64,000 bases of DNA, from contig NC_083382.1 of NCBI RefSeq assembly GCF_031755915.1, positions 8,308,001-8,372,000 on the forward strand. Direction: 5' to 3'. Shown here piece by piece: positions 1-64,000 of the stretch. The notes under the pieces were generated by a model. It was given only the letters and a program-made list of their open reading frames with translations. It searched no databases and was not told the DNA's origin. Every line of letters begins with the position of its first letter. The stretch's first letter is position 1. This DNA comes from Ziziphus jujuba. Lineage: Eukaryota; Streptophyta; Magnoliopsida; Rosales; Rhamnaceae. The position numbers and the translations under genes were made by a program.

Positions 1-861
1 AAACATTAACATAAGAATTCTCATTCATGTATAATTCTTACACAACTTGTCAGCTAACGCTAATATCCAAGTCAATTTCATCATTTAATAGGTACATCCT
101 CTGATTGATGCCCCAACGATTTGTTGGGTGCTTAAATTGTTATATTTTTATACACTAGATTTATAAATTGGAAAGTCCCCTTCTAGCTTCACCTTCATCT
201 TTACCAAGGCCTGGAGCAAAAATCAAAGTTAAACACGAGTTATATTAAATTGCATCATGCATGATAAACCTCAATCAATAACAACAAAATTGACCTATAA
301 GTGTCTATTATATATATATATATATATATATTAAAAAACAAAGAAACAAAAAAAAAGAAAACAGAGTGCAAAACCAATTAAAAGAATTCACTTGCCTGAA
401 ACCGTATTCTGAGATGAGTCACTTGCAAAGTTATAACACGTTACCAAGCTTTTTTTTTTTTTTTTTGATTACACATTCCTAAGTTTTTATCATATGCTCC
501 AGGTTTATCATATGCGAGAGACCCCTCCTTAACAATGGCAAGCAAAAATTCACATCGTAATTGAGAAAGTCCCTCTTAAAGTCTTCATACCTACACCCAA
601 AACCAATGGATTTATGCAATGCTTACAAATAAATCAAATGACTGAAGAAAATTTAATACCTTGGAAGGCCATGAGGCTCTTACATAGAACTACTTGCTCA
701 AGCAACAAATGGTTGATGCAACGCCCAAAGGATTGTCCACAAAAGAAGAAAAAGATATTAACAAAAGACTCTGTTGGCAAAATATCTTAGAGGGAATAAT
801 GAAGAATAAAAAGTATGTAACTAGCAAGAATTTTATCTATCTTAGAGGGAATTACCTCTCA
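1..861. other. 3' flank of DIM1-like pseudogene, no gene recognised
   Basis: AT-rich sequence with a (TA)n run near 305-331 and a poly-T run near 451-467. On the minus strand, 516-590 reads as a short open stretch (GYEDFKRDFLNYDV) next to a possible splice site. I cannot assign it to a family, and it has no partner exons. I see no RNA gene or transposon end here. Confidence 0.4.
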
Positions 862-2225
862 GACATCCTCATGTAATAACTGCTATTTAGGTATTCTTTC
901 TGGGGGCAGAAAGCAATTCATTATCAGCTTCCTTGTCATTGCTCCCTTAAATATTGCCTGCAGAAAGTGCAAAGAAACTTCATCTAAGACCCATCATGCA
1001 TATATCTAGAAGCACATATATGAAAGAGCAAGAAGAAATTCTTAGAATCACAAAGTAAGAAAAAATATAGAATCTATCATATGAAATGGTTAGAAGTAAA
1101 GAAAACTGCAGCAAAGAACCTTATATATTCTTTGATGTATCCTAAAATTACCAGACTTTTGTCACTTAGATACAGATCATATTGAAACACATATTTTGCC
1201 TGTACAAGAAAATTTTGTCTAATCCAAATACTAATTGAGCTAAAATTTTATAGATAGTTTATGAGTGTTTTCTAAAAGCCTGACTGCTAATAGAAATGGA
1301 TTACCACTAAGACATATACAGGGCATGTAGCAAGACCATGATGTGACATGGCCAACAACTACAAGAAACGTGGCTGCTAATAGAAATTAGAAATAGGCAT
1401 CTAATTTCAATTCAGGAAATTATGTGTCCTCATATTTATATGGCATCAAAAACACCCATAACTTGGAACTAGTGTTGTATTTGAAGAAAGTTAAAATAGT
1501 TATACTAAGAAAGTCAAATGGTTTATCAGAAAAAAAAAAAATTCTTATGAGAGTGCCAGTTCATTCATGGTTTAATTTATAAGAACCAAATGCCATTTAC
1601 CTCCACAACATCAATGAAGTCTTGCTTTTGGTGAAATGCGTCAACCCATTTAGTGTGATCTGCAGTCCTGTGTGACAACAAAACAACAGTCCAATGTGAA
1701 CCACTATTCTCTCAAGATCTCAGTTGCGGGATGCTACTTAATATATCTAAAAATTTAAAAAGATTCTCCTTTCCCCCAAAGCCCATCCAAAAAAAGAGAT
1801 AGATTCTATTTCTTTAAAATGCAAAGTCACAACTTTTATCCACTCAATTCATCTATAATGTGCAAAAACATCAATAAAGGAGTGCAAAATGCATAGGGTC
1901 CCATTTGCAGTCACATATATTACATAAAAATCAGTTCAATTCAAATCCAATGATGTTCAGCATCAAAAAGTAATTTGCAAAGTGGAAAGATGGGCCTTAA
2001 TGGAGGGTTTTTAAAATCTGATGGTTTAAAGAGAAAAAAATACAATGAAACAAATGAGAGGGAAAAAAGATTAAACCGTAGAATGAAAAAAAAAAAAAAA
2101 AAGAAGAAGAAATAATATCCAGAATCTATTGTCGAGGAGGAGACAAATAGAATAAGAGGCACGGCCAAATCGGAGAATGAGAACCTTGTCGATGGTGTCT
2201 CTGATGGTGCATCTTAGATACAAAT
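862..2225 (-). pseudogene. DIM1-like (TXNL4B-type) U5 snRNP thioredoxin-like protein, decayed
   Basis: The family is a thioredoxin-fold, spliceosome-associated set of proteins of about 150 aa (Dim1/YLS8 and Dim1-like). Three parts are visible on the minus strand. At 2131-2225 the sequence reads IRDTIDKVLILRFGRAS, matching the family's N-terminal strand. The exon at 1601-1667 reads TADHTKWVDAFHQKQDFID, with AG acceptor and GT donor intact. The exon at 883-957 reads AIFKGAMTRK...LPPERIPK and joins it in phase 0. An in-frame TAG at 883-885 replaces the Tyr expected after ERIPK; the residues beyond it (QLLHEDV, then TGA) still look native. The first exon runs into poly-A/T sequence straight after LLLD, without a donor. 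The middle of the protein is barely recognisable: 1941-2000 reads FDAEHHWI, which may be the decayed FFFNAHHMK region. I conclude it is a pseudogene. The assignment rests on remembered family motifs. Confidence 0.72.
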
Positions 2226-3724
2226 TCAGAAACCTATATTCATGACAAAGAATCACAAAAATAAATAAATCAATATACATAGATAAGGAATAAGATCGAT
2301 CAAAACCCCAAAAAAAAAAATTGAATAAAAAAATTCGAATAAGGTATGTAAAAACCCTAGCCGTAATGCCATCGCCACTGCTCGTTGAGGAGAAAGATAA
2401 AAAAGACAAAGAGTCTCTGTGAGCGGTGGCCTAGGACGTGGGTTTTGGATGGTCTGGGACGTCGATATGGGCTGAACAGCAGTGGCTTTAGCAGTCGAAC
2501 AGTCCCTACTTCTGGCTGGACAGATAGGAGATAGGTAGGAAAGGAAGGGAATGGGGTGGCTGCTTGCTCGAACATGGTAGGAGATGGGCGTCGAACACGA
2601 CCGGAGATGGGTGGCAACTGAAAGGATTGGGAGGGAAATGACAATCTAATCTGGACCATCAATTTCAATCCAATGACCAGCAAAATAAGCATGTTTTTGG
2701 TCTGCATGGGCTTCTGTGCAGTCGGTCCCTATTCTAGACTCCCCCTATACATATATATATATATATATATACACGGAAAATTTCGTTTCGAAAGCAAATG
2801 CTAGCAGCTTTAGTGGCTTCGTCAGTCCATTTTAGGATCTACCATTTTAACTATAATACAATTAAATTTGAGTATTTTGAATTTAATTTATTATAAATGG
2901 GTATATCTTTTTTAATTGTTCAATCTAATATTGTCTTGTTGGGCAATTCAATTGATCCATACAGTTATGAAGGAATCATTTTTCTCTATAAAAAATGCTT
3001 TTTCTAGATGTCACTAAATAAACTTAGACAAAGAGTATTTTTATTTTTATTTACCATATTTGTATTGCAAAAAAAATTTACTATATTTAGGTCTAAAGAA
3101 TAACTATCCCTTAAGTTTGGATAAGGAATAAATATTCCTTAAAATAGGAGAATGACTAATACCTAAAAAATACGCATTCCAATTCAATTGTTCGGTATAG
3201 ATATACCCTTCCCCTATTCCCACCTAAAAAATAGGAGAATGACTAAATTATTTGCTTTCTTCCCCTATTCCCACCTACAAAATATACCCTTGGGATTTTA
3301 GGAATCACTTTCAAATACACTGTTACTTTGAAAGTCCTAAGGGCAATCTAGGCTGCAAATTCAGGAACCATTTCGAGTTCAACATGTGAACAAACAGTAC
3401 ATTTTTACACTAATTACAAATTAACTTGTTCCCCCCTAAGGAAAAAATAAAAAATAAAAAAAAATCTTTAAAACAGAGGAAAAAAACTAAACAGAAGAAG
3501 AAGAAGAAGGTGACATTTGCTTTTTTTTGTTGCGTTCATCAATACAATTAGTTAAATTTTTTTAGAGATTTTGAAATTAAAGCTACACATATTGGTTTTT
3601 TATTTGTTATTTATTATTTCATTTTTTTACTTTAAATGCTAGCTAGATATCTATATAAGCTACAAATTTAAAGGATTTAAAAAAAAAAAGTGACCAACAA
3701 ACAAAATACACAAAATCAAACACA
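2226..3724. other. 5' flank of the DIM1-like pseudogene and AT-rich spacer
   Basis: 2400-2710 is clearly less AT-rich than its surroundings and sits upstream of the DIM1-like relic, so it may be its old leader or promoter. Open frames here have no recognisable domain. A (TA)n run lies near 2751-2771. From 2780 to 3724 the sequence is AT-rich with A-runs and an (AAG)n stretch near 3495-3510. No gene seen. Confidence 0.4.
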
Positions 3725-4330
3725 TCAGCCGTCTCTCTTGAAGGAAGAAAGTCGTTTTAGTAATTTAGCAAGGAAAGTTCTGAGATAGGGTGTAGGGAAC
3801 TATAATGACATGACCAATCGAGATAAAATGTATCAAATTCGGTCTATTACCGATTGAAAAGTGTGGGTCATCGACCAATCGAGATTAAATGAAACAATTA
3901 GGTCTGCTAGCCATTGAAAAGAGTGGGTATAATGATTTCCCCTGCAAGTAGGAAACTTTGTCTTCATGAAGTTTTGTGGAACAAGCATGAAGAAAACTTT
4001 GTCTTCATGAAGTTTTGTGGAACAATCATGATTCACCAACTTTAAACCTAGTTTTTTTTTTATTCTTTATTATTTTGTTTTTATTATCGTTATTAGTAGT
4101 ATTATTATTTTTACTAGTAGATTGAGACCAGGTCTTTATCTTGGGTTTCTTATAAAACAGTAATATCAAGTAATTTCCTAAAACTATTTGTTTTTGTAAA
4201 TATGCTCATGGAAAATAGTAATATAATCTAGTCAAATATTACAAAGGAAGCACATGCTGAAAACAGAGTCCTTGAAGGTAAAACCCCTTTGTAAGTTCTT
4301 TGAAATTTAATTCCACCCGAATCTCTCTTC
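3725..4330. repeat. WAKL-cluster intergenic module, copy 1
   Basis: The stretch begins with a 'cacatcagccgtctctc' type sequence and continues through 'gggtgtagggaactataatg', 'atgaccaatcgagataaa', 'tttcccctgcaagtaggaaac' and 'gctgaaaacagagtccttg'. The same ordered landmarks recur at 19620-20330, 53085-53700 and 56700-57275. In the second and third of these the module lies just 3' of a WAKL copy; here the nearest WAKL (7.5 kb) is more than 3 kb away. An internal 43-bp tandem duplication (cttcatgaagttttgtggaa) lies at about 3950-4030. Confidence 0.65.
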
Positions 4331-4518
4331 GTGTTGGCTGCAAATTAATTTCAAAATTGTAAACAAAAAAAAATTCATGCCTGTAGGACCATATATATAT
4401 ATATATATCAATAACAAATTTATGATTTTATTATGATCAAGTGAAGAAATACTACTCTTAATTCTTTTTTTTGGTTTTTGTTTTTGTTTTGTTAATACAC
4501 TAATTCATTAGTCATGTT

Positions 4519-4656
4519 AGAGATAATGAACTATTGGTCCACGTCAGCTAAAAACTTTTAATTTTTTAGCTTGCCTTGTCAACATTCAGAGACAATGAAC
4601 TATTGGTCATATCAGCTAAAGACCTTTTCACTTTTTAGCTTGTCTTGTCAGCATTA
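4519..4656. repeat. Tandem duplication, 69-bp unit x2
   Basis: Units at about 4519-4587 and 4588-4656 share 'aatgaactattggtc', 'tcagctaaa' and 'tttttagcttg.cttgtca'. They have diverged at several positions. The two units are non-coding. Confidence 0.7.
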
Positions 4657-4734
4657 AGTTAAACTTCCCCTATCATTGTCAACTTATTTTGTTTCAGCTT
4701 TGTTAAAATGGTTGTAAGTTATGTATTTCCCCAT

Positions 4735-6960
4735 AACACCCTGTTCCAAAGTGCATTGAAATTTTTTTCACGTTGATCGAGTTTGACCGTCATTGACCGA
4801 GAATGGATAAATTTTGACTTTTTGTTTTAGATAAAATTTTGCGTTGACCGAAGCACCATTGTGATGTATGCTTAATCCCAAGTTCGTAGATGATAGCATG
4901 TCAAAAGTAGAACTACCGTTTGATTATGAGCAAAACAAGTTGCAGTCTGAATTGTCCGAGGGTGTCAGATTTGACTTTTTCTTTTTATAAATTTTCGCTT
5001 TGATTCATGTATGGTTGTAAAGTATTCATCGATACAAGTTCATAGACTAGTGGTACGCCTAAGTTGGATATTTGGTTAGAAAGTTATGGACTTACAAAGT
5101 TTTTCTGAGACATCGTTTAACGTGCATTGATATGTGTGCATAGTGTCCATTAACATTGTGCCACATGTCATATTTTTGCCCAACTCGTGAGTGCACAGTG
5201 GCACCCATGGGCATTTTGATTGGGCGAGAAAGGGAGAGAAGGAAGAGAGAGGAGAAGAAAGAGGAGAGAGAAGGAGGAACTGGCTTTACACTATTCACCA
5301 TTTTCTAGCCACCACAGTGCAACATGCACCGGACCATCGTGAAGCCAACCTGAAAACCGACCGACCACCCATAATGCATGGCCAGATCACCGATGATGTG
5401 CCCAGATAAAGCCTTTTTTGTTGATGGTGTCGTTTCCTTCCACCACCGATTTCTTCCAATCCAGCCACCCATTTTCGACACCGCTGGTCCCATTGGCTTA
5501 CCCCTCCTCCGATCTGCCTCCCCACCAAAAATCACAACCATTGGCCACTGAACTCACCTCCAATGGCAAGATTCTCCGGTGGGCATAGCGACTCTCCATG
5601 AAACCTCATTGCGACGAGTTCTCGGTGATCCTACCTACCATTTTCCACTAATTTAACCTTCTTGAATCCAAATCCGAGGTTGGTTTCCTTCAATTCTTGA
5701 CGGATTGTGAGATCCAAGGACATTAAGTTTGAGAGCTTTTCGGCGAGATTCCGCCACCACATGTCCGATCTCCGAAAGGTAAGACTCAATTCTTAATTCT
5801 TGCATTGTAAACTTCATTTTGATATATCATTTTTGAATTTTGGATATCGTTTATGATGGCTTCTCCGGTTACCGTGTATAATTTATCCGATTAAAATATT
5901 AATTTAATTGGTTTTGTGTAATGTTGATATTTTAAGGGTACGTGTGAGTCGTGGGATAGATATCGTTGAGGATCTTGATTGATACACGTACTTGAGGTGA
6001 GTGATCCACCTTCAAATTTATTTTGAGGCTTTAAATTATATATATTTTGTGATAATTTGAAAAAATACATAAATTGTTTTTGATATTTAAGAGAAATTGA
6101 TATTTAAAATTTATAATGCCAATTTATGATTAATTAATATGTGTAATGCTACCGAATTATATTTTGGGGTTGTGAATATATATATATGGTGTTAATTGAA
6201 TTTCTGAAAAATGTGTTACGTATTGTTAATATTTAAGAATTTATTATTTAAATTTATAATGATGATTTATGTTGAAAAAATGTATTTTGGGTTTTCAAAG
6301 AAATTACTTTTTAGAATTATTGTTTTAAAATATTATTATATTTATCATGAATTTATGATGTCAAAAGTTATTTGATTTAAGCATATATGGCATGGAATTC
6401 ATATATTTGGTTTTAAAGAAGTTATGGATTTAAATTACTGTCAACTGTTGTTAAATATTTATTGTTTAATTTATTGCCTATAATAAATGTATTTATGTGG
6501 ATTTAAGCAAAGGTAAAATTTATGTGATTTTGATATAAATTGATTTTAAGGTTTTGAGAAAAATAATTGTATTAAAATATTGAGATCATAATTCGCATTT
6601 ATGCATTTGATTATTTATAGATCTGGTTTTTATGGTGTTAAAAAAAAAAATGGTATATTTATATTAATGGATTTTCATTCATGGATTTTAAGTGATGAAT
6701 TACGATGATGGTTTAAAGGAAATGTGGATTTATTGATTTGAAAAGAGATATTTAATCCCTGTATTTTTTTATGGAAATGCTGAAATTATGGATTTAAATT
6801 GTAGTGAGATGAGAGGAATAAGGTGTTGTTATTAGAAGTGTGTTTTTGTGCAGAGAATTTTATGGTAAATCCAACCTTTAGAGGAGATGCTTCCGGATTT
6901 TCTATTGGAAGATCCAGTAGGATTTCCTTGGGATCAGGATTTATCTAGAATTTCAATAAG
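4735..6960. repeat. Solo-LTR-like repeat block, GC-richer 5' half
   Basis: Base composition changes sharply at about 4735-5800, with many TTGACCG-type motifs and C-rich tracts, then returns to AT-rich sequence. The phrase order (TTGACCGAGAATGGATAAATT, later 'cgagattccgccaccacatg' and 'tgagtcgtgggatagatatcg') resembles long LTRs of plant Gypsy-type elements as I remember them. I could not find a target duplication, primer site, purine tract or second LTR, so both borders are guesses. Open frames across 5092-5541 on both strands have no known domain and are not called. Confidence 0.35.
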
Positions 6961-7535
6961 GGATCTTGGATGGGTTATGACATCTCAGATTCTCTTTTTT
7001 GTAAATCAGTGATTCTTTCCTCTTCCATATAAGCTAAGAGCTAAGCTGTTCTCCGATTTCAATTTATTCAAGAACATATATCAATTGCCTTGATGATTGC
7101 TGTCAATTGAATTGTCAACTAGGGATCTCTTCAAGAGTTTCAATTTGTGCTAAATATAAAAAGAGGAAAGAATTAAATAGGGTCGTGTCAAACAACCCAA
7201 ACAACAATTCAACACATATATAAATGAAAATGGGGATACCAACGGTTGAACACAAAATTACCAAGGCTTTGATAACTTTGTTAAATCACTATAATTATTT
7301 CAAAAGCTATAGGTGATAGGAAGTCGTTCAACAATACATATCAAGCTTGTTTTTGAATACCCTAATGATAACTACATGTCTACCGATAGGCTTATGCCTT
7401 GTGTTAGAAATAGATGGCAAACACTAGTTACCCTTTTGTAACTCTGTACTAAAGTAACCATATTAAAAATGATACAAAAGATAAGGAAATGAAGATTTAC
7501 CCTAATTTTGGGAAATATTTTGCTCCTAATAATAG
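6961..7535. other. Spacer 3' of WAKL-A, nothing recognised
   Basis: AT-rich spacer. A 38-codon frame on the plus strand (about 6888-7004, starting MLPDFLLEDPVGFPWD) is too short and has no recognisable family. No repeats or RNA genes seen. Confidence 0.4.
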
Positions 7536-9663
7536 TTTCGTGGGAATGCATCTATGGATGAAGAAATACTATCACTATTTTGGTTTGAACCAATCGATGT
7601 GGAAATATTAATCCAGGGCTTTGTTATTTCAGTCCTCACATATTCAACTTCGATTCTTCATTCAAACAAATTTTGATTGATATTTTTCAATGGCCTCCAA
7701 TTCTGCTCCAGCTTTTTTCATTGTAGCTCGATAACTTCCATTTTCAAATTCAATAATCATTTTGCACGAAATTGACTATATGAATTAAACTTACTATATT
7801 AAAAAAACGGTTCTCGTCCATGCACATTATAAAATAAGTTGCTAGACTTCTTCATTCTTCTAACCTAGCTCTTTAAGTAGATTGGTTTCTGTACAGTCAA
7901 GAGTTCAACAATGACCATACCAAAGCAGTAAACGTCACTTTTCTCTGTAAATTGGCACCCTAGAAATACTCAGGGTCCAAGTAGCAAAATGTACCAACCA
8001 TTGTAGTACATGTGTTTGGTCAATGACTACTGGTTTTGAAGTTCCAAAATCTGCTACTTTTGCTCTCAACTTCTCATATAAGAGTATGTTTGATAATTTA
8101 ATATCTCAGTGGTAAGTAGGAAAGGAAGTTGCAGACTGTAAAGTAAGACATATCAGCTCCTACAATTTCTGGTGCAATGCATAAGTGCATTTTCCATGTA
8201 AAGTTAAATTCTTCATTTTGGTCGTGAATATGCTCAGGAAAGTGTACCGTAGGGTATAAATAGAATCCTAGTAGTTTAACCACGTTCCTGTGGTTAATTT
8301 GGGAAAGAATGATAACCTTATCAATGAATTCTGTTAGTTTCTCTTCATCAACTATTTTAGACTTCTTCACGGTAACAATTTTTCCATTTTCTAACATTTC
8401 TTTGTAAACAATACCTAGGCCACACCTGAGCTAGATTTCTATCTCCATAAAAATTGTCAGCAGATTTCTATAATTCCTTTGAATTGAACATCTTGGTTTT
8501 AGTATCAAATTGTACTTCCTCTAAAGATAATTTTTGTTGCAACAATAAATCACCATTTCGTTTGAGATGGATAGTAGCATCCGTAACCCCCCAAAACCGT
8601 TTTGGCAAATTCCACCGTACTGTGTACAGCCATTGCTATGTTCCTTGCATTCATCAATATCTGCCAAAACAAAAAAATTATTTTTAGATACTTCAGAAAT
8701 TTTGAAATTTTCATGAATATTGCGGTTTAAATGTACAAAGGGTGTAAAGCTTTACTTTAACATACCTTTACATCCTTCAATAAGATAAGGGTTTCCTTCA
8801 AATCCCCATCCACAGCTACATTCAACCCGGGACTGATTGAATATTACTGAAGATGAAGAAGAAGTGGCAATACCATTATAATATGTATAGCATGTGGGAT
8901 TTCTGGAGCATCCATATTTGGAGTTTACACTATCCCAATAGCATTTGGAATCTGACCAAGTTGATTTATTAGTCTCAAAAGAAGTTCCAAATACATCAAA
9001 AGCTGAATAGTATAATTCCCATTCAAGCAACACAGGCACATCAACCATCTATTTAAACGAAGAAATATCAATAAAATTGGACATAAACCAATCTTGATCC
9101 ACAAGGAAAGCATACTTGCAAACCTTCTCTTTTTCGCGGTCAACGGTATGAAAACTGGTCTTGAAGGAATTTAGATTCAAGGGGATGTTTGCCTGGCAGC
9201 AATTTACCCCACTACAGCTGTGGTTTCCAGTCTCACCGCAAGTGGACATGCAGCCGGCAATATTCGTTGACACTTTCGACGAAATCAACAACCTGAATGC
9301 TCCACAACCCACGGCGGTGAACCTTTTCTTCTGTGAGAACACAAAAGGGCTACCTTCCAAGTTGGGGCTCTGGCGGGTTTCTCTGTTGCAATTCCAAAAG
9401 GTAATGGGCTTTCTAACCTGAATCGTGCCAGCTTCGACGGAAATCTCCATCACTTCTTGCTTGATGTGTCTTAAAAGTGGTGTGGTGTTGTCTTTGATGC
9501 AGAGTACTTCAAACCATTCATTGAGGAAACAGCCGGATCCGATTCCGAAAGGGCATGGGATGCTCAAGTTTCCGCATTGCTTTTGACAGCCTGACTTGGC
9601 TGTGGGTGCTCCTGATGCTACTTCAGTGATGAAAAAACATAAAAGAAGGACATGGGTTATCAT
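7536..9663 (-). pseudogene. WAKL-A: wall-associated kinase-like receptor pseudogene
   Basis: A start at 9663 gives a hydrophobic signal peptide (MITHVLLLCFFITEVASG). It is followed by a GUB_WAK domain (CQKQCGNLSIPCPFG) and the FEGNPYLIEGC end of the ectodomain. An in-frame TAG at 9049-9051 interrupts it just before MVDVPVLLEWEL. The first exon ends at 8766 on a GT donor. An EGF exon starts at 8660 (DIDECKEHSNGC) after a good acceptor, but within it the frame runs straight into the juxtamembrane region (KRNGDLLLQQKLS, other frame) near 8580. The membrane segment and its intron are therefore gone. The kinase is eroded: VTVKKSK and [11 protein letters not shown] survive, the HRD region does not, and frames break repeatedly down to the C-tail near 7540. 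The gene is tandem with WAKL-B on the same strand. Confidence 0.85.
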
Positions 9664-10607
9664 TTTGCCAACTATGTTCCTCTGATCCTCTGTCTTCTTT
9701 GTTTTCTTGTCAGTGTTGACTCTGTTATCTGTGATTATTACCAAAAAATCCAAAAAACAAAAAAAAAAAAAGAGGAAAAAAAGAATAAATAAATAAATAA
9801 CAATGGCAATAAAATAAACCTCGGCTATCTACGATAATAACTATTAAAAAAAAAAATTATAAGTACATATTTGTTTGAATGTGTTTGATTGTTTATTTGT
9901 TTTGTTTTTCTTATCTTTATATTGGATCTTGATTAAGGAAAGTTGAAGGTGGATTATTAGTCAGAACGCAGAATATTCTACCAGCTGCTCTGTTTGACCG
10001 TTTAATTTTATGCATTTCCGAGTCAGCGTGACAAGGCAGAGGAAAAGAAAATGAGACAGAAACGAAGAAAGAAAAGATAAACAGTCTAAGCTGTTACTCA
10101 CCATCATTAATTGATTATTTGAATATTATGACTCAATTGGTAGATTAGACTACAGTTCCAAATTTTCTATTACGCCAATTATCGAATTCTTCCGGATGAA
10201 ACAAACAAAGTGTAATTTCTACGAAATGTCGAGATGCCGAAAACCCAAAAAGAAAGATTTTGCAATTAATGCTTAGGTGGTGGAGAAATCAATTCAAACC
10301 GAGTTTTAATTTATAATTAATGATCATTATGTTTTATATATATGTATGTGAATCAATAATTAGACGTTCGGGTAAAAAGAGAAAGAGCAAGAGAAAAGAA
10401 ATTCATCTACAGGTCACTGCACTAATTAAATCAAGGAGGACTCGGTCATGGAACAAGTCTGCTAGCATTAGACACTCATTACATGGAACTTTTCTATGTG
10501 ATGATGTTGCAGAATTTCATCAAAGCAAATCTTTATTTTTCAGTCTGCTAATATGCTCTATTTATTACTATCTTTACTGGTGATTACCAAAAAAATGGAA
10601 AAGGAAA
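9664..10607. other. Intergenic: WAKL-A promoter side and WAKL-B 3' region
   Basis: AT-rich. On the minus strand, AATAAA-type signals at 10532-10537 and 10560-10565 lie 40-75 bases past the WAKL-B stop and could serve its polyadenylation. No other gene is supported; the plus-strand frame at 10320-10583 has no known domain. Confidence 0.4.
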
Positions 10608-12384
10608 TTACTTATAAGTAACCATATGTTTCTCATTCAGAGGTGCTTCCATATCTGATGAGGAAGCAATACCACCATAGGAAGCTGACCATGTCGATAT
10701 AGAAACATCATCCCAAGGTGCAGTCATTTCATTTCTATCATATTCAACCACTTCAACATTTTGCTCAACATAATCAGAAGCTTTAACTGATTTTTGAATT
10801 CTCTCCAGCTCCATTGCCACTTCTTTCATCGAAGGCCTTTTCCTTCCACTCAAATCCAAGCATCTTTTCGCAAGTTTAGCAACTGCCATTATTGCTTCTT
10901 TCTCGCCAGTTGCTTCCTTCAAGACTCGAGCATCAACAATGTCAAACAAACGATTCTCTTCCATGGAAAGAATGAAAGAAGCTGCTAGACTTCCTCCTTC
11001 CTCTGCCTCCATAAAAACTGGTTTTCGTCCTGTCAACAGCTCAGCAAGAACCACCCCAAAGCTATATACGTCACTCTTATCGGTAAACTGGCTTGACTGG
11101 AAGTATTCAGGGTCCAAGTATCCAAATGTGCCATATACTAATGTGGTGAGGTGTGTTTGCTCAATTGTAACCGATCTTGAAGTTCCAAAATCTGCTATTT
11201 TTGCTCTGTACTTTTCGTCTAGGAGAATGTTTGAAGACTTTATGTCACGGTGATAAATGGGAAAGGAAGCAGCAGAATGCAAGTAGGAAAGAGCTCCTGC
11301 AATTTCCTGTGCAATTCGTAGGCGGGTTTCCCATGTTAGTTCAAAACCCTCATTTTGATCATGGATATACCGGAACAATGTTCCATTTGGTATAAACTCA
11401 TAAACTAGCAGAGGAACTTCAGTCTCCAAACAACATCCTAGTAGTTTAACAACACTCCTGTGATTAATTTGTGAAAGAATGACAACTTCATTAATGAACT
11501 CTGCGACTTTGAATCCATCAACTTTTTTAGACTTCTTGACAGCAACAATTTTTCCATCTGTCAACATTCCTTTGTAAACAGTACCTTGACCTCCCTGGCC
11601 AAGAACTCTGTTCGTGTTGAACTGGTCAGTTACCTTCTCTAACTCATCTGATTTAAACAACTTGGTTTTCTCAATATTGGCTTCCCCTGAAGATAATTGT
11701 TGTTGTAAAAACAATCCACCATTTTGTTTGAAAAACTTTTCTCTGCGTCTTTTTTTAATATACTTGGTTAGCAACCATGCTGAAGCTGATAGAAACAACA
11801 ATCCAAGGACGCCGCTGCCAACACCTGCATTTCTCAATCAGAAAGGAAAAATAGCTTGAATCGTCAATTGCATGAAGTTGACTACGTAAAAGACAATTTG
11901 TGCCATATGTGTTGGATTAGCAGCCCTTATGAATTCAACAGAAAATGTCCATGTTTTGTGGTACATTTAGAAAAGACAAAGGCAATAAAGGAAGTTGTTA
12001 ATTTGCTCAATATGTAATATTTTGTACTCAAATCCAGACACCATTCAAGCTTTTTTTATTTTTCATTTATATATACACTAGTCGAATTAATTAGTAATTC
12101 GTTAATTAGAGCATACCAATTAAAATTGCTTTTAGTGGAGACTTTTTGTGCTCTGGAAGGCTGCAGCCAACGCCTCCAAGATAGTCAGTACAAATATAGC
12201 CTTCGCCACAATAATTAGGATCTTTCTTGCAATGATCAATATCTGAAATGCATTGACAAATAAGCATGTGAAAAACTTTAAAAATAATAATAATAATAAT
12301 AATAATAATGATTTGCTGATTTGTCACATCACTTTGCAAAACAAACTGATTCAACTCTTGTAAAACTATTACACAAAGCTCACC

Positions 12385-12423
<39 letters not shown>

Positions 12424-13628
12424 ATTACACAAAGCTTAAAATAGAGAGTTTTTCATTACGCATGACATTCATAGTCACATACAATATACAGTTCACAAAA
12501 TAATTATTAAATAATTTTAAATTATATATATTTTTTATGTTTGAAAAAATAATGCCTATGCACAGAATAATAAATTCAGTTTAACCTAAAGTATAGTCGT
12601 TTTATTGTGTGATACAATTAAAATTGAAACTCATAAAAAATGATACATTTTTCATGTATGTAATTTTTTCCAAATCGATTTCTGTGTTTATATAAGAGTT
12701 TTTATGATATTTTACCTTTACATCCTTGAAGAAGATACGGGTTTCCTTCGAAGGCCCATGACGACCCGCATGTGCACTGAAGCCTTTGCTGATTTGCATT
12801 TACAATGTAAACATCGCAAGATGAATTTGCATAACAACCATATTCGGAGGTTGCAATGTTCGTAGAGCAATTGTATTCTGAAGAACCAGAGCTATTGGTC
12901 TCCACAAAAGTTCCAAATATATCATAGGTTGAATAATGATACAGCTCCCAGTTAAGCTCCACAGGAACATCAACCATGTCTTGGATTGCAGAAATATTTG
13001 TCGAACCGGATTCCAACCACCGTTGGTCCGCCATGAATGCAAACTTACATTGATTTCCGCTACCCTCACCCGGAAGGTTGAGAAAAATGGTATTGAATGA
13101 TTTGAGATTTGATGGTATGGTTGTCTGGCAGCAATTTATACCATTGCAGCTATTACCATAAGCCGTGTTATTACAAATGGAGGAGCATCCACCAATGGAT
13201 GCTTCGCCGGAATTCATCAAAGCAATGGCTCCGCAACCAACGGCTGCGAACTTGTTGTTTTGAGAGTACTTAAAAGGGCTTCCTTCTAAGTTAGCGCTTT
13301 GGTGGATTTGCTTGTCACTGCAATTCAAAAAGGTGATTGGGTTCCTCACCTGAAGAGTGCCTTCGACAGAGATCTCGATCACTTCTAGTTTTGTTCTGTT
13401 CAAAATGGGTTTCGGAATGGTGTTCGATGAGTTGTCGTTTTGGCAAACGATTTCGAACCATTCGTCCAGGAAACAGCCCTGTTTGATCCCAAAAGGGAAT
13501 GGGATGCTAACATTTCCACATTGTGGATCACAGCCTTTCTTGGTTGTTGGTATATCTGATGCTACTTGATTGACGATAAGCCATGAAAACAACAGAAGAA
13601 GATAAAATGGAAATTGTTTTCCCTCCAT
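10608..13628 (-). CDS. WAKL-B: wall-associated kinase-like receptor kinase, intact (751 aa)
   Basis: Predicted plasma-membrane receptor kinase. Family members bind pectin or cell-wall fragments outside the cell and signal through a cytosolic Ser/Thr kinase. I spliced three exons: 12716-13628, 12117-12242 and 10608-11824. All borders are GT-AG, the phases match, and the total is 752 codons with the stop. The start at 13628 gives a signal peptide (about residues 1-24). A GUB_WAK domain follows (C33, C37, SIPFPFG 41-47), then a Cys-rich end with [11 protein letters not shown], an EGF-like exon ([12 protein letters not shown], about 305-330) and a membrane helix (about 347-368). The kinase has GQGGQG at 422-427, Lys443 (VAVKK), HRD at 538-540, DFG at 558-560 and the [10 protein letters not shown] activation segment. 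The arginine before the catalytic Asp makes it an RD kinase. No lesion was seen, and it is one of only two intact copies in the cluster. Ligand and expression cannot be inferred. Confidence 0.9.
12284..12420. repeat. (AAT)n and poly-A runs in WAKL-B intron 1
   Basis: An (ATA/AAT)n tract lies at about 12284-12309 and an A-run of over 30 bases at 12387-12420, both inside the intron between the ectodomain and EGF exons. These are unstable simple repeats with no coding role. Confidence 0.8.
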
Positions 13629-13682
13629 TTTTTCTTTTTCTTTGTTTTTTGGTTGTTATCCTTGTGATAGTTCTTAATCAGT

Positions 13683-13692
13683 GTATATATAT
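13683..13692 (-). promoter_or_regulatory. Probable TATA box of WAKL-B
   Basis: On the minus strand a TATATATA motif lies about 55-65 bases upstream of the WAKL-B ATG (13628), a plausible spacing for a short plant leader. The region is AT-rich, so chance matches are common. Confidence 0.4.
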
Positions 13693-13788
13693 AATTCGGT
13701 CTAAAACGAAAAAGAATTAATGTATTGAAATTTCTCTGCAACTTCGTGCTTAGACTATGTCGTATATTATCTGACCAATAATTCTTCA

Positions 13789-14040
13789 TTTAGACTTTAT
13801 AAGTCTCTTTTTTCCGTCAGGCGCACTAACCGAGACATATATTTTATCTTATTAAATTGTATAATTTTCTAAAGCTTTAAAGTTAGTATTAATTTTTTGG
13901 AATATAAATTAATCACATGTGGAATCGGAATCTTATTTCAATTTTTTATTTTAAGGTGCCAAGCCAATTGCTATCTTCTTTTTATTTTTAATGTATAAAA
14001 ACATTTTTAAATGAAGAATCTTTTCATCAATATTGATGAC
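13789..14040. other. WAKL-B upstream region
   Basis: AT-rich non-coding sequence upstream of WAKL-B. No motif is convincing enough to call. Confidence 0.4.
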
Positions 14041-14045
14041 ACCTA

Positions 14046-14178
14046 CTTCCTAATAAAAAACGAAAGGGCAGAATGACCAATTGAGATGATATTTTATGAG
14101 CATTCACATGCTATTTCCCAATAAAAAACGAAAAGGCAGAATGACCAGTTGAGATGATATCTTATGAGCAGTCACATG
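14046..14178. repeat. Tandem duplication, about 66-bp unit x2
   Basis: Units 14046-14110 and 14111-14178 share 'caataaaaaacgaaa.ggca' and 'ttgagatgatat.ttatgag'. They have diverged at a few bases. Part of the unit resembles the 'atgaccaattgagat' phrase of the WAKL intergenic module. Confidence 0.8.
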
Positions 14179-14374
14179 AACCACATAATGCTTAAACAAC
14201 GCTGTACCCAAAAAGTTATGGATCGCGTTTCTGCATTGATTTTCCAATATTCCGGCCATTAATCCAACTCTCACATTCTTTCCAATGAAATAAAGAAATA
14301 TAACTTTTCTTTGAAATGTGAAACTGAAGAAAAAACCAAAATGGAATTAAATTTTGTGCAATTAATAATTAAGT

Positions 14375-14460
14375 TGGTAGAGAAATCCATTCTTTTATAA
14401 TATAGTTCGGTTTGTCCTGGTAGAGAAATCCATTCTTTTATAATATAGTTCGGTTTGTCC
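14375..14460. repeat. Perfect tandem duplication, 43-bp unit x2
   Basis: Units 14375-14417 and 14418-14460 (tggtagagaaatccattc...gtttgtcc) appear identical, so this is a recent duplication. It is non-coding. Confidence 0.9.
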
Positions 14461-14552
14461 CTTTCCCCCCCCTTTTTTTCTAACTTTGATTGAGTGTAAT
14501 ATTAATAAATAAAAATAAAAATAAAAAAAGAAAAGCAAAAATGCAGCATATG

Positions 14553-14591
<39 letters not shown>

Positions 14592-15590
14592 AAAAAAGAT
14601 TTTATAACTATTTTTTTAAAAGAAAAAAAATAGAGTTTTTATCTAATAGGTTTGGTTATAAGTATATTTCAATTTTATTAGGAAATTAAAAAAAAAAAAA
14701 GGGGAATTAGAAAAGAAAAAAAAAAAGAAGGTATTTACTCTATTTTTGGTTTTATAAAAAAGGAAAGAAAATATACGTTTATTTTACTTTTACGTTGTTT
14801 TCAATTTTGCAATACTAAAGTATTGGGTAAGTCTTCTTGTTCTTTTGCCTTCTTTTTCTTCTAGCCCTAAAAGCTTTTAGGGTTAATATTAAAAGCCTTT
14901 GATCTTAATCTAGGATTTCAGTTTTCTATTTAAGATCGTTAGAAATCCAATATTTTTAGAGATTTTGGAATTTCTAAACAAATTTTCGAGTATAGGAAGG
15001 AAGATCCTAAATCTTTGAAGTGATCCAGGTTGATTTTTCTGATCTTTTTATGTTATATGATATTATTTGACATGTTTTGAGGTTATAGAAGTATCAATTA
15101 AGGTCGAATTGAAGAGTTATTGTTAAAATCCTAATCTGGAATTTATATGGGGATTTGTACAGAGTAAATGTTCGAATATATATAAAATACTTAAAAGTTT
15201 CTTTTTACATTAAAATTTTTATGGATAAAAATATACATGTTTATGAATCAGTAGAAATTTATTTGGGGCGATTTGGATCTGTTTTCAATTTATTATTAAA
15301 TTTTGAATTTATATATTCTGTTTGGTTTTTCTGTGTAACTGCAATATGATTGGTATGTAAAAATCTCAAAACAGATCGAAACGAAATTATTTTTATCTGA
15401 AATTTTTTTTTGCTTTATCCTATATATGTCTAATATTACTATAAAAACATTTAGTTTCAAATTCGTTATATTTTGGCCGTGATGATTTTCTATTTTATCT
15501 ATACTCAGCTGTTTGAATTTATTTTCTGATCTGAATAGTAAATTTGTTGGTCTCAAACTCAATTATTCTCAGTAAAAAGTAAATATATCA
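14461..15590. other. AT-rich spacer, no gene recognised
   Basis: Contains a (TA)n run near 14558-14588, poly-A tracts and an inverted 'gccctaaaagcttttaggg' palindrome near 14864. Short frames on both strands around 15155-15560 have no known domain. Confidence 0.4.
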
Positions 15591-16640
15591 ACACTTGAAT
15601 AATATATCTTCTATTCGAGTACCATTGGCAAATTAACCTTCTCTTTCGAAGGAAAAGAAGAAAAAGAAAAAGTCCATTAACTTAGACAAGAAATTATGGC
15701 CGCCACATCAATTTAAATAAGAAATTTCCAAGCCAGGGTGCAGGGGAATTTAGTGATATGACCAAAATGAAAAGTTAGGACTTAAAGACTTTATTGAGTG
15801 GATACACTGATTTCCTACATGGAGGGAGGTCCAAGGGCACGTGACACCTCAAATTTTTTTGACTTTTAAATTTTTTTTATCTTTTTATTTTTGTTGTTTA
15901 TTAATTTAACCCTCAAAATCCAATTGCATATACTTTCCTCACAAAATCTCCCGTACATAAATTTTATTTTTTATTTTTTATTTTTTATCTTTTTATATTT
16001 TTGTTTTCTATTTTAATATTTTCTTACCCGTAGTATACTTTTTTTACAATAATAACTATTTAATATAATGGAAGTATTTTTTTGAAGTAAATATCATCGA
16101 AGTATACTTTTTTTCCGTTTAACAACCAGGCTTGCCTAAGGTTAGTGCAAACGATGGTAGTGCATTTTTAGTGATCAACCATGAAAATCCAATCAGTTGA
16201 ACAAGCACCACCAGTCTCCTCGCCCCCATTCTTCTTTATTTCTTGGCTTTTCGACTCTTTCCAATTAACTTGCTTAGAGCATCTTTAAAAATTTTTTTAA
16301 AAATAAAGAATATTTCTGCTTATCTAAATTTGAAAAATCAAATCCATTCTATATTTTAAAAAATCAAAATAAAAAATGAATTGAAACTTATTTTTAGATA
16401 TTGATTTTTCAAAATAAAAAATTTATAATGGATAAAAACCATTTAGGGATGCTGGTAGGCCCATCTATTTAGAAGCAGTACAGACACTAATTTAATATAA
16501 GAGAGCAAACAAGAAGATCAAAGAAATCAATCAATATTCCTAATCCATAGTTGATAAGTCTGTGCATGAATCGAATTTTCGTAGTAGTTGGTTAATTAAT
16601 GTTGAGAACAGTTGGTGGTCTCAAAGCAATTTGGAATCTT
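15591..16640 (-). repeat. WAKL-D-type upstream module, copy at 15.6-16.6 kb
   Basis: Near-duplicate of 37780-38610. Shared landmarks in order are 'tcttctattcgagtaccatt', 'tttccaag.cagggtg.aggg', 'tgatttcctacatgga', the exon-1 relic and 'gcaaacaagaagatcaaag'. The part beyond the exon also matches the upstream region of intact WAKL-D (36754-37000). It is therefore a detached WAKL promoter plus first-exon stub. Confidence 0.75.
16113..16229 (-). pseudogene. WAKL first-exon relic (signal peptide stub)
   Basis: From the ATG at 16227-16229 it reads [20 protein letters not shown], then LPSFALTLGKPGC, and hits TAA where WAKL-D has CAA (Gln). Homology stops at about 16113. No downstream WAKL exon lies in position, so it is a stub of the duplicated module. 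Confidence 0.8.
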
Positions 16641-17919
16641 GAAAAAGAAAAATATTGCGTGGTGTACTTGTATACGACGTGCCATGTCCATTTTCTACTG
16701 AAAACTTGACGCGTGTCCTCTTGAAAATTGTTTGATATCTGTTTTCCTCTCCTCGACAAGTCTTTTCCCATTTCACTTTCAGCATCTCTAATTCATCTCT
16801 GCGTTTTTTTTTTTTTTTTTTTTTTGTTTGCCTACAGCATCTCTGCGTTCTATGTACAAACGAAGCCAAATGCTAGAGATGGCAATTCGTATTTATATAT
16901 CGGATTTTTGTCGATCCATTTAATAATTATATCAAAAATATTTAATTCTAATTTGATCTATTTATTAATCATGTTAGGTATTTAAAATATTAATCCGATT
17001 TGTTTATAAACAGATCAATCTAACACAATCTGTTTAACATGATTATTTTAACAGATTGTGTTGATCTATTAATCTATTAATCTGAATATTGACCTATTAA
17101 CCTAAAAATTAATCTATTAATAAAAAATTTTATTTTTAAAAATTTGTCTTTAAAAAATTAATAATAAAAAAATTATTTTTATAAAATTTTTAAATTTATA
17201 ATATTTTTTACTTGTTAAATAATATATTATGGCTAAAATTATAATCTAAAATTAAATAGATGTGTCAGTTTCAAGTTAAACGGATCAATTTAAAAATGAT
17301 ACGATTAATAATCATATTAAATAAATTAATCCGTTTATAATTTAAATCCATTTATAATAAATCAAAATTTATTTATTTTGTATGGTTTTTAAATCGTATT
17401 AGCGTGTCATGACCACGTCTATTTAATGCTGATAGTGATTCAGTGAAGGACTTTTAAGAGTGGTCATATCAGCCACAATCACTTACATTGACTTTAACTC
17501 CTATGTCCCTACAATGAGTTTTCATGTCCCCATTGGGTAGGACCTTATATAAAGAAAGATATTTAGCTAATAAATGATAGAATGTCTCTTTGTCCCTGTT
17601 TCAATCCTTTATGATATATATTTACATAAATTAATAAAAATAATAAAATATATAAAAAGAAAGCTGCCTGAAGTTGCCTAGAAAGATATGAATAAGAATT
17701 ACACGTAAACAATTATCCACATAGATTCTTTTGGGTATTTTCTGAAATGAGCTTTGGGCTGAAAAGTCTAGTGTTCTTGTCTTGGGCCTAAGATTATTGA
17801 ATTTTTATTTGGGCTTTTGTTATCTCGGCTAACACAACAAAACATTTGGCTATTTTTGCTATTGGTGATGAGTTATTATTATTTTTTGAATAAAAACATG
17901 ACAATTAGTATTAATTTGA
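16641..17919. other. AT-rich spacer with imperfect hairpin
   Basis: No gene recognised. An inverted repeat near 17019-17064 pairs AACACAATCTGTT with AACAGATTGTGTT around a short AT loop. The phrase 'ccccattgggtagga' near 17528 recurs at about 37310, and a close variant occurs near 46180, each just before the next shared block. Confidence 0.45.
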
Positions 17920-18946
17920 TACATTTTGATTTAATTTTATATATTGATTTTTTTTTGGCAAAAACTTTATAAAATTCAAATTTTGATATGAAAAAGTGAA
18001 TGAGTAGTCAATTAAAACGTTATGTGAATATGCGGATCTCATTTATGATAGTCATATACAACAATATAAAGCATTTTTTATTCAATAATAGTTAACTCGG
18101 TAACCATTTGGTTATTTTCTTTTATATATATATATTTTTTTATGATGCCGATTTTGCACTCTGACATTTAAGCTATGTATTTCACTAATTTACTCTCACT
18201 TTTTATATTAATTTACTTTCACTTAATCAAATGAATTGTATTTATGATATACTTAATATCTCTTTATAATTACAAACTAATTTTTTTTTTCCACTCAAGA
18301 AAAATGAACGCGATAATTGCTATCTTGGCTGCATTCATAAATAACTACAATCGAATTTGTCAGAGGCCTGTAAAATGATAAATTTTTTATTACAAATTAA
18401 TTAATTTTAATAATTTGAATATTTAAAATGGTGTTGAACTTTACATTGAACCTTCAACTGATTGAGTACCATTGGCACATCAGCCATCTCTTTTTATGAA
18501 TAATAATTAAAAAAAAAAAAAAGAAACATTTAGAACATCCGGTTTTATTTTTTTATCTTTTAAAAAGTATATTCTTTTTAATAAAGAACATTCTTATATA
18601 TGACTTAAAAATCTCATTGAGCGTTTTTTTTTTTTCTTAAATAATTATAATTAAAGGGTTGAGATGAAATATAATCCATATTTTTTTAAAAAGATATAAA
18701 AAGTATTCAATAATTGATTTATGTCGAAAAAAAATACCTTTTATATTATAGACGCTATAGGTTCTACTTTCTCCATAGCTCTTTACTTTTTCTTTATTCC
18801 TCTGCAAGAAGTTTTAAAATTCCAAACCTTGACATTTATAATAGGAATTTATTTATTTTTTCTCTATAAAAAATGGACATAGAAGAACTAAATCTGGAAA
18901 AAACTTGAGGATTTTTTTTGTTTTCAATTTGCAGCAATGATGGAGA

Positions 18947-18978
<32 letters not shown>

Positions 18979-19619
18979 GTTTTTCCAATTTTCATAAAAA
19001 ATTGAAGATCTTCGCATACGGTTTCGTCTATATCTCCCATCATTCTATCTAATTTTTCTCATCTTGCTTTTTATCAACCTCTACATGTGGTTTTCTTTTC
19101 TCACTTTCCATCTAGATTTGTTTTGTCTTCTTCAGCATTTCTTTTTTTTTTTTTTTTTTTTTTATAAAAAAAGCATACAGAAAGGGTATTAAGGTCCATC
19201 CAGTTATATATTTTGACAAGATTTAATTTTTACCAAAACATATATATTTTTTGTTTAAAGGCTTTTTAGAGGATTATTTAAGCAAAAAACTATCCAACAA
19301 TTCTCTTTATATTATATTCTTTATTTTTATTTTTCAATAAACATTTATTACTATATTTATTGCCTCATTCTTTTATTAAAATTCTCTCTCAATTATTTTA
19401 TTATTTCCCTCCTTTTTTTTTTTTTAAAGAAACAATACATTGATAACTAAAATAGATAGTGTGTTGGAAATTTAAATTATATTAATTTAATATTAAATAT
19501 ACATAAAGAATTTAACTCTCCAAATATGAAATCAATTTTATATTTTTAAATGTCAAACTACAAAATAAAAAATAAGTATGCAGAAGATAAAGGAGCCCCG
19601 TGGATGCTCTTACTAGCCA
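17920..19619. repeat. Duplicated intergenic block, copy 1
   Basis: Ordered homology with 38615-39660 and with 46260-47333 plus 52733-53040. Landmarks are 'atttatgatagtcatata', 'aataatagttaactc.gtaac', 'tatcttggctgcattcat', 'tggttttcttttctcac' and 'ttagaggattatttaag'. The point equivalent to the CACTA insertion (about 19277) is uninterrupted here. No coding content was seen, and several poly-T runs are present. Confidence 0.75.
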
Positions 19620-20330
19620 ATGCCTTTTCGTAATAGCTACATCAATTTGGATAAGAAAATTCTAAGTTAGGTTGTAGGGGACTTTAATGATATGACCAAT
19701 TGTGGTAAAATAAAAAGTAAGGACTTAGAGTTTTAAAACGTTTCCTACGTGGAAAATTTCATTCTGGCCATCACGAATTTACTGGGAAATTGTGTCTCTT
19801 TCATTAATACCTATAAAGTCATAAACTATTTAATGATCAAGCAATGACAAGAAGCTTCGCTAGAAGCAATTTTCTAGCATCAACAAAAAAATATTAATGA
19901 TATAATTTGAGATAAAATGAAATAAAGTCGATCTGTCGGCCATTAATTAGGGCATAGATTTTCGAATACAGTGGATTTATTAATTTCCCCTGTAAGTAGG
20001 AAACTCTTCATGCAGTTGATTTGTTTTTTCTTTTGTTCTACAAGTTTTTTGCCATAACCTCAACATTTTTGAACTTGGATATATATATATATATATATTT
20101 AATATTTTTGGATTGAGATAAGGTTTTTAGTTGGGTTCCTTATTAAAAAATAATTTCTTAAAACTAGCTGTTTTTGTAAATATTTGCATGCAAACAGTAA
20201 TATAATCTTATTAAATATAACAGAGGATGCAAGGCTGAAAACAGAGTCCTTGGAGGTAAAATCCGCTTTGTAAATTCTTTCAAATTCAATGCTTGCCTTG
20301 TCAACATTCGGTTAGACTAATTTCCGTTAT
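19620..20330. repeat. WAKL-cluster intergenic module, copy 2
   Basis: Same landmarks as 3725-4330 and 53085-53700, and nearest to the latter: 'atgctcttacta.ccaatgcc', 'tctgtcggccattaattag', 'gaggatgcaaggctgaaa'. It lies immediately 3' of WAKL-C. Confidence 0.75.
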
Positions 20331-20618
20331 CCAAGTCAGCAATTTTAATCTTCTTCTTCTTCTTCTAGCTCTACATATTTTTCTTGCAGTTTTTCTATCT
20401 TTAGTAAATTCTAAGATGTCATAGGGCCTTGCTGTGACCCTGTCCATATTCTATTACCTTAAAAGAATAAAAATAAAAAAACAAAGGAAAAAGAGAAAGA
20501 AAAATTAATAGAGAACGAGAAATAAAATGAAAGATTACCAAAACTGGAGAAACAATTCAGTTTGTTTTCCAACAACGAAGGCAATTAAAGTACAAATATA
20601 TAATATTTCTAATAACCA

Positions 20619-22122
20619 TTACTTGGAAACTAAGAGTGGTAATGCATCTATTGGTGAAGCAATATTATTACCAGTGTTTATGTGTGAACCAGTTGGTGTG
20701 GAAACATCCTAAGGCTATGTTATTTCAGGCCTTACATATTCAACTTCTTCATGAGACTGTTCATTCAAAAAAGTTTTGGTTGATTTCTGAATTGCCTCCA
20801 ACTCCATTGGCACTTCTTTCATTGTGGGTCGATGCCTTCCTTTCAAATTCATGCAAGATTAGCAACTTCCATGGTTTGTTCCTTACTTCCTTTATTACCA
20901 ATTTTAGGATCAACTACATCAAACAAACGATTTTCCTCCATGCACATGAAGAAAAAATTTGCTAGGCTCCTTCCTTCTTTAAACCACTTTATATAAATTG
21001 TTTTTTGTCCCGTCAAGAGCTCAACGATTACCACACCGAAGCTATAGACATCGCCTTTCTATGTAAATTGGCTTGATTGGAAGTACTCAGGATCCAAATA
21101 GCCAAATGTACCATGTACCAGTGTCGCAACATGTGTTTGGTCAATGGTAACTGATTTTGAACTTCCAAAATCAGCAATTTTCACTCTGCACTTGTCATCT
21201 AAAAGTACGTTCAAAGACTTGATGTTGCAATGGTATAAGGGAAAGGAAGCTGCAGAGTGCAAATAGGAGAGAGCACTTGCAATTTCCAGTGCAATTCGTG
21301 AACGCATTTCCCATGTAAAAGGAAATTCCTCTTTTTGGTCATGTATATAGTTGGAAAGTTATCATTAGGTATGAATTCATAAACAAGAAGCGGAACTTCG
21401 GTCTCTAAACAGCATTCGAATAGTTTAACCACGTTCCTGTGATTAATTTGTGAAAGAATGAAAACTTCCTTAATGAATTCCACAAGTTACTCTTCGTCTA
21501 CTATTTTAGATTTCTTCACCACAACGCTTTTTCCATCCGCCACCTTTCCTTTGCAAATAGTACCTTGGCCACCTTGGCCTATAATTTTATTTGAATTGGC
21601 TTTGAGTAGCTCCTTTGAATTAAACACCTTGGTTTTAGCATGAAATTGTACTGCCCCTGAATATATGTGTTGCTGTAACAATAGACTACCATTTCGTTTG
21701 AAGAACTGTTTTCTATGTTTGATGGATTTTCTTTTCTTTATGAATTTTTGTGGACACCGTGTGCCAATAAGCAAACACAACACTCCAAGACCAATGCCGA
21801 AACCTGTACAAAGCTCAAGTTTATGAAATTGTCAAGCTAGTTTTTTTCTGTTTCATAATTATTCGTGGAAAAATGTGAATCATATCTAGAGAGATGGCAC
21901 TCAGCAGCATGCGCCTGCTAATTTAATCATTCTTAACATACTTCCTCTAGTCTTCATGAAAAGTAGTGCTATAAAATGATAAATTACTAGTAGTCTTGTG
22001 TTTGAATATTGTTGAGATAAGTGCATATGTATACATTTTCTTTTCATTTTAACTTGATATTTTATTGGTTATAATTTTTTTATAATCAGAAAATAAAAAT
22101 TAAATTGTTTTCTACATGAACA

Positions 22123-22160
<38 letters not shown>

Positions 22161-23003
22161 ACCATTGGACTGACATAGCTTTAAGGACAATTTTCACGTT
22201 AATCTTTCGGCACTCATATGATCTAATAGTGTCCACACAAGTTCCCGCTCCATGACATGTGGTGGGATCAATTTCACGTTCGTTGATATCTAATATGTAA
22301 AAGGTACAGCAAGTAAATCTCGAATTATTTTTTTTTATATTAAACTGCAAAATCAAAGATAGCACTGAAGCATTGGTATATAAAAAAGCCTTTGGTTGTA
22401 TTGATATCAAGCACTCAAAAAAGGTATATATATGTTATAAGGAGGTAGAATATTATTTACTACTCTGTCAATTATGTTTTACCTTGACATCCATCCAAAA
22501 GATATTAATTTCCTTCAAAGCCGTAGCCACAGTAGCATTCCAGCGCCGTTGATTGATTTATTGAAGAGATGGAAGCACTTTTGTACCAACGGATTGATTT
22601 CTTCCCTAACAAAAAATCAAGTTGTTCATCGGATTTATTTGTTCCAAAAATTTGTTGTTTTGAATCGTATAAGCTCCATTTTAGAGTTACAGGAACATAG
22701 TCCATATCGCGTATGGTAACGAAATCTGTATTGTTTGACATAAACCAATCTTGGCCTACCACAAATGCGTATTTGCACATTTGATCTCTTTCGGGTTGAA
22801 AAGTGTAGTGAAGGCCATTATTGCATGAGAAGGAATGGTAGTTTGGCTTGGCAGCAGTTCACTTCATTGCAGATATTGTTATAGTGGTTTGTGGTTTGTT
22901 AAGCACTTGGACTTGCAGCCTGAGGAAATCTCACTGCCATCTAAATTTGATGAAGACATTGAGTCTCAAACATTGCAATTGACCGCGATGAACATGTTTG
23001 TCC
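20619..23003 (-). pseudogene. WAKL-C pseudogene, 3' part (split by copia insertion)
   Basis: Reading on the minus strand from the insertion, there is an eroded ectodomain (MCKYAFVVGQDWFMSN..., ending in GYGFEGN). An EGF exon follows from 22289 (DINEREIDPTTCHGAG; the first EGF Cys is now Arg). The kinase exon begins near 21806 (GFGIGLG...). Lesions in the kinase are a TAA at 21487-21489 (after KIVDEE), a 1-bp deletion near 21355, HRD changed to HCN (YHCNIKS), a stop after FQSSQFT near 21059 and another near 20850. The C-tail ends near the TAA at 20619-20621. GQGGQG and [10 protein letters not shown] are still readable. The 5' part continues beyond the retrotransposon at 27591. Confidence 0.88.
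22999..23003. repeat. Copia target-site duplication, left copy
   Basis: TGTCC directly abuts the left LTR and is repeated at 27591-27595. A 5-bp duplication is the norm for Ty1/copia. Confidence 0.9.
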
Positions 23004-23462
23004 TGTTGTGGTTCTCTGACCACTTTAGAGAAGAAATATGAGAAGAAAAATAAAAAGAATTCTATTATTCTTTTGGAAATAGAATACAAAAATAAAAACT
23101 TCTCTCGTGGAGGATTCTCACATGGCACCTCTCTCTATATTGTCAAATTCTCTCTGGAATTGTTCGCTCTTCTCTCAAGCTCTCTTTGGAACTTAAACAC
23201 TCTTTCTCTCGGAGTTTACTCTCGATACTCCTCACTTGGGATGATATTGAGCTTGCTCGACTTGGCTTGAATATGCATGCAACGGGCCTATTTATAACCT
23301 TACTAAGTCGGTTGCATGGCCACCATTTTCAACTTCTTCTGATAGGTGCCCACAATTGTTGAGCAAACCATTTTTGGTGTTAATTGCAGCAACCATTGTC
23401 AACAATGGTGGCTGAGCAGTCTTCACACTGTCGGTGCAGTGGTGGTGCGGCTGGACTTCACA
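23004..23462 (-). repeat. Copia 3' LTR (left in window)
   Basis: 459 bp, the same length as the partner at 27132-27590, with no gaps and 18 substitutions by eye. Its plus-strand ends are TG and CA. Confidence 0.93.
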
Positions 23463-23482
23463 ATTCTCCCCCTCCAGCTGCA
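23463..23482 (-). other. Copia polypurine tract
   Basis: The minus strand reads CTGGAGGGGGAGAAT immediately before the 3' LTR, the expected site for plus-strand DNA priming. Confidence 0.85.
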
Positions 23483-23497
23483 TTTAAAAACTGATGG

Positions 23498-24243
23498 TCA
23501 TTTGCCATCCATTCCAGCTATGTCTCTGCATAGCTTCAGCTTCTCTTGAGCAACAACTTTTGTTAACATTTCTGCTGGATTCTCTTTTGTGTGGATCTTT
23601 ATTAGTTTCAGCAACTGTTGATCTATTACTTCACGTATCCAATGATAGCGGATGTCAATCTGCTTTGTACGGGAATGATACATTGAGTTTTTGCTCAAAT
23701 CTATGGCACTTTGGTTATCATAATGTATATTGTAGTCTTCTTGCTTGATGCCCAATTCTGTGAGAAAACGCTTTAAACACAACATTTCCTTACCCACTTC
23801 CGCTGCGGCAATGTACTCTGCTTCAGTAGTGGATAAACCAATACACTTCTGCAATCTTGACTGCCATGACACAGCTCCCCCGCAAAAATGTAGAGATAAC
23901 CTGATGTAGACTTTCTATTATCAGGGTCTCCGGCCATATCTGCATCTGTATAGCCTTCTAAGATTGGATCACCTCCCCCATAGCATAAACACAGCTTCGA
24001 TGTACCTTTAAGATACCTGAGAATCCATTTGACTGCTTCCCAGTGTTTCTTTCCAGGATTTGAAAGAGATCTGCTCACAACACCTACTGAGTGAGCAATG
24101 TCTGGTTTGTTACACACCATTGCATACATCAGACTTCCTACCATTGAAGAATATGGTACTGAAGCCATCTCCTCTATCTCTTCTTTGGATGAGGGGCACA
24201 ATCTCTTGCTCAACTTGAAATGATTTGCAAGTGGAATGCTTAC
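23498..24243 (-). pseudogene. Copia RNase H and RT-end remnant
   Basis: Downstream of the deletion joint the frame reads KSVSIPLANHFKLSKRLCPS, then the connection region (MVGSLMYAMVCNKPDIAHSV, GYTDADMAGDPDNRKSTSGY). It shifts by one base in a G-run near 23877-23881: GGAV expected, GELC found. The RNase H end follows in the new frame (WQSRLQKC, LSTTEAEYIAA, HTKENPAEMLTK). The catalytic RT core (the Y-x-DD region) is absent. Confidence 0.88.
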
Positions 24244-25342
24244 CGATTTGGCTTTCTTCCTCCTGGTCTGCTTCTGGTATATCTTCATGCACCTCATTAT
24301 CCTCTGTGACTTTTTGTGCTGGTGCTGGATTAGAACCAAAATTCTCGGCACTAGAACTACAATTGGGAGACATTATGGGCTTTTCAATGTCTTCCATTGT
24401 CTGGTTTTCATGGAATACTACATCCCTGCTTCTAATAACCTTCTTTGTTTTTGGGTCCCATAACCTGTATCCGAATTCTTCATCTCCATATCCTATAAAG
24501 ATGCATAGAGTAGATCTTGCATCGAGCTTCTGTCTAAGCTCTTTGGATACATGTACATAAGCTAAACAACCAAACACTCTTAAATGAGAGTAGGAGGGAA
24601 TCTTACCCGACCACATTTTCTCCGGAATTTCAAAATTCAAAGGTACTAACGGTGATCTGTTGATTAAATAGCAGGCGGCACGAACAGCTTCTCCCCAGAA
24701 TGGCTTTGGCAGCTTAGCCATACTGATCATACTTCTGAAATTTTCCATAATGGTTTGGTTCATTCTTTCGGCTATTCGATTATGTTGTGGGGTGTGAGGG
24801 ACCGTCTTCTCATGTCGAATGCCTTATCTTCTGCAGTAGGCATCGAACTCCTTGGAAGTATACTCGCCTCCATTATCTGAGCGGAGACATTTCAGCTTCT
24901 TTCCTATTTCACACTCTACCATGGTATGAAACAGTTTGAAGTAATCCAATACCTGGTCCTTTGTCTTCAAGAAATATACCCATACCTTCTGAGAAGCATC
25001 ATTAATGAATGTCAAGAAATACTTGTTGCCACATAATGATTCCACCTCCATAGGACCACAAACATCAGAGTGCACCAGACTAAGTAACTCTGATCTTCTC
25101 GATGCAGAGAAACTAAAGGAGACTCTATGTTGCTTACTAAACAAGTAGTGATTACAAGGATCTAGCACAGCATCCTTGCAAACAGTGATAAGCTTCTTCC
25201 TTGCCAAAGTGGACAATCCTTTTTCACTCATGTGACCGAGTCTCTGGTGGCACAGATTTTAAGACGCCTCTCCTTCTGCAATATTGAGGCTATCTGCACA
25301 TATCTTCACATGAGTTTTATACAATGTTCCATAAATATGTCC
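24244..25342 (-). pseudogene. Copia integrase remnant, nonsense-interrupted
   Basis: The region is in frame with gag but separated from it by TGA (25343-25345) and TAA (25259-25261), with a further TAA at 24824-24826. The zinc region reads CHQRLGHM...CNHYLF; a Trp-to-Cys change and a Cys-to-Tyr change are inferred from the family pattern. The catalytic core is visible as VHSDVCGPM, then RSDNGGEYTS, then AERMNQTIMENF for the Glu. A C-terminal GYR/FIGYGDEEFGYRLWDP stretch follows. The sequence jumps at about 24244 from an acidic linker (EADQEEES) straight into the end of the RT region. Confidence 0.9.
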
Positions 25343-25345
25343 TCA

Positions 25346-26533
25346 GGCGACAACTATGGCACCTTTCGTCATTTTCCATGTGCCTTTGCTGAAGTAGTTA
25401 TCATAGCCTTGCTTGTCTAAGGCTGCTCCCGAAAGTAGATTAAGCCAAAGATCTGGAACATGACGGACATCCTTCAAAGTGATTGTACAACCAACATTCG
25501 TTTTTATCTGAATATTACCAGTTCCCATAATCTTTGCGAAACTGGAATTTCCCATCTTTACCGTACCAAAGTCTCCTGCTTTGTACGTTTTGAAGAAATC
25601 TCTGTGTGGAGTGACATGGTAGGATGCTACAGTATCGACTACCCACTTAACATCTTGGGTTGATATATGAAGGCATGTCTCTTCTTCGGTGGAGCAGAGT
25701 GCCACTTCTCCTGTAACAGTGACTAGTGTCTCTCCATCCTTCTTCGGCTGATTACTTTGGAGTCTCTGCTCTCTCAACAACTTTCTGCAGTTCTTCTTCA
25801 TGTGACCCTTCAGGCCACAATGATAGCACTTATATGATAATTTTCTGCCTTCTGTAGATCTGCCTCTGCTCTTGCTTTTGCCTCTCCCCCTATCTCGACC
25901 ACCTCTTTGCTGTCTTCCTCTATCTGTGACGAGGGCATGTGACTGATCCATGCCAATGTCCTTTCTCTTGACTTCTTCATTAAATAGGGCATCCTTAACC
26001 ATAGACATAGTAAGTTTGCCATTCGGGACCGAATTGCTGAGAGAGACTACCAATGTCTCCCAACTATCTGGAAGAGAGCTTAGAAGTAGGAAGGCCTGAT
26101 CCTCATCCCCTAGTTGGTAATCCACAGCAGATAGTTGATTTACCAAGCTCTGGAACTCACTGGTATGCTCGGCTACAGAAGTTCCACTCTGTAATTTTAG
26201 ATTTACCAATCGCTTAAGCAACAGGGCTTTGTTCTGAGCAGTCTTGGCCTGGTACATGTCCTCCAATTTTATCCAGAGGGTATATGCATCCGTTTCCTTC
26301 GCTACATGATGGAAGACACTGTGGTCGATCCATTGCCTGATCTGACCAATTGTTTTCTTGTTTAATTTCTTCCATTCTGCTTCTTTGCTAGGATCGGGGT
26401 TTTCTCCTTTAGCTTCTATAGGATCAAACAGATCCTTACAATTGAGGAGATCTTCCATCCGAAGTCTCCAAAGTGTATAATTTGTGGCAGTGAGCTTAAC
26501 CATAACTCCCGAAGATGATGCTTCCATTGACAT
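25346..26533 (-). CDS. Copia gag and protease region
   Basis: A 396-aa open frame that packages the element RNA. It starts at 26533 (MSMEASSSGVMVKLTATNY) with the copia gag fold (YTLWRLRMEDLL, FQSLVNQLSAVDYQLGD) and a basic arginine/glycine-rich stretch at about 206-230. A CCHC zinc knuckle has C236, C239, H244 and C249. The aspartic protease site reads DTVASYH from D300, where the family has D-(S/T)-G-A: the flexible Gly is Val, so the protease is probably dead. The frame ends at a TGA where the family normally continues. It is open but belongs to a defective element. Confidence 0.88.
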
Positions 26534-27106
26534 TATGCCTCGACTGAAAATGGAGCCGAATTTAGCAAAACGGAGTTAACCGTTGCATTTGAAACAGCAA
26601 AAAATGGTGGACTTGACTCTTCCGGGGTCAAAATATAATTACCAGAATGTTGGAGGCAAAAATGTAATTTCATAAAAATTCTGGGTCAATCTGTAAATAC
26701 AGAAACTACAGAGGTCAATCTGTAATTTCCAACAATTCAGGGGCTGTTTCGTAATTTCAAAACCTTCTGCTGATGTGGCAGATTGTGTTGATGTGTCAAC
26801 ATGTAGCAGATGACGTGGCGATTACGTGGCTGACGACGTGTCGAGTCGCATGGCAGATGACGTGGCTGAGTGCGATGACGTGTCTGCTGATGTGGTCGTC
26901 TTCAACCTCCAGACGGCGCGTGCTACAGAAAATTTCAAACGGCACGTGCGGGCGCGTTAGGCTCGTCGTTTCTCTCCGACGAACTTGGTCGGTCTCTTCT
27001 CGTCGAGTAATTTCACCTGGTATTATCAAATTAATTATTTGAGCAACTTTTTGAAAGACCAACTTGAAGAACAGAGGCTTTATTTCTTCAAATTTTGAAC
27101 CCAAGC

Positions 27107-27131
27107 TCTCGACCTGAGCTCTGATACTACT
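27107..27131 (-). other. Copia primer-binding site
   Basis: The minus strand just inside the 5' LTR reads AGTATCAGAGCTC, close to the TGGTATCAGAGC primer site (initiator-Met tRNA 3' end) typical of plant copia elements. One or two bases next to the LTR differ. Confidence 0.75.
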
Positions 27132-27590
27132 TGTTGTGGTTCTCTGACCACTTTAGAGAAGAAATATGAGAAGAAAAATAAAAAGAATTCTATTACTCTC
27201 TTGGAAATAGAATACAAAAATAAAAACTTCTCTCGTGGAGGATTCTCACGTGGCACCTCTCTCTACATTGTCAAATTCTCTCTGGAATTGCTCACTCTTC
27301 TCTTAAGCGCTTTCTAGAACTTAAACACTCTTTCTCCCGGAGTTTACTCTCAATACTCCTCACTTGGGATGATATTGAGCTTGCTCGACTTGGCTTGAAT
27401 ATGCATGCAACGGGCCTATTTATAACCTTACTAAGTCGGTTGCATGGCCACCATTTTCAACTTCTTCTAACAGGTGCCCACAATTGTTGAGCAAACCATT
27501 TTTGGTGTTAATTGCCGCAACCATTGTCACCAATGGTGGCTGAGCAGTCTTCACACTGTCGGTGCAGTGGTGGTGTGGCTGGACTTCACA
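27132..27590 (-). repeat. Copia 5' LTR (right in window)
   Basis: 459 bp, colinear with 23004-23462. On the minus strand it should hold the element promoter. The partner TSD (TGTCC) follows at 27591-27595. Confidence 0.93.
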
Positions 27591-27722
27591 TGTCCATCAC
27601 CAAGAAGGAAAAGGGGCTTTTTGTCAAGTTTATAGATTCATGGGTTTCTTTGCCTGTGTAATTCCAGAAAGTTACTGGATTTTTTTACCTGAATCTGTTG
27701 GCACGTCAATTCGTAATTTTAG
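27591..27722 (-). pseudogene. WAKL-C pseudogene, 5' part of exon 2
   Basis: It continues the ectodomain interrupted at 23003, in the region corresponding to WAKL-D 35640-35755 (NPITFWNC...SPFLFS). The start of the exon carries a 7-A run (gtaaaaaaatcc) that adds one base relative to WAKL-D and brings a stop into frame. The same extra base is present in WAKL-E near 54365. No first exon of WAKL-C is found upstream. Confidence 0.85.
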
Positions 27723-28265
27723 TGGGTAGATATTTTATTTTATTTTTTTTTTCATAAAATGTGTATACATTAGTTTTTGTCATATGATCGATTCTTCATA
27801 TAGAGAAACGTATATGGCTAAAAACTACTGGAATTTCAAAAGAATATTCAACATGTCGTTAGCACTTTGCAAAATTTTTTTACTATCCTCTTACGCACTT
27901 GTATCATGAAAGTAAATGTTATGATTTCTGTTGACATAACTTAATAGGCATAATTTTGAGCCTACTTATTACCAACTGTTTAAACCTTTGGAAATTATGA
28001 TAACTTAATATGGTAACAAACTCCAAAATCCTGAACATTCAAGTTCAAGTCATGGTCTATAAATAAGTAGGAATATTGACGTATTTTAAATATACACATT
28101 AAAGTTGCTAATAATTGTGATTTAGAATTAACTAAAATATATAAGATTTCTACTTGATTCTTAATAAAGTAAGAAATAATAATAATCGCAAGATGCAATA
28201 TTTAGGTAACAAAATGGTGTTTATTTCATCCCTAATATTTGTATTAATTACTCACAACATCATAT
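27723..28265. repeat. WAKL-C intron relic, homologous to 54395-54945
   Basis: Landmarks shared with the WAKL-E intron include 'gtatatggctaaaaactcctg' (one base different), 'aacttaatatggtaacaaa' and 'ggtgtttatttcatcccta'. Homology ends just where WAKL-E exon 1 begins, so the first exon was lost from this copy. Confidence 0.75.
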
Positions 28266-29252
28266 GATTAAGTATAGTCGGGCCAATAGGGGAAGATCCT
28301 GGAGACCACTCCCCAAAAAAGCAGCTATCACCCTTTTTTATTATATATTTGAATAATAAATATATAAAAAATATATATTTTTATGCAATTTTTATTCCTA
28401 TAAACATAGTTATAGGAATTTTTATAAAATTATATATATAGATATATACCTATATATATTTTAAATATATAAAAATATAATTTTATAATAATATATAAAA
28501 GTAGAAGAGTTTTGTGCCACATGCCAGTGTATTATCATTACAAATTCCCTTCAAAATCATCAATAACAAAAATATATATTTTTTAATTATTTATGATTCT
28601 ATCAAAATATTAATCATTATTTAATAAAATAACTATTTAAAAGTATAAAGTTTTTTTTTTTTAACCTCTACTGGTTGTATTAAAAAATATATATTTTATT
28701 ATTTTGAAAAAGTATAAATATTTTACCTTTTATGGTTGTATCTAAATATATATAAAATCAATTTTTATTTTGAAATAAATTTTAAATAAACAATAATATA
28801 TATTTATAATATTATATATACAAATTTTTACTATAATTAATATTATCATGCGCATTAAATATAGGTCATAATCAAAATATATATACTATTAAAATAAAAT
28901 ATATACAATATACCATAAATTATATATAATTTGATACTCATATGTATTATAATATACAAATTAACACATATAATAATGGAACTATATTTATGGTATGTAT
29001 ATCTATACTTCTTTTTAAATCCAAAATATTGTTAATTAGTTATAATAATAACAATAATAATAATAAATATAATGAAATTATGTTATAAAAGTTTAACATA
29101 AGAAAATTAATTATTTGCAAAAAATCAAAAAATATAGTTGAATTTGAATTTGAATCTCATATAAGGAAACTATTATATATTTACTTTTGAATTTAAATTT
29201 AAATTTGAATTTTATATATAGAAAAATTTAAATAGGTAAATATTTTTAATTT
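28266..29252. other. Very AT-rich spacer
   Basis: Mostly (TA)-like and (AAT)-like sequence. No gene, RNA or repeat border was recognised. Confidence 0.45.
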
Positions 29253-29390
29253 CAGCTCGTACATTGCAGCTCGTAGTGAATTTGTTGAAGTTGGAAAATA
29301 ACAAAGGAGTTCCTAGCAAATTGAAGCGTTCATGGGTTTCCCTACCTGTCCAATTCCAGAAAGTTATTGGATACGGACCTTAATCTGTTG
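29253..29390 (-). pseudogene. WAKL exon-2 relic
   Basis: The minus strand reads YPITFWNWTGRETHERFNL, then NKFTTSCNVRA, aligning to WAKL-D exon 2 ([19 protein letters not shown]). The conserved NC is NW. It is cut off at both ends, with no neighbouring exons in place. A piece resembling the WAKL-D intron (gacacaacatttatg, cttgtttcatccct) lies at about 30240-30300, suggesting one decayed unit. Confidence 0.75.
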
Positions 29391-30837
29391 CTTACTCAAT
29401 TTTTAATTTTAGTAGAAAAATTTTCATAATATGTATAATATTAAGTTTAATTTATTATATGTTTTTTAAGATTATCCTGTAACCTGCTTGTACCTTTTAA
29501 AATATATATTCTTCTATTTTCGGTTAATTGGAGAATTGGCAATCCATTATTCACTAAAAATTAAGATCATTCCTGCTTATAATTCTTAATTATAATAAAA
29601 AAATTATGAATAATTCTATACGCTTCCCTTCTACTTTGAAAGTTTTGTACATTCACCCTACTATTTTAATCTTTATAGAAAGTTCCTTATAGTTTGAAAT
29701 TTACTTCAACAATTTTACTTTCGGCATAAACTTCTTTTTGAATTTTCATTATTTGCAATTTTTCCCTTTTTCAGTATAAAATATAAATTAAATTGAATGG
29801 AAATTTATGGGCAGAACGAGAAAATAATTAAAATGATATAGTATATCTTTTCAAGTAAATAAAAAATAATAATGTGAAAAGGCTATCTGTAGAGTTAACA
29901 AAAAGTAATAGCAAGCTCAAACAATTAATTTCTAAATACGTTATAATTTTAAATATTATCACTATAAAATATAAATATTAAATTTTAGTCTGCTAGTGAG
30001 ATGGGAATTTTATTGTTCTGGTTTATTGTACTTTAACTTAAAAATTTTCGTTTAATTTTATACTGTATTCCCCCCCCAAAAAAAAAAAAAACGAAATTGA
30101 CAAAAAAAAAAAAATGTAGTATGCATAAAAATTCAAACTACAAAGGAAGTTTCTAAAAGAAATAAGAAAAAGTAATTAGCCATGCATTTTGAAGTACAAT
30201 GGGAATTCAGGTTGTGAAATTATCTCTAAAAAATAATTGCAAGACACAACATTTATGCAGCCAAATGGTACTTGTTTCATCCCTCAAATTTGTGTTTCTC
30301 ATTGACACAAGAATAATTGCAAAATGCAATGTCATTGAAGATGTTCTAATATTCAATAATAATTGCCATTGGCAAAATGCAATCACTTGGCTCTGGCTCC
30401 GTAAGCGCTTTCAAGGTCTCTCTACATTGATCATCTTTTTCAGAAAGAATTTTAGTTTACATATCCTTTACTGGCTGTAAGTTACTATGAATTTAGTTGA
30501 TCCTTTTTACGGTCTCTTTTATGTATACATATGCATTCATGTTGTATTGATATTATTGTTTTGGTGTATTATTCCAATATCTAAATTTTTTGCCCTGTAG
30601 TTTGATCTCGAGACTTTTGGTAATTAAAAAGTTTACAGTCTCTATTGTTGAAGTTGTTGGCAATGCGTTATATTTTGTGTTGATTTTGGTATCTCTCTGG
30701 TTAAGCTTCATTGATTTTAGCTAAATCTGTTGGAGATTAGCAGCATATCCTCTTTAACTTTTTTTATCTTATAAGTTTAGCAGATTCGAAAATGCCTGGG
30801 AAGTATCACTACAAGAAGGTAGTCAGGTTACTATTGT
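29391..30837. other. Spacer with WAKL intron fragment
   Basis: AT-rich sequence. 30236-30300 resembles the start of the WAKL-D and WAKL-E first introns. No other gene content recognised. Confidence 0.4.
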
Positions 30838-31122
30838 CATGATAAGAAGCTAGACTGTGGGATGCAAAGAGAAAATTTTGAGGTACCATTTTTTTCTTTC
30901 TGGAAAAGTTGTAATATTTATTTTCTTCTTCTGGAATTTTCTCATATGTTTGTTATTTATCTAGTACACCCTTTGGAATTGCATAAAGAAGTGGATTTGT
31001 GAAGTAAAATTAAGCATCCAAAACATAATTTCTCTGTTGGTGTGTAGTACTCAAGGTGATACAAGGTTTTTTTGTCTATCAAACTGATGCATAATGGATC
31101 TCTGGAAGCACAATTGCATGGT
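30838..31122 (+). pseudogene. Receptor-like kinase exon relics (non-WAKL), plus strand
   Basis: Two neighbouring exon-like pieces resemble the N-lobe of a plant RLK of the At1g80640 type. About 30838-30881 reads KKLDCGMQRENFE and ends before a GT. About 30990-31121 reads CEVKLSIQNIISLLVCSTQGDTRF, shifts frame, then KLMHNGSLEAQLH, ending at gtaag. The order and donor positions fit consecutive kinase exons (VAVKKLD...REFE, then NEVKLLS...YELMHNGSLE). No glycine loop or catalytic loop was found nearby. It is the only kinase relic on the plus strand. Confidence 0.55.
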
Positions 31123-31217
31123 AAGACATATATGTTATTCTTTGTCTTAAAAAACTTCTTGTAGCAGCCATGTGCCATGCTAAGAAGGCTCACGTGGGAC
31201 GTTGGGTTGACAGATGA

Positions 31218-31291
31218 CTTAGTCTCTTATGACCTGGTCTTATCTTTGATTTACTTAGTCTCTTATGACCTGGTCTTATCTTTGATTTGTT
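31218..31291. repeat. Tandem duplication, about 37-bp unit x2
   Basis: The phrase 'cttagtctcttatgacctgg' plus 'tcttatctttgattt' occurs twice back to back with no visible divergence. Confidence 0.9.
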
Positions 31292-31501
31292 TTGAATTTG
31301 TTATATTTGTTTCCTTGTTGTTAGCCACTCTGTGAAGTGGAGTACTGCGTTCCTAATTTTTATGAAATGTTGTTATTTAGTTAGTATCTGTGTAAGCTAT
31401 TTTAGCTATGACCTGAGGAATAAAAAGTAGACATTAACCAATAAATACACAACCCTTCCCCCCTGATCTCTTCTATCAAAATTTGCTACTAACGTCCACC
31501 T

Positions 31502-31537
31502 TCTCTCTCTCTCACACTCTCTCTCTCTCTCTCCCCA
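31502..31537. repeat. (CT)n microsatellite
   Basis: A TC/CT-rich tract interrupted once (tctcacactctctct). The surrounding 31290-32430 has no recognised gene. Confidence 0.8.
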
Positions 31538-32433
31538 CTTTGTTTGGCTCTGTTCTTGCTGCCCAAAACAGGGGCTTAACTCACATACACACAAAGCACT
31601 CATCAAATTGAGGAGTTACGAGAGTTACAAAAGTTTTGAATGAATTGGTAGTTGAGTTATTTAACCATTTTTGTTTTAATTTGTATTAAAAAAATTTTAA
31701 ACTTGTATTAAAAAAGTTTTGTAATTCCTATGATTCTTGTGGGCTATATGTATAAGTGGTTCTTTCTCAGAGTTGAATCCACCAAAAACCAAATAGAAAA
31801 TTAATACAGTATATTTTCTATCTTCTTCTCCTAAAATTCTAAGAAAGTCTAAGTTTGTAGTATGATAGAGGAAGGCATAGATTTATTAAGTTCGTAGAAG
31901 AGAGCTTTAGAGGTGTTTAATTTCACAACTCTAATTGATTTGCTGTACTTTGAAAGACAGTTATTGCAGGATCATTTATACCATATGAGACGAATCTGTC
32001 TTAAAGATATTGTACAATTCAGGCCTTGAATTTAGATCAATTTCTGTGGATCTTGCTAATTTTACCAGGTTTTTAATATTTAATATTTGTAAGTTTGTTT
32101 CATTGCATTTATATATTGCAATTATTTTGTATGTTCTGAATATTTATAATAAAGGAATATTTTTATCTGTCCATAATTGTAACACTTTGATTTATAGAAG
32201 CCAATAAACTCTGAGGCAGATGGTGCTAATATATAGGTTCTTTGAATTGAAACATAGATGTATCTTCAAAAATTCAAAAAGAAAAAAAACAAATTATATA
32301 GTCGGGCTAAAACAACTTGTTAAACATATCTCTAGTAAAAGTCACAATAATAAAAATCCATTTTCTAAACGGAGAATGAAAATGAACAACGAAGAAGAGT
32401 AAAAAGGTAATTTTATTTTGACAACAGTGACAA
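31538..32433. other. Spacer 3' of WAKL-D
   Basis: AT-rich. Short frames near 32010-32400 have no recognisable domain. The part next to 32433 is presumably the WAKL-D 3' UTR. Confidence 0.4.
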
Positions 32434-35400
32434 TTAGTCGAACAATGAAGCAATATCAATGGATGTAGACGGGTTTGAACCAATTGTGTTGGAAACGTTC
32501 CAAGCCTCTGCTATTTCAGTCCTCAAAGATTCAACTTCTTCAAAATTCTGTTGATCAGAAACAGTTTTGATTGACTTCTGAATGGCCTCCAACTCCGTTG
32601 CCACTTCTTTCATTGTAGGTCGGTATCTTCCATTTAAATTCAAGCATCTTTTTGCGAGGTTAGCAACTTCCAACATCTGTTCATTTTTTCCCTCCTTGAG
32701 GATTTGAGGATCAATTATATCAAATAAGCGATTCTCCTCCATGCACATGATGAAATAAGTTGCTAGACTTCGTCCTTCTTTTGACCTCTTTAAACAAGTC
32801 GGTTTTTGTCCTGTCAAGAGCTCAACAATCACCACACCAAAGCTATAAACATCACTTTTATCCGTATATTGGCTTGTTTGGAAATACTCAGGGTCCAAAT
32901 AGCCAAATGTACCATCTACCATTGTAGCAACATGTGTTTGGTCAATGGCTACTGATTTTGAAGTTCCAAAATCTGCTAGTTTTGCTCTGAACTTTTCATC
33001 TAAGAGTATGTTTGATGATTTGATGTCTCGGTGGTAAATGGGAATGGGAGTTGCAGAGTGTAAATAGGAAAGAGCTCCCGCAATTTCTGTTGCAATTCGT
33101 AAGCGCATTTCCCATGTCAAATGAAATTCCTCATTTTGGTCATGAATATACTCGGAAAGTGTACCATTTGGTATGAATTCATAAACAAGATGTGGAACTT
33201 CGGTCTCTAAACAGCATCCAAGTAGTTTAATCACATTCCTATGGTTAATCTGGGAAAGAATGTTAACGTCATTAATGAATTCTGTGAGTTTCTCTTCATC
33301 AACTATTTTAGACTTCTTCACAGCAACAATTTTACCATCTGCCAACATTCCTTTGTAAACAGTACCTTGGCCTCCCTGACCTAGAACTCGGTCTCGGTTG
33401 AAGTTGTCAGTGACCTTCTGCAAGTCTTTTGAATTGAGCAACTCGGTTTTTGCTTCGAAATTGACTTCCTCTGAAGATATTTGTTGTTGTAACAATAGAC
33501 CACCATTTCGTTTGAAGAACTGCTTTCTACGTTTAATGGCTTTTGTTTCGTTTATGAAATTGTATAAATACCACGAGCCAATAAGTGGAAACAATGCTCC
33601 AAGACCACTACCGAAACCTATACAAAACTCAAGTACGCAATCAATCATCGAGCTAGTTTTTCTCTTATCAAAATAATTTAAGGAAAAAAAAAATCACAAT
33701 TACATGGCACTGATCAGCATAGAAAATAAGTGACGTGGTAAAAGTAACCAATAATTCTTGGCCTACTTCCTTTAGATTTCATCAGAAGTTGTGCTACAGG
33801 TCTTGTATTTAAATTTTGATTTGTAACTCGAGAATAATAATTTCTAATTCCATGTGTTGGGCATCTTCTCCCCATATGTATTTTGACATTGGAGGTGGAG
33901 AATTTTATTGTTGAGAAAATACTTTTCTTATTTATTTGTACAATAAAAAGCACATCAAAATTGACTATACATCGATAAATATATATTGCTTACTCAACTC
34001 TTTGCCATCACCACTCACTTTGGGAGGATATTTATTAGTTAATACTGTCCTATTTATCTAATTAATTTCTTGTCTTATTTTCTAACAGGGCCTTTTTTGC
34101 TTATTAATCTCTTCTTGAGCATCAAATCTGCTAGCCAATGAAAGAAGCTAAAGTTCTAGCATGCTTTCATGGAAAATCAAAATTTATTTAAATAAACATA
34201 TATTTTATTTTCATTTTTACTCAAATATTTTATTCGTCATATAAATTTTCTATAATAAAATAATAAAATTTCCTTTTAAATAATAAAAAGCATATATTAA
34301 ACAGTGATTTTTATTGTTGGATTGTTCCTATTTGATTACTTATAGTATATATAAACATGTCTTGAATTTTTGTAGGGAAAAAAAAAAAACATTACTTTAA
34401 ATTTAAAAGAAAAGGAGACATACCTATAAGGCCCGTTTTAACCTTGGACTTTCGGCACTTATACGACCCAATGGTGTTCACACAAGTTCCAGCTCCATGC
34501 ATGTGACATGGATGGGGATAAATTTGACATTCATTGATATCTAACATGTAAAATATATCAGTTACATAAGTAACAGCCAATATCAAATTACCATGTGCGT
34601 GTTGTGACCCTTGTTTAATGAAATTTACGTTTTAGGTTTCATCTATTTTTTTCATTTTTTTGTTCGAGAGATCAAACTTACATAAATAATAAATGATTAC
34701 ATGATAGTTATTTTATAATTATTCAAAAAAATGTTAATTTCATTTAAACTTTTTTAATTTTGTTCTAATTATATTTAGATATTATGCTATTAAAAATTGT
34801 TATTAATTTTTTTTAGTATTTTATATTTATCAGAATAAATCTATTTATTGGTTTTTTTAGTTAAATTTTATCATTAAAGACCAAAAAAATGTTAAAAATC
34901 AATATTTGATGATTAAATAATTATGTAAAAAAATATAATTATGGTTTTTAATTGTTAAAAACCATTAGATGAAATTTAAATAATTATTTTTAAAAAAATA
35001 TAAAATCTAACTATAACTATGATAAAATTGAAAAAGTCTAGGAGAAATTTTCCTTTATAAAAATGAAACCTTATTTTATATAGTAACACCATCAATGTTG
35101 AAGTTTTGATCGATGAGGTTTTACCTTGACATCCATCCAAAAGATACGGATTTCCTTCAAAGCCGTCCTTGCAGTAACAACCCTGCACTGACAGTGCTGC
35201 TGTCTGATTCACTGAGGAAATGGAAGAATCTCCGAGGCAACGGATTGAGTTGTTCAATAATAACCGTGTAAGTTGTAAAGCGGATAGATTTGTTCCGTAA
35301 ATTTGGTGTTTTGAATACCTGTTTAAGCTCCATTCTAAAGTTGCAGGAACGTAATCCATATCGCGAAAGGAATCAAGTTTTGTATTGTTGAACTTGGAAA

Positions 35401-36220
35401 TGAACCATTCTTGGTCTACTACGAAGGCATACTTGCATGTTTTATCTGTCTCGTGTTGAAATGTGGTGGAGAAGGTTTTGATCCCATAAGAAGGAATGGT
35501 AGTTTGGCAGCAATTCACTCCGTCCAAGCAATTCTTCAACAGATGGTTTGTCGTTGAGCACTTGGACTTGCAGCCAGCCGAAACTTCAACTTCATCTAAG
35601 CTTGATGAAGACATTAAGGCTCGTACATTGCAACTCACCGCGGTGAACATGTTCTCACTCGCCGAGAAGAGAAAGGGGCTTCCTGTCAAGTTTAGTGCTT
35701 CACGGGTTTCTTTGTGTGTGCAATTCCAAAAAGTTATTGGGTTTCTGAACTGAATCTGTTGGCAAAAGTCCATTAGTAGTTTTAGTTAGTGAAAATTATT
35801 TTCATAATTAATATGCATAAATATTAATTTTATTATAGATATGCTTCTTATTGAAATACCATTTATTCTAAAAGCTTGTCTATTTTTTTTAACTTCTTTT
35901 TGGATCCTTATATATATATATATATATATATATTTTGGTAGAGCTATAGAGTTTTGAACCCATTTCTTTTTGGATCCTTATATATATATATATATATATA
36001 TATATTGGTGGAACTATAGAGTTTTGAACCTAGAACTTCTAAGATCTCTGGTTCTAATATCATATTGAAATACCATTTATTCCAAGAGATTAACCTGATA
36101 AAATATGAATTTTCATTTCATTTATATTTTTCTCTAATACTTTTTCATATAAAATTCTTAAAATTTCAAAAAATTTAAAAATACGGTCACCACTTTGCAA
36201 AAATCTAAGACTATATAAAT

Positions 36221-36283
<63 letters not shown>

Positions 36284-36753
36284 AATAAAAAAAAAATAAT
36301 GACATACCTGCTTTCTGCTAGAGAACCGGTGAAAATGAAATGGTGCTTAATACAATAAAAATAAACAATGATAATTGCAAGAGACAACATTTATGTAAAG
36401 AAATGGTGCTTCTTTCATCCCTAATAATATTTGAATTAATTACTCACAGCATTACGTGACGACCTGTCGTGGTAGTTTTTCAAAGAAATATTGAGGACTT
36501 GGAGATTGGGGCGTTTAAGGTAAAGTGTGTGAGGGAAGGTAGAGGTGTTGCAGACTATTTCGAACCAATTGTCAAGAAAACAATTATTTGTGGATCCAAT
36601 TCCAAAAGGAAATGGGATGCTTACATTTCCACATTCCGTTTGACAACCAGGCTTGCCTATGGTTAGTGCAAATGATGGTAGTGCATTTTTAGTGATCAGC
36701 CATGAAAATCCAACCAGGTGAACGAGCACCACCACCAGCCTTCTCGCCCCCAT
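32434..36753 (-). CDS. WAKL-D: wall-associated kinase-like receptor kinase, intact (745 aa)
   Basis: Receptor kinase of the same class as WAKL-B. Four exons splice by hand: 36448-36753, 35125-35755, 34424-34540 and 32434-33617. Every border is GT-AG, phases fit, and the total is 746 codons with the stop. The first 30 residues form a signal peptide ([20 protein letters not shown]). GUB_WAK follows ([15 protein letters not shown]), interrupted by an intron after residue 102. The ectodomain ends in [11 protein letters not shown], then an EGF exon ([13 protein letters not shown]) and a membrane segment from about residue 352. The kinase has GQGGQG from 431, Lys452, HRD 547-549, DFG 567-569 and [10 protein letters not shown]. 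Its closest relatives here are the broken WAKL-C and WAKL-E. The extra intron separates this subfamily from WAKL-A and WAKL-B. Confidence 0.9.
35893..36010. repeat. Duplicated (TA)n-containing segment in WAKL-D intron 1
   Basis: 'ctttttggatccttatata' plus a (TA)n tract plus 'actatagagttttgaacc' occurs twice in direct order, at about 35888-35960 and 35966-36030. The copies differ slightly (agagcta/ggaacta). Confidence 0.8.
36222..36280. repeat. (TA)n microsatellite, nearly 60 bp
   Basis: An almost uninterrupted TA repeat inside the first intron of WAKL-D. It is probably highly variable in length and a likely assembly weak point. Confidence 0.9.
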
Positions 36754-36822
36754 TCTTTTTTCTTTCTTGGCTTTTCGACTCCTCCTTGATCAACTTGCTT
36801 TGGCCTATCTATTTTATCATCA

Positions 36823-36829
36823 TTATATA
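36823..36829 (-). promoter_or_regulatory. Probable TATA box of WAKL-D
   Basis: The minus strand reads TATATAA about 70 bases upstream of the ATG. The wider upstream region is duplicated in the stubs at 16.2-16.6 and 38.4-38.6 kb. Confidence 0.45.
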
Positions 36830-37779
36830 CTGGTTTAATTAAGTGAGCAAACAAGAAAATTATATCAATTATTCAATTCCTATTCAATAATTGATAAGTC
36901 TATGCGTGAATCGAATTTTTTGTAGTAGTTGCTCAAGTAATGTTTGAGGACAATTATTGGTCTCAAAAGAATTTGGAATCTTGGAAATGAAAATTTGACA
37001 TATGATCCCCTCTCAAATTATTTGACATTTGTTTTCCTTTTCGACAAATCTTTTCCTATTTTCAAGTGAATTTATTATTCATCAATGACTATGATCAATT
37101 TAATTTTATTATTTTAATATTATAATTTTAAAAATAAATTATTTAAAAATAATGATTTAAATTACAATTTACTCCCCCTTACATTCATGTGGGACCCACG
37201 TATAAGCAATTTTATTTTATTTTTTATATATATTTTTTCTAAAGCAGCCTTACCAACCAGGGATGGTTTGATGGTTTAACTTTTGTGTCCCCAAAATGAG
37301 TTTTTATGTACCCATTGGGTAGGACCGTGTATATATATATATATATATATTGCATCTGTTCTTTTACCAGTTACGGTAAAAATTTTGTTATTTTTCATTA
37401 GTGATGGTTACTAGATGATAAAGTATATTATTATTATTAATATTATTATTTGGATAATAATATGACAAGTAATATTGATTTGATGTTCCTTTAATTTTGT
37501 ATATTGAGTTTTTATTTATTTATTTAATTTTGTTTTTGAAATATTTTTTTTAATTAGATAGAAAAGTGAACATGATATTTGCTATTTTAATTGCATTAAT
37601 AAGTAACTGCAATCAAATTTGTCAAAGACCTGGAAAATGATTAATTTCTAGTTACAAATTAATTAATTTTACTGATTTGAATATTCAAAATGGTGTTGAG
37701 CATTACACTGAATCTTCGACCGATTGAATAGTAGATTTGTTGGTTTCAAACTCAATTATTCTCAGTAAAAAGTAAAAGT
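36830..37779. other. WAKL-D upstream region
   Basis: AT-rich and non-coding. 36830-37000 matches the two detached promoter stubs. 37290-37330 carries 'ccccattgggtagga', shared with the other duplicated blocks, next to a (TA)n run. Confidence 0.5.
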
Positions 37780-38614
37780 AAATATATCAATATTTAAATA
37801 ATATATCTTCTATTCGAGTACCATTGGCACATCAACCTTCACTTTCGAAGAAAAAAAAAAAAGTAAACAGAAAAAGTGCATTAACTTAGATAAGAAATTA
37901 TGGCGGCCACACCAATTTAAATAAGAAATTTCCAAGTCAGGGTGTAGGGGGCTTTAGTGATATGGCCAAAATGAAAAGTTAGGAGGACTTAGACTTGAGC
38001 GGATATACTGATTTCCTACATGGATGGAGGTCCAAGGGCACGTGACCCCTCAAATTTTTTCGACTTTTAAAATTTTTTATTTTTTATTTTTTATTTTTGT
38101 TGTTTATTAATTTAACCCTCAAAATCCAATTGTATATACTTTCCTCACAAAATCTCCCATAGACTAATTTTTTTTTATCATTTTGTATTTTAATATTTTC
38201 TTACCCATAGTATACTTTTTTTAACTATTTAATATAATGGAAATAATTTTTTTTTTCAAGTAAATGGAATCGAATCTCCCCCCGCGTTTAACAACGAGAG
38301 GCTTGCCTAAGGTTAGTGCAAATGATGGTAGTGCATTTTTAGTACATGAGAATCCAATCAGTTGAACAAGCACCACCGGTCTCCTCGCCCCCATTATTTT
38401 TTCTTTCTTGGCTTTTCGACTCCTTATAATTACCTTGTTCTGGCCTATTTATTTAGAAGCAGTATATATACAAGTTTAATATAAAAGAGCAAACAAGAAG
38501 ATCAAAGAAATCAATCAATATTCCTAATCCATAGTTGATAAGCCGATGAATGAATCGAATTTTAGTAGTAGTTGCTTAATTAATGTTGAGAACAGTGGTC
38601 TCCAATTCAAATTC
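37780..38614 (-). repeat. WAKL-D-type upstream module, copy at 37.8-38.6 kb
   Basis: Colinear with 15591-16640. It contains a first-exon stub and upstream sequence ending 'ttaatgttgagaacag'. The match is strong over most of its length, with small indels. Confidence 0.75.
38285..38394 (-). pseudogene. WAKL first-exon relic
   Basis: The ATG at 38392-38394 starts MGARRPVVLVQLIGFSCTK, then LPSFALTLGKP. Relative to WAKL-D it lacks a few codons (SWLIT becomes SCT), and homology ends near 38285. No following exon. Confidence 0.78.
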
Positions 38615-39660
38615 TAATTTGAAAAAGTAAATGAGTAATCAATTAAAATGTCATATAAATATATGAATTTCATTTATGATAGTCATATATAATAACATAA
38701 AGCATTTTTCATTCAATAATGGTGAACTCAGTAACCATTTGGTTTTTTTTTTTACATTTTGTTTTTTTTTTTATGATGTCGTTTTTGCACTTTTGACTTT
38801 TAAGTTATGTATTTCACTAATTTATTCTCACTTTTTATATTAATTTACTTTCACTTAAATAAATGAATTGTATTTATGATATGTTTAATACCTCTTTATA
38901 ATTACAAATAAACTATTTGTCCTCCTAAGGAAAATGAAACCCGCTAATTTCTATCTTGGCTGCAATCATAAATAACTGCAATCAAATTTGTTAGAGACCT
39001 AGGAAATGATAAATTTTTTGTTACAAATTAATCAATTTTAATGATTTGAATATTTAAAATGGTGTTGAGCTATACTTACTTTTTTTTTTTTTCAATTTGC
39101 TGCAATAATGGAGATCTTTCCTCTTCTTTTTTTTTTTTTTTCTTTTTCGATTTTCATAAAAAATGAAGATCTTTGCATGTGGTTTCGTCTATATCTTCCC
39201 TTATTTTGTGTAGATATTTTTTTTCCATTAAAAATTGAGATCTTTACATGTGGTTTCGTCTGCATCTTCCGTCATTCTATCTAATTTTTCTCTTCCTTGC
39301 TTTTTAATCAACCTTACTTATGGTTTTCTTTTCTCACTTTGCATCTAGATTTGTTTTGTCTTCTTCAGTTTTCCTTTTTCTTTTAAAAAGCATGTAATAA
39401 AGGTACGAAGGTCCATCCAACTCTATATCTCGACAAAATTTAAGTTTTACTAAAACATGTTTATTTTTCGTTTAAAGCCCTTTTAGAGGGTTATTTAAGC
39501 AAAAAATTATCTAAAAACGCTCTTTATATTACATTATTTATTTTTAATTTTTCAATAAACACTTATTACTATATTTATTTGCCTCATTTTTTTATTAGGA
39601 TTCACCCTCAATTATTTTATTATTTCCCTTTATTTTTTTAATTCTATTGTTTAGTTTTCA
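38615..39660. repeat. Duplicated intergenic block, copy 2
   Basis: Colinear with 17920-19400 and 46260-47333. It holds an uninterrupted version of the CACTA target (ttttagagggttatttaagc, 39481-39500). No coding content. Confidence 0.75.
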
Positions 39661-41500
39661 TACAATATTACATCCTTGCTTTTTAACCTTCTCCATATCC
39701 AAAAAAATAGATGAAGTAGTCCTAGCATTGAGTAGAGAAGAAGTTGTTAAGTAGGAAGAGATTTAATCTTCTCCACCTGGAGCTGTAGAACCATCACAGC
39801 TGTTAGATCATGGTATACCACCTGAATCACATTAGGTCCAAATAAAATTCCATCCAAATCTTTTGACATAACCAATACCCTTAACAACAATAAGCAATTA
39901 AACCTCAAATGCATAAGCAATCTCTGCATAACCCCAATAGCAATATGATCAAATTTGTATAATTAATTTTTTTTTATATAAATTGTTACAAATTTGATAT
40001 GGATATGATTTTATATATATCTAAATTTCTTTTTAAATCATACAGATCAACAAATACTTTAGAGATGATGAGAACAATTAAAGTAAATGAAAAAAATAAT
40101 TTTGATAAATAAATTTATTAAAAAATAAAATAAAATAAATGAAAAAAATTGAATTGAAAAATGTAAGGGTTTTTTTTTTTAGGATAAAAATGTAATATAA
40201 TTAACATATAACAGTCATTAATTATTAAAAATATACGGTCTGTTCCTTAAGCCGGCATTTTTTGATAGATTATTGTTGAGCCAGAAAACGACAAATGACT
40301 ACAACCCGTCCTAGTACTGTGTTAGCCACTTTAGCGACCACAAATTGATTATTAAAGTCACCAAAGCTTTATACGTTGATATGACTGCTTATAAAATATC
40401 TTGACTAAGTAATCCGCTTGTGTTGATTTTTAGTCAAGTCCTTAATAAAACTAGCTGTCCGATAGCACATCAAATATCTCGGCCAAGGGAAACCAAAAAG
40501 AAAAAAACAAAGAAAAAAAAGAAAAGAAAAGTAAGAAATAATAATTAGTAATTATGCATTTGGATTAGGGAACGTTTGACCCTACACAGAGCCGCTGGGA
40601 AAATGGAAAGACACATGTACAACTGAAGCAAGTTAATCAAGGAGAAGACGCAAAGCCAAGAAACAAATTAGTAGGACTAAACCAGTAAAGACATTACACG
40701 GTTGACAAGGTGGTTAAAAAGGAGGGGGGAGAAATTATATAGAAATGGATAGTGAGATATCGAAGGAGGAGGCTCGGGCACCGAAAGTAAAGGTGGCGGT
40801 CTTTCTTACTATGAGAGAATGTTAAAAAATAATTTATTTCAAAAATTTGAACGTATAAAAGTCTTTTTTATTTGATTTATATTTTTTCCTAACAAAAAAA
40901 TACTGTATTGTTGGAGCTATCACGCTCCATCGGCGCTGGTGACACCAAATTTTCATTCACTAGTGGCCACCTTTGTGTCCTCTTTCATACCCTCCAAGTT
41001 CATTCTTATTAACATTGAATTTTCTTTTTATTTTTTAAACTAAAAACTCAGTATAGGCGGACCCATGTAAATTAACCCATGGGCGGACTACTAATTTATA
41101 TAAAATTTATATGTTATTCATCAACAGAAGCCTGCTTTCTTTTTTCTTTTTCTTTTTTTTTTTTTTTTAAAAAAGGCCTCTTTAATTTATAAAATTAAAA
41201 AGCCGAACTATTTATTTATATTTCGTCGGAAAACAAAAACTATTAATTTAATATATAAATTAACGACATGTGTAAGAAAAGCCTAGTTCAATTCGACACA
41301 AGATTGGCATCCTCCGTGGAAGCTCGATGTTATGGAGACATGAAAGGAAATAATCTGTGATTGTTCCCATCTATGTATATCTGTACCATTTTTTTGTTAT
41401 TTATTCTTTTCTTTTACTTAGTTTGTAACATATATATATATATTTTATCACGGTAGCACAATCTTTCCAGGTAAAAAAAACCATGCTACAACAGGAGTAT
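39661..41500. other. Spacer, possible eroded RNase H fragment
   Basis: Mostly featureless AT-rich sequence. The minus strand at about 39780-39930 vaguely recalls the RVT_3 type RNase H pattern (FGWNFIWT.CDS) with in-frame stops; I would not rely on it. No other gene seen. Confidence 0.25.
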
Positions 41501-41503
41501 TAT

Positions 41504-42440
41504 AAATATTTCCTCTTCCCAGATTGAATTTGTCTACATTGATATTGACAGTATTGAGAACTTCATCGTTTTTCACAATTATTTTCCATAGTTTGTGAGA
41601 CACAATTTTTGCTTCACATGGTGCACGTCTAGCTAGTGGGTCCTCGTTTGAACCAAAAACTTGTACCGCGTCAATTATTCAAATTCATGGTCCTATTGTT
41701 ACCTAGTGGAGAGTTAGGTGTGGGCCCCACAGTTGTATTAGAGGAAGGAGCACGTGCTTTGTATTAGAAATATTTCCTCTTTCTAGATTGTATTTATGTG
41801 TATATAATACTTATAGTAATAAGAACTTCACCATCTTCCACTATTCTTTTTCTATAGTTTGCCAGACACAATTTGTGTTTTCACATGGCACATATCTAGC
41901 TAGTTGATCCTCATTTGAACAAAAAACATGCACAGAAATTAATTATTCAAATTCCTAACCTCATTAATACATATGGTCCTACTTTGTATGGTTAGTTTGT
42001 GGCTCCACGACTTTATTATAAGAGGGCGCACGGAAGAACTAAAAATAATTCCTCCTTTCAGATTGGATTTATGTCTATATATTGATACTCACAGTAATTA
42101 GAATTTTACTGTTTTCAACTATCCTTTTCTACAGTTTGTGAGATACAAATATATAGCCTCGTAGTTCTCTCTGTCACAGCAATTATCCAATATCGCATGC
42201 ACCACGTGGCACGGATGGACTTGCCACACTTAAACCTAACAACCTCAAATCTACAAGATGAAGGGGACGATAGTTTCCTTCCACGCGCTCCGCCTCTTTA
42301 GATGTCATATCTAAGCTAGTTTGTCCTCATCTAAACAAAAAAAATATATAAAATATATATGACATTAATTATTCAAATTCCTAACATCTTTAATTATATG
42401 ATCACACTCTTACGTAGTGTAGAGTTATGAAACTTTACAT
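41504..42440. repeat. Tandem repeat, about 270-bp unit, just over 3 copies
   Basis: Unit starts are near 41504, 41768 and 42045 ('aaatatttcctcttyc.agattg'). Each contains 'cata.tttg.gagacaca', 'ctagctagt.g.tcctc' and 'attattcaaattcctaa' in order. The third copy has about 140 unrelated bases (roughly 42155-42300, GC-richer, with CACGTGGC) before its second half resumes. Non-coding. Confidence 0.75.
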
Positions 42441-42984
42441 CATCGTTATTCTTTTTTCATAACTCTTTATGTTTTTTCTTTTCGTAGAAGAACTTTACAT
42501 TATAAGTGGTTGATATATACCACTACTTTCAAAAAGATTTTTTTATTGGAAAGCTGCTTTTGAAAAGATTTCTACTATCAACAGTGTTATATATATATAT
42601 ATACACACACTACTCACACCTGATTTGAAATATTAAAATAGAGAAAAAATCATTGGAATGATCACAAACAAAAAATCAATCACATCATCAACATCTCAAA
42701 ATAAAATTTCGTCATTTTCCTTTTGTCGGAGAATCCATATTGCTCCTCTACTCCTTATTTTTTATTGCCTCCGCCCAATTGCCATTTACCATCAATTCAC
42801 TAAAAGTCCAAAACAACAGTGAAACCATTCTTACCATTTTGACTGCCATTTCCCGTGACCCAGATGAAAGGCTCAGGGAATGCTAAAGCAAATCAATTTA
42901 TCTCAATTGAAAATTGAAATCAGTATTAATTTTACTACTTGAAACACTTTAATTTTTTTTTTTTTTTTGGATCTTCAATAGTTT

Positions 42985-44185
42985 AGACAAATTACACCAT
43001 GAAATATCAAAATCATTGCAAATTGATCTAATTTTTAACAATGGTGACAAAATTAATGGTATTGATATTAACATGATGTCATAATTATTTTTTAACAATA
43101 AAAAATATATATTTAAAAAAATTTTGAAAAAAATACATTTGTTATTTTTTTATTTGAAAAATTGTATGAATTCCTTTTTTTATTTAAATTAAAATACTCA
43201 CAATCATAATTAAACATTTTTAGACCTGAAATTATATCAAAAATTAAATTAAAATAAAATTGAAATTTTTGGTCTACTAAAAATAATTTTATTAGACCCA
43301 AAATTAAAAATACTTTTTTATGCTCATACCCAAAATATATATATTTATATATACCAACATACCAAAATAAAAATTAGACCAAAAATTAAAAAAAAAAATT
43401 TAAATAAAGTTTTTTAAAAAAAATTGGAATTATCTTATTTTTCCATTTTTACTTTTGGTTTAATTAAATTATTTTTACTAGACCACGGATTATAATTTTA
43501 TTTAAATTTTTATTTTTTATCTAATTTTAGATTTAAAATTTTTTAATTATGATTGTGGATATTTTAATTTAAATACAAATGGATGTATATGATTTTTCAA
43601 ATAAAAAAATAAGAAATAAAAAATAAGAAATATAAAATAAAAAAATAAGAAACGAAATTTAAAAAAAAAACTCGAAAAATAAATTATGATAAAATTAGAC
43701 AAAAAAATTGTTTATTTTATTTTTAAATTTTTGGTCTAATTTTAATTTTCATATTTCGGGCCTTTTCTTTTGGTTCGGATATAAAAAAATATTTTTATTT
43801 TTTAATCTGGTAAAATTAGTTTTATTAGATCAAAATTTTCAATTTTACGTTAATTTTTTTTTTTTGGGTCTAGTTTTAGATTTAAAACTATTTAATTATG
43901 ATTATGGATATTTTAATTTAAATAAAAAAGGAATGCATGTAATTTTTCAAATACAAAACCACAAATATAAAATGGAAAAATAACAAATATATTTATTCAA
44001 ATTCTTTTTAAAAAGTTATTTCTAACAAACATTATGACATCAACAATAATGCTGACGTTATATTCAGATCAGTACCATTAATTTTAATACTACTATTAAA
44101 AATTGAATCAATTTAAAACAATTTTATAATTTTAAAATTTAATAATTATTGCATAATCTTAAAACTTCGTATGACAAAGTGTAAC
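42985..44185. mobile_element. Long fold-back (inverted-repeat) element
   Basis: The left arm (about 42985-43375) pairs with the reverse complement of the right arm (about 43690-44185). Examples are 'ttatttaaattaaaata' against 'tattttaatttaaataa', and 'aaaattaatggta.tgat' near the outer ends. A further partial copy lies between the arms at 43490-43610. No transposase frame and no clear target duplication, so the class (MULE-like or other fold-back) is open. Confidence 0.6.
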
Positions 44186-44255
44186 TTATATAATTTTGTA
44201 ATTTTAGAATTTAATAACTGTCGCATAATTCTAAAACTTTATATAACAAAGTGCA
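44115..44255. repeat. Tandem duplication, about 70-bp unit x2
   Basis: 'taattttaaaatttaataa' through 'acaaagtgtaacttat' is followed by a diverged second copy ending 'acaaagtgcagctta'. It overlaps the outer part of the fold-back right arm. Confidence 0.7.
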
Positions 44256-46259
44256 GCTTACTCTGTATTCTAATTGGTATGATGTAAAAGATTGAATCAG
44301 CTGTGAAATAGGTTCAATGAAAACTTTCCGATCTTACTTTTACCAGATGATCCAGATCCCTCTGCCCTTTTTTTCTTCTTTATTGACCTTCATTTTCCTC
44401 GTCTCTACTTTTTGACGGCGAGACAATCACAATACTTAAATACTTATCCTCATCTCTACTTTTTAACGCAAGACAATCACAATACTCATTACTTTTCTAG
44501 ATTCTGTTGGGATAGTCTTTCACTTCTATCGAAGGTGCCTCACATGGCAGACAAAGCAAAAGTGAATAGCGCTAAAAGAAACGTACCAAGATGGAAAATA
44601 AAGAGTGACGCTTGCAACAATTCTTTAAATGACGTATCAATTATCCATTGATGAGCCAGGATAGGAAAGGATAGGATAGGAAAGATCCGATAAATTAAAT
44701 GCACTACCATGCACGTTTATCTCATGATTTCCACCGGCTGGAGAGACTAGACAAAGTAAGAAAAATTAATAATTCATCAGACTTTACATCCTTGTGGATA
44801 GGACTGCCCTCGAAAAAGATATTGACTATTAAGACTAACAATAGTGACATATATTAAATGTTTTTATGGAAGATGATATTTGCACCCTACAAAAAGTTCA
44901 CACATTATTTTATTGTCACTTGTAGGTATGTCCGTCCAAAAGGTAATATATATATATATATATATATAAATATATTATAAAAAATGATAAAAATTTATTT
45001 TAAAAAATAAAATTTTTTATTAAAATTTTAGTATTAGTTTATTTAAATAATTAATTATCAAATTAAATATAAATATTATAAAAATATTAAATATATATTA
45101 AATTTTTTTTATTAATTAAATTTATAGTAAGCAATAATAATTATAAATAAACTATTATTGATAAAAATATGTAAAATATATATATATATATACATTTGAT
45201 AATTTTTTTTAATTAAGATAAAAAAATCATTATAATTATATTATTTTATTTTATAAATATCATCTTAATACTCGTATAATTTTTAGGTAACTAAAAATTA
45301 TTGGTCTCTTTCTTGTTCTCATTTTAAGATATGAAATGTGAAAAAATAATTATTAAAAGATGTATCTCTTCAATAATTTTTCATATAATTATTAATATGT
45401 CAACCATAAAGATCTTGTATTAAATATAATTGTTCTTGATATTTAGTATAATATATTTTATTATCTTTTTATTTTTATTTACTTAATGTTATTAATTTAA
45501 ATGCTATCAATACGAATTCTACATAATGTTGTACTTCCATGTTATTATTTTATATTATTATTTTTCCTTTTTATGTAATTAATTATTAACTTACAATTAT
45601 AAAATTCTAATGAATTCATCTTATATAAAATGTATAGTAAGTATGTATATATATTATCAATGAATAGAGCCTATCAAGGTGATTGAATTCAATTCACTCC
45701 ATTTTATTTATATGATTAAATACTTAAAAGACAACCAAAAAGTAAAACAAAAATATCACTAAAGTTAATTTGATAAAATAATTTACTAAACATCAATAAT
45801 ATTTTTAAATTTTTTATAAAAAAAATTTAAAAATTTTCATAGCTAGAAATTTCAAAATGTTACATAGAAATTTTTTAAATTCTAATGGATATTATGGATT
45901 TTTTAAATTAAATTGTTAAGAATTTGATGTGGACATTTTGATAGAAATTTCCATGGGAATTTTGGCAAATTTTGTAAATTTTGATAAAATTTCAGAAATT
46001 TCAATAGATATTATCGAAATTCCATCCGTTTTCATTTGTAACCCAAATTTTCTTTCGACTCCTTAAAAAATAAAAATTTTAAAAAAATTTCAAGAAAAAT
46101 TTAGATATTTAAAACCTTAACAGCAACCATACCAGGTTCATGACCTTAACTCTTATGTCCGTAAAATGAGGTTTTATGTCCCCATTGCTAGGACCATATA
46201 TATATGCTGCATTTGTTCTTTTACTAGTTACAACAAAAGTTTTGCTATTTTTGCAATTG
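44256..46259. other. AT-rich spacer
   Basis: No gene recognised. A (TA)n tract lies at 44949-44970, and 'ccccattgctaggacc' near 46175 marks the approach to the next duplicated block. Short frames around 44412-44651 have no domain. Confidence 0.4.
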
Positions 46260-47333
46260 GTGATGATTTATTATTATTTTTTTGGATGATAACATAACAA
46301 TTAGTATTAATTTGATACATTTGACTTAATTTTATATATTGATTTTTTGTTTTTGCAAAAACTTTATAACACTCAAATTTTAATGTGAAAAAGTAAATGA
46401 ATAGCGAATTCAAATGTCATGCAAACATGTGGATTTCATTTATGATAGTTATATATAATAACATAAAGCATTTTTCATTCAATAATGGTTAACTCAGTAA
46501 CCATTTGCTTATTTTCTTTTTACATTGTTTTTCTTTTTAATGATGCCGTTTTTGTACTCTGACTTTTAAGCTATGTATTTCACTAATTTACTTTCACTTT
46601 TTATATTAATTGACTCTCACTTAAATAAATGAATTGTATTTATGATATGCTTAATACCTCTTTATTAAAAACTCAACCTTTTTTATTTTCCTCTTAAGAA
46701 AAATGAACGCGATAATTGCTATCTTGGCTGCATTCATCAATAACCGCAATCGAATTTGTCAGAGACCTGGGAAATGATAAATTTCTTGTCACAAAATAAA
46801 AGAATGCATAAGATAACCTTGACATTTATAATAAGTATTTATATATTTATTTTCTTTATGAAAAATGAACACAGAAGAAGTAAATCTGGAGAAAACTTGA
46901 GGATTTTTTTTTTTTCAATTTGTAGCATTAATGGAGATCTTTCTTCTTCTTTTTTTTTTTCCTTTTTTTTTCTTTTTCGATTTTCATAAAAAAATGAAGA
47001 ACTCTACTTGCAGTTCCTTTTATATCTTCCCTCATTCTATCTAGATTTTTTTTCGATTTTCATAAAAAATGGAGATCTTTGCATGTATTTTCGTCTATAT
47101 CTTCTGTCATTCTATCTAATTTTTCTGCTCTTTGCATTTTATCAACCTGTACAGGTGGTTTTCTTTTCTCATTTTGCATTTAGATTTGTTTTGTCTTCTT
47201 TAGTTTTTTCTTTTTCTTTTAAAAAGCATATACTAAAGGTATTAAGGTCCATCCAGCTATATATTTCAATAAGATTTAAGTTTTACTAAAACATGTATAT
47301 TTTTTGTTTAATGGCCTTTTAGAGGGTTATTTA
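46260..47333. repeat. Duplicated intergenic block, copy 3 (left of CACTA)
   Basis: Colinear with 17920-19280 and 38615-39500. It breaks at the TTA next to the CACTA element and resumes at 52730-53040. Confidence 0.8.
47331..47333. repeat. CACTA target-site duplication, left copy
   Basis: TTA, repeated at 52730-52732. The uninterrupted relatives at 19277 and 39493 carry a single TTA in the same context. Confidence 0.85.
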
Positions 47334-47394
47334 CACTACTAGAATCGTATTGATAAATGATGCAATAATTACGTCATATAAAATAAAAAATGAC

Positions 47395-47850
47395 GTATCG
47401 CACGGAGTCGCTTAACGCATGTCGCTAAAGCCATAAAACAATAAACGACGCATTATGAGAGTCGCTTATCTTTGAGTTTTTAGCGATTCAGATTGATTTT
47501 TAGCGACGTATCATAAGACTCACCTATCTTTGAGTTTTTAGCGTCTCAGATAGATTTTTAACGACACACCATAAGAGTAGTCTATTTTTTCGTTTTTAGC
47601 AACGCATCATAAGAGTCATCTGTTTTTGAGTTTTTAGTGACTCGGATAGATTTTTAATGACACACCAGGAGAGTCGCCTATCCTTGAGTTTTTAGCGACG
47701 CATATTGATTTTTAGTGACGCATGTTAACAATCCACTTATAGCGACGCATTATTTAGAACGACTTTTTTTAAAGCATCACTAAATATATGAGTCGCTAAA
47801 AATAGCAAATTAAAGGTCATCAAATATGTTAGGCGACTTTCTTATGTATT
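47395..47850. repeat. CACTA left subterminal repeat zone
   Basis: 'ttgagtttttagcg' and 'agagtcgcctatc.ttgag' recur about every 60 bases, with 'tagcgacgca' motifs. These are likely transposase-binding repeats (inference from En/Spm). Confidence 0.75.
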
Positions 47851-48419
47851 AATGCGTTGCCCTTTTTTTTTTTTTAATTTTGTGAAAAGTGATTAAAATA
47901 GTAAAAATATAAAAATAATTAAAATACAAAAAAACTAAAATTAGCTCCATCCAAAATAATTAGAATACAAAAATTTAAAATAAATATTTTTTCATAACAA
48001 TTAATTATCAAATAAATTAAATATTATCTCATTGACATATTTTTACATAATTTGTAAACTATTATATTTTTTCGTAACAAATATAATATTAATTAAACTT
48101 CCATGAATGCATACTCATTAAGATGGAAGTTGATGTCCTCTTGTTGATGATATTACACCCTCATACTATATATGGAAAAATTAAAAAACTTATTAACACT
48201 TATGCAAAATAAATAAAATATTAATCATTATTAATTTTTTAATTTAGTAGAATATTACCTTCTTAATATTTGGCGAGGCACATTTCTCCTAATTAAAAGT
48301 GAAAAATACATAATCAAGCGGATCAAAAAAATAATTTAATGAATGATAATAAATGTCATAAATATTACTTAAAACATAAGTTAATAAATATACGTACCAA
48401 TTTATTTAGAAGATATTGT

Positions 48420-48972
48420 TTATCTATATCCTTTTATAGTCATTCGAATATAGCCACTCTCACATTCATCTTTATTATCATTTTCATCAACGCTTGGCAA
48501 TTGTATGGCAAATGGATTGTGAGCCATCGTAGTATCGCCAAGAACATCTTCTTCAACCAATTCTTCTTCAACAAAATTACAAAATCGTGGTGGAGTTAAA
48601 ACAATAAACCATCTCAAATCAAGTTGATCTTCAACATAAACTATTTGTTGAACTTGTGAAGCCATGATGAATAGGTCAGATTTATATCTATTTTTATTAA
48701 ATTCAACACATGTAAATCCCGTCTCATGAACATACTGTCAGCATATGACTCACCATGCCAAATCCATCACCGATAGTTGACATCAAACCCATTCCAATAT
48801 ATATGGCCTTTAATATCCCTAATAGTATAGATTTTCATATTCCCACATTGCATGCAAGGACACCGTATGAAATTACAATCATTGGCATTCTCCATGCTAA
48901 ATTTCACAAACTCATTTACTTCGTTAGCAAAATCGCTTGAGATTCTATCTTTTGTTATCCACGATTAATCTA
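48420..48972 (-). pseudogene. CACTA transposase remnant: TAD fused to DUF4216 region
   Basis: On the minus strand 48972-48742 encodes the transposase-associated domain typical of TNP2-type proteins: SWITKDRISSDF, FIRCPCMQCGNMKIYTI, GHIYWNGFDVNYR, then TGA, then WIWHGESYAD. Immediately after, 48715-48420 reads EFNKNRYKSDLF, ASQVQQIVYVEDQLDLRW, VLTPPRF, matching the C-terminal DUF4216 region. The entire catalytic middle is missing. The initiating Met codon is also lost (a stop precedes SW). The acidic C-tail ends at a stop at 48420. Confidence 0.85.
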
Positions 48973-50080
48973 TTTCCCTACTAATCTAAGCAGAACAATA
49001 TCAAACAATATCACAAACAAATTATTGACAAAAGTAAGATTAAGAAAACCCAGCGAGCCTAACCTTCGGTTATAATGAAAAAATAAAAAAATAAAAAATA
49101 ACCCAACCAGCCACATGTCACCACCAATCATAAAGAAAAAAGAAACTCACCGAAACTATGGAGAAGAAGAAAGAAGAAGCCAAGCTAACCACGAGGCCAA
49201 CATAGAGAAATCCAGCTTCCAAACAGCAATGCAGGCAAATGGAAACTTAAACTCGAAATATCCCACTCTACAAGTCTCTCTGAGATTGCTTCCAATTCTA
49301 ATATCTATTAGGTAATCTACTAACATCTATTTTTGGAAAAGAAATGGTATTCAAACGCCCGCGTAAAATTTTAATACGCGCAAAAAATTTTCAGAAAATG
49401 GTAAAACAGACGACCCATTTAAATAAACTGTGTCACTAAAGGTTAGACGTGACAACGGATCAGGCGATGCAATAACATTGTTAGAGTTGGCTTTTTTTTT
49501 TTAATTCTTAAATTTTTTTTTTCGACACGTTATCTTCAGATAGCGTTGCATGTTCTTTTATTTATGTTTTTTCACCCTTTAAATGGGATTTTGTACTTTA
49601 TTTGAGTTTAAAATTTGCATTTGCTTTTAAAATATGCAACTCTCATAAATGTTCATGTTCCGTCTTTAAAATTTTAAGAACAGACGATGCAGTTGCAATT
49701 AAAAAAGACGCCTTATACCCTAGTATTTAAAATTTATTTTTAAGATTTGATTAGTTTTTTGAAATTTCATCTACAAATATTTTCACGTAGCATTCCAATG
49801 AACATCAATTCCATTGATCTAAAAACATAAAACAGTTATATCAATGCTCTTTTCAATTATTCATATATATGTGCATATATGAAACACAAAAACTCATCTC
49901 TCACAACCTAATTTGAGATAGGGTATACCAATTGCAAATTGATCTAATGCAACAAGGGCTTATAGTCCAATTGCTTGACGTAAGTATGTTCAATGAGATG
50001 AACTTTCAGGTTTTTGGGTATCAATGATAGTTTATTTGAATTTAAAATTTATAATAGATTAAATATTTTTGTTTTATTTT
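48973..50080. other. CACTA internal non-coding segment
   Basis: Contains scattered GCGATGCA-like motifs (49460, 49550, 50090) but no regular period. A short plus-strand frame at 49115-49315 has no recognisable domain. Confidence 0.5.
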
Positions 50081-52330
50081 GACATAACAAGCGATGCATT
50101 AAATGATACATGGGTCGCCAGATATTTAAGACAACCCATTCTAAAGGGAACATGCGATGCATCAGTTTCATTCCGAGTCACCTATATCTTTTTTTTTTTT
50201 TTTTAATTCTATAATAATCTGATTTTCTTACAATTTCAAATACCTAGTGAAAATATTTAAGTAACATAACTTAGCTGGTATTTTTTCTCTCTTTTTTTTT
50301 TTTTTGGGCTCATATGAACAGGCAACGCAGACGCCTCGTTACGCGTCGCCCATTGCCTTTTATTTCTTATTTTTAAAATTAATCTAGTTTTTTTTAAAAT
50401 TCAAATAACCAGTGAAAATATGTAAGCAATATACTTGAGCCGTTTTTTTTTTTTTTAGATAAAAAGAACAAGCGACGCAGGCCTTTCATTACATGTTGCA
50501 TGTTCTCCTATATATATATTTTTGTTTTAATTAATTTGATTTTCTGTCAACTTCAAATAAATAGTGAAAATATTTAAGCAACATAATAGAGCTGGTTTTT
50601 TTTTTTTTTAAAAGATATTGGTAACAGGTGATGCACAGATATCATTATGAGTCGCCTACTACCTTTTTTTTTTTTTTTTTCAAATCAATCTAATTTTATT
50701 TCAACTTCAAATAACCAGTGAAAATATTTAAGCAACATAACTGAGCTGGCTTTTATTGTTACCAATATTTAGGATATTTGTAACAAGAGACGCACAGGAT
50801 TGATTATACGTCGCCTGTTTCTTTTTTTTTTTTTTTTTTGTTCTTTTAATCAATCTTATTTTATATCAACTAAAAATAACCAATGAAAATATTAAAGTAA
50901 CATAACTAAGCTAGATTTTTATTTATTTATTTATTTTAAAGATATTGGTAATAGGCGACGCATAAGCGTCATTATGCATCGCCTATTCTCTTTTTTTTTT
51001 TTTATTTTTTTAATCAATTTAATTTTATTTCAACTTCAAATAACCAGTAAAAATATTTAAGCAATATAACTGAGCTAATTTTTTTTTTTCAATATAGGTA
51101 ACAGGCGACGCACAGTCTTCTTTATGTGTCGCTTGTTCTTTTTTTTTTTTTTTTTTTTTAATCAATTTAATTTTATTTCAACTACAAATAACTAGTGAAA
51201 ATATTAGAGCAACAAACTGAGCTGGTTTTTTTTTTTTTTAAATAGATTTTGGTAGCAGGCGATGCACAATTCCTGTTCTCCTTTTTTTTTTTTTTTTTTT
51301 TGGGTTCTTTTAGTCAATCTAATTTTATTTCAACTACAAATAACTAGTGAAAATATTAGAGAAACATAATTGAGCTGATTTTTTTTTTTTAAAATTTTGA
51401 TAATAGGCGAAGCATAATAAAGATTGTGTGTCGCCTATTCTTTTTTTTTTTTTTTGATTTTTTTTATGAATCTAATTTTATTTCAACTACAAATAACCAG
51501 TAAAAATATTAGAGCAGCATAACTAAGCTGGTTTTGTTTTATTTTTTTTAATTTTCTTTAAGATATTAGTAACTGGCGACGCACTATTACTAACTGGAGA
51601 TGCACAATGTGCGTTGCCTATTAATGGTAACTGGCGACGAAGAATGTGCGTCACCTATTACTAACTGGAGATGCACAATGTGCATCACCTGTTACCAAAA
51701 TCTTAAAAAAAAAAAAAATAGCTCCGTTATGTTACTTTAATATTTTCATTGGTTATTTGTAGTTAAAATAAAATTAGATTGATTAAACGAATTAAAAAAA
51801 AAAAGAACAGGTGATGCATAAAGAAGACTGTGGATCGCATGTTACCTAAATTTAAAAAAAACAAAGAGCACAATTATGTTGCTTAAATATTTTTACTGGT
51901 TATTTAAAGTTGAAATAAAAGTAGATTGATTAAAAGAAAAAAAAAAAAAGGGTGACGCATAATGAAGCCTGTGCATTGCCTGTTACCAATATCTTAAAAA
52001 TAAAAAAACAAAAAAAAAGCTCAGTTATATTGTTCTAATATTTTCACTGATTATTTGAAGTTGAAATAATATTAAATTGATTAAAAGAACAAAAAAAGAA
52101 AAAAAAGAGAGAACATGCGACGCATAAAGAAGACTATGTGTTGCCTGTTACCTTTAAAAAAAAAAAAAAAAAACAGTTCAGTTATGTTGCTTAAATATTT
52201 TCACTGGTTATTTGAAGTTTTAAAGAAAAGCAGGTTGATTTAAAAAAATAAAAATAAAAGGGAAACATGCGACTCGGAATGATTTTTGTGCGTCGTCTGT
52301 TACCAATATCTTTAAAAAAAAAAAAAAAGA
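50081..52330. repeat. CACTA internal array of about 155-bp units, opposed orientations
   Basis: About ten plus-oriented units (to about 51600) each contain 'gg.aacaggcgacgcac', 'gtcgcctgttctttttttt', 'tttatttcaact.caaataa', 'agtgaaaatattt' and 'ataactgagctgg'. From about 51690 to 52330 roughly four units appear as the reverse complement. The turn (51575-51690) holds four short GCGACGCA/GATGCACA motifs. Poly-T lengths vary between units. Confidence 0.85.
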
Positions 52331-52499
52331 ATACTATTTAAGAGATTTACAAGAATAAACTGTACATGAAAAATTATATAATTGAGCAACAAACCTCGTA
52401 TAATTAAATTTTGTTATTATGTAAACATCGATAAGTGGATGATTAATCATTTTTCATAAGTTTAGCATTTAGACAATACAATTCAGATAAAATCTATGT

Positions 52500-52729
52500 A
52501 CAGTATTAAAGGTGACTCTGTTCAGCCGCATATTTAGTGACTCTTAACGGATGTGTCGCGTGTTGTTGTTTTTAGCGACTGTTTGACATCAACAGTTTTG
52601 GAATACGTCGTATATTTATTGAATTTTTACTTACGCGTTAACCTTGAAGTCACGATTTTGTTTTTTCAAATGTGTTTGTTTCGTAGCGTCGTTAAGTGAG
52701 TGTCACTAGATATCAATTTTGGCATAGTG
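52500..52729. repeat. CACTA right subterminal zone and terminus
   Basis: AGCGAC, GCGTCG and GTCGC motifs occur close together, ending 'ttttggcatagtg' at 52729. Confidence 0.7.
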
Positions 52730-53084
52730 TTAGGGAAAAAATTATCTAACAATACTCTTTATATTATATTTTTAATTTTTAATTTTTCAATAATCATTTA
52801 TTACTATATTTATTTGCCTCATTTTTTATTATGATTCTCTCTTAATTATTTTATTATTTTCTTCTATTTTTTTATTCTAAAAATAATAGATTGATAACTA
52901 AAAAAGACAGTGTTTTCAAAATTTAATTAGCATTAAATTATATTAATATAATATTAAATATACATAAAGAATTTGACTCTCTAAGTATGAAGAACTAAAC
53001 TAATTTTATACTTTAAAAAATTAAATTACAAAATAAAAAGTATGCATAAGATAAAAGAGCCCCTTGGATGCTCTTACTGGTCAA
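52730..53084. repeat. Duplicated block copy 3, right of CACTA
   Basis: Resumes 'aaaaaattatctaacaatac', matching 19280-19610 and 39500 onward. Confidence 0.8.
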
Positions 53085-53700
53085 TGCCTTTTTGTAACAG
53101 CTACGTCAATTTAGATAAGGAAATTCTATGTTAGATTGTCAATGCCTTTTTGTAACAGCTACATTAATTTTAGATAAGTTAGGTGTAGTGGACTTTAATG
53201 ATACGGCCAATTGTGGTAAAATGAAATGTAAGGACCTAGACTTTTAAAAAGAGTGGATACACTGTTTCCTAAGCGGAAAATTTCATTCTGGCCATCACGA
53301 ATCGACTGGGAAAGTGTGTCTCCTTCATTAATACCTAGAAACTCATATAACTATTTAATGATCAAGCAGTGACAAGAAGCTTCACTACAAGCAATTTTCT
53401 AGCATCAACAAAAAAATATTAATGACATAACCAATTGAGATAAAATGAAATCAAGTCGATCTGTCGGCCATTAATTAGGGCATAGATTTTCTAATACAGT
53501 GAATATATTAATTTCCCCTGTAAGTAGGAAACTCCTCATGTAGTTGACTTGTTTTTCTAGCTGTTTTTGTAGATATGAGGATGGAAACAGTAATATAACA
53601 GAGGATGCAAGGCTGAAAACAGAGTCGTAAAATCCCTTGTCGAAATTCTTTCAAATTCAATGCTTACCTTGTCAGCATTCAGTCAGACCAACTTCTGTTA
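53085..53700. repeat. WAKL-cluster intergenic module, copy 3
   Basis: Very close to 19620-20330 ('tctgtcggccattaattagg', 'gaggatgcaaggctgaaaac'). Contains a local 45-bp duplication (tcaatgcctttttgtaacagct, 53090 and 53140). Lies just 3' of WAKL-E. Confidence 0.8.
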
Positions 53701-53968
53701 TCCAAGTCAACGTTTTTATTCTTTTTCTTCTAGCTTTACATGCAGTTTTTCTATCTTTGCAAGATGTCATAGGACCTTGCTGTGACCCTGTGCATATTCT
53801 ATTACTTTTAAAAAAATAAAAAAATAAAAAAACCAAAGGAAAAGAGAAAGAAAAGTTAATAGAAAGAGAAATAAAATGAAAGGTTGCCAAAATTGGATAA
53901 ACAATTCAGTTTGTTTTCCAATAACGAAGGCATTTAAAAGTACAAATATATAATATTTCTAATAACCA

Positions 53969-55252
53969 TTAATTGGAAACTAATACTGGTAACGCATCTA
54001 TTGATGAAGCAATGTTATTACCAGTGTTCGTGTGTGAAGCAGTTGATGTGGAAACATCCCAAGGCTCTGTTATTTCGGTCCTTACATGTTCAACTTCTTC
54101 ATGAATCTGTTCATGAGGAAGAATGGTAGTTTGGCAGCGGTTCACTCCATTGCAGTTCCTGTTATAGTGATTTGTTAAGCACTTGGACTTGCAGCCTGCT
54201 GAAATCTCACTGCCATCTAAGTTTGATGAAGACATTAAGGCTCGAACATTGCAACTGACAGCGATGAATATGTTGTCCCTCATCGAAAAGGAAAAGGGGC
54301 TTCTTGTCAAGTTTAGAGATTCGTGGGCTTCTTTGACTGTGCAATTCCAGAAAGTTACTGGATTTTTTTACCTGAATCTGTTGGCAAGTCAATTCGTAAT
54401 TTTAGTTTGTAGATATTATATTATATATATATTTTTTTCATACTATCTGTATACGTTAGTTTTTATCATATGATTCTTCATAGCGAGAAAGTATATGGCT
54501 AAAAACTCCTGGAATTTCAAAAGAATATTCAACCATGTGGTTAATTTTTTACTATCCTCTTAACTGCTTGTATCTTGAAAGTAAATGTTATGATCTCTGT
54601 TAAAAAAACTTAACAGGTATAATATTCAACCTACTTATTACTAACAGATTAAGCTTTTGAAAACCATGATAACTTAATATGGTAACAAAGCTCCAAAGTC
54701 TTCAACACAAGTTCAAATCACGCCAAATGGCCTATAAGGGGAAATATTGACATAACTAATATATACATAATAAACTTATTTCCTAATAATAGTGATTTCG
54801 ATTCACTAAAAAATATATAAGATGCATACAAGATTTCTACTTGATTCTTAATAAAATAAGAAATAATAATAATTACTGGATACAATATTTATGTAACGAA
54901 ATGGTGTTTATTTCATCCCTAATATTTGTATTAATTACTCAAAACGTCTTATGACAAGCCCTAGTAGTCTTCCAAAGAAATTTTGTGGACTTGGGAGATT
55001 GGTGCGCTTAAGGTAAGGTGTGTGAGGGAAGGTAGAGGGGTTGCAGACTATTTCGAACCATTCATCAACATAACAATCTGTGGATCCAATTCTGAAAGGA
55101 AATGGGATTCTTACGTTTCCGCATTCCGTTTCACAACCAGGCTTGCCTATGCTTACCGCTACTACTGATGATACTGTAACAATATTAATGATCAGCCATG
55201 ACAATCCAATCACTTGAACAAGCACCAGTACCAGCCTTCTGATCCCGGCCAC
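53969..55252 (-). pseudogene. WAKL-E: ectodomain-to-tail deletion pseudogene
   Basis: Exon 1 from the ATG at 55252 gives a signal peptide (MAGIRRLVLVLVQVIGLSWL) and CETECGNVRIPFPF. A one-base C insertion (LKRTNL becomes PSPQ) shifts frame near 54998, and the donor equivalent to WAKL-D GT is TT. Exon 2 (about 54380-54120) has the same 7-A insertion as WAKL-C. After CQTTILPHEQ the frame joins in phase to the kinase C-tail (EEVEHVRTEITEPWDVST...), ending at 53969. The rest of the ectodomain, the EGF, membrane and kinase exons (about 2.1 kb in WAKL-C coordinates) are deleted. It is unlikely to make a protein. Confidence 0.87.
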
Positions 55253-56699
55253 TTATTTTCTTTGTTGGCTTTCTCTGTCTCCTCCTGATCGATTAACTTG
55301 GATTGGCGTTTATGTGTATATGTAGTATATTCTACTTAGACAAAACCAGAAAATTACAAGACGTTTGGAATACTCATATGGAATATAGGAAAGAAAGGAA
55401 AGGAAAGGAAATTAACTAGAGGATTTGATTCTTTATTTGGATGGTTAAAATAAGTATTCAAAGTAAAGGAAAATGGATGATGAAATGAATTGATTTTCCA
55501 ACGGTCGTGTTTCTAAATTTCCTATTTTCCCGTTTCAAATGAAAAGGGCCAGAAGAAGGGACAATTAAGCGAAAATAGAGCTGTATTCGGCCCAAGTTCC
55601 CAACCTATATTTCTGCTGCATATCCACCATCCATTTCCCTCATCCCCCTTTGTTCCATTCTGTTCTTTTTATCCTATCTATTTCATTTTCTTTTTCTTTG
55701 CCATAATTGGCTAATAATTTTAAAGCTACTTAAGAGTTTTTTTTTTTCCTGGCATTTCAGTGTAGCTTAATAGCACACTCAACCTGAGTATGGTGCATCA
55801 AATAAGTTTGAATTAGCTAATAAATTATTCTCATCTATTATAACTAAAAGATCATAAATTCAAAATACTATAAATAAATAAAATTATTATAAATGATAAA
55901 AAAAAAAAATGCTTTTGGTGCCACGCAATAATCCTTTGGTAAATATTGCTGTATTTGTTTTCAAAACGAGCAAAAACAAGCGCACCATTATTATGCTGGG
56001 CCCTACAATTTTTAGCGGCATACACAGTCTCGTTTGGGAGTGCCTTGGGAGGACGGGGGACGTGTGTCCGGTAGGTATCCTATTTTATTTATGACAACCG
56101 TTGTCTGCTTTTGTCCTTTTCATTTTTGCCCTTTTGCTTTGTTTTTTATTTTTGTTCTTTTGGTAAAAAAGTCATTTGCCTTCTCAGTTGGAAATAATAC
56201 ATAACCAAAAAAAAAAAAAAAAATCATTCTGATGTTATTGTTATTTTTCTCAATATTAAACTTTTATTATTCACAAAAAAATATTAAACTTTTATTCTTA
56301 CCAAAAAATATTAATTTTTTACCAATTCTTTTAATATTAGACAATTTTAGATAATATAATATTTTTTATTTTTTTCTATTTTTGGTTGCTTAGCTCAATA
56401 AAATTTATTCCATAACCTATTAAAAATAAATTACTATTTTTAACTTTAAACTTCTTAATTACTTTAACATTTTAGATTACTCAATTATTGTCATGTACGA
56501 TATTTAAGTATATGAAATTGTCAAGCTAGATTTCCTATTAGAAATTAATTAATTTTGTATTTTGAACTCGGGCCAATGAATAAAACAATAATGATTTTTT
56601 TCACTTGACTACTTCCACGGGGTGACCCTTAATTGATTGAATAGTCTATTTATATATTGTCCTCAACTGAAGTTCTAAACACTTTAGAACAGTGTAACT
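55253..56699. other. Spacer upstream of WAKL-E
   Basis: A purine-rich 'ggaaaggaaagg' stretch near 55390 and A/T runs. A plus-strand frame at 55909-56094 has no domain. No gene seen. Confidence 0.4.
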
Positions 56700-57275
56700 C
56701 CAATTCAAGTACCAATGGCACATCAACTGTCTACTTAATTTGATGGGAAAAAAAAAAAAAAGTCGATTTACTAGTCAATATCTTTTAGTAGAAGCGACAT
56801 CAATTAAGATAAGAAAGTTCTGAATTAGAGTATAGAGGACCTTAATTAAGGATATGACCGGTTGAGTAAATATGGAAACGTAGGGCTTGGACTTTCAAAA
56901 ATAGTGGATATGTTGATTTTCCATGTAAGTGGAAAATTCTATGTAACGACTTATAAACTAGAAAAGGAACTTCATGAAAATGAAGTTAACTTGTTTTACT
57001 TTTATTTAAAACTTACTTTGACTTTGAGCGACAAACATGCTCCACGAAATTTGGCCATAACACAATTTTTTTATTTGTGGATAGACAAAATTTTTAGTTG
57101 GGGTTCTCATAAATCAGGAATATCCTTTAATTTCCAAATTATACGTAATAATAAAAGAAACTAGTTGTTTTCTTAATTATGTGCATGAAAACAAAAATAG
57201 AAGGCTATCAAACATTACAGGGCATGCAAGGCCGAAAAACGAGTCCATGCAGATAAAATCACTTTCTGCAAATTA
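56700..57275. repeat. WAKL-cluster intergenic module, copy 4 (diverged)
   Basis: Keeps the order 'aagtaccaatggcacatcaac', 'tagtcaatatcttt', 'tatagaggaccttaat', 'gcatgcaaggccgaaaaacga', but with more change than copies 1-3. No WAKL lies beside it, so a neighbour may have been lost. Confidence 0.6.
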
Positions 57276-58089
57276 TATGAAAATTCAAAATGAAACTATT
57301 AGCTTGTAATGTCATTGGTGGATACGGAAAGGAAAGAAAAAATGGGTTAGAAAATGCCAATCCTAGTGTTAGAAGATTTATGTGAAGTACAAAGATTGTC
57401 TCTTACAAATAATAACAATAATAAAAATGTTAATATTATTTGCAACATGTGCAATTGGCCTAATTACAAAACAATGATACTAAAGTGATCATTAAATTGT
57501 TTATTAAATAACATGATGAATGATATAGTAATATTTAATTTTTTAGATTATATAATATGTCAATCAATTATGTAGTAACAACTTACTATGTAATGTCATT
57601 TGATAAATAGTTTTAGTAAACAATTTGAAAATATTTGTAGCATTACTGATGCAAAAACATTTTTTAGGAAAATCAGTTATACCTAAAATTAATATTTAAT
57701 ATGGTTGGGGTATGGCTATTTACGTAAACATAAAATATAGATTACTAAATTAGTAATTCATTTTATCCAAGGAATTAAATATAATTCAAGGGACAAGTCA
57801 ATATCGAGATCACAAACTTAAATAGAAAAAAAATTATTACAACAAAAAATGATAAAAAATTTTATGCTATAATCAGAACTAGTAACAAAAAAATTCAAAA
57901 ACTAGTAAATAGTTTTGGAATGTTGAATTACATTGAATTGGATCAGTCTATTTTACATTTTTATAGAATTAAACCCAATATAATAGAGTCCAATAATTCC
58001 TTGCAGTCCAACATTTTAGGAATGCCAAAAACAACACATTTATACTAATGGTAGTAGTAGAAGCGCAAGATATATTTTGGTGATGAATT
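57276..58089. other. Spacer 3' of NUDX1-like gene
   Basis: AT-rich. The last part should include the NUDX1-like 3' UTR. Nothing else recognised. Confidence 0.4.
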
Positions 58090-58742
<653 letters not shown>

Positions 58743-58785
58743 TTACCACCTTTTCCACCGTGTAATGTCTCTACTTGTTTAGTCC

Positions 58786-58793
58786 TATTTATA
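58786..58793 (-). promoter_or_regulatory. Probable TATA box of NUDX1-like gene
   Basis: A perfect TATAAATA on the minus strand, about 95-100 bases upstream of the ATG and in less AT-rich context than most of the window. Confidence 0.55.
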
Positions 58794-58800
58794 CACACAT

Positions 58801-58912
58801 TGGAAGGAGAAGAAGACGGGCAAGTTTCATGCCAATGAGATCACATGTGTCAAATTAAAGCGTTACGTCTTTTCTTACATTTGTCCGCCCATGTGGTTAG
58901 TTTGTATATTAA

Positions 58913-58947
<35 letters not shown>

Positions 58948-60290
58948 GGATGAAATATAAATTAATATATAGTATGGCTTTTTAATTTTACAAATTAAAG
59001 GCTTTTGTTGATGAATAACATATAAATTTAAACAATAACATGATAAGGATAAAAAACTTCATTAAAATTCAAAATCAAATGATATGATACATGATAGGAT
59101 TATATATTATTAAATATAAATTAATAATATCTTATTATTATGGAAGGTAAAATCTAAATAAAAGAATGACAATTTATTAATGATTAAAATTTTGATTTAT
59201 AAATATGATTAATGCAGAATTACCATAAATTAATAATCAGCCTATGAGTTAATTTACATGGGTCTTTTTAGTTTAAAAAAAGGAAAAAAAAAGTAAATAG
59301 AATCAATTAATACTTGCCATATTGATATATATTTAATTGACAAAAATCGTTAACGATGATAAATAGTAAAAAATTTTAAAATGTCATATATATATATACA
59401 TATATTGTTATATGCATACTCCAAATGACGATTAGTTAATGCCAACTAGGAGTCAGCCTTTTTGTTGATGAATAATTAGGAGACAATCTTGTGCTTAATT
59501 AATGAGTTAATTTCATCCTAGATATTATAAATAGACATACTGTCTTTTCGACTAACGAATCTCTTTTGAAGATCATTTAATTCTAATTACAAATTAAATT
59601 TTTAAAAAATATTTACATGAACCAATTATAACAATAAAATTATTCGTATATATGTCAAGAAATAGTTTATAACATCGTTTCATACTATGACCAAAATTTT
59701 TGTTGGGCAATTATTTCAAATAATATAATCAATAGATTCTTTTCATTTTAAAATATTTTGAAAAATTGTTTACAAAAGGCAGGATTCGTTAAAAAGTAAA
59801 TAAATATTGATAATTAAAAAAAAAATACCATATATACATGTGGTCGTTTCCTTAATACACTCTATAGTGTATACTTTTGCTTGGGTCTCTGCACTATATA
59901 AGCTAATATCTCTTATATGTGGAGGACCAACCAGAAGCGAGGAAAAAAAATCATTTATATTCATTGTACCATGTTATCTTTCTATGGTTAGTTTTTCAAA
60001 AATTTAATTTCTTAAAAAATTATTAAAAATTAAACAAAGTTTTTTTTTTTTGGGGGGATCATTTTTCCGTCATCTCCGATGCAAGTCCAACAAAAGAGAA
60101 TGATTTGTAAATATAAATATTTTTAATATTTATCCTACTCTACTGCCCAATACGAAAGTTGTTGGGAACAAAGAGGGAAGGATCCAAGCTTCTGCTACCA
60201 AGCGCTTCTATCGGGGTCCCCTCATGATGATTCGAATCCGCTTCCTCTCCCCAATCATTATGATTCCATATTTAGATTAAAAACACCAAT
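58801..60290. other. NUDX1-like upstream region and spacer
   Basis: A (TA)n tract at 58918-58943 and other AT-rich sequence. Short frames near 59770-60007 on both strands have no domain. Confidence 0.4.
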
Positions 60291-60405
60291 AAGTATGTTT
60301 TTTTTTTTTTTTTGCTAAAACCAATAAATATGTATTTTAGCAATAAGTATGTTTTTTTTTTTTTTGGCTAAAACCAATAAATATGTATTTTAGCAATAAG
60401 TATGT
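60291..60405. repeat. Tandem duplication with poly-T, about 55-bp unit x2
   Basis: 'aataagtatg' plus poly-T plus 'ggctaaaaccaataaatatg' plus 'tattttagc' occurs twice in a row. Confidence 0.85.
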
Positions 60406-61362
60406 ATTAGTCCATTGTTAACTTGCTTTCTGAAAGATTTATAGGGAAAATATCACATATATGTATAATATTATATTGTTTGCATTTCTATTTTAGAGAA
60501 TTTCATCAGAGCTTTTTTTTTTTTTTTTCCTTCTCTTTTTGGGTTATATTGAAGATAGAGGGAATCGAATCATTGAAAAAAGAAAAAAAAAATAAAAAAG
60601 ATTTAGCAGTGGAATATCAAAGCCCTTTAATGTTCGATTTTCAAAAGGTGCGCAAGTGGAACAGTGGAGCGGGGAGGGGTTGAATGTGCCCTGTTAGGCC
60701 CATTTGGGTCCGCCATGATGATTCCACTCCCACTCCCAAATCCCAACATCATGCTTTCCATAAAAGGAATTTGGTACAATGTCCCTTTTAGAAGGGCTAT
60801 AATGATATATACTCCTTTATCAGTCAATTTTTTTTTTTTTTGTCCTTTAATATCCATTACATCCTTAAAAAAATTTTAAAAGACCTGTATATTCTTTATT
60901 TTAAATTTAATATAAGAAAACCTTTTATGGCTCCTACGATTTGGCTTCTAGGTTCTCATAAAAAACCAATACTGAAATTAGAAAGAGGACCAAATCTAAA
61001 GACAACATGTTTGAGTTCGAAGAAGCAATGCTCAAATCTTCAGGCTAATGCTCGACGATGCTCATCTTTAATCCTGCCTTTATTTCTATGAGTATCGGAA
61101 TGCTTTTACCTTCTCACTTGTGGTTGTTTCTTCTCTGCTGCTTCATAAATACTTGAATGCTGGATCGGAAGAATCTGGTTCTTTAGCAAATAGTGGTTTT
61201 GTTCTGGTTCTACTAGGATTTGTGGTTGTTTTTAAGTTTCTAACGTTGCTCGCCAAGGTTTCTTTTGAAAAATCAGTGTCAAGGAGGCCAGAGAAGCGTG
61301 AATAGAATCACCAAAAATTCTGAAAATGTTATCAAATTGGCAAAACAATTTGATTGTTGTAG
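60406..61362. other. Spacer, frames of unknown meaning
   Basis: Overlapping short frames on both strands (for example 60840-61091 and 61120-61305, plus). The latter contains a hydrophobic stretch (GFVLVLLGFVVVFKFLTLLA). No family recognised, and I do not call a gene. Confidence 0.35.
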
Positions 61363-63140
61363 GTTCTTCGGTAATTACCGATGAAACCTATGGTAATCAA
61401 TTTGTCCTTCCTGGAAAAATTACCCTAGGTTTCATCGATAATTATCGAAACCCCTGTGGTAATCACATTTTATCAATTTTTTTGCCTCCACAAGTCCCCT
61501 AATGTGTGTCAAATGCAACAACATGCAAAATATACATTCTTTAATGATCCTAATGAGAAAAAATTCCAAAAGTTCAGAAAAAGTTCTCAAATTGCCAAAA
61601 AATTTATTACCGTAGGGTCTTCGGTAATTACCAATGCAACCTACGGTAATCAATTTGTCCTTGCTAGAAATATTACCGTAGGTTACATCGGTAATTACCG
61701 AAACCTTTATGGTAATCACACTTTATCAATTTTTTAGCGCCCACAAGTCCTTTAATATGTGTTAAATGTAACAACATGCAAAATATACTTTCTTCAATGA
61801 TCCTCAAGAGAAAAAATCCCTAAAGTTCTGAAAAAGTTCTCAAAGGGGCACAAAAATTTGATTACCGTAGGGCCTTTGGTAATTACCGATGAAACCTACG
61901 ACAATCAATTTATAGTTGCTGGAAAAATTACCATAGGTTTCATTGGTAATTACCGAAACCCTATGGTTATCACATTTTACCAATTTTTTGGCCCCCACAA
62001 GTCCCCTAATGTGTGCTAAATGCAACAAAATGCAAAATATACATTCTTTAATGATCCAAAGGAGAAAAAAATCAAAAAAATTTTGAAAAAGTTCTAAAAT
62101 TGCCAAAAAAAATTTATTACCGTATGGTCTTCGGTAATTACCGATGCAACCTATGGTAGTCAATTTGTCCTTGCTGGAAAAATTACCATAGGTTTCATCG
62201 GTAATTACCGAAACCCCAGTGGTAATCACATTTTACCAATTTTTTGACGCCCACAAGTCCCCTAATGTGTGTTAAATGCAACAACATGCAAAATATACTT
62301 TCTTCAATGATCCTAAAGAGAAAAAATCTCAAAAGTTCTGAAAAATATTTTAAATGGGCACAAAAATTTGATTACCATAGGGCCTTCGGTAATTACCGAT
62401 AAAACCTACGATAATGAATTTGTAGTTGCCGGAAAAATTACCGTAGTTTCATCGGTAATTACTGAAACCCCTATGATTATAGCATTTTAACAATTTTTTG
62501 GCCCCCACAAGTCCCCTAATGTGTGTTAAATGTAAAAACATGCAAAATATACTTTCTTCAATGATCCTAAGGAAAAAAAATCCCAAAAGTTCTGAAAAGT
62601 TCTCAAATTGGCACAAAAATTTGATTACCTTAGGGTCTTCGGTAATTACCGATGGAACCTACGGTAATCAATTTGTCCTTTCTTGAAAAATTACCGTAGG
62701 TTTCATCAATAATTACCGAAACCCCTATGGTTATCACATTTTATCAATTTTTTGGCCCCCACAAGTCCCCTAATGTGTGTTAAATGCAACAACATGCAAA
62801 ATATACTTTCTTCAATGATCCTAAGGAGAAAAAACCCCAAAAGTTCGGAAAAAGTTTTGAAATTGGCAAAAAAAATTTATTACGTTGGGCTTTCAGTAAT
62901 TACCGAAGTAACCTACGGTAATCAATTTGTCCTTGCTGAAAAAATTACCATAGATTTCATCGGTAATTACCGAAACCCCTGTGGTAAATTATGGTGATTT
63001 GCTTTGAAAAGATGGACAAATTGAAATTACCAACGGGGTATTGATAATTACCGACGAAAATTAGCGGTAATTTTTCTTGCAAGTAAATCGGGTTGCCGAT
63101 GGTTTTCATCAATAGTTACCGATTGTCCGTCAGTAATCAA
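61363..63140. repeat. Tandem array, about 254-bp unit, 7 copies plus degenerate end
   Basis: CGGTAATTACCG-type palindromes mark each unit at about 61369, 61622, 61877, 62132, 62387, 62640 and 62895, a spacing of 253-255. Each unit has a second palindrome about 75 bases on, so the pair flanks 'acctacggtaatcaattt' and 'aaaattaccgtaggttt'. Between them run 'cccacaagtcccctaatgtg' and 'acatgcaaaatatac'. Two unit types alternate in the middle. A degenerate version continues to about 63140. Open frames across the array only reflect its period. Confidence 0.9.
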
Positions 63141-63718
63141 ATTTTCTCACTTTTTTCGATCGTTTTTCCAATAACACAATGGCCAAAAAAATATATAATG
63201 ATAACATACTCAGCAAATTTCATTTTAAGAGACAACACAATGGCCAAATCCATGGTGTAATTGTTTAAAATGGTATTATTCCTTAAACATGAAACTGCTT
63301 TGAGCTTTTTACATTGAAGTTATACTCACATTTCTGTCGATTCAAAATCAGATTAGCCAATATAAGATTACTGTCCAATCAAAGACAAAAAAGTAGAAGC
63401 AGTGCATCATAATGAAAGGCTAGTTTCGGTTTCAGATAAACTCTCAAAAGCATAGACTGCATCCGTCTATTTTTTCAAGTTAAAAATCATAAATGTAAAT
63501 GTAATTATGGCAAAAACTGATAAAATTGTAACTTTATAATACTATACCATGATGAATGTTGAATGTACATGAACAAGTGCTGTCAAAACTGATATACTAG
63601 CAAAGAGAAAATATTTAACCAAATAATACACAGACAATCATGTTTATCTAGCCAATGCATTGAAACTGCAAGTAAGATTTCAGTGTGTTCCAAGTATATA
63701 TCTTTCTATAATATCAAT
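63141..63718. other. Spacer and probable 3' UTR of VPS37-like gene
   Basis: AT-rich and without repeats. The part nearest 63718 would be the 3' UTR on the minus strand. Confidence 0.4.
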
Positions 63719-63877
63719 TCAACTAAGTGAATTTGTTTTAGCTGCAAGATGAATGAGTGCTCGCTTAAGTGGTGCGAAGCTTCTTGTATATCTGCACAAA
63801 AGGACCGAGCTCGATCTCCCTATCAAGAAGCTGCTTGTGCAGATTTTCAGATTCCTCATCAATCTTGTTCATTGCAT
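63719..63877 (-). CDS. VPS37-like ESCRT-I subunit, last exon only, C-terminal frameshift
   Basis: VPS37 is a core subunit of ESCRT-I, which sorts ubiquitinated cargo at endosomes. The exon starts after a TTTGCAG acceptor (63878) and reads AMNKIDEESENLHKQLLDRE, then IELGPFVQIYKKLRTT, the C-terminal helix of the Mod(r) domain. A TAA at 63765-63767 follows. Five bases appear missing there: in the next frame the native ending resumes as RALIHLAAKTNSLS with a stop at 63719-63721. The family normally reads TTYH(R/K)RALIHLAAKT. The remaining exons lie beyond the window. The product would lose about 16 residues; whether the gene is functional cannot be judged from one exon. Confidence 0.8.
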
Positions 63878-64000
63878 CTGCAAACAAACACCAGTAAAAT
63901 AAAGGTTAAAAGTAATTAAGATAAAGTAGCTTAGTATCAAATTTGGCTTCTCTACATTAATTCTTTTGTGTTTAAGCATAGCCACTAGGTACAATACAAC
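63878..64000 (-). other. Intron of VPS37-like gene (partial)
   Basis: AT-rich sequence upstream of the acceptor at 63878. No further exon before the window ends. Confidence 0.6.

Follow-up and report, generated by a model that had tools for sequence, protein, structure and literature searches.

A non-autonomous CACTA transposon and its two paralogous empty sites in a wall-associated kinase cluster of Ziziphus jujuba

The window, a stretch of 64,000 nucleotides from contig NC_083382.1 of Ziziphus jujuba, holds repeated blocks that are part of a wall-associated kinase (WAK) cluster, with Pkinase, GUB_WAK_bind and WAK domains, and this cluster is partly decayed. Among the best 120 of 7,990 protein matches to the kinase at 10608-11837, the highest identity (97%, covering 99% of the query) belongs to a protein of Ziziphus jujuba, which ranks third by E-value within that set. 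Kinase homologues at 20636-21873 and 7540-8565 have no long open frame, their longest minus-strand stop-free runs being 114 and 110 codons, whereas the copies at 10709 and 32472 reach 345 and 405; judged by these frames, they are decaying WAK copies. Our statements on the blocks are based on self-comparison matches of more than 150 bits in the window (111 matches in total). Three copies, A, B and C, are considered here. At 54112-54114, block C is without approximately 2 kb that hold the kinase part of the WAK homologue in block A (20764-22824), the A-C match breaking at A 20764 / C 54114 and resuming at A 22824 / C 54112. Block A carries a Copia-type LTR retrotransposon (23004-27590), with 459-bp LTRs that are 96% identical and a duplicated TGTCC. 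Elsewhere in the window there is a tandem array of a 254-bp unit in 6.6 copies (61306-62987), as well as a 1.1-kb fold-back sequence (43009-44125) which matches its own reverse complement at 67%.

Copy C contains a CACTA element of 5,396 bp (47334..52729), which is non-autonomous and has a transposase remnant on the minus strand; features are unstranded here unless a strand is named. By direct reading, the left flank terminates in GAGGGTTATTTA at 47333 and the element starts with CACTACTAG at 47334, while its other end, GGCATAGTG at 52729, is followed by TTAGGGAAAAAATTATC. The termini CACTA...TAGTG are those of the CACTA superfamily. A TTA is read on either side of the element (47331..47333 and 52730..52732), as an earlier note on this DNA had claimed, and the 3-bp target site duplication is evident from TTA/TTA in the filled copy versus a single TTA in two empty sites. 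Immediately beyond the right TTA, at 52733-52735, the filled copy reads GGG and both empty copies read AGC, so that two of the first three bases beyond the insertion differ.

The empty target sites lie at 19278..19280 in block A and at 39495..39497 in block B. The earlier note had described the flanking sequence as uninterrupted near 39481-39510 and, in diverged form, at 19266-19300, and both copies are indeed without the insert. In Blast comparisons the match to the left flank stops at base 19280 in A and base 39497 in B; that to the right flank begins at 19278 and 39495, respectively, so that the two overlap by 3 bases, the single TTA, in A and in B. The joined flanks align across the joint over 473 columns at 83% identity in A and over 384 columns at 87.5% in B, with a single TTA at the joint in both. 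One-sided homology or an unduplicated TTA, either of which would have told against an insertion, are both excluded; homology is present to the left and to the right of the joint. The right-side homology in B is short (~150 bp, to 39646); in A it reaches 20028 and, past a gap, resumes at 20164 and runs as far as 20764 in the self-comparison. A 26-base empty-site word drawn from copy B (39486-39511), whose match to B is perfect by construction, has one further match in the window when as many as 3 mismatches are allowed; it lies at 19269-19294 and differs at 2 positions. The same search thus returned no third empty site in the window beyond A and B, and none of 100 shuffles gave a match. No excision footprint was seen at either empty site. 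The kinase homology of block A starts approximately 1.4 kb past the target site, and hence the insertion was probably intergenic.

The ends of the element are far less telling. The window holds 13 CACTA/TAGTG pairs with equal 3-bp flanks, 0.3-16 kb apart and with the real pair included, and two of these use the end at 47334, one of the two being the real pair. Compared over their first 13 bases, the two ends are alike at only 7 positions, a score exceeded by 4 of the 13 pairs. When the first 24 bases of the ends were shuffled with CACTA retained, 2031 of 5000 trials reached the same local similarity, and the best local match, the 7-mer ATTGATA, does not lie equally far from the two termini. 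As a terminal inverted repeat, for which about 13 bp or more would be expected, CACTA alone is common to both ends of the one copy compared; it may be a genuinely short repeat or what is left after the ends of an old element degenerated. The ends by themselves were ruled out as boundary evidence by the 13 pairs with matching flanks; proof of the boundaries comes from the empty sites, the ends having no significant similarity beyond CACTA. The emphasis of the earlier note on empty sites over ends was well placed, given that the ends alone are uninformative in this control, and its view that ends and target are provable inside the window is borne out, since two paralogous empty sites fix the ends, the target and the duplicated TTA.

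Two pieces of a transposase survive on the minus strand, with coordinates computed from the residue numbers of the profile matches. A remnant of the Transpos_assoc domain lies at 48749..48964 (PF13963, profile 2-74 of 74, across one stop), and the C-terminal half of DUF4216 lies at 48600..48728 (PF13952, profile 30-73 of 73), 20 bp away and in a different frame. Searched as stop-free minus-strand pieces, both are over the curated cut-off (E 1.6e-16 for PF13963 and 6.3e-08 for PF13952); in the read-through frame PF13952 scores 28.8 bits, below its cut-off of 30.6. Neither Transposase_21 nor DUF4218, nor any other family, was found to E 0.1 in the six frames of the element with X at stops. A weak match to DUF1835 (E 0.014, under the cut-off) was considered for a third transposase piece and set aside. 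Intact CACTA transposases have TAD, Transposase_21, DUF4218 and DUF4216 in one ORF (PMC8978399). The TnpD-type transposase is present here as a remnant only (PF13963 plus the C-terminal half of PF13952), and the catalytic Transposase_21 of an autonomous element is missing. Read from its sequence, the element is a remnant without a catalytic core and non-autonomous; with no detectable catalytic domain, it would be mobile in its present form only via a transposase acting in trans.

Subterminal repeats in direct and inverted orientation, as is characteristic of CACTA elements, lie near both ends. The left subterminal region (47334..47870) has 58- and 96-bp repeats with TTTTTAGCGAC and GCGACGCA, and the right terminal region (52331..52729) has TTTTTAGCGAC in common with it, the inner limit of each region being set by eye. 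At up to 1 mismatch, GCGACGCA occurs 35 times in the 5.4-kb element versus twice in the other 58.6 kb; less specific are AGCGACGC (19 in the element, 3 in the rest of the window) and, at 1 mismatch, TTAGCGAC (17 and 18). The 11-mer TTTTTAGCGAC occurs three times in the left end, once in the right end and nowhere else in the element or the window, and the termini therefore most likely belong to one family. CpG observed/expected is 1.15 in the element; the C flank has 0.47 and block A 0.58. The use of CpG as an age clock was dropped, as the excess lies in the repeat regions; the middle of the element, at 0.87, falls inside the 0.21-0.90 range spanned by 2-kb bins in the remainder of the window.

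Much of the right half is an array of ~150-bp units, ~2.2 kb in all, whose orientation inverts. The forward arm (50146..51584, plus strand) has nine units by anchor, the anchors running from 50237 to 51490, and the inverted arm (51679..52330, minus strand) has four, from 51739 to 52194, with an anchor spacing of 147-165 bp inside each arm. Six plus/minus pairs of the motif word lie exactly 20 bp apart within 50091-51427, and many of the units thus have a small hairpin. In the self-comparison one arm matches the reverse complement of the other at up to 81% (677 columns), and pairs of units (n=78) have a minimum K2P of 0.16 and a mean of 0.34. A simple single inversion of the array is unsupported, the same forward unit, F6, being the closest to each of R2, R3 and R4. 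As RNA, the array folds at -606 kcal/mol over 1,441 nt, a value computed without a shuffle control. Rfam gave no match at gathering scores, and a plasmid collection gave none to the right end of the element. Were the head-to-head array transcribed, it could yield a long hairpin RNA and hence small RNAs directed against its own family, which would make this dead copy a silencing locus. We regard such a role as very improbable; what speaks for it is the inverted array together with the uncontrolled fold.

The order of events can be read in part from the three copies. Distances were calculated first on all 1,020 gap-free columns, visibly misaligned stretches included, and also on a filtered set of 758 columns, for which identity in 31-column windows had to be 65% or more, a filter that biases distances downward. 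Flank K2P between A, B and C is 0.14-0.16 on the filtered columns and 0.17-0.22 on the 1,020. The copies are star-like and nearly equidistant (branches A 0.080, B 0.076, C 0.063), and distances and bootstrap single out no pair as the latest split, B-C being closest in 260 of 500 replicates. The element is present in one of the three copies and the other two have clean single-TTA targets, which places the insertion after the separation of copy C; the near-equidistance of A, B and C allows nothing finer to be said. The earlier claim that the insertion followed the duplication agrees with this, as a relative date only. Its added alternative, that the element hit only one copy, is accurate in that one copy holds it, but it restates the same claim and is not a second possibility. 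The placing of the CACTA insertion relative to C's separation, with no absolute age attached, is thus supported by comparison of the copies.

The mean array K2P of 0.34 exceeds the flank value of 0.14-0.16, so most of the array would be older than the insertion if rates are alike, a claim resting on the mean and on equal rates because the unfiltered flank distances overlap the lowest array distances. On these figures, the element probably brought most of its repeat array with it. The Copia element of block A has no counterpart in block C at ~54274, and its insertion must likewise have come after the A/C split. Its LTR divergence is 0.041 (bootstrap range 0.020-0.064), and the A-C divergence is 2.7 to 5.5 times as large, depending on the columns used (0.108, 0.142, 0.222). 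The CACTA element offers no comparable clock of its own.

We consider it very likely that a non-autonomous, internally deleted CACTA (En/Spm-type) transposon inserted at the TTA of copy C when the block had already been duplicated in the WAK cluster. The catalytic part would have disappeared by internal deletion, and a transposase from an intact relative would have cut the element out elsewhere, in trans, and pasted it into copy C with a 3-bp staggered cut. Several observations sit less easily with this explanation, among them the sub-threshold PF13952 score in the read-through frame and the low specificity of TTAGCGAC. The GGG beside the right TTA requires two substitutions in the filled copy, and the ends match at just 7 of 13 bases, whereas the repeats of soybean Tgmt* are imperfect yet recognisable over 13 bp. 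The poor match of the ends is also what gives some room to the idea that two different CACTA elements moved together, as a hybrid or macrotransposon, one giving each end; the left repeats are also built of a different unit from that of the ~150-bp array. However, TTTTTAGCGAC is found at both ends and is absent elsewhere in the window, and there is a single set of transposase remnants, which makes such a composite improbable.

Cut-and-paste elements can excise, and tandem copies can convert each other. The element might on this basis be ancestral to the block and have been lost precisely from A and B, the insertion then predating the duplication, with footprint-free excision or gene conversion between the tandem copies as routes; no tree contradicts this, the three copies being nearly equidistant. 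A and B would need to have lost the element independently, or one loss would need to be combined with a conversion, and both empty copies have a single TTA, no footprint and an identical AGC beyond it, so we think it distinctly improbable. The likelihood that the gap is instead a deletion or other rearrangement, with a CACTA start and a TAGTG end by chance, is negligible: such pairs with matching 3 bp are common enough in the window, but the ends equal the alignment gap to the base in two empty copies, and CACTA transposase domains and subterminal repeats lie inside.

The insertion of a CACTA element into copy C matters for what its empty sites provide. Paralogous empty sites fix the ends where terminal repeats are too poor for structure-based detection, and they place two insertions, one of a DNA transposon and one of a retrotransposon, in sequence with the local gene duplications. 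The locus is a self-contained worked example, and it yields a CACTA family to seek in jujube-like genomes. Literature searches for the jujube genome with CACTA transposable elements, and for a CACTA insertion with an empty site in a tandem duplication, found nothing; for CACTA with Ziziphus, the matches listed concerned unrelated topics such as cacti and plants that are wild or of medicinal use.

Non-autonomous CACTA elements with paralogous empty sites are well known, and this one is a clean textbook case. Within the CACTA (En/Spm) superfamily, dSpm is a defective deletion derivative, and soybean Tgm1-7 are described as such in PMC2613891. The jujube element resembles these defective derivatives in its CACTA ends, 3-bp duplication, subterminal repeats in both orientations and lost transposase core. 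In the same paper, soybean Tgmt* is a putatively autonomous element of 20.5 kb with imperfect 13-bp terminal repeats, whereas the ends of the jujube element share just CACTA. Both have strongly asymmetric, stem-loop-capable subterminal regions (12 stem-loops in the right border and 2 in the left in Tgmt*; PMC2613891), but the Tgmt* repeats of the right border lie within 732 bp of the end, while the jujube motif words extend ~2.6 kb from the right end and the array inverts. A kilobase-scale tandem array of similar unit length is shared with the Jozin-type CACTA elements of Chenopodium, which are reported to have a satellite of 171-bp units (PMC8978399) close to the 3' end and consensus monomers 97.7-98.8% alike between elements. 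Unlike these, the jujube units are ~150 bp long, diverged (mean K2P 0.34) and bear the subterminal motif itself, and the array lies on the 5' side of the transposase remnant. Against this background, the element is mildly odd in two respects: its terminal repeats are poor, and its inverted array, with units that bear the motif, is long.
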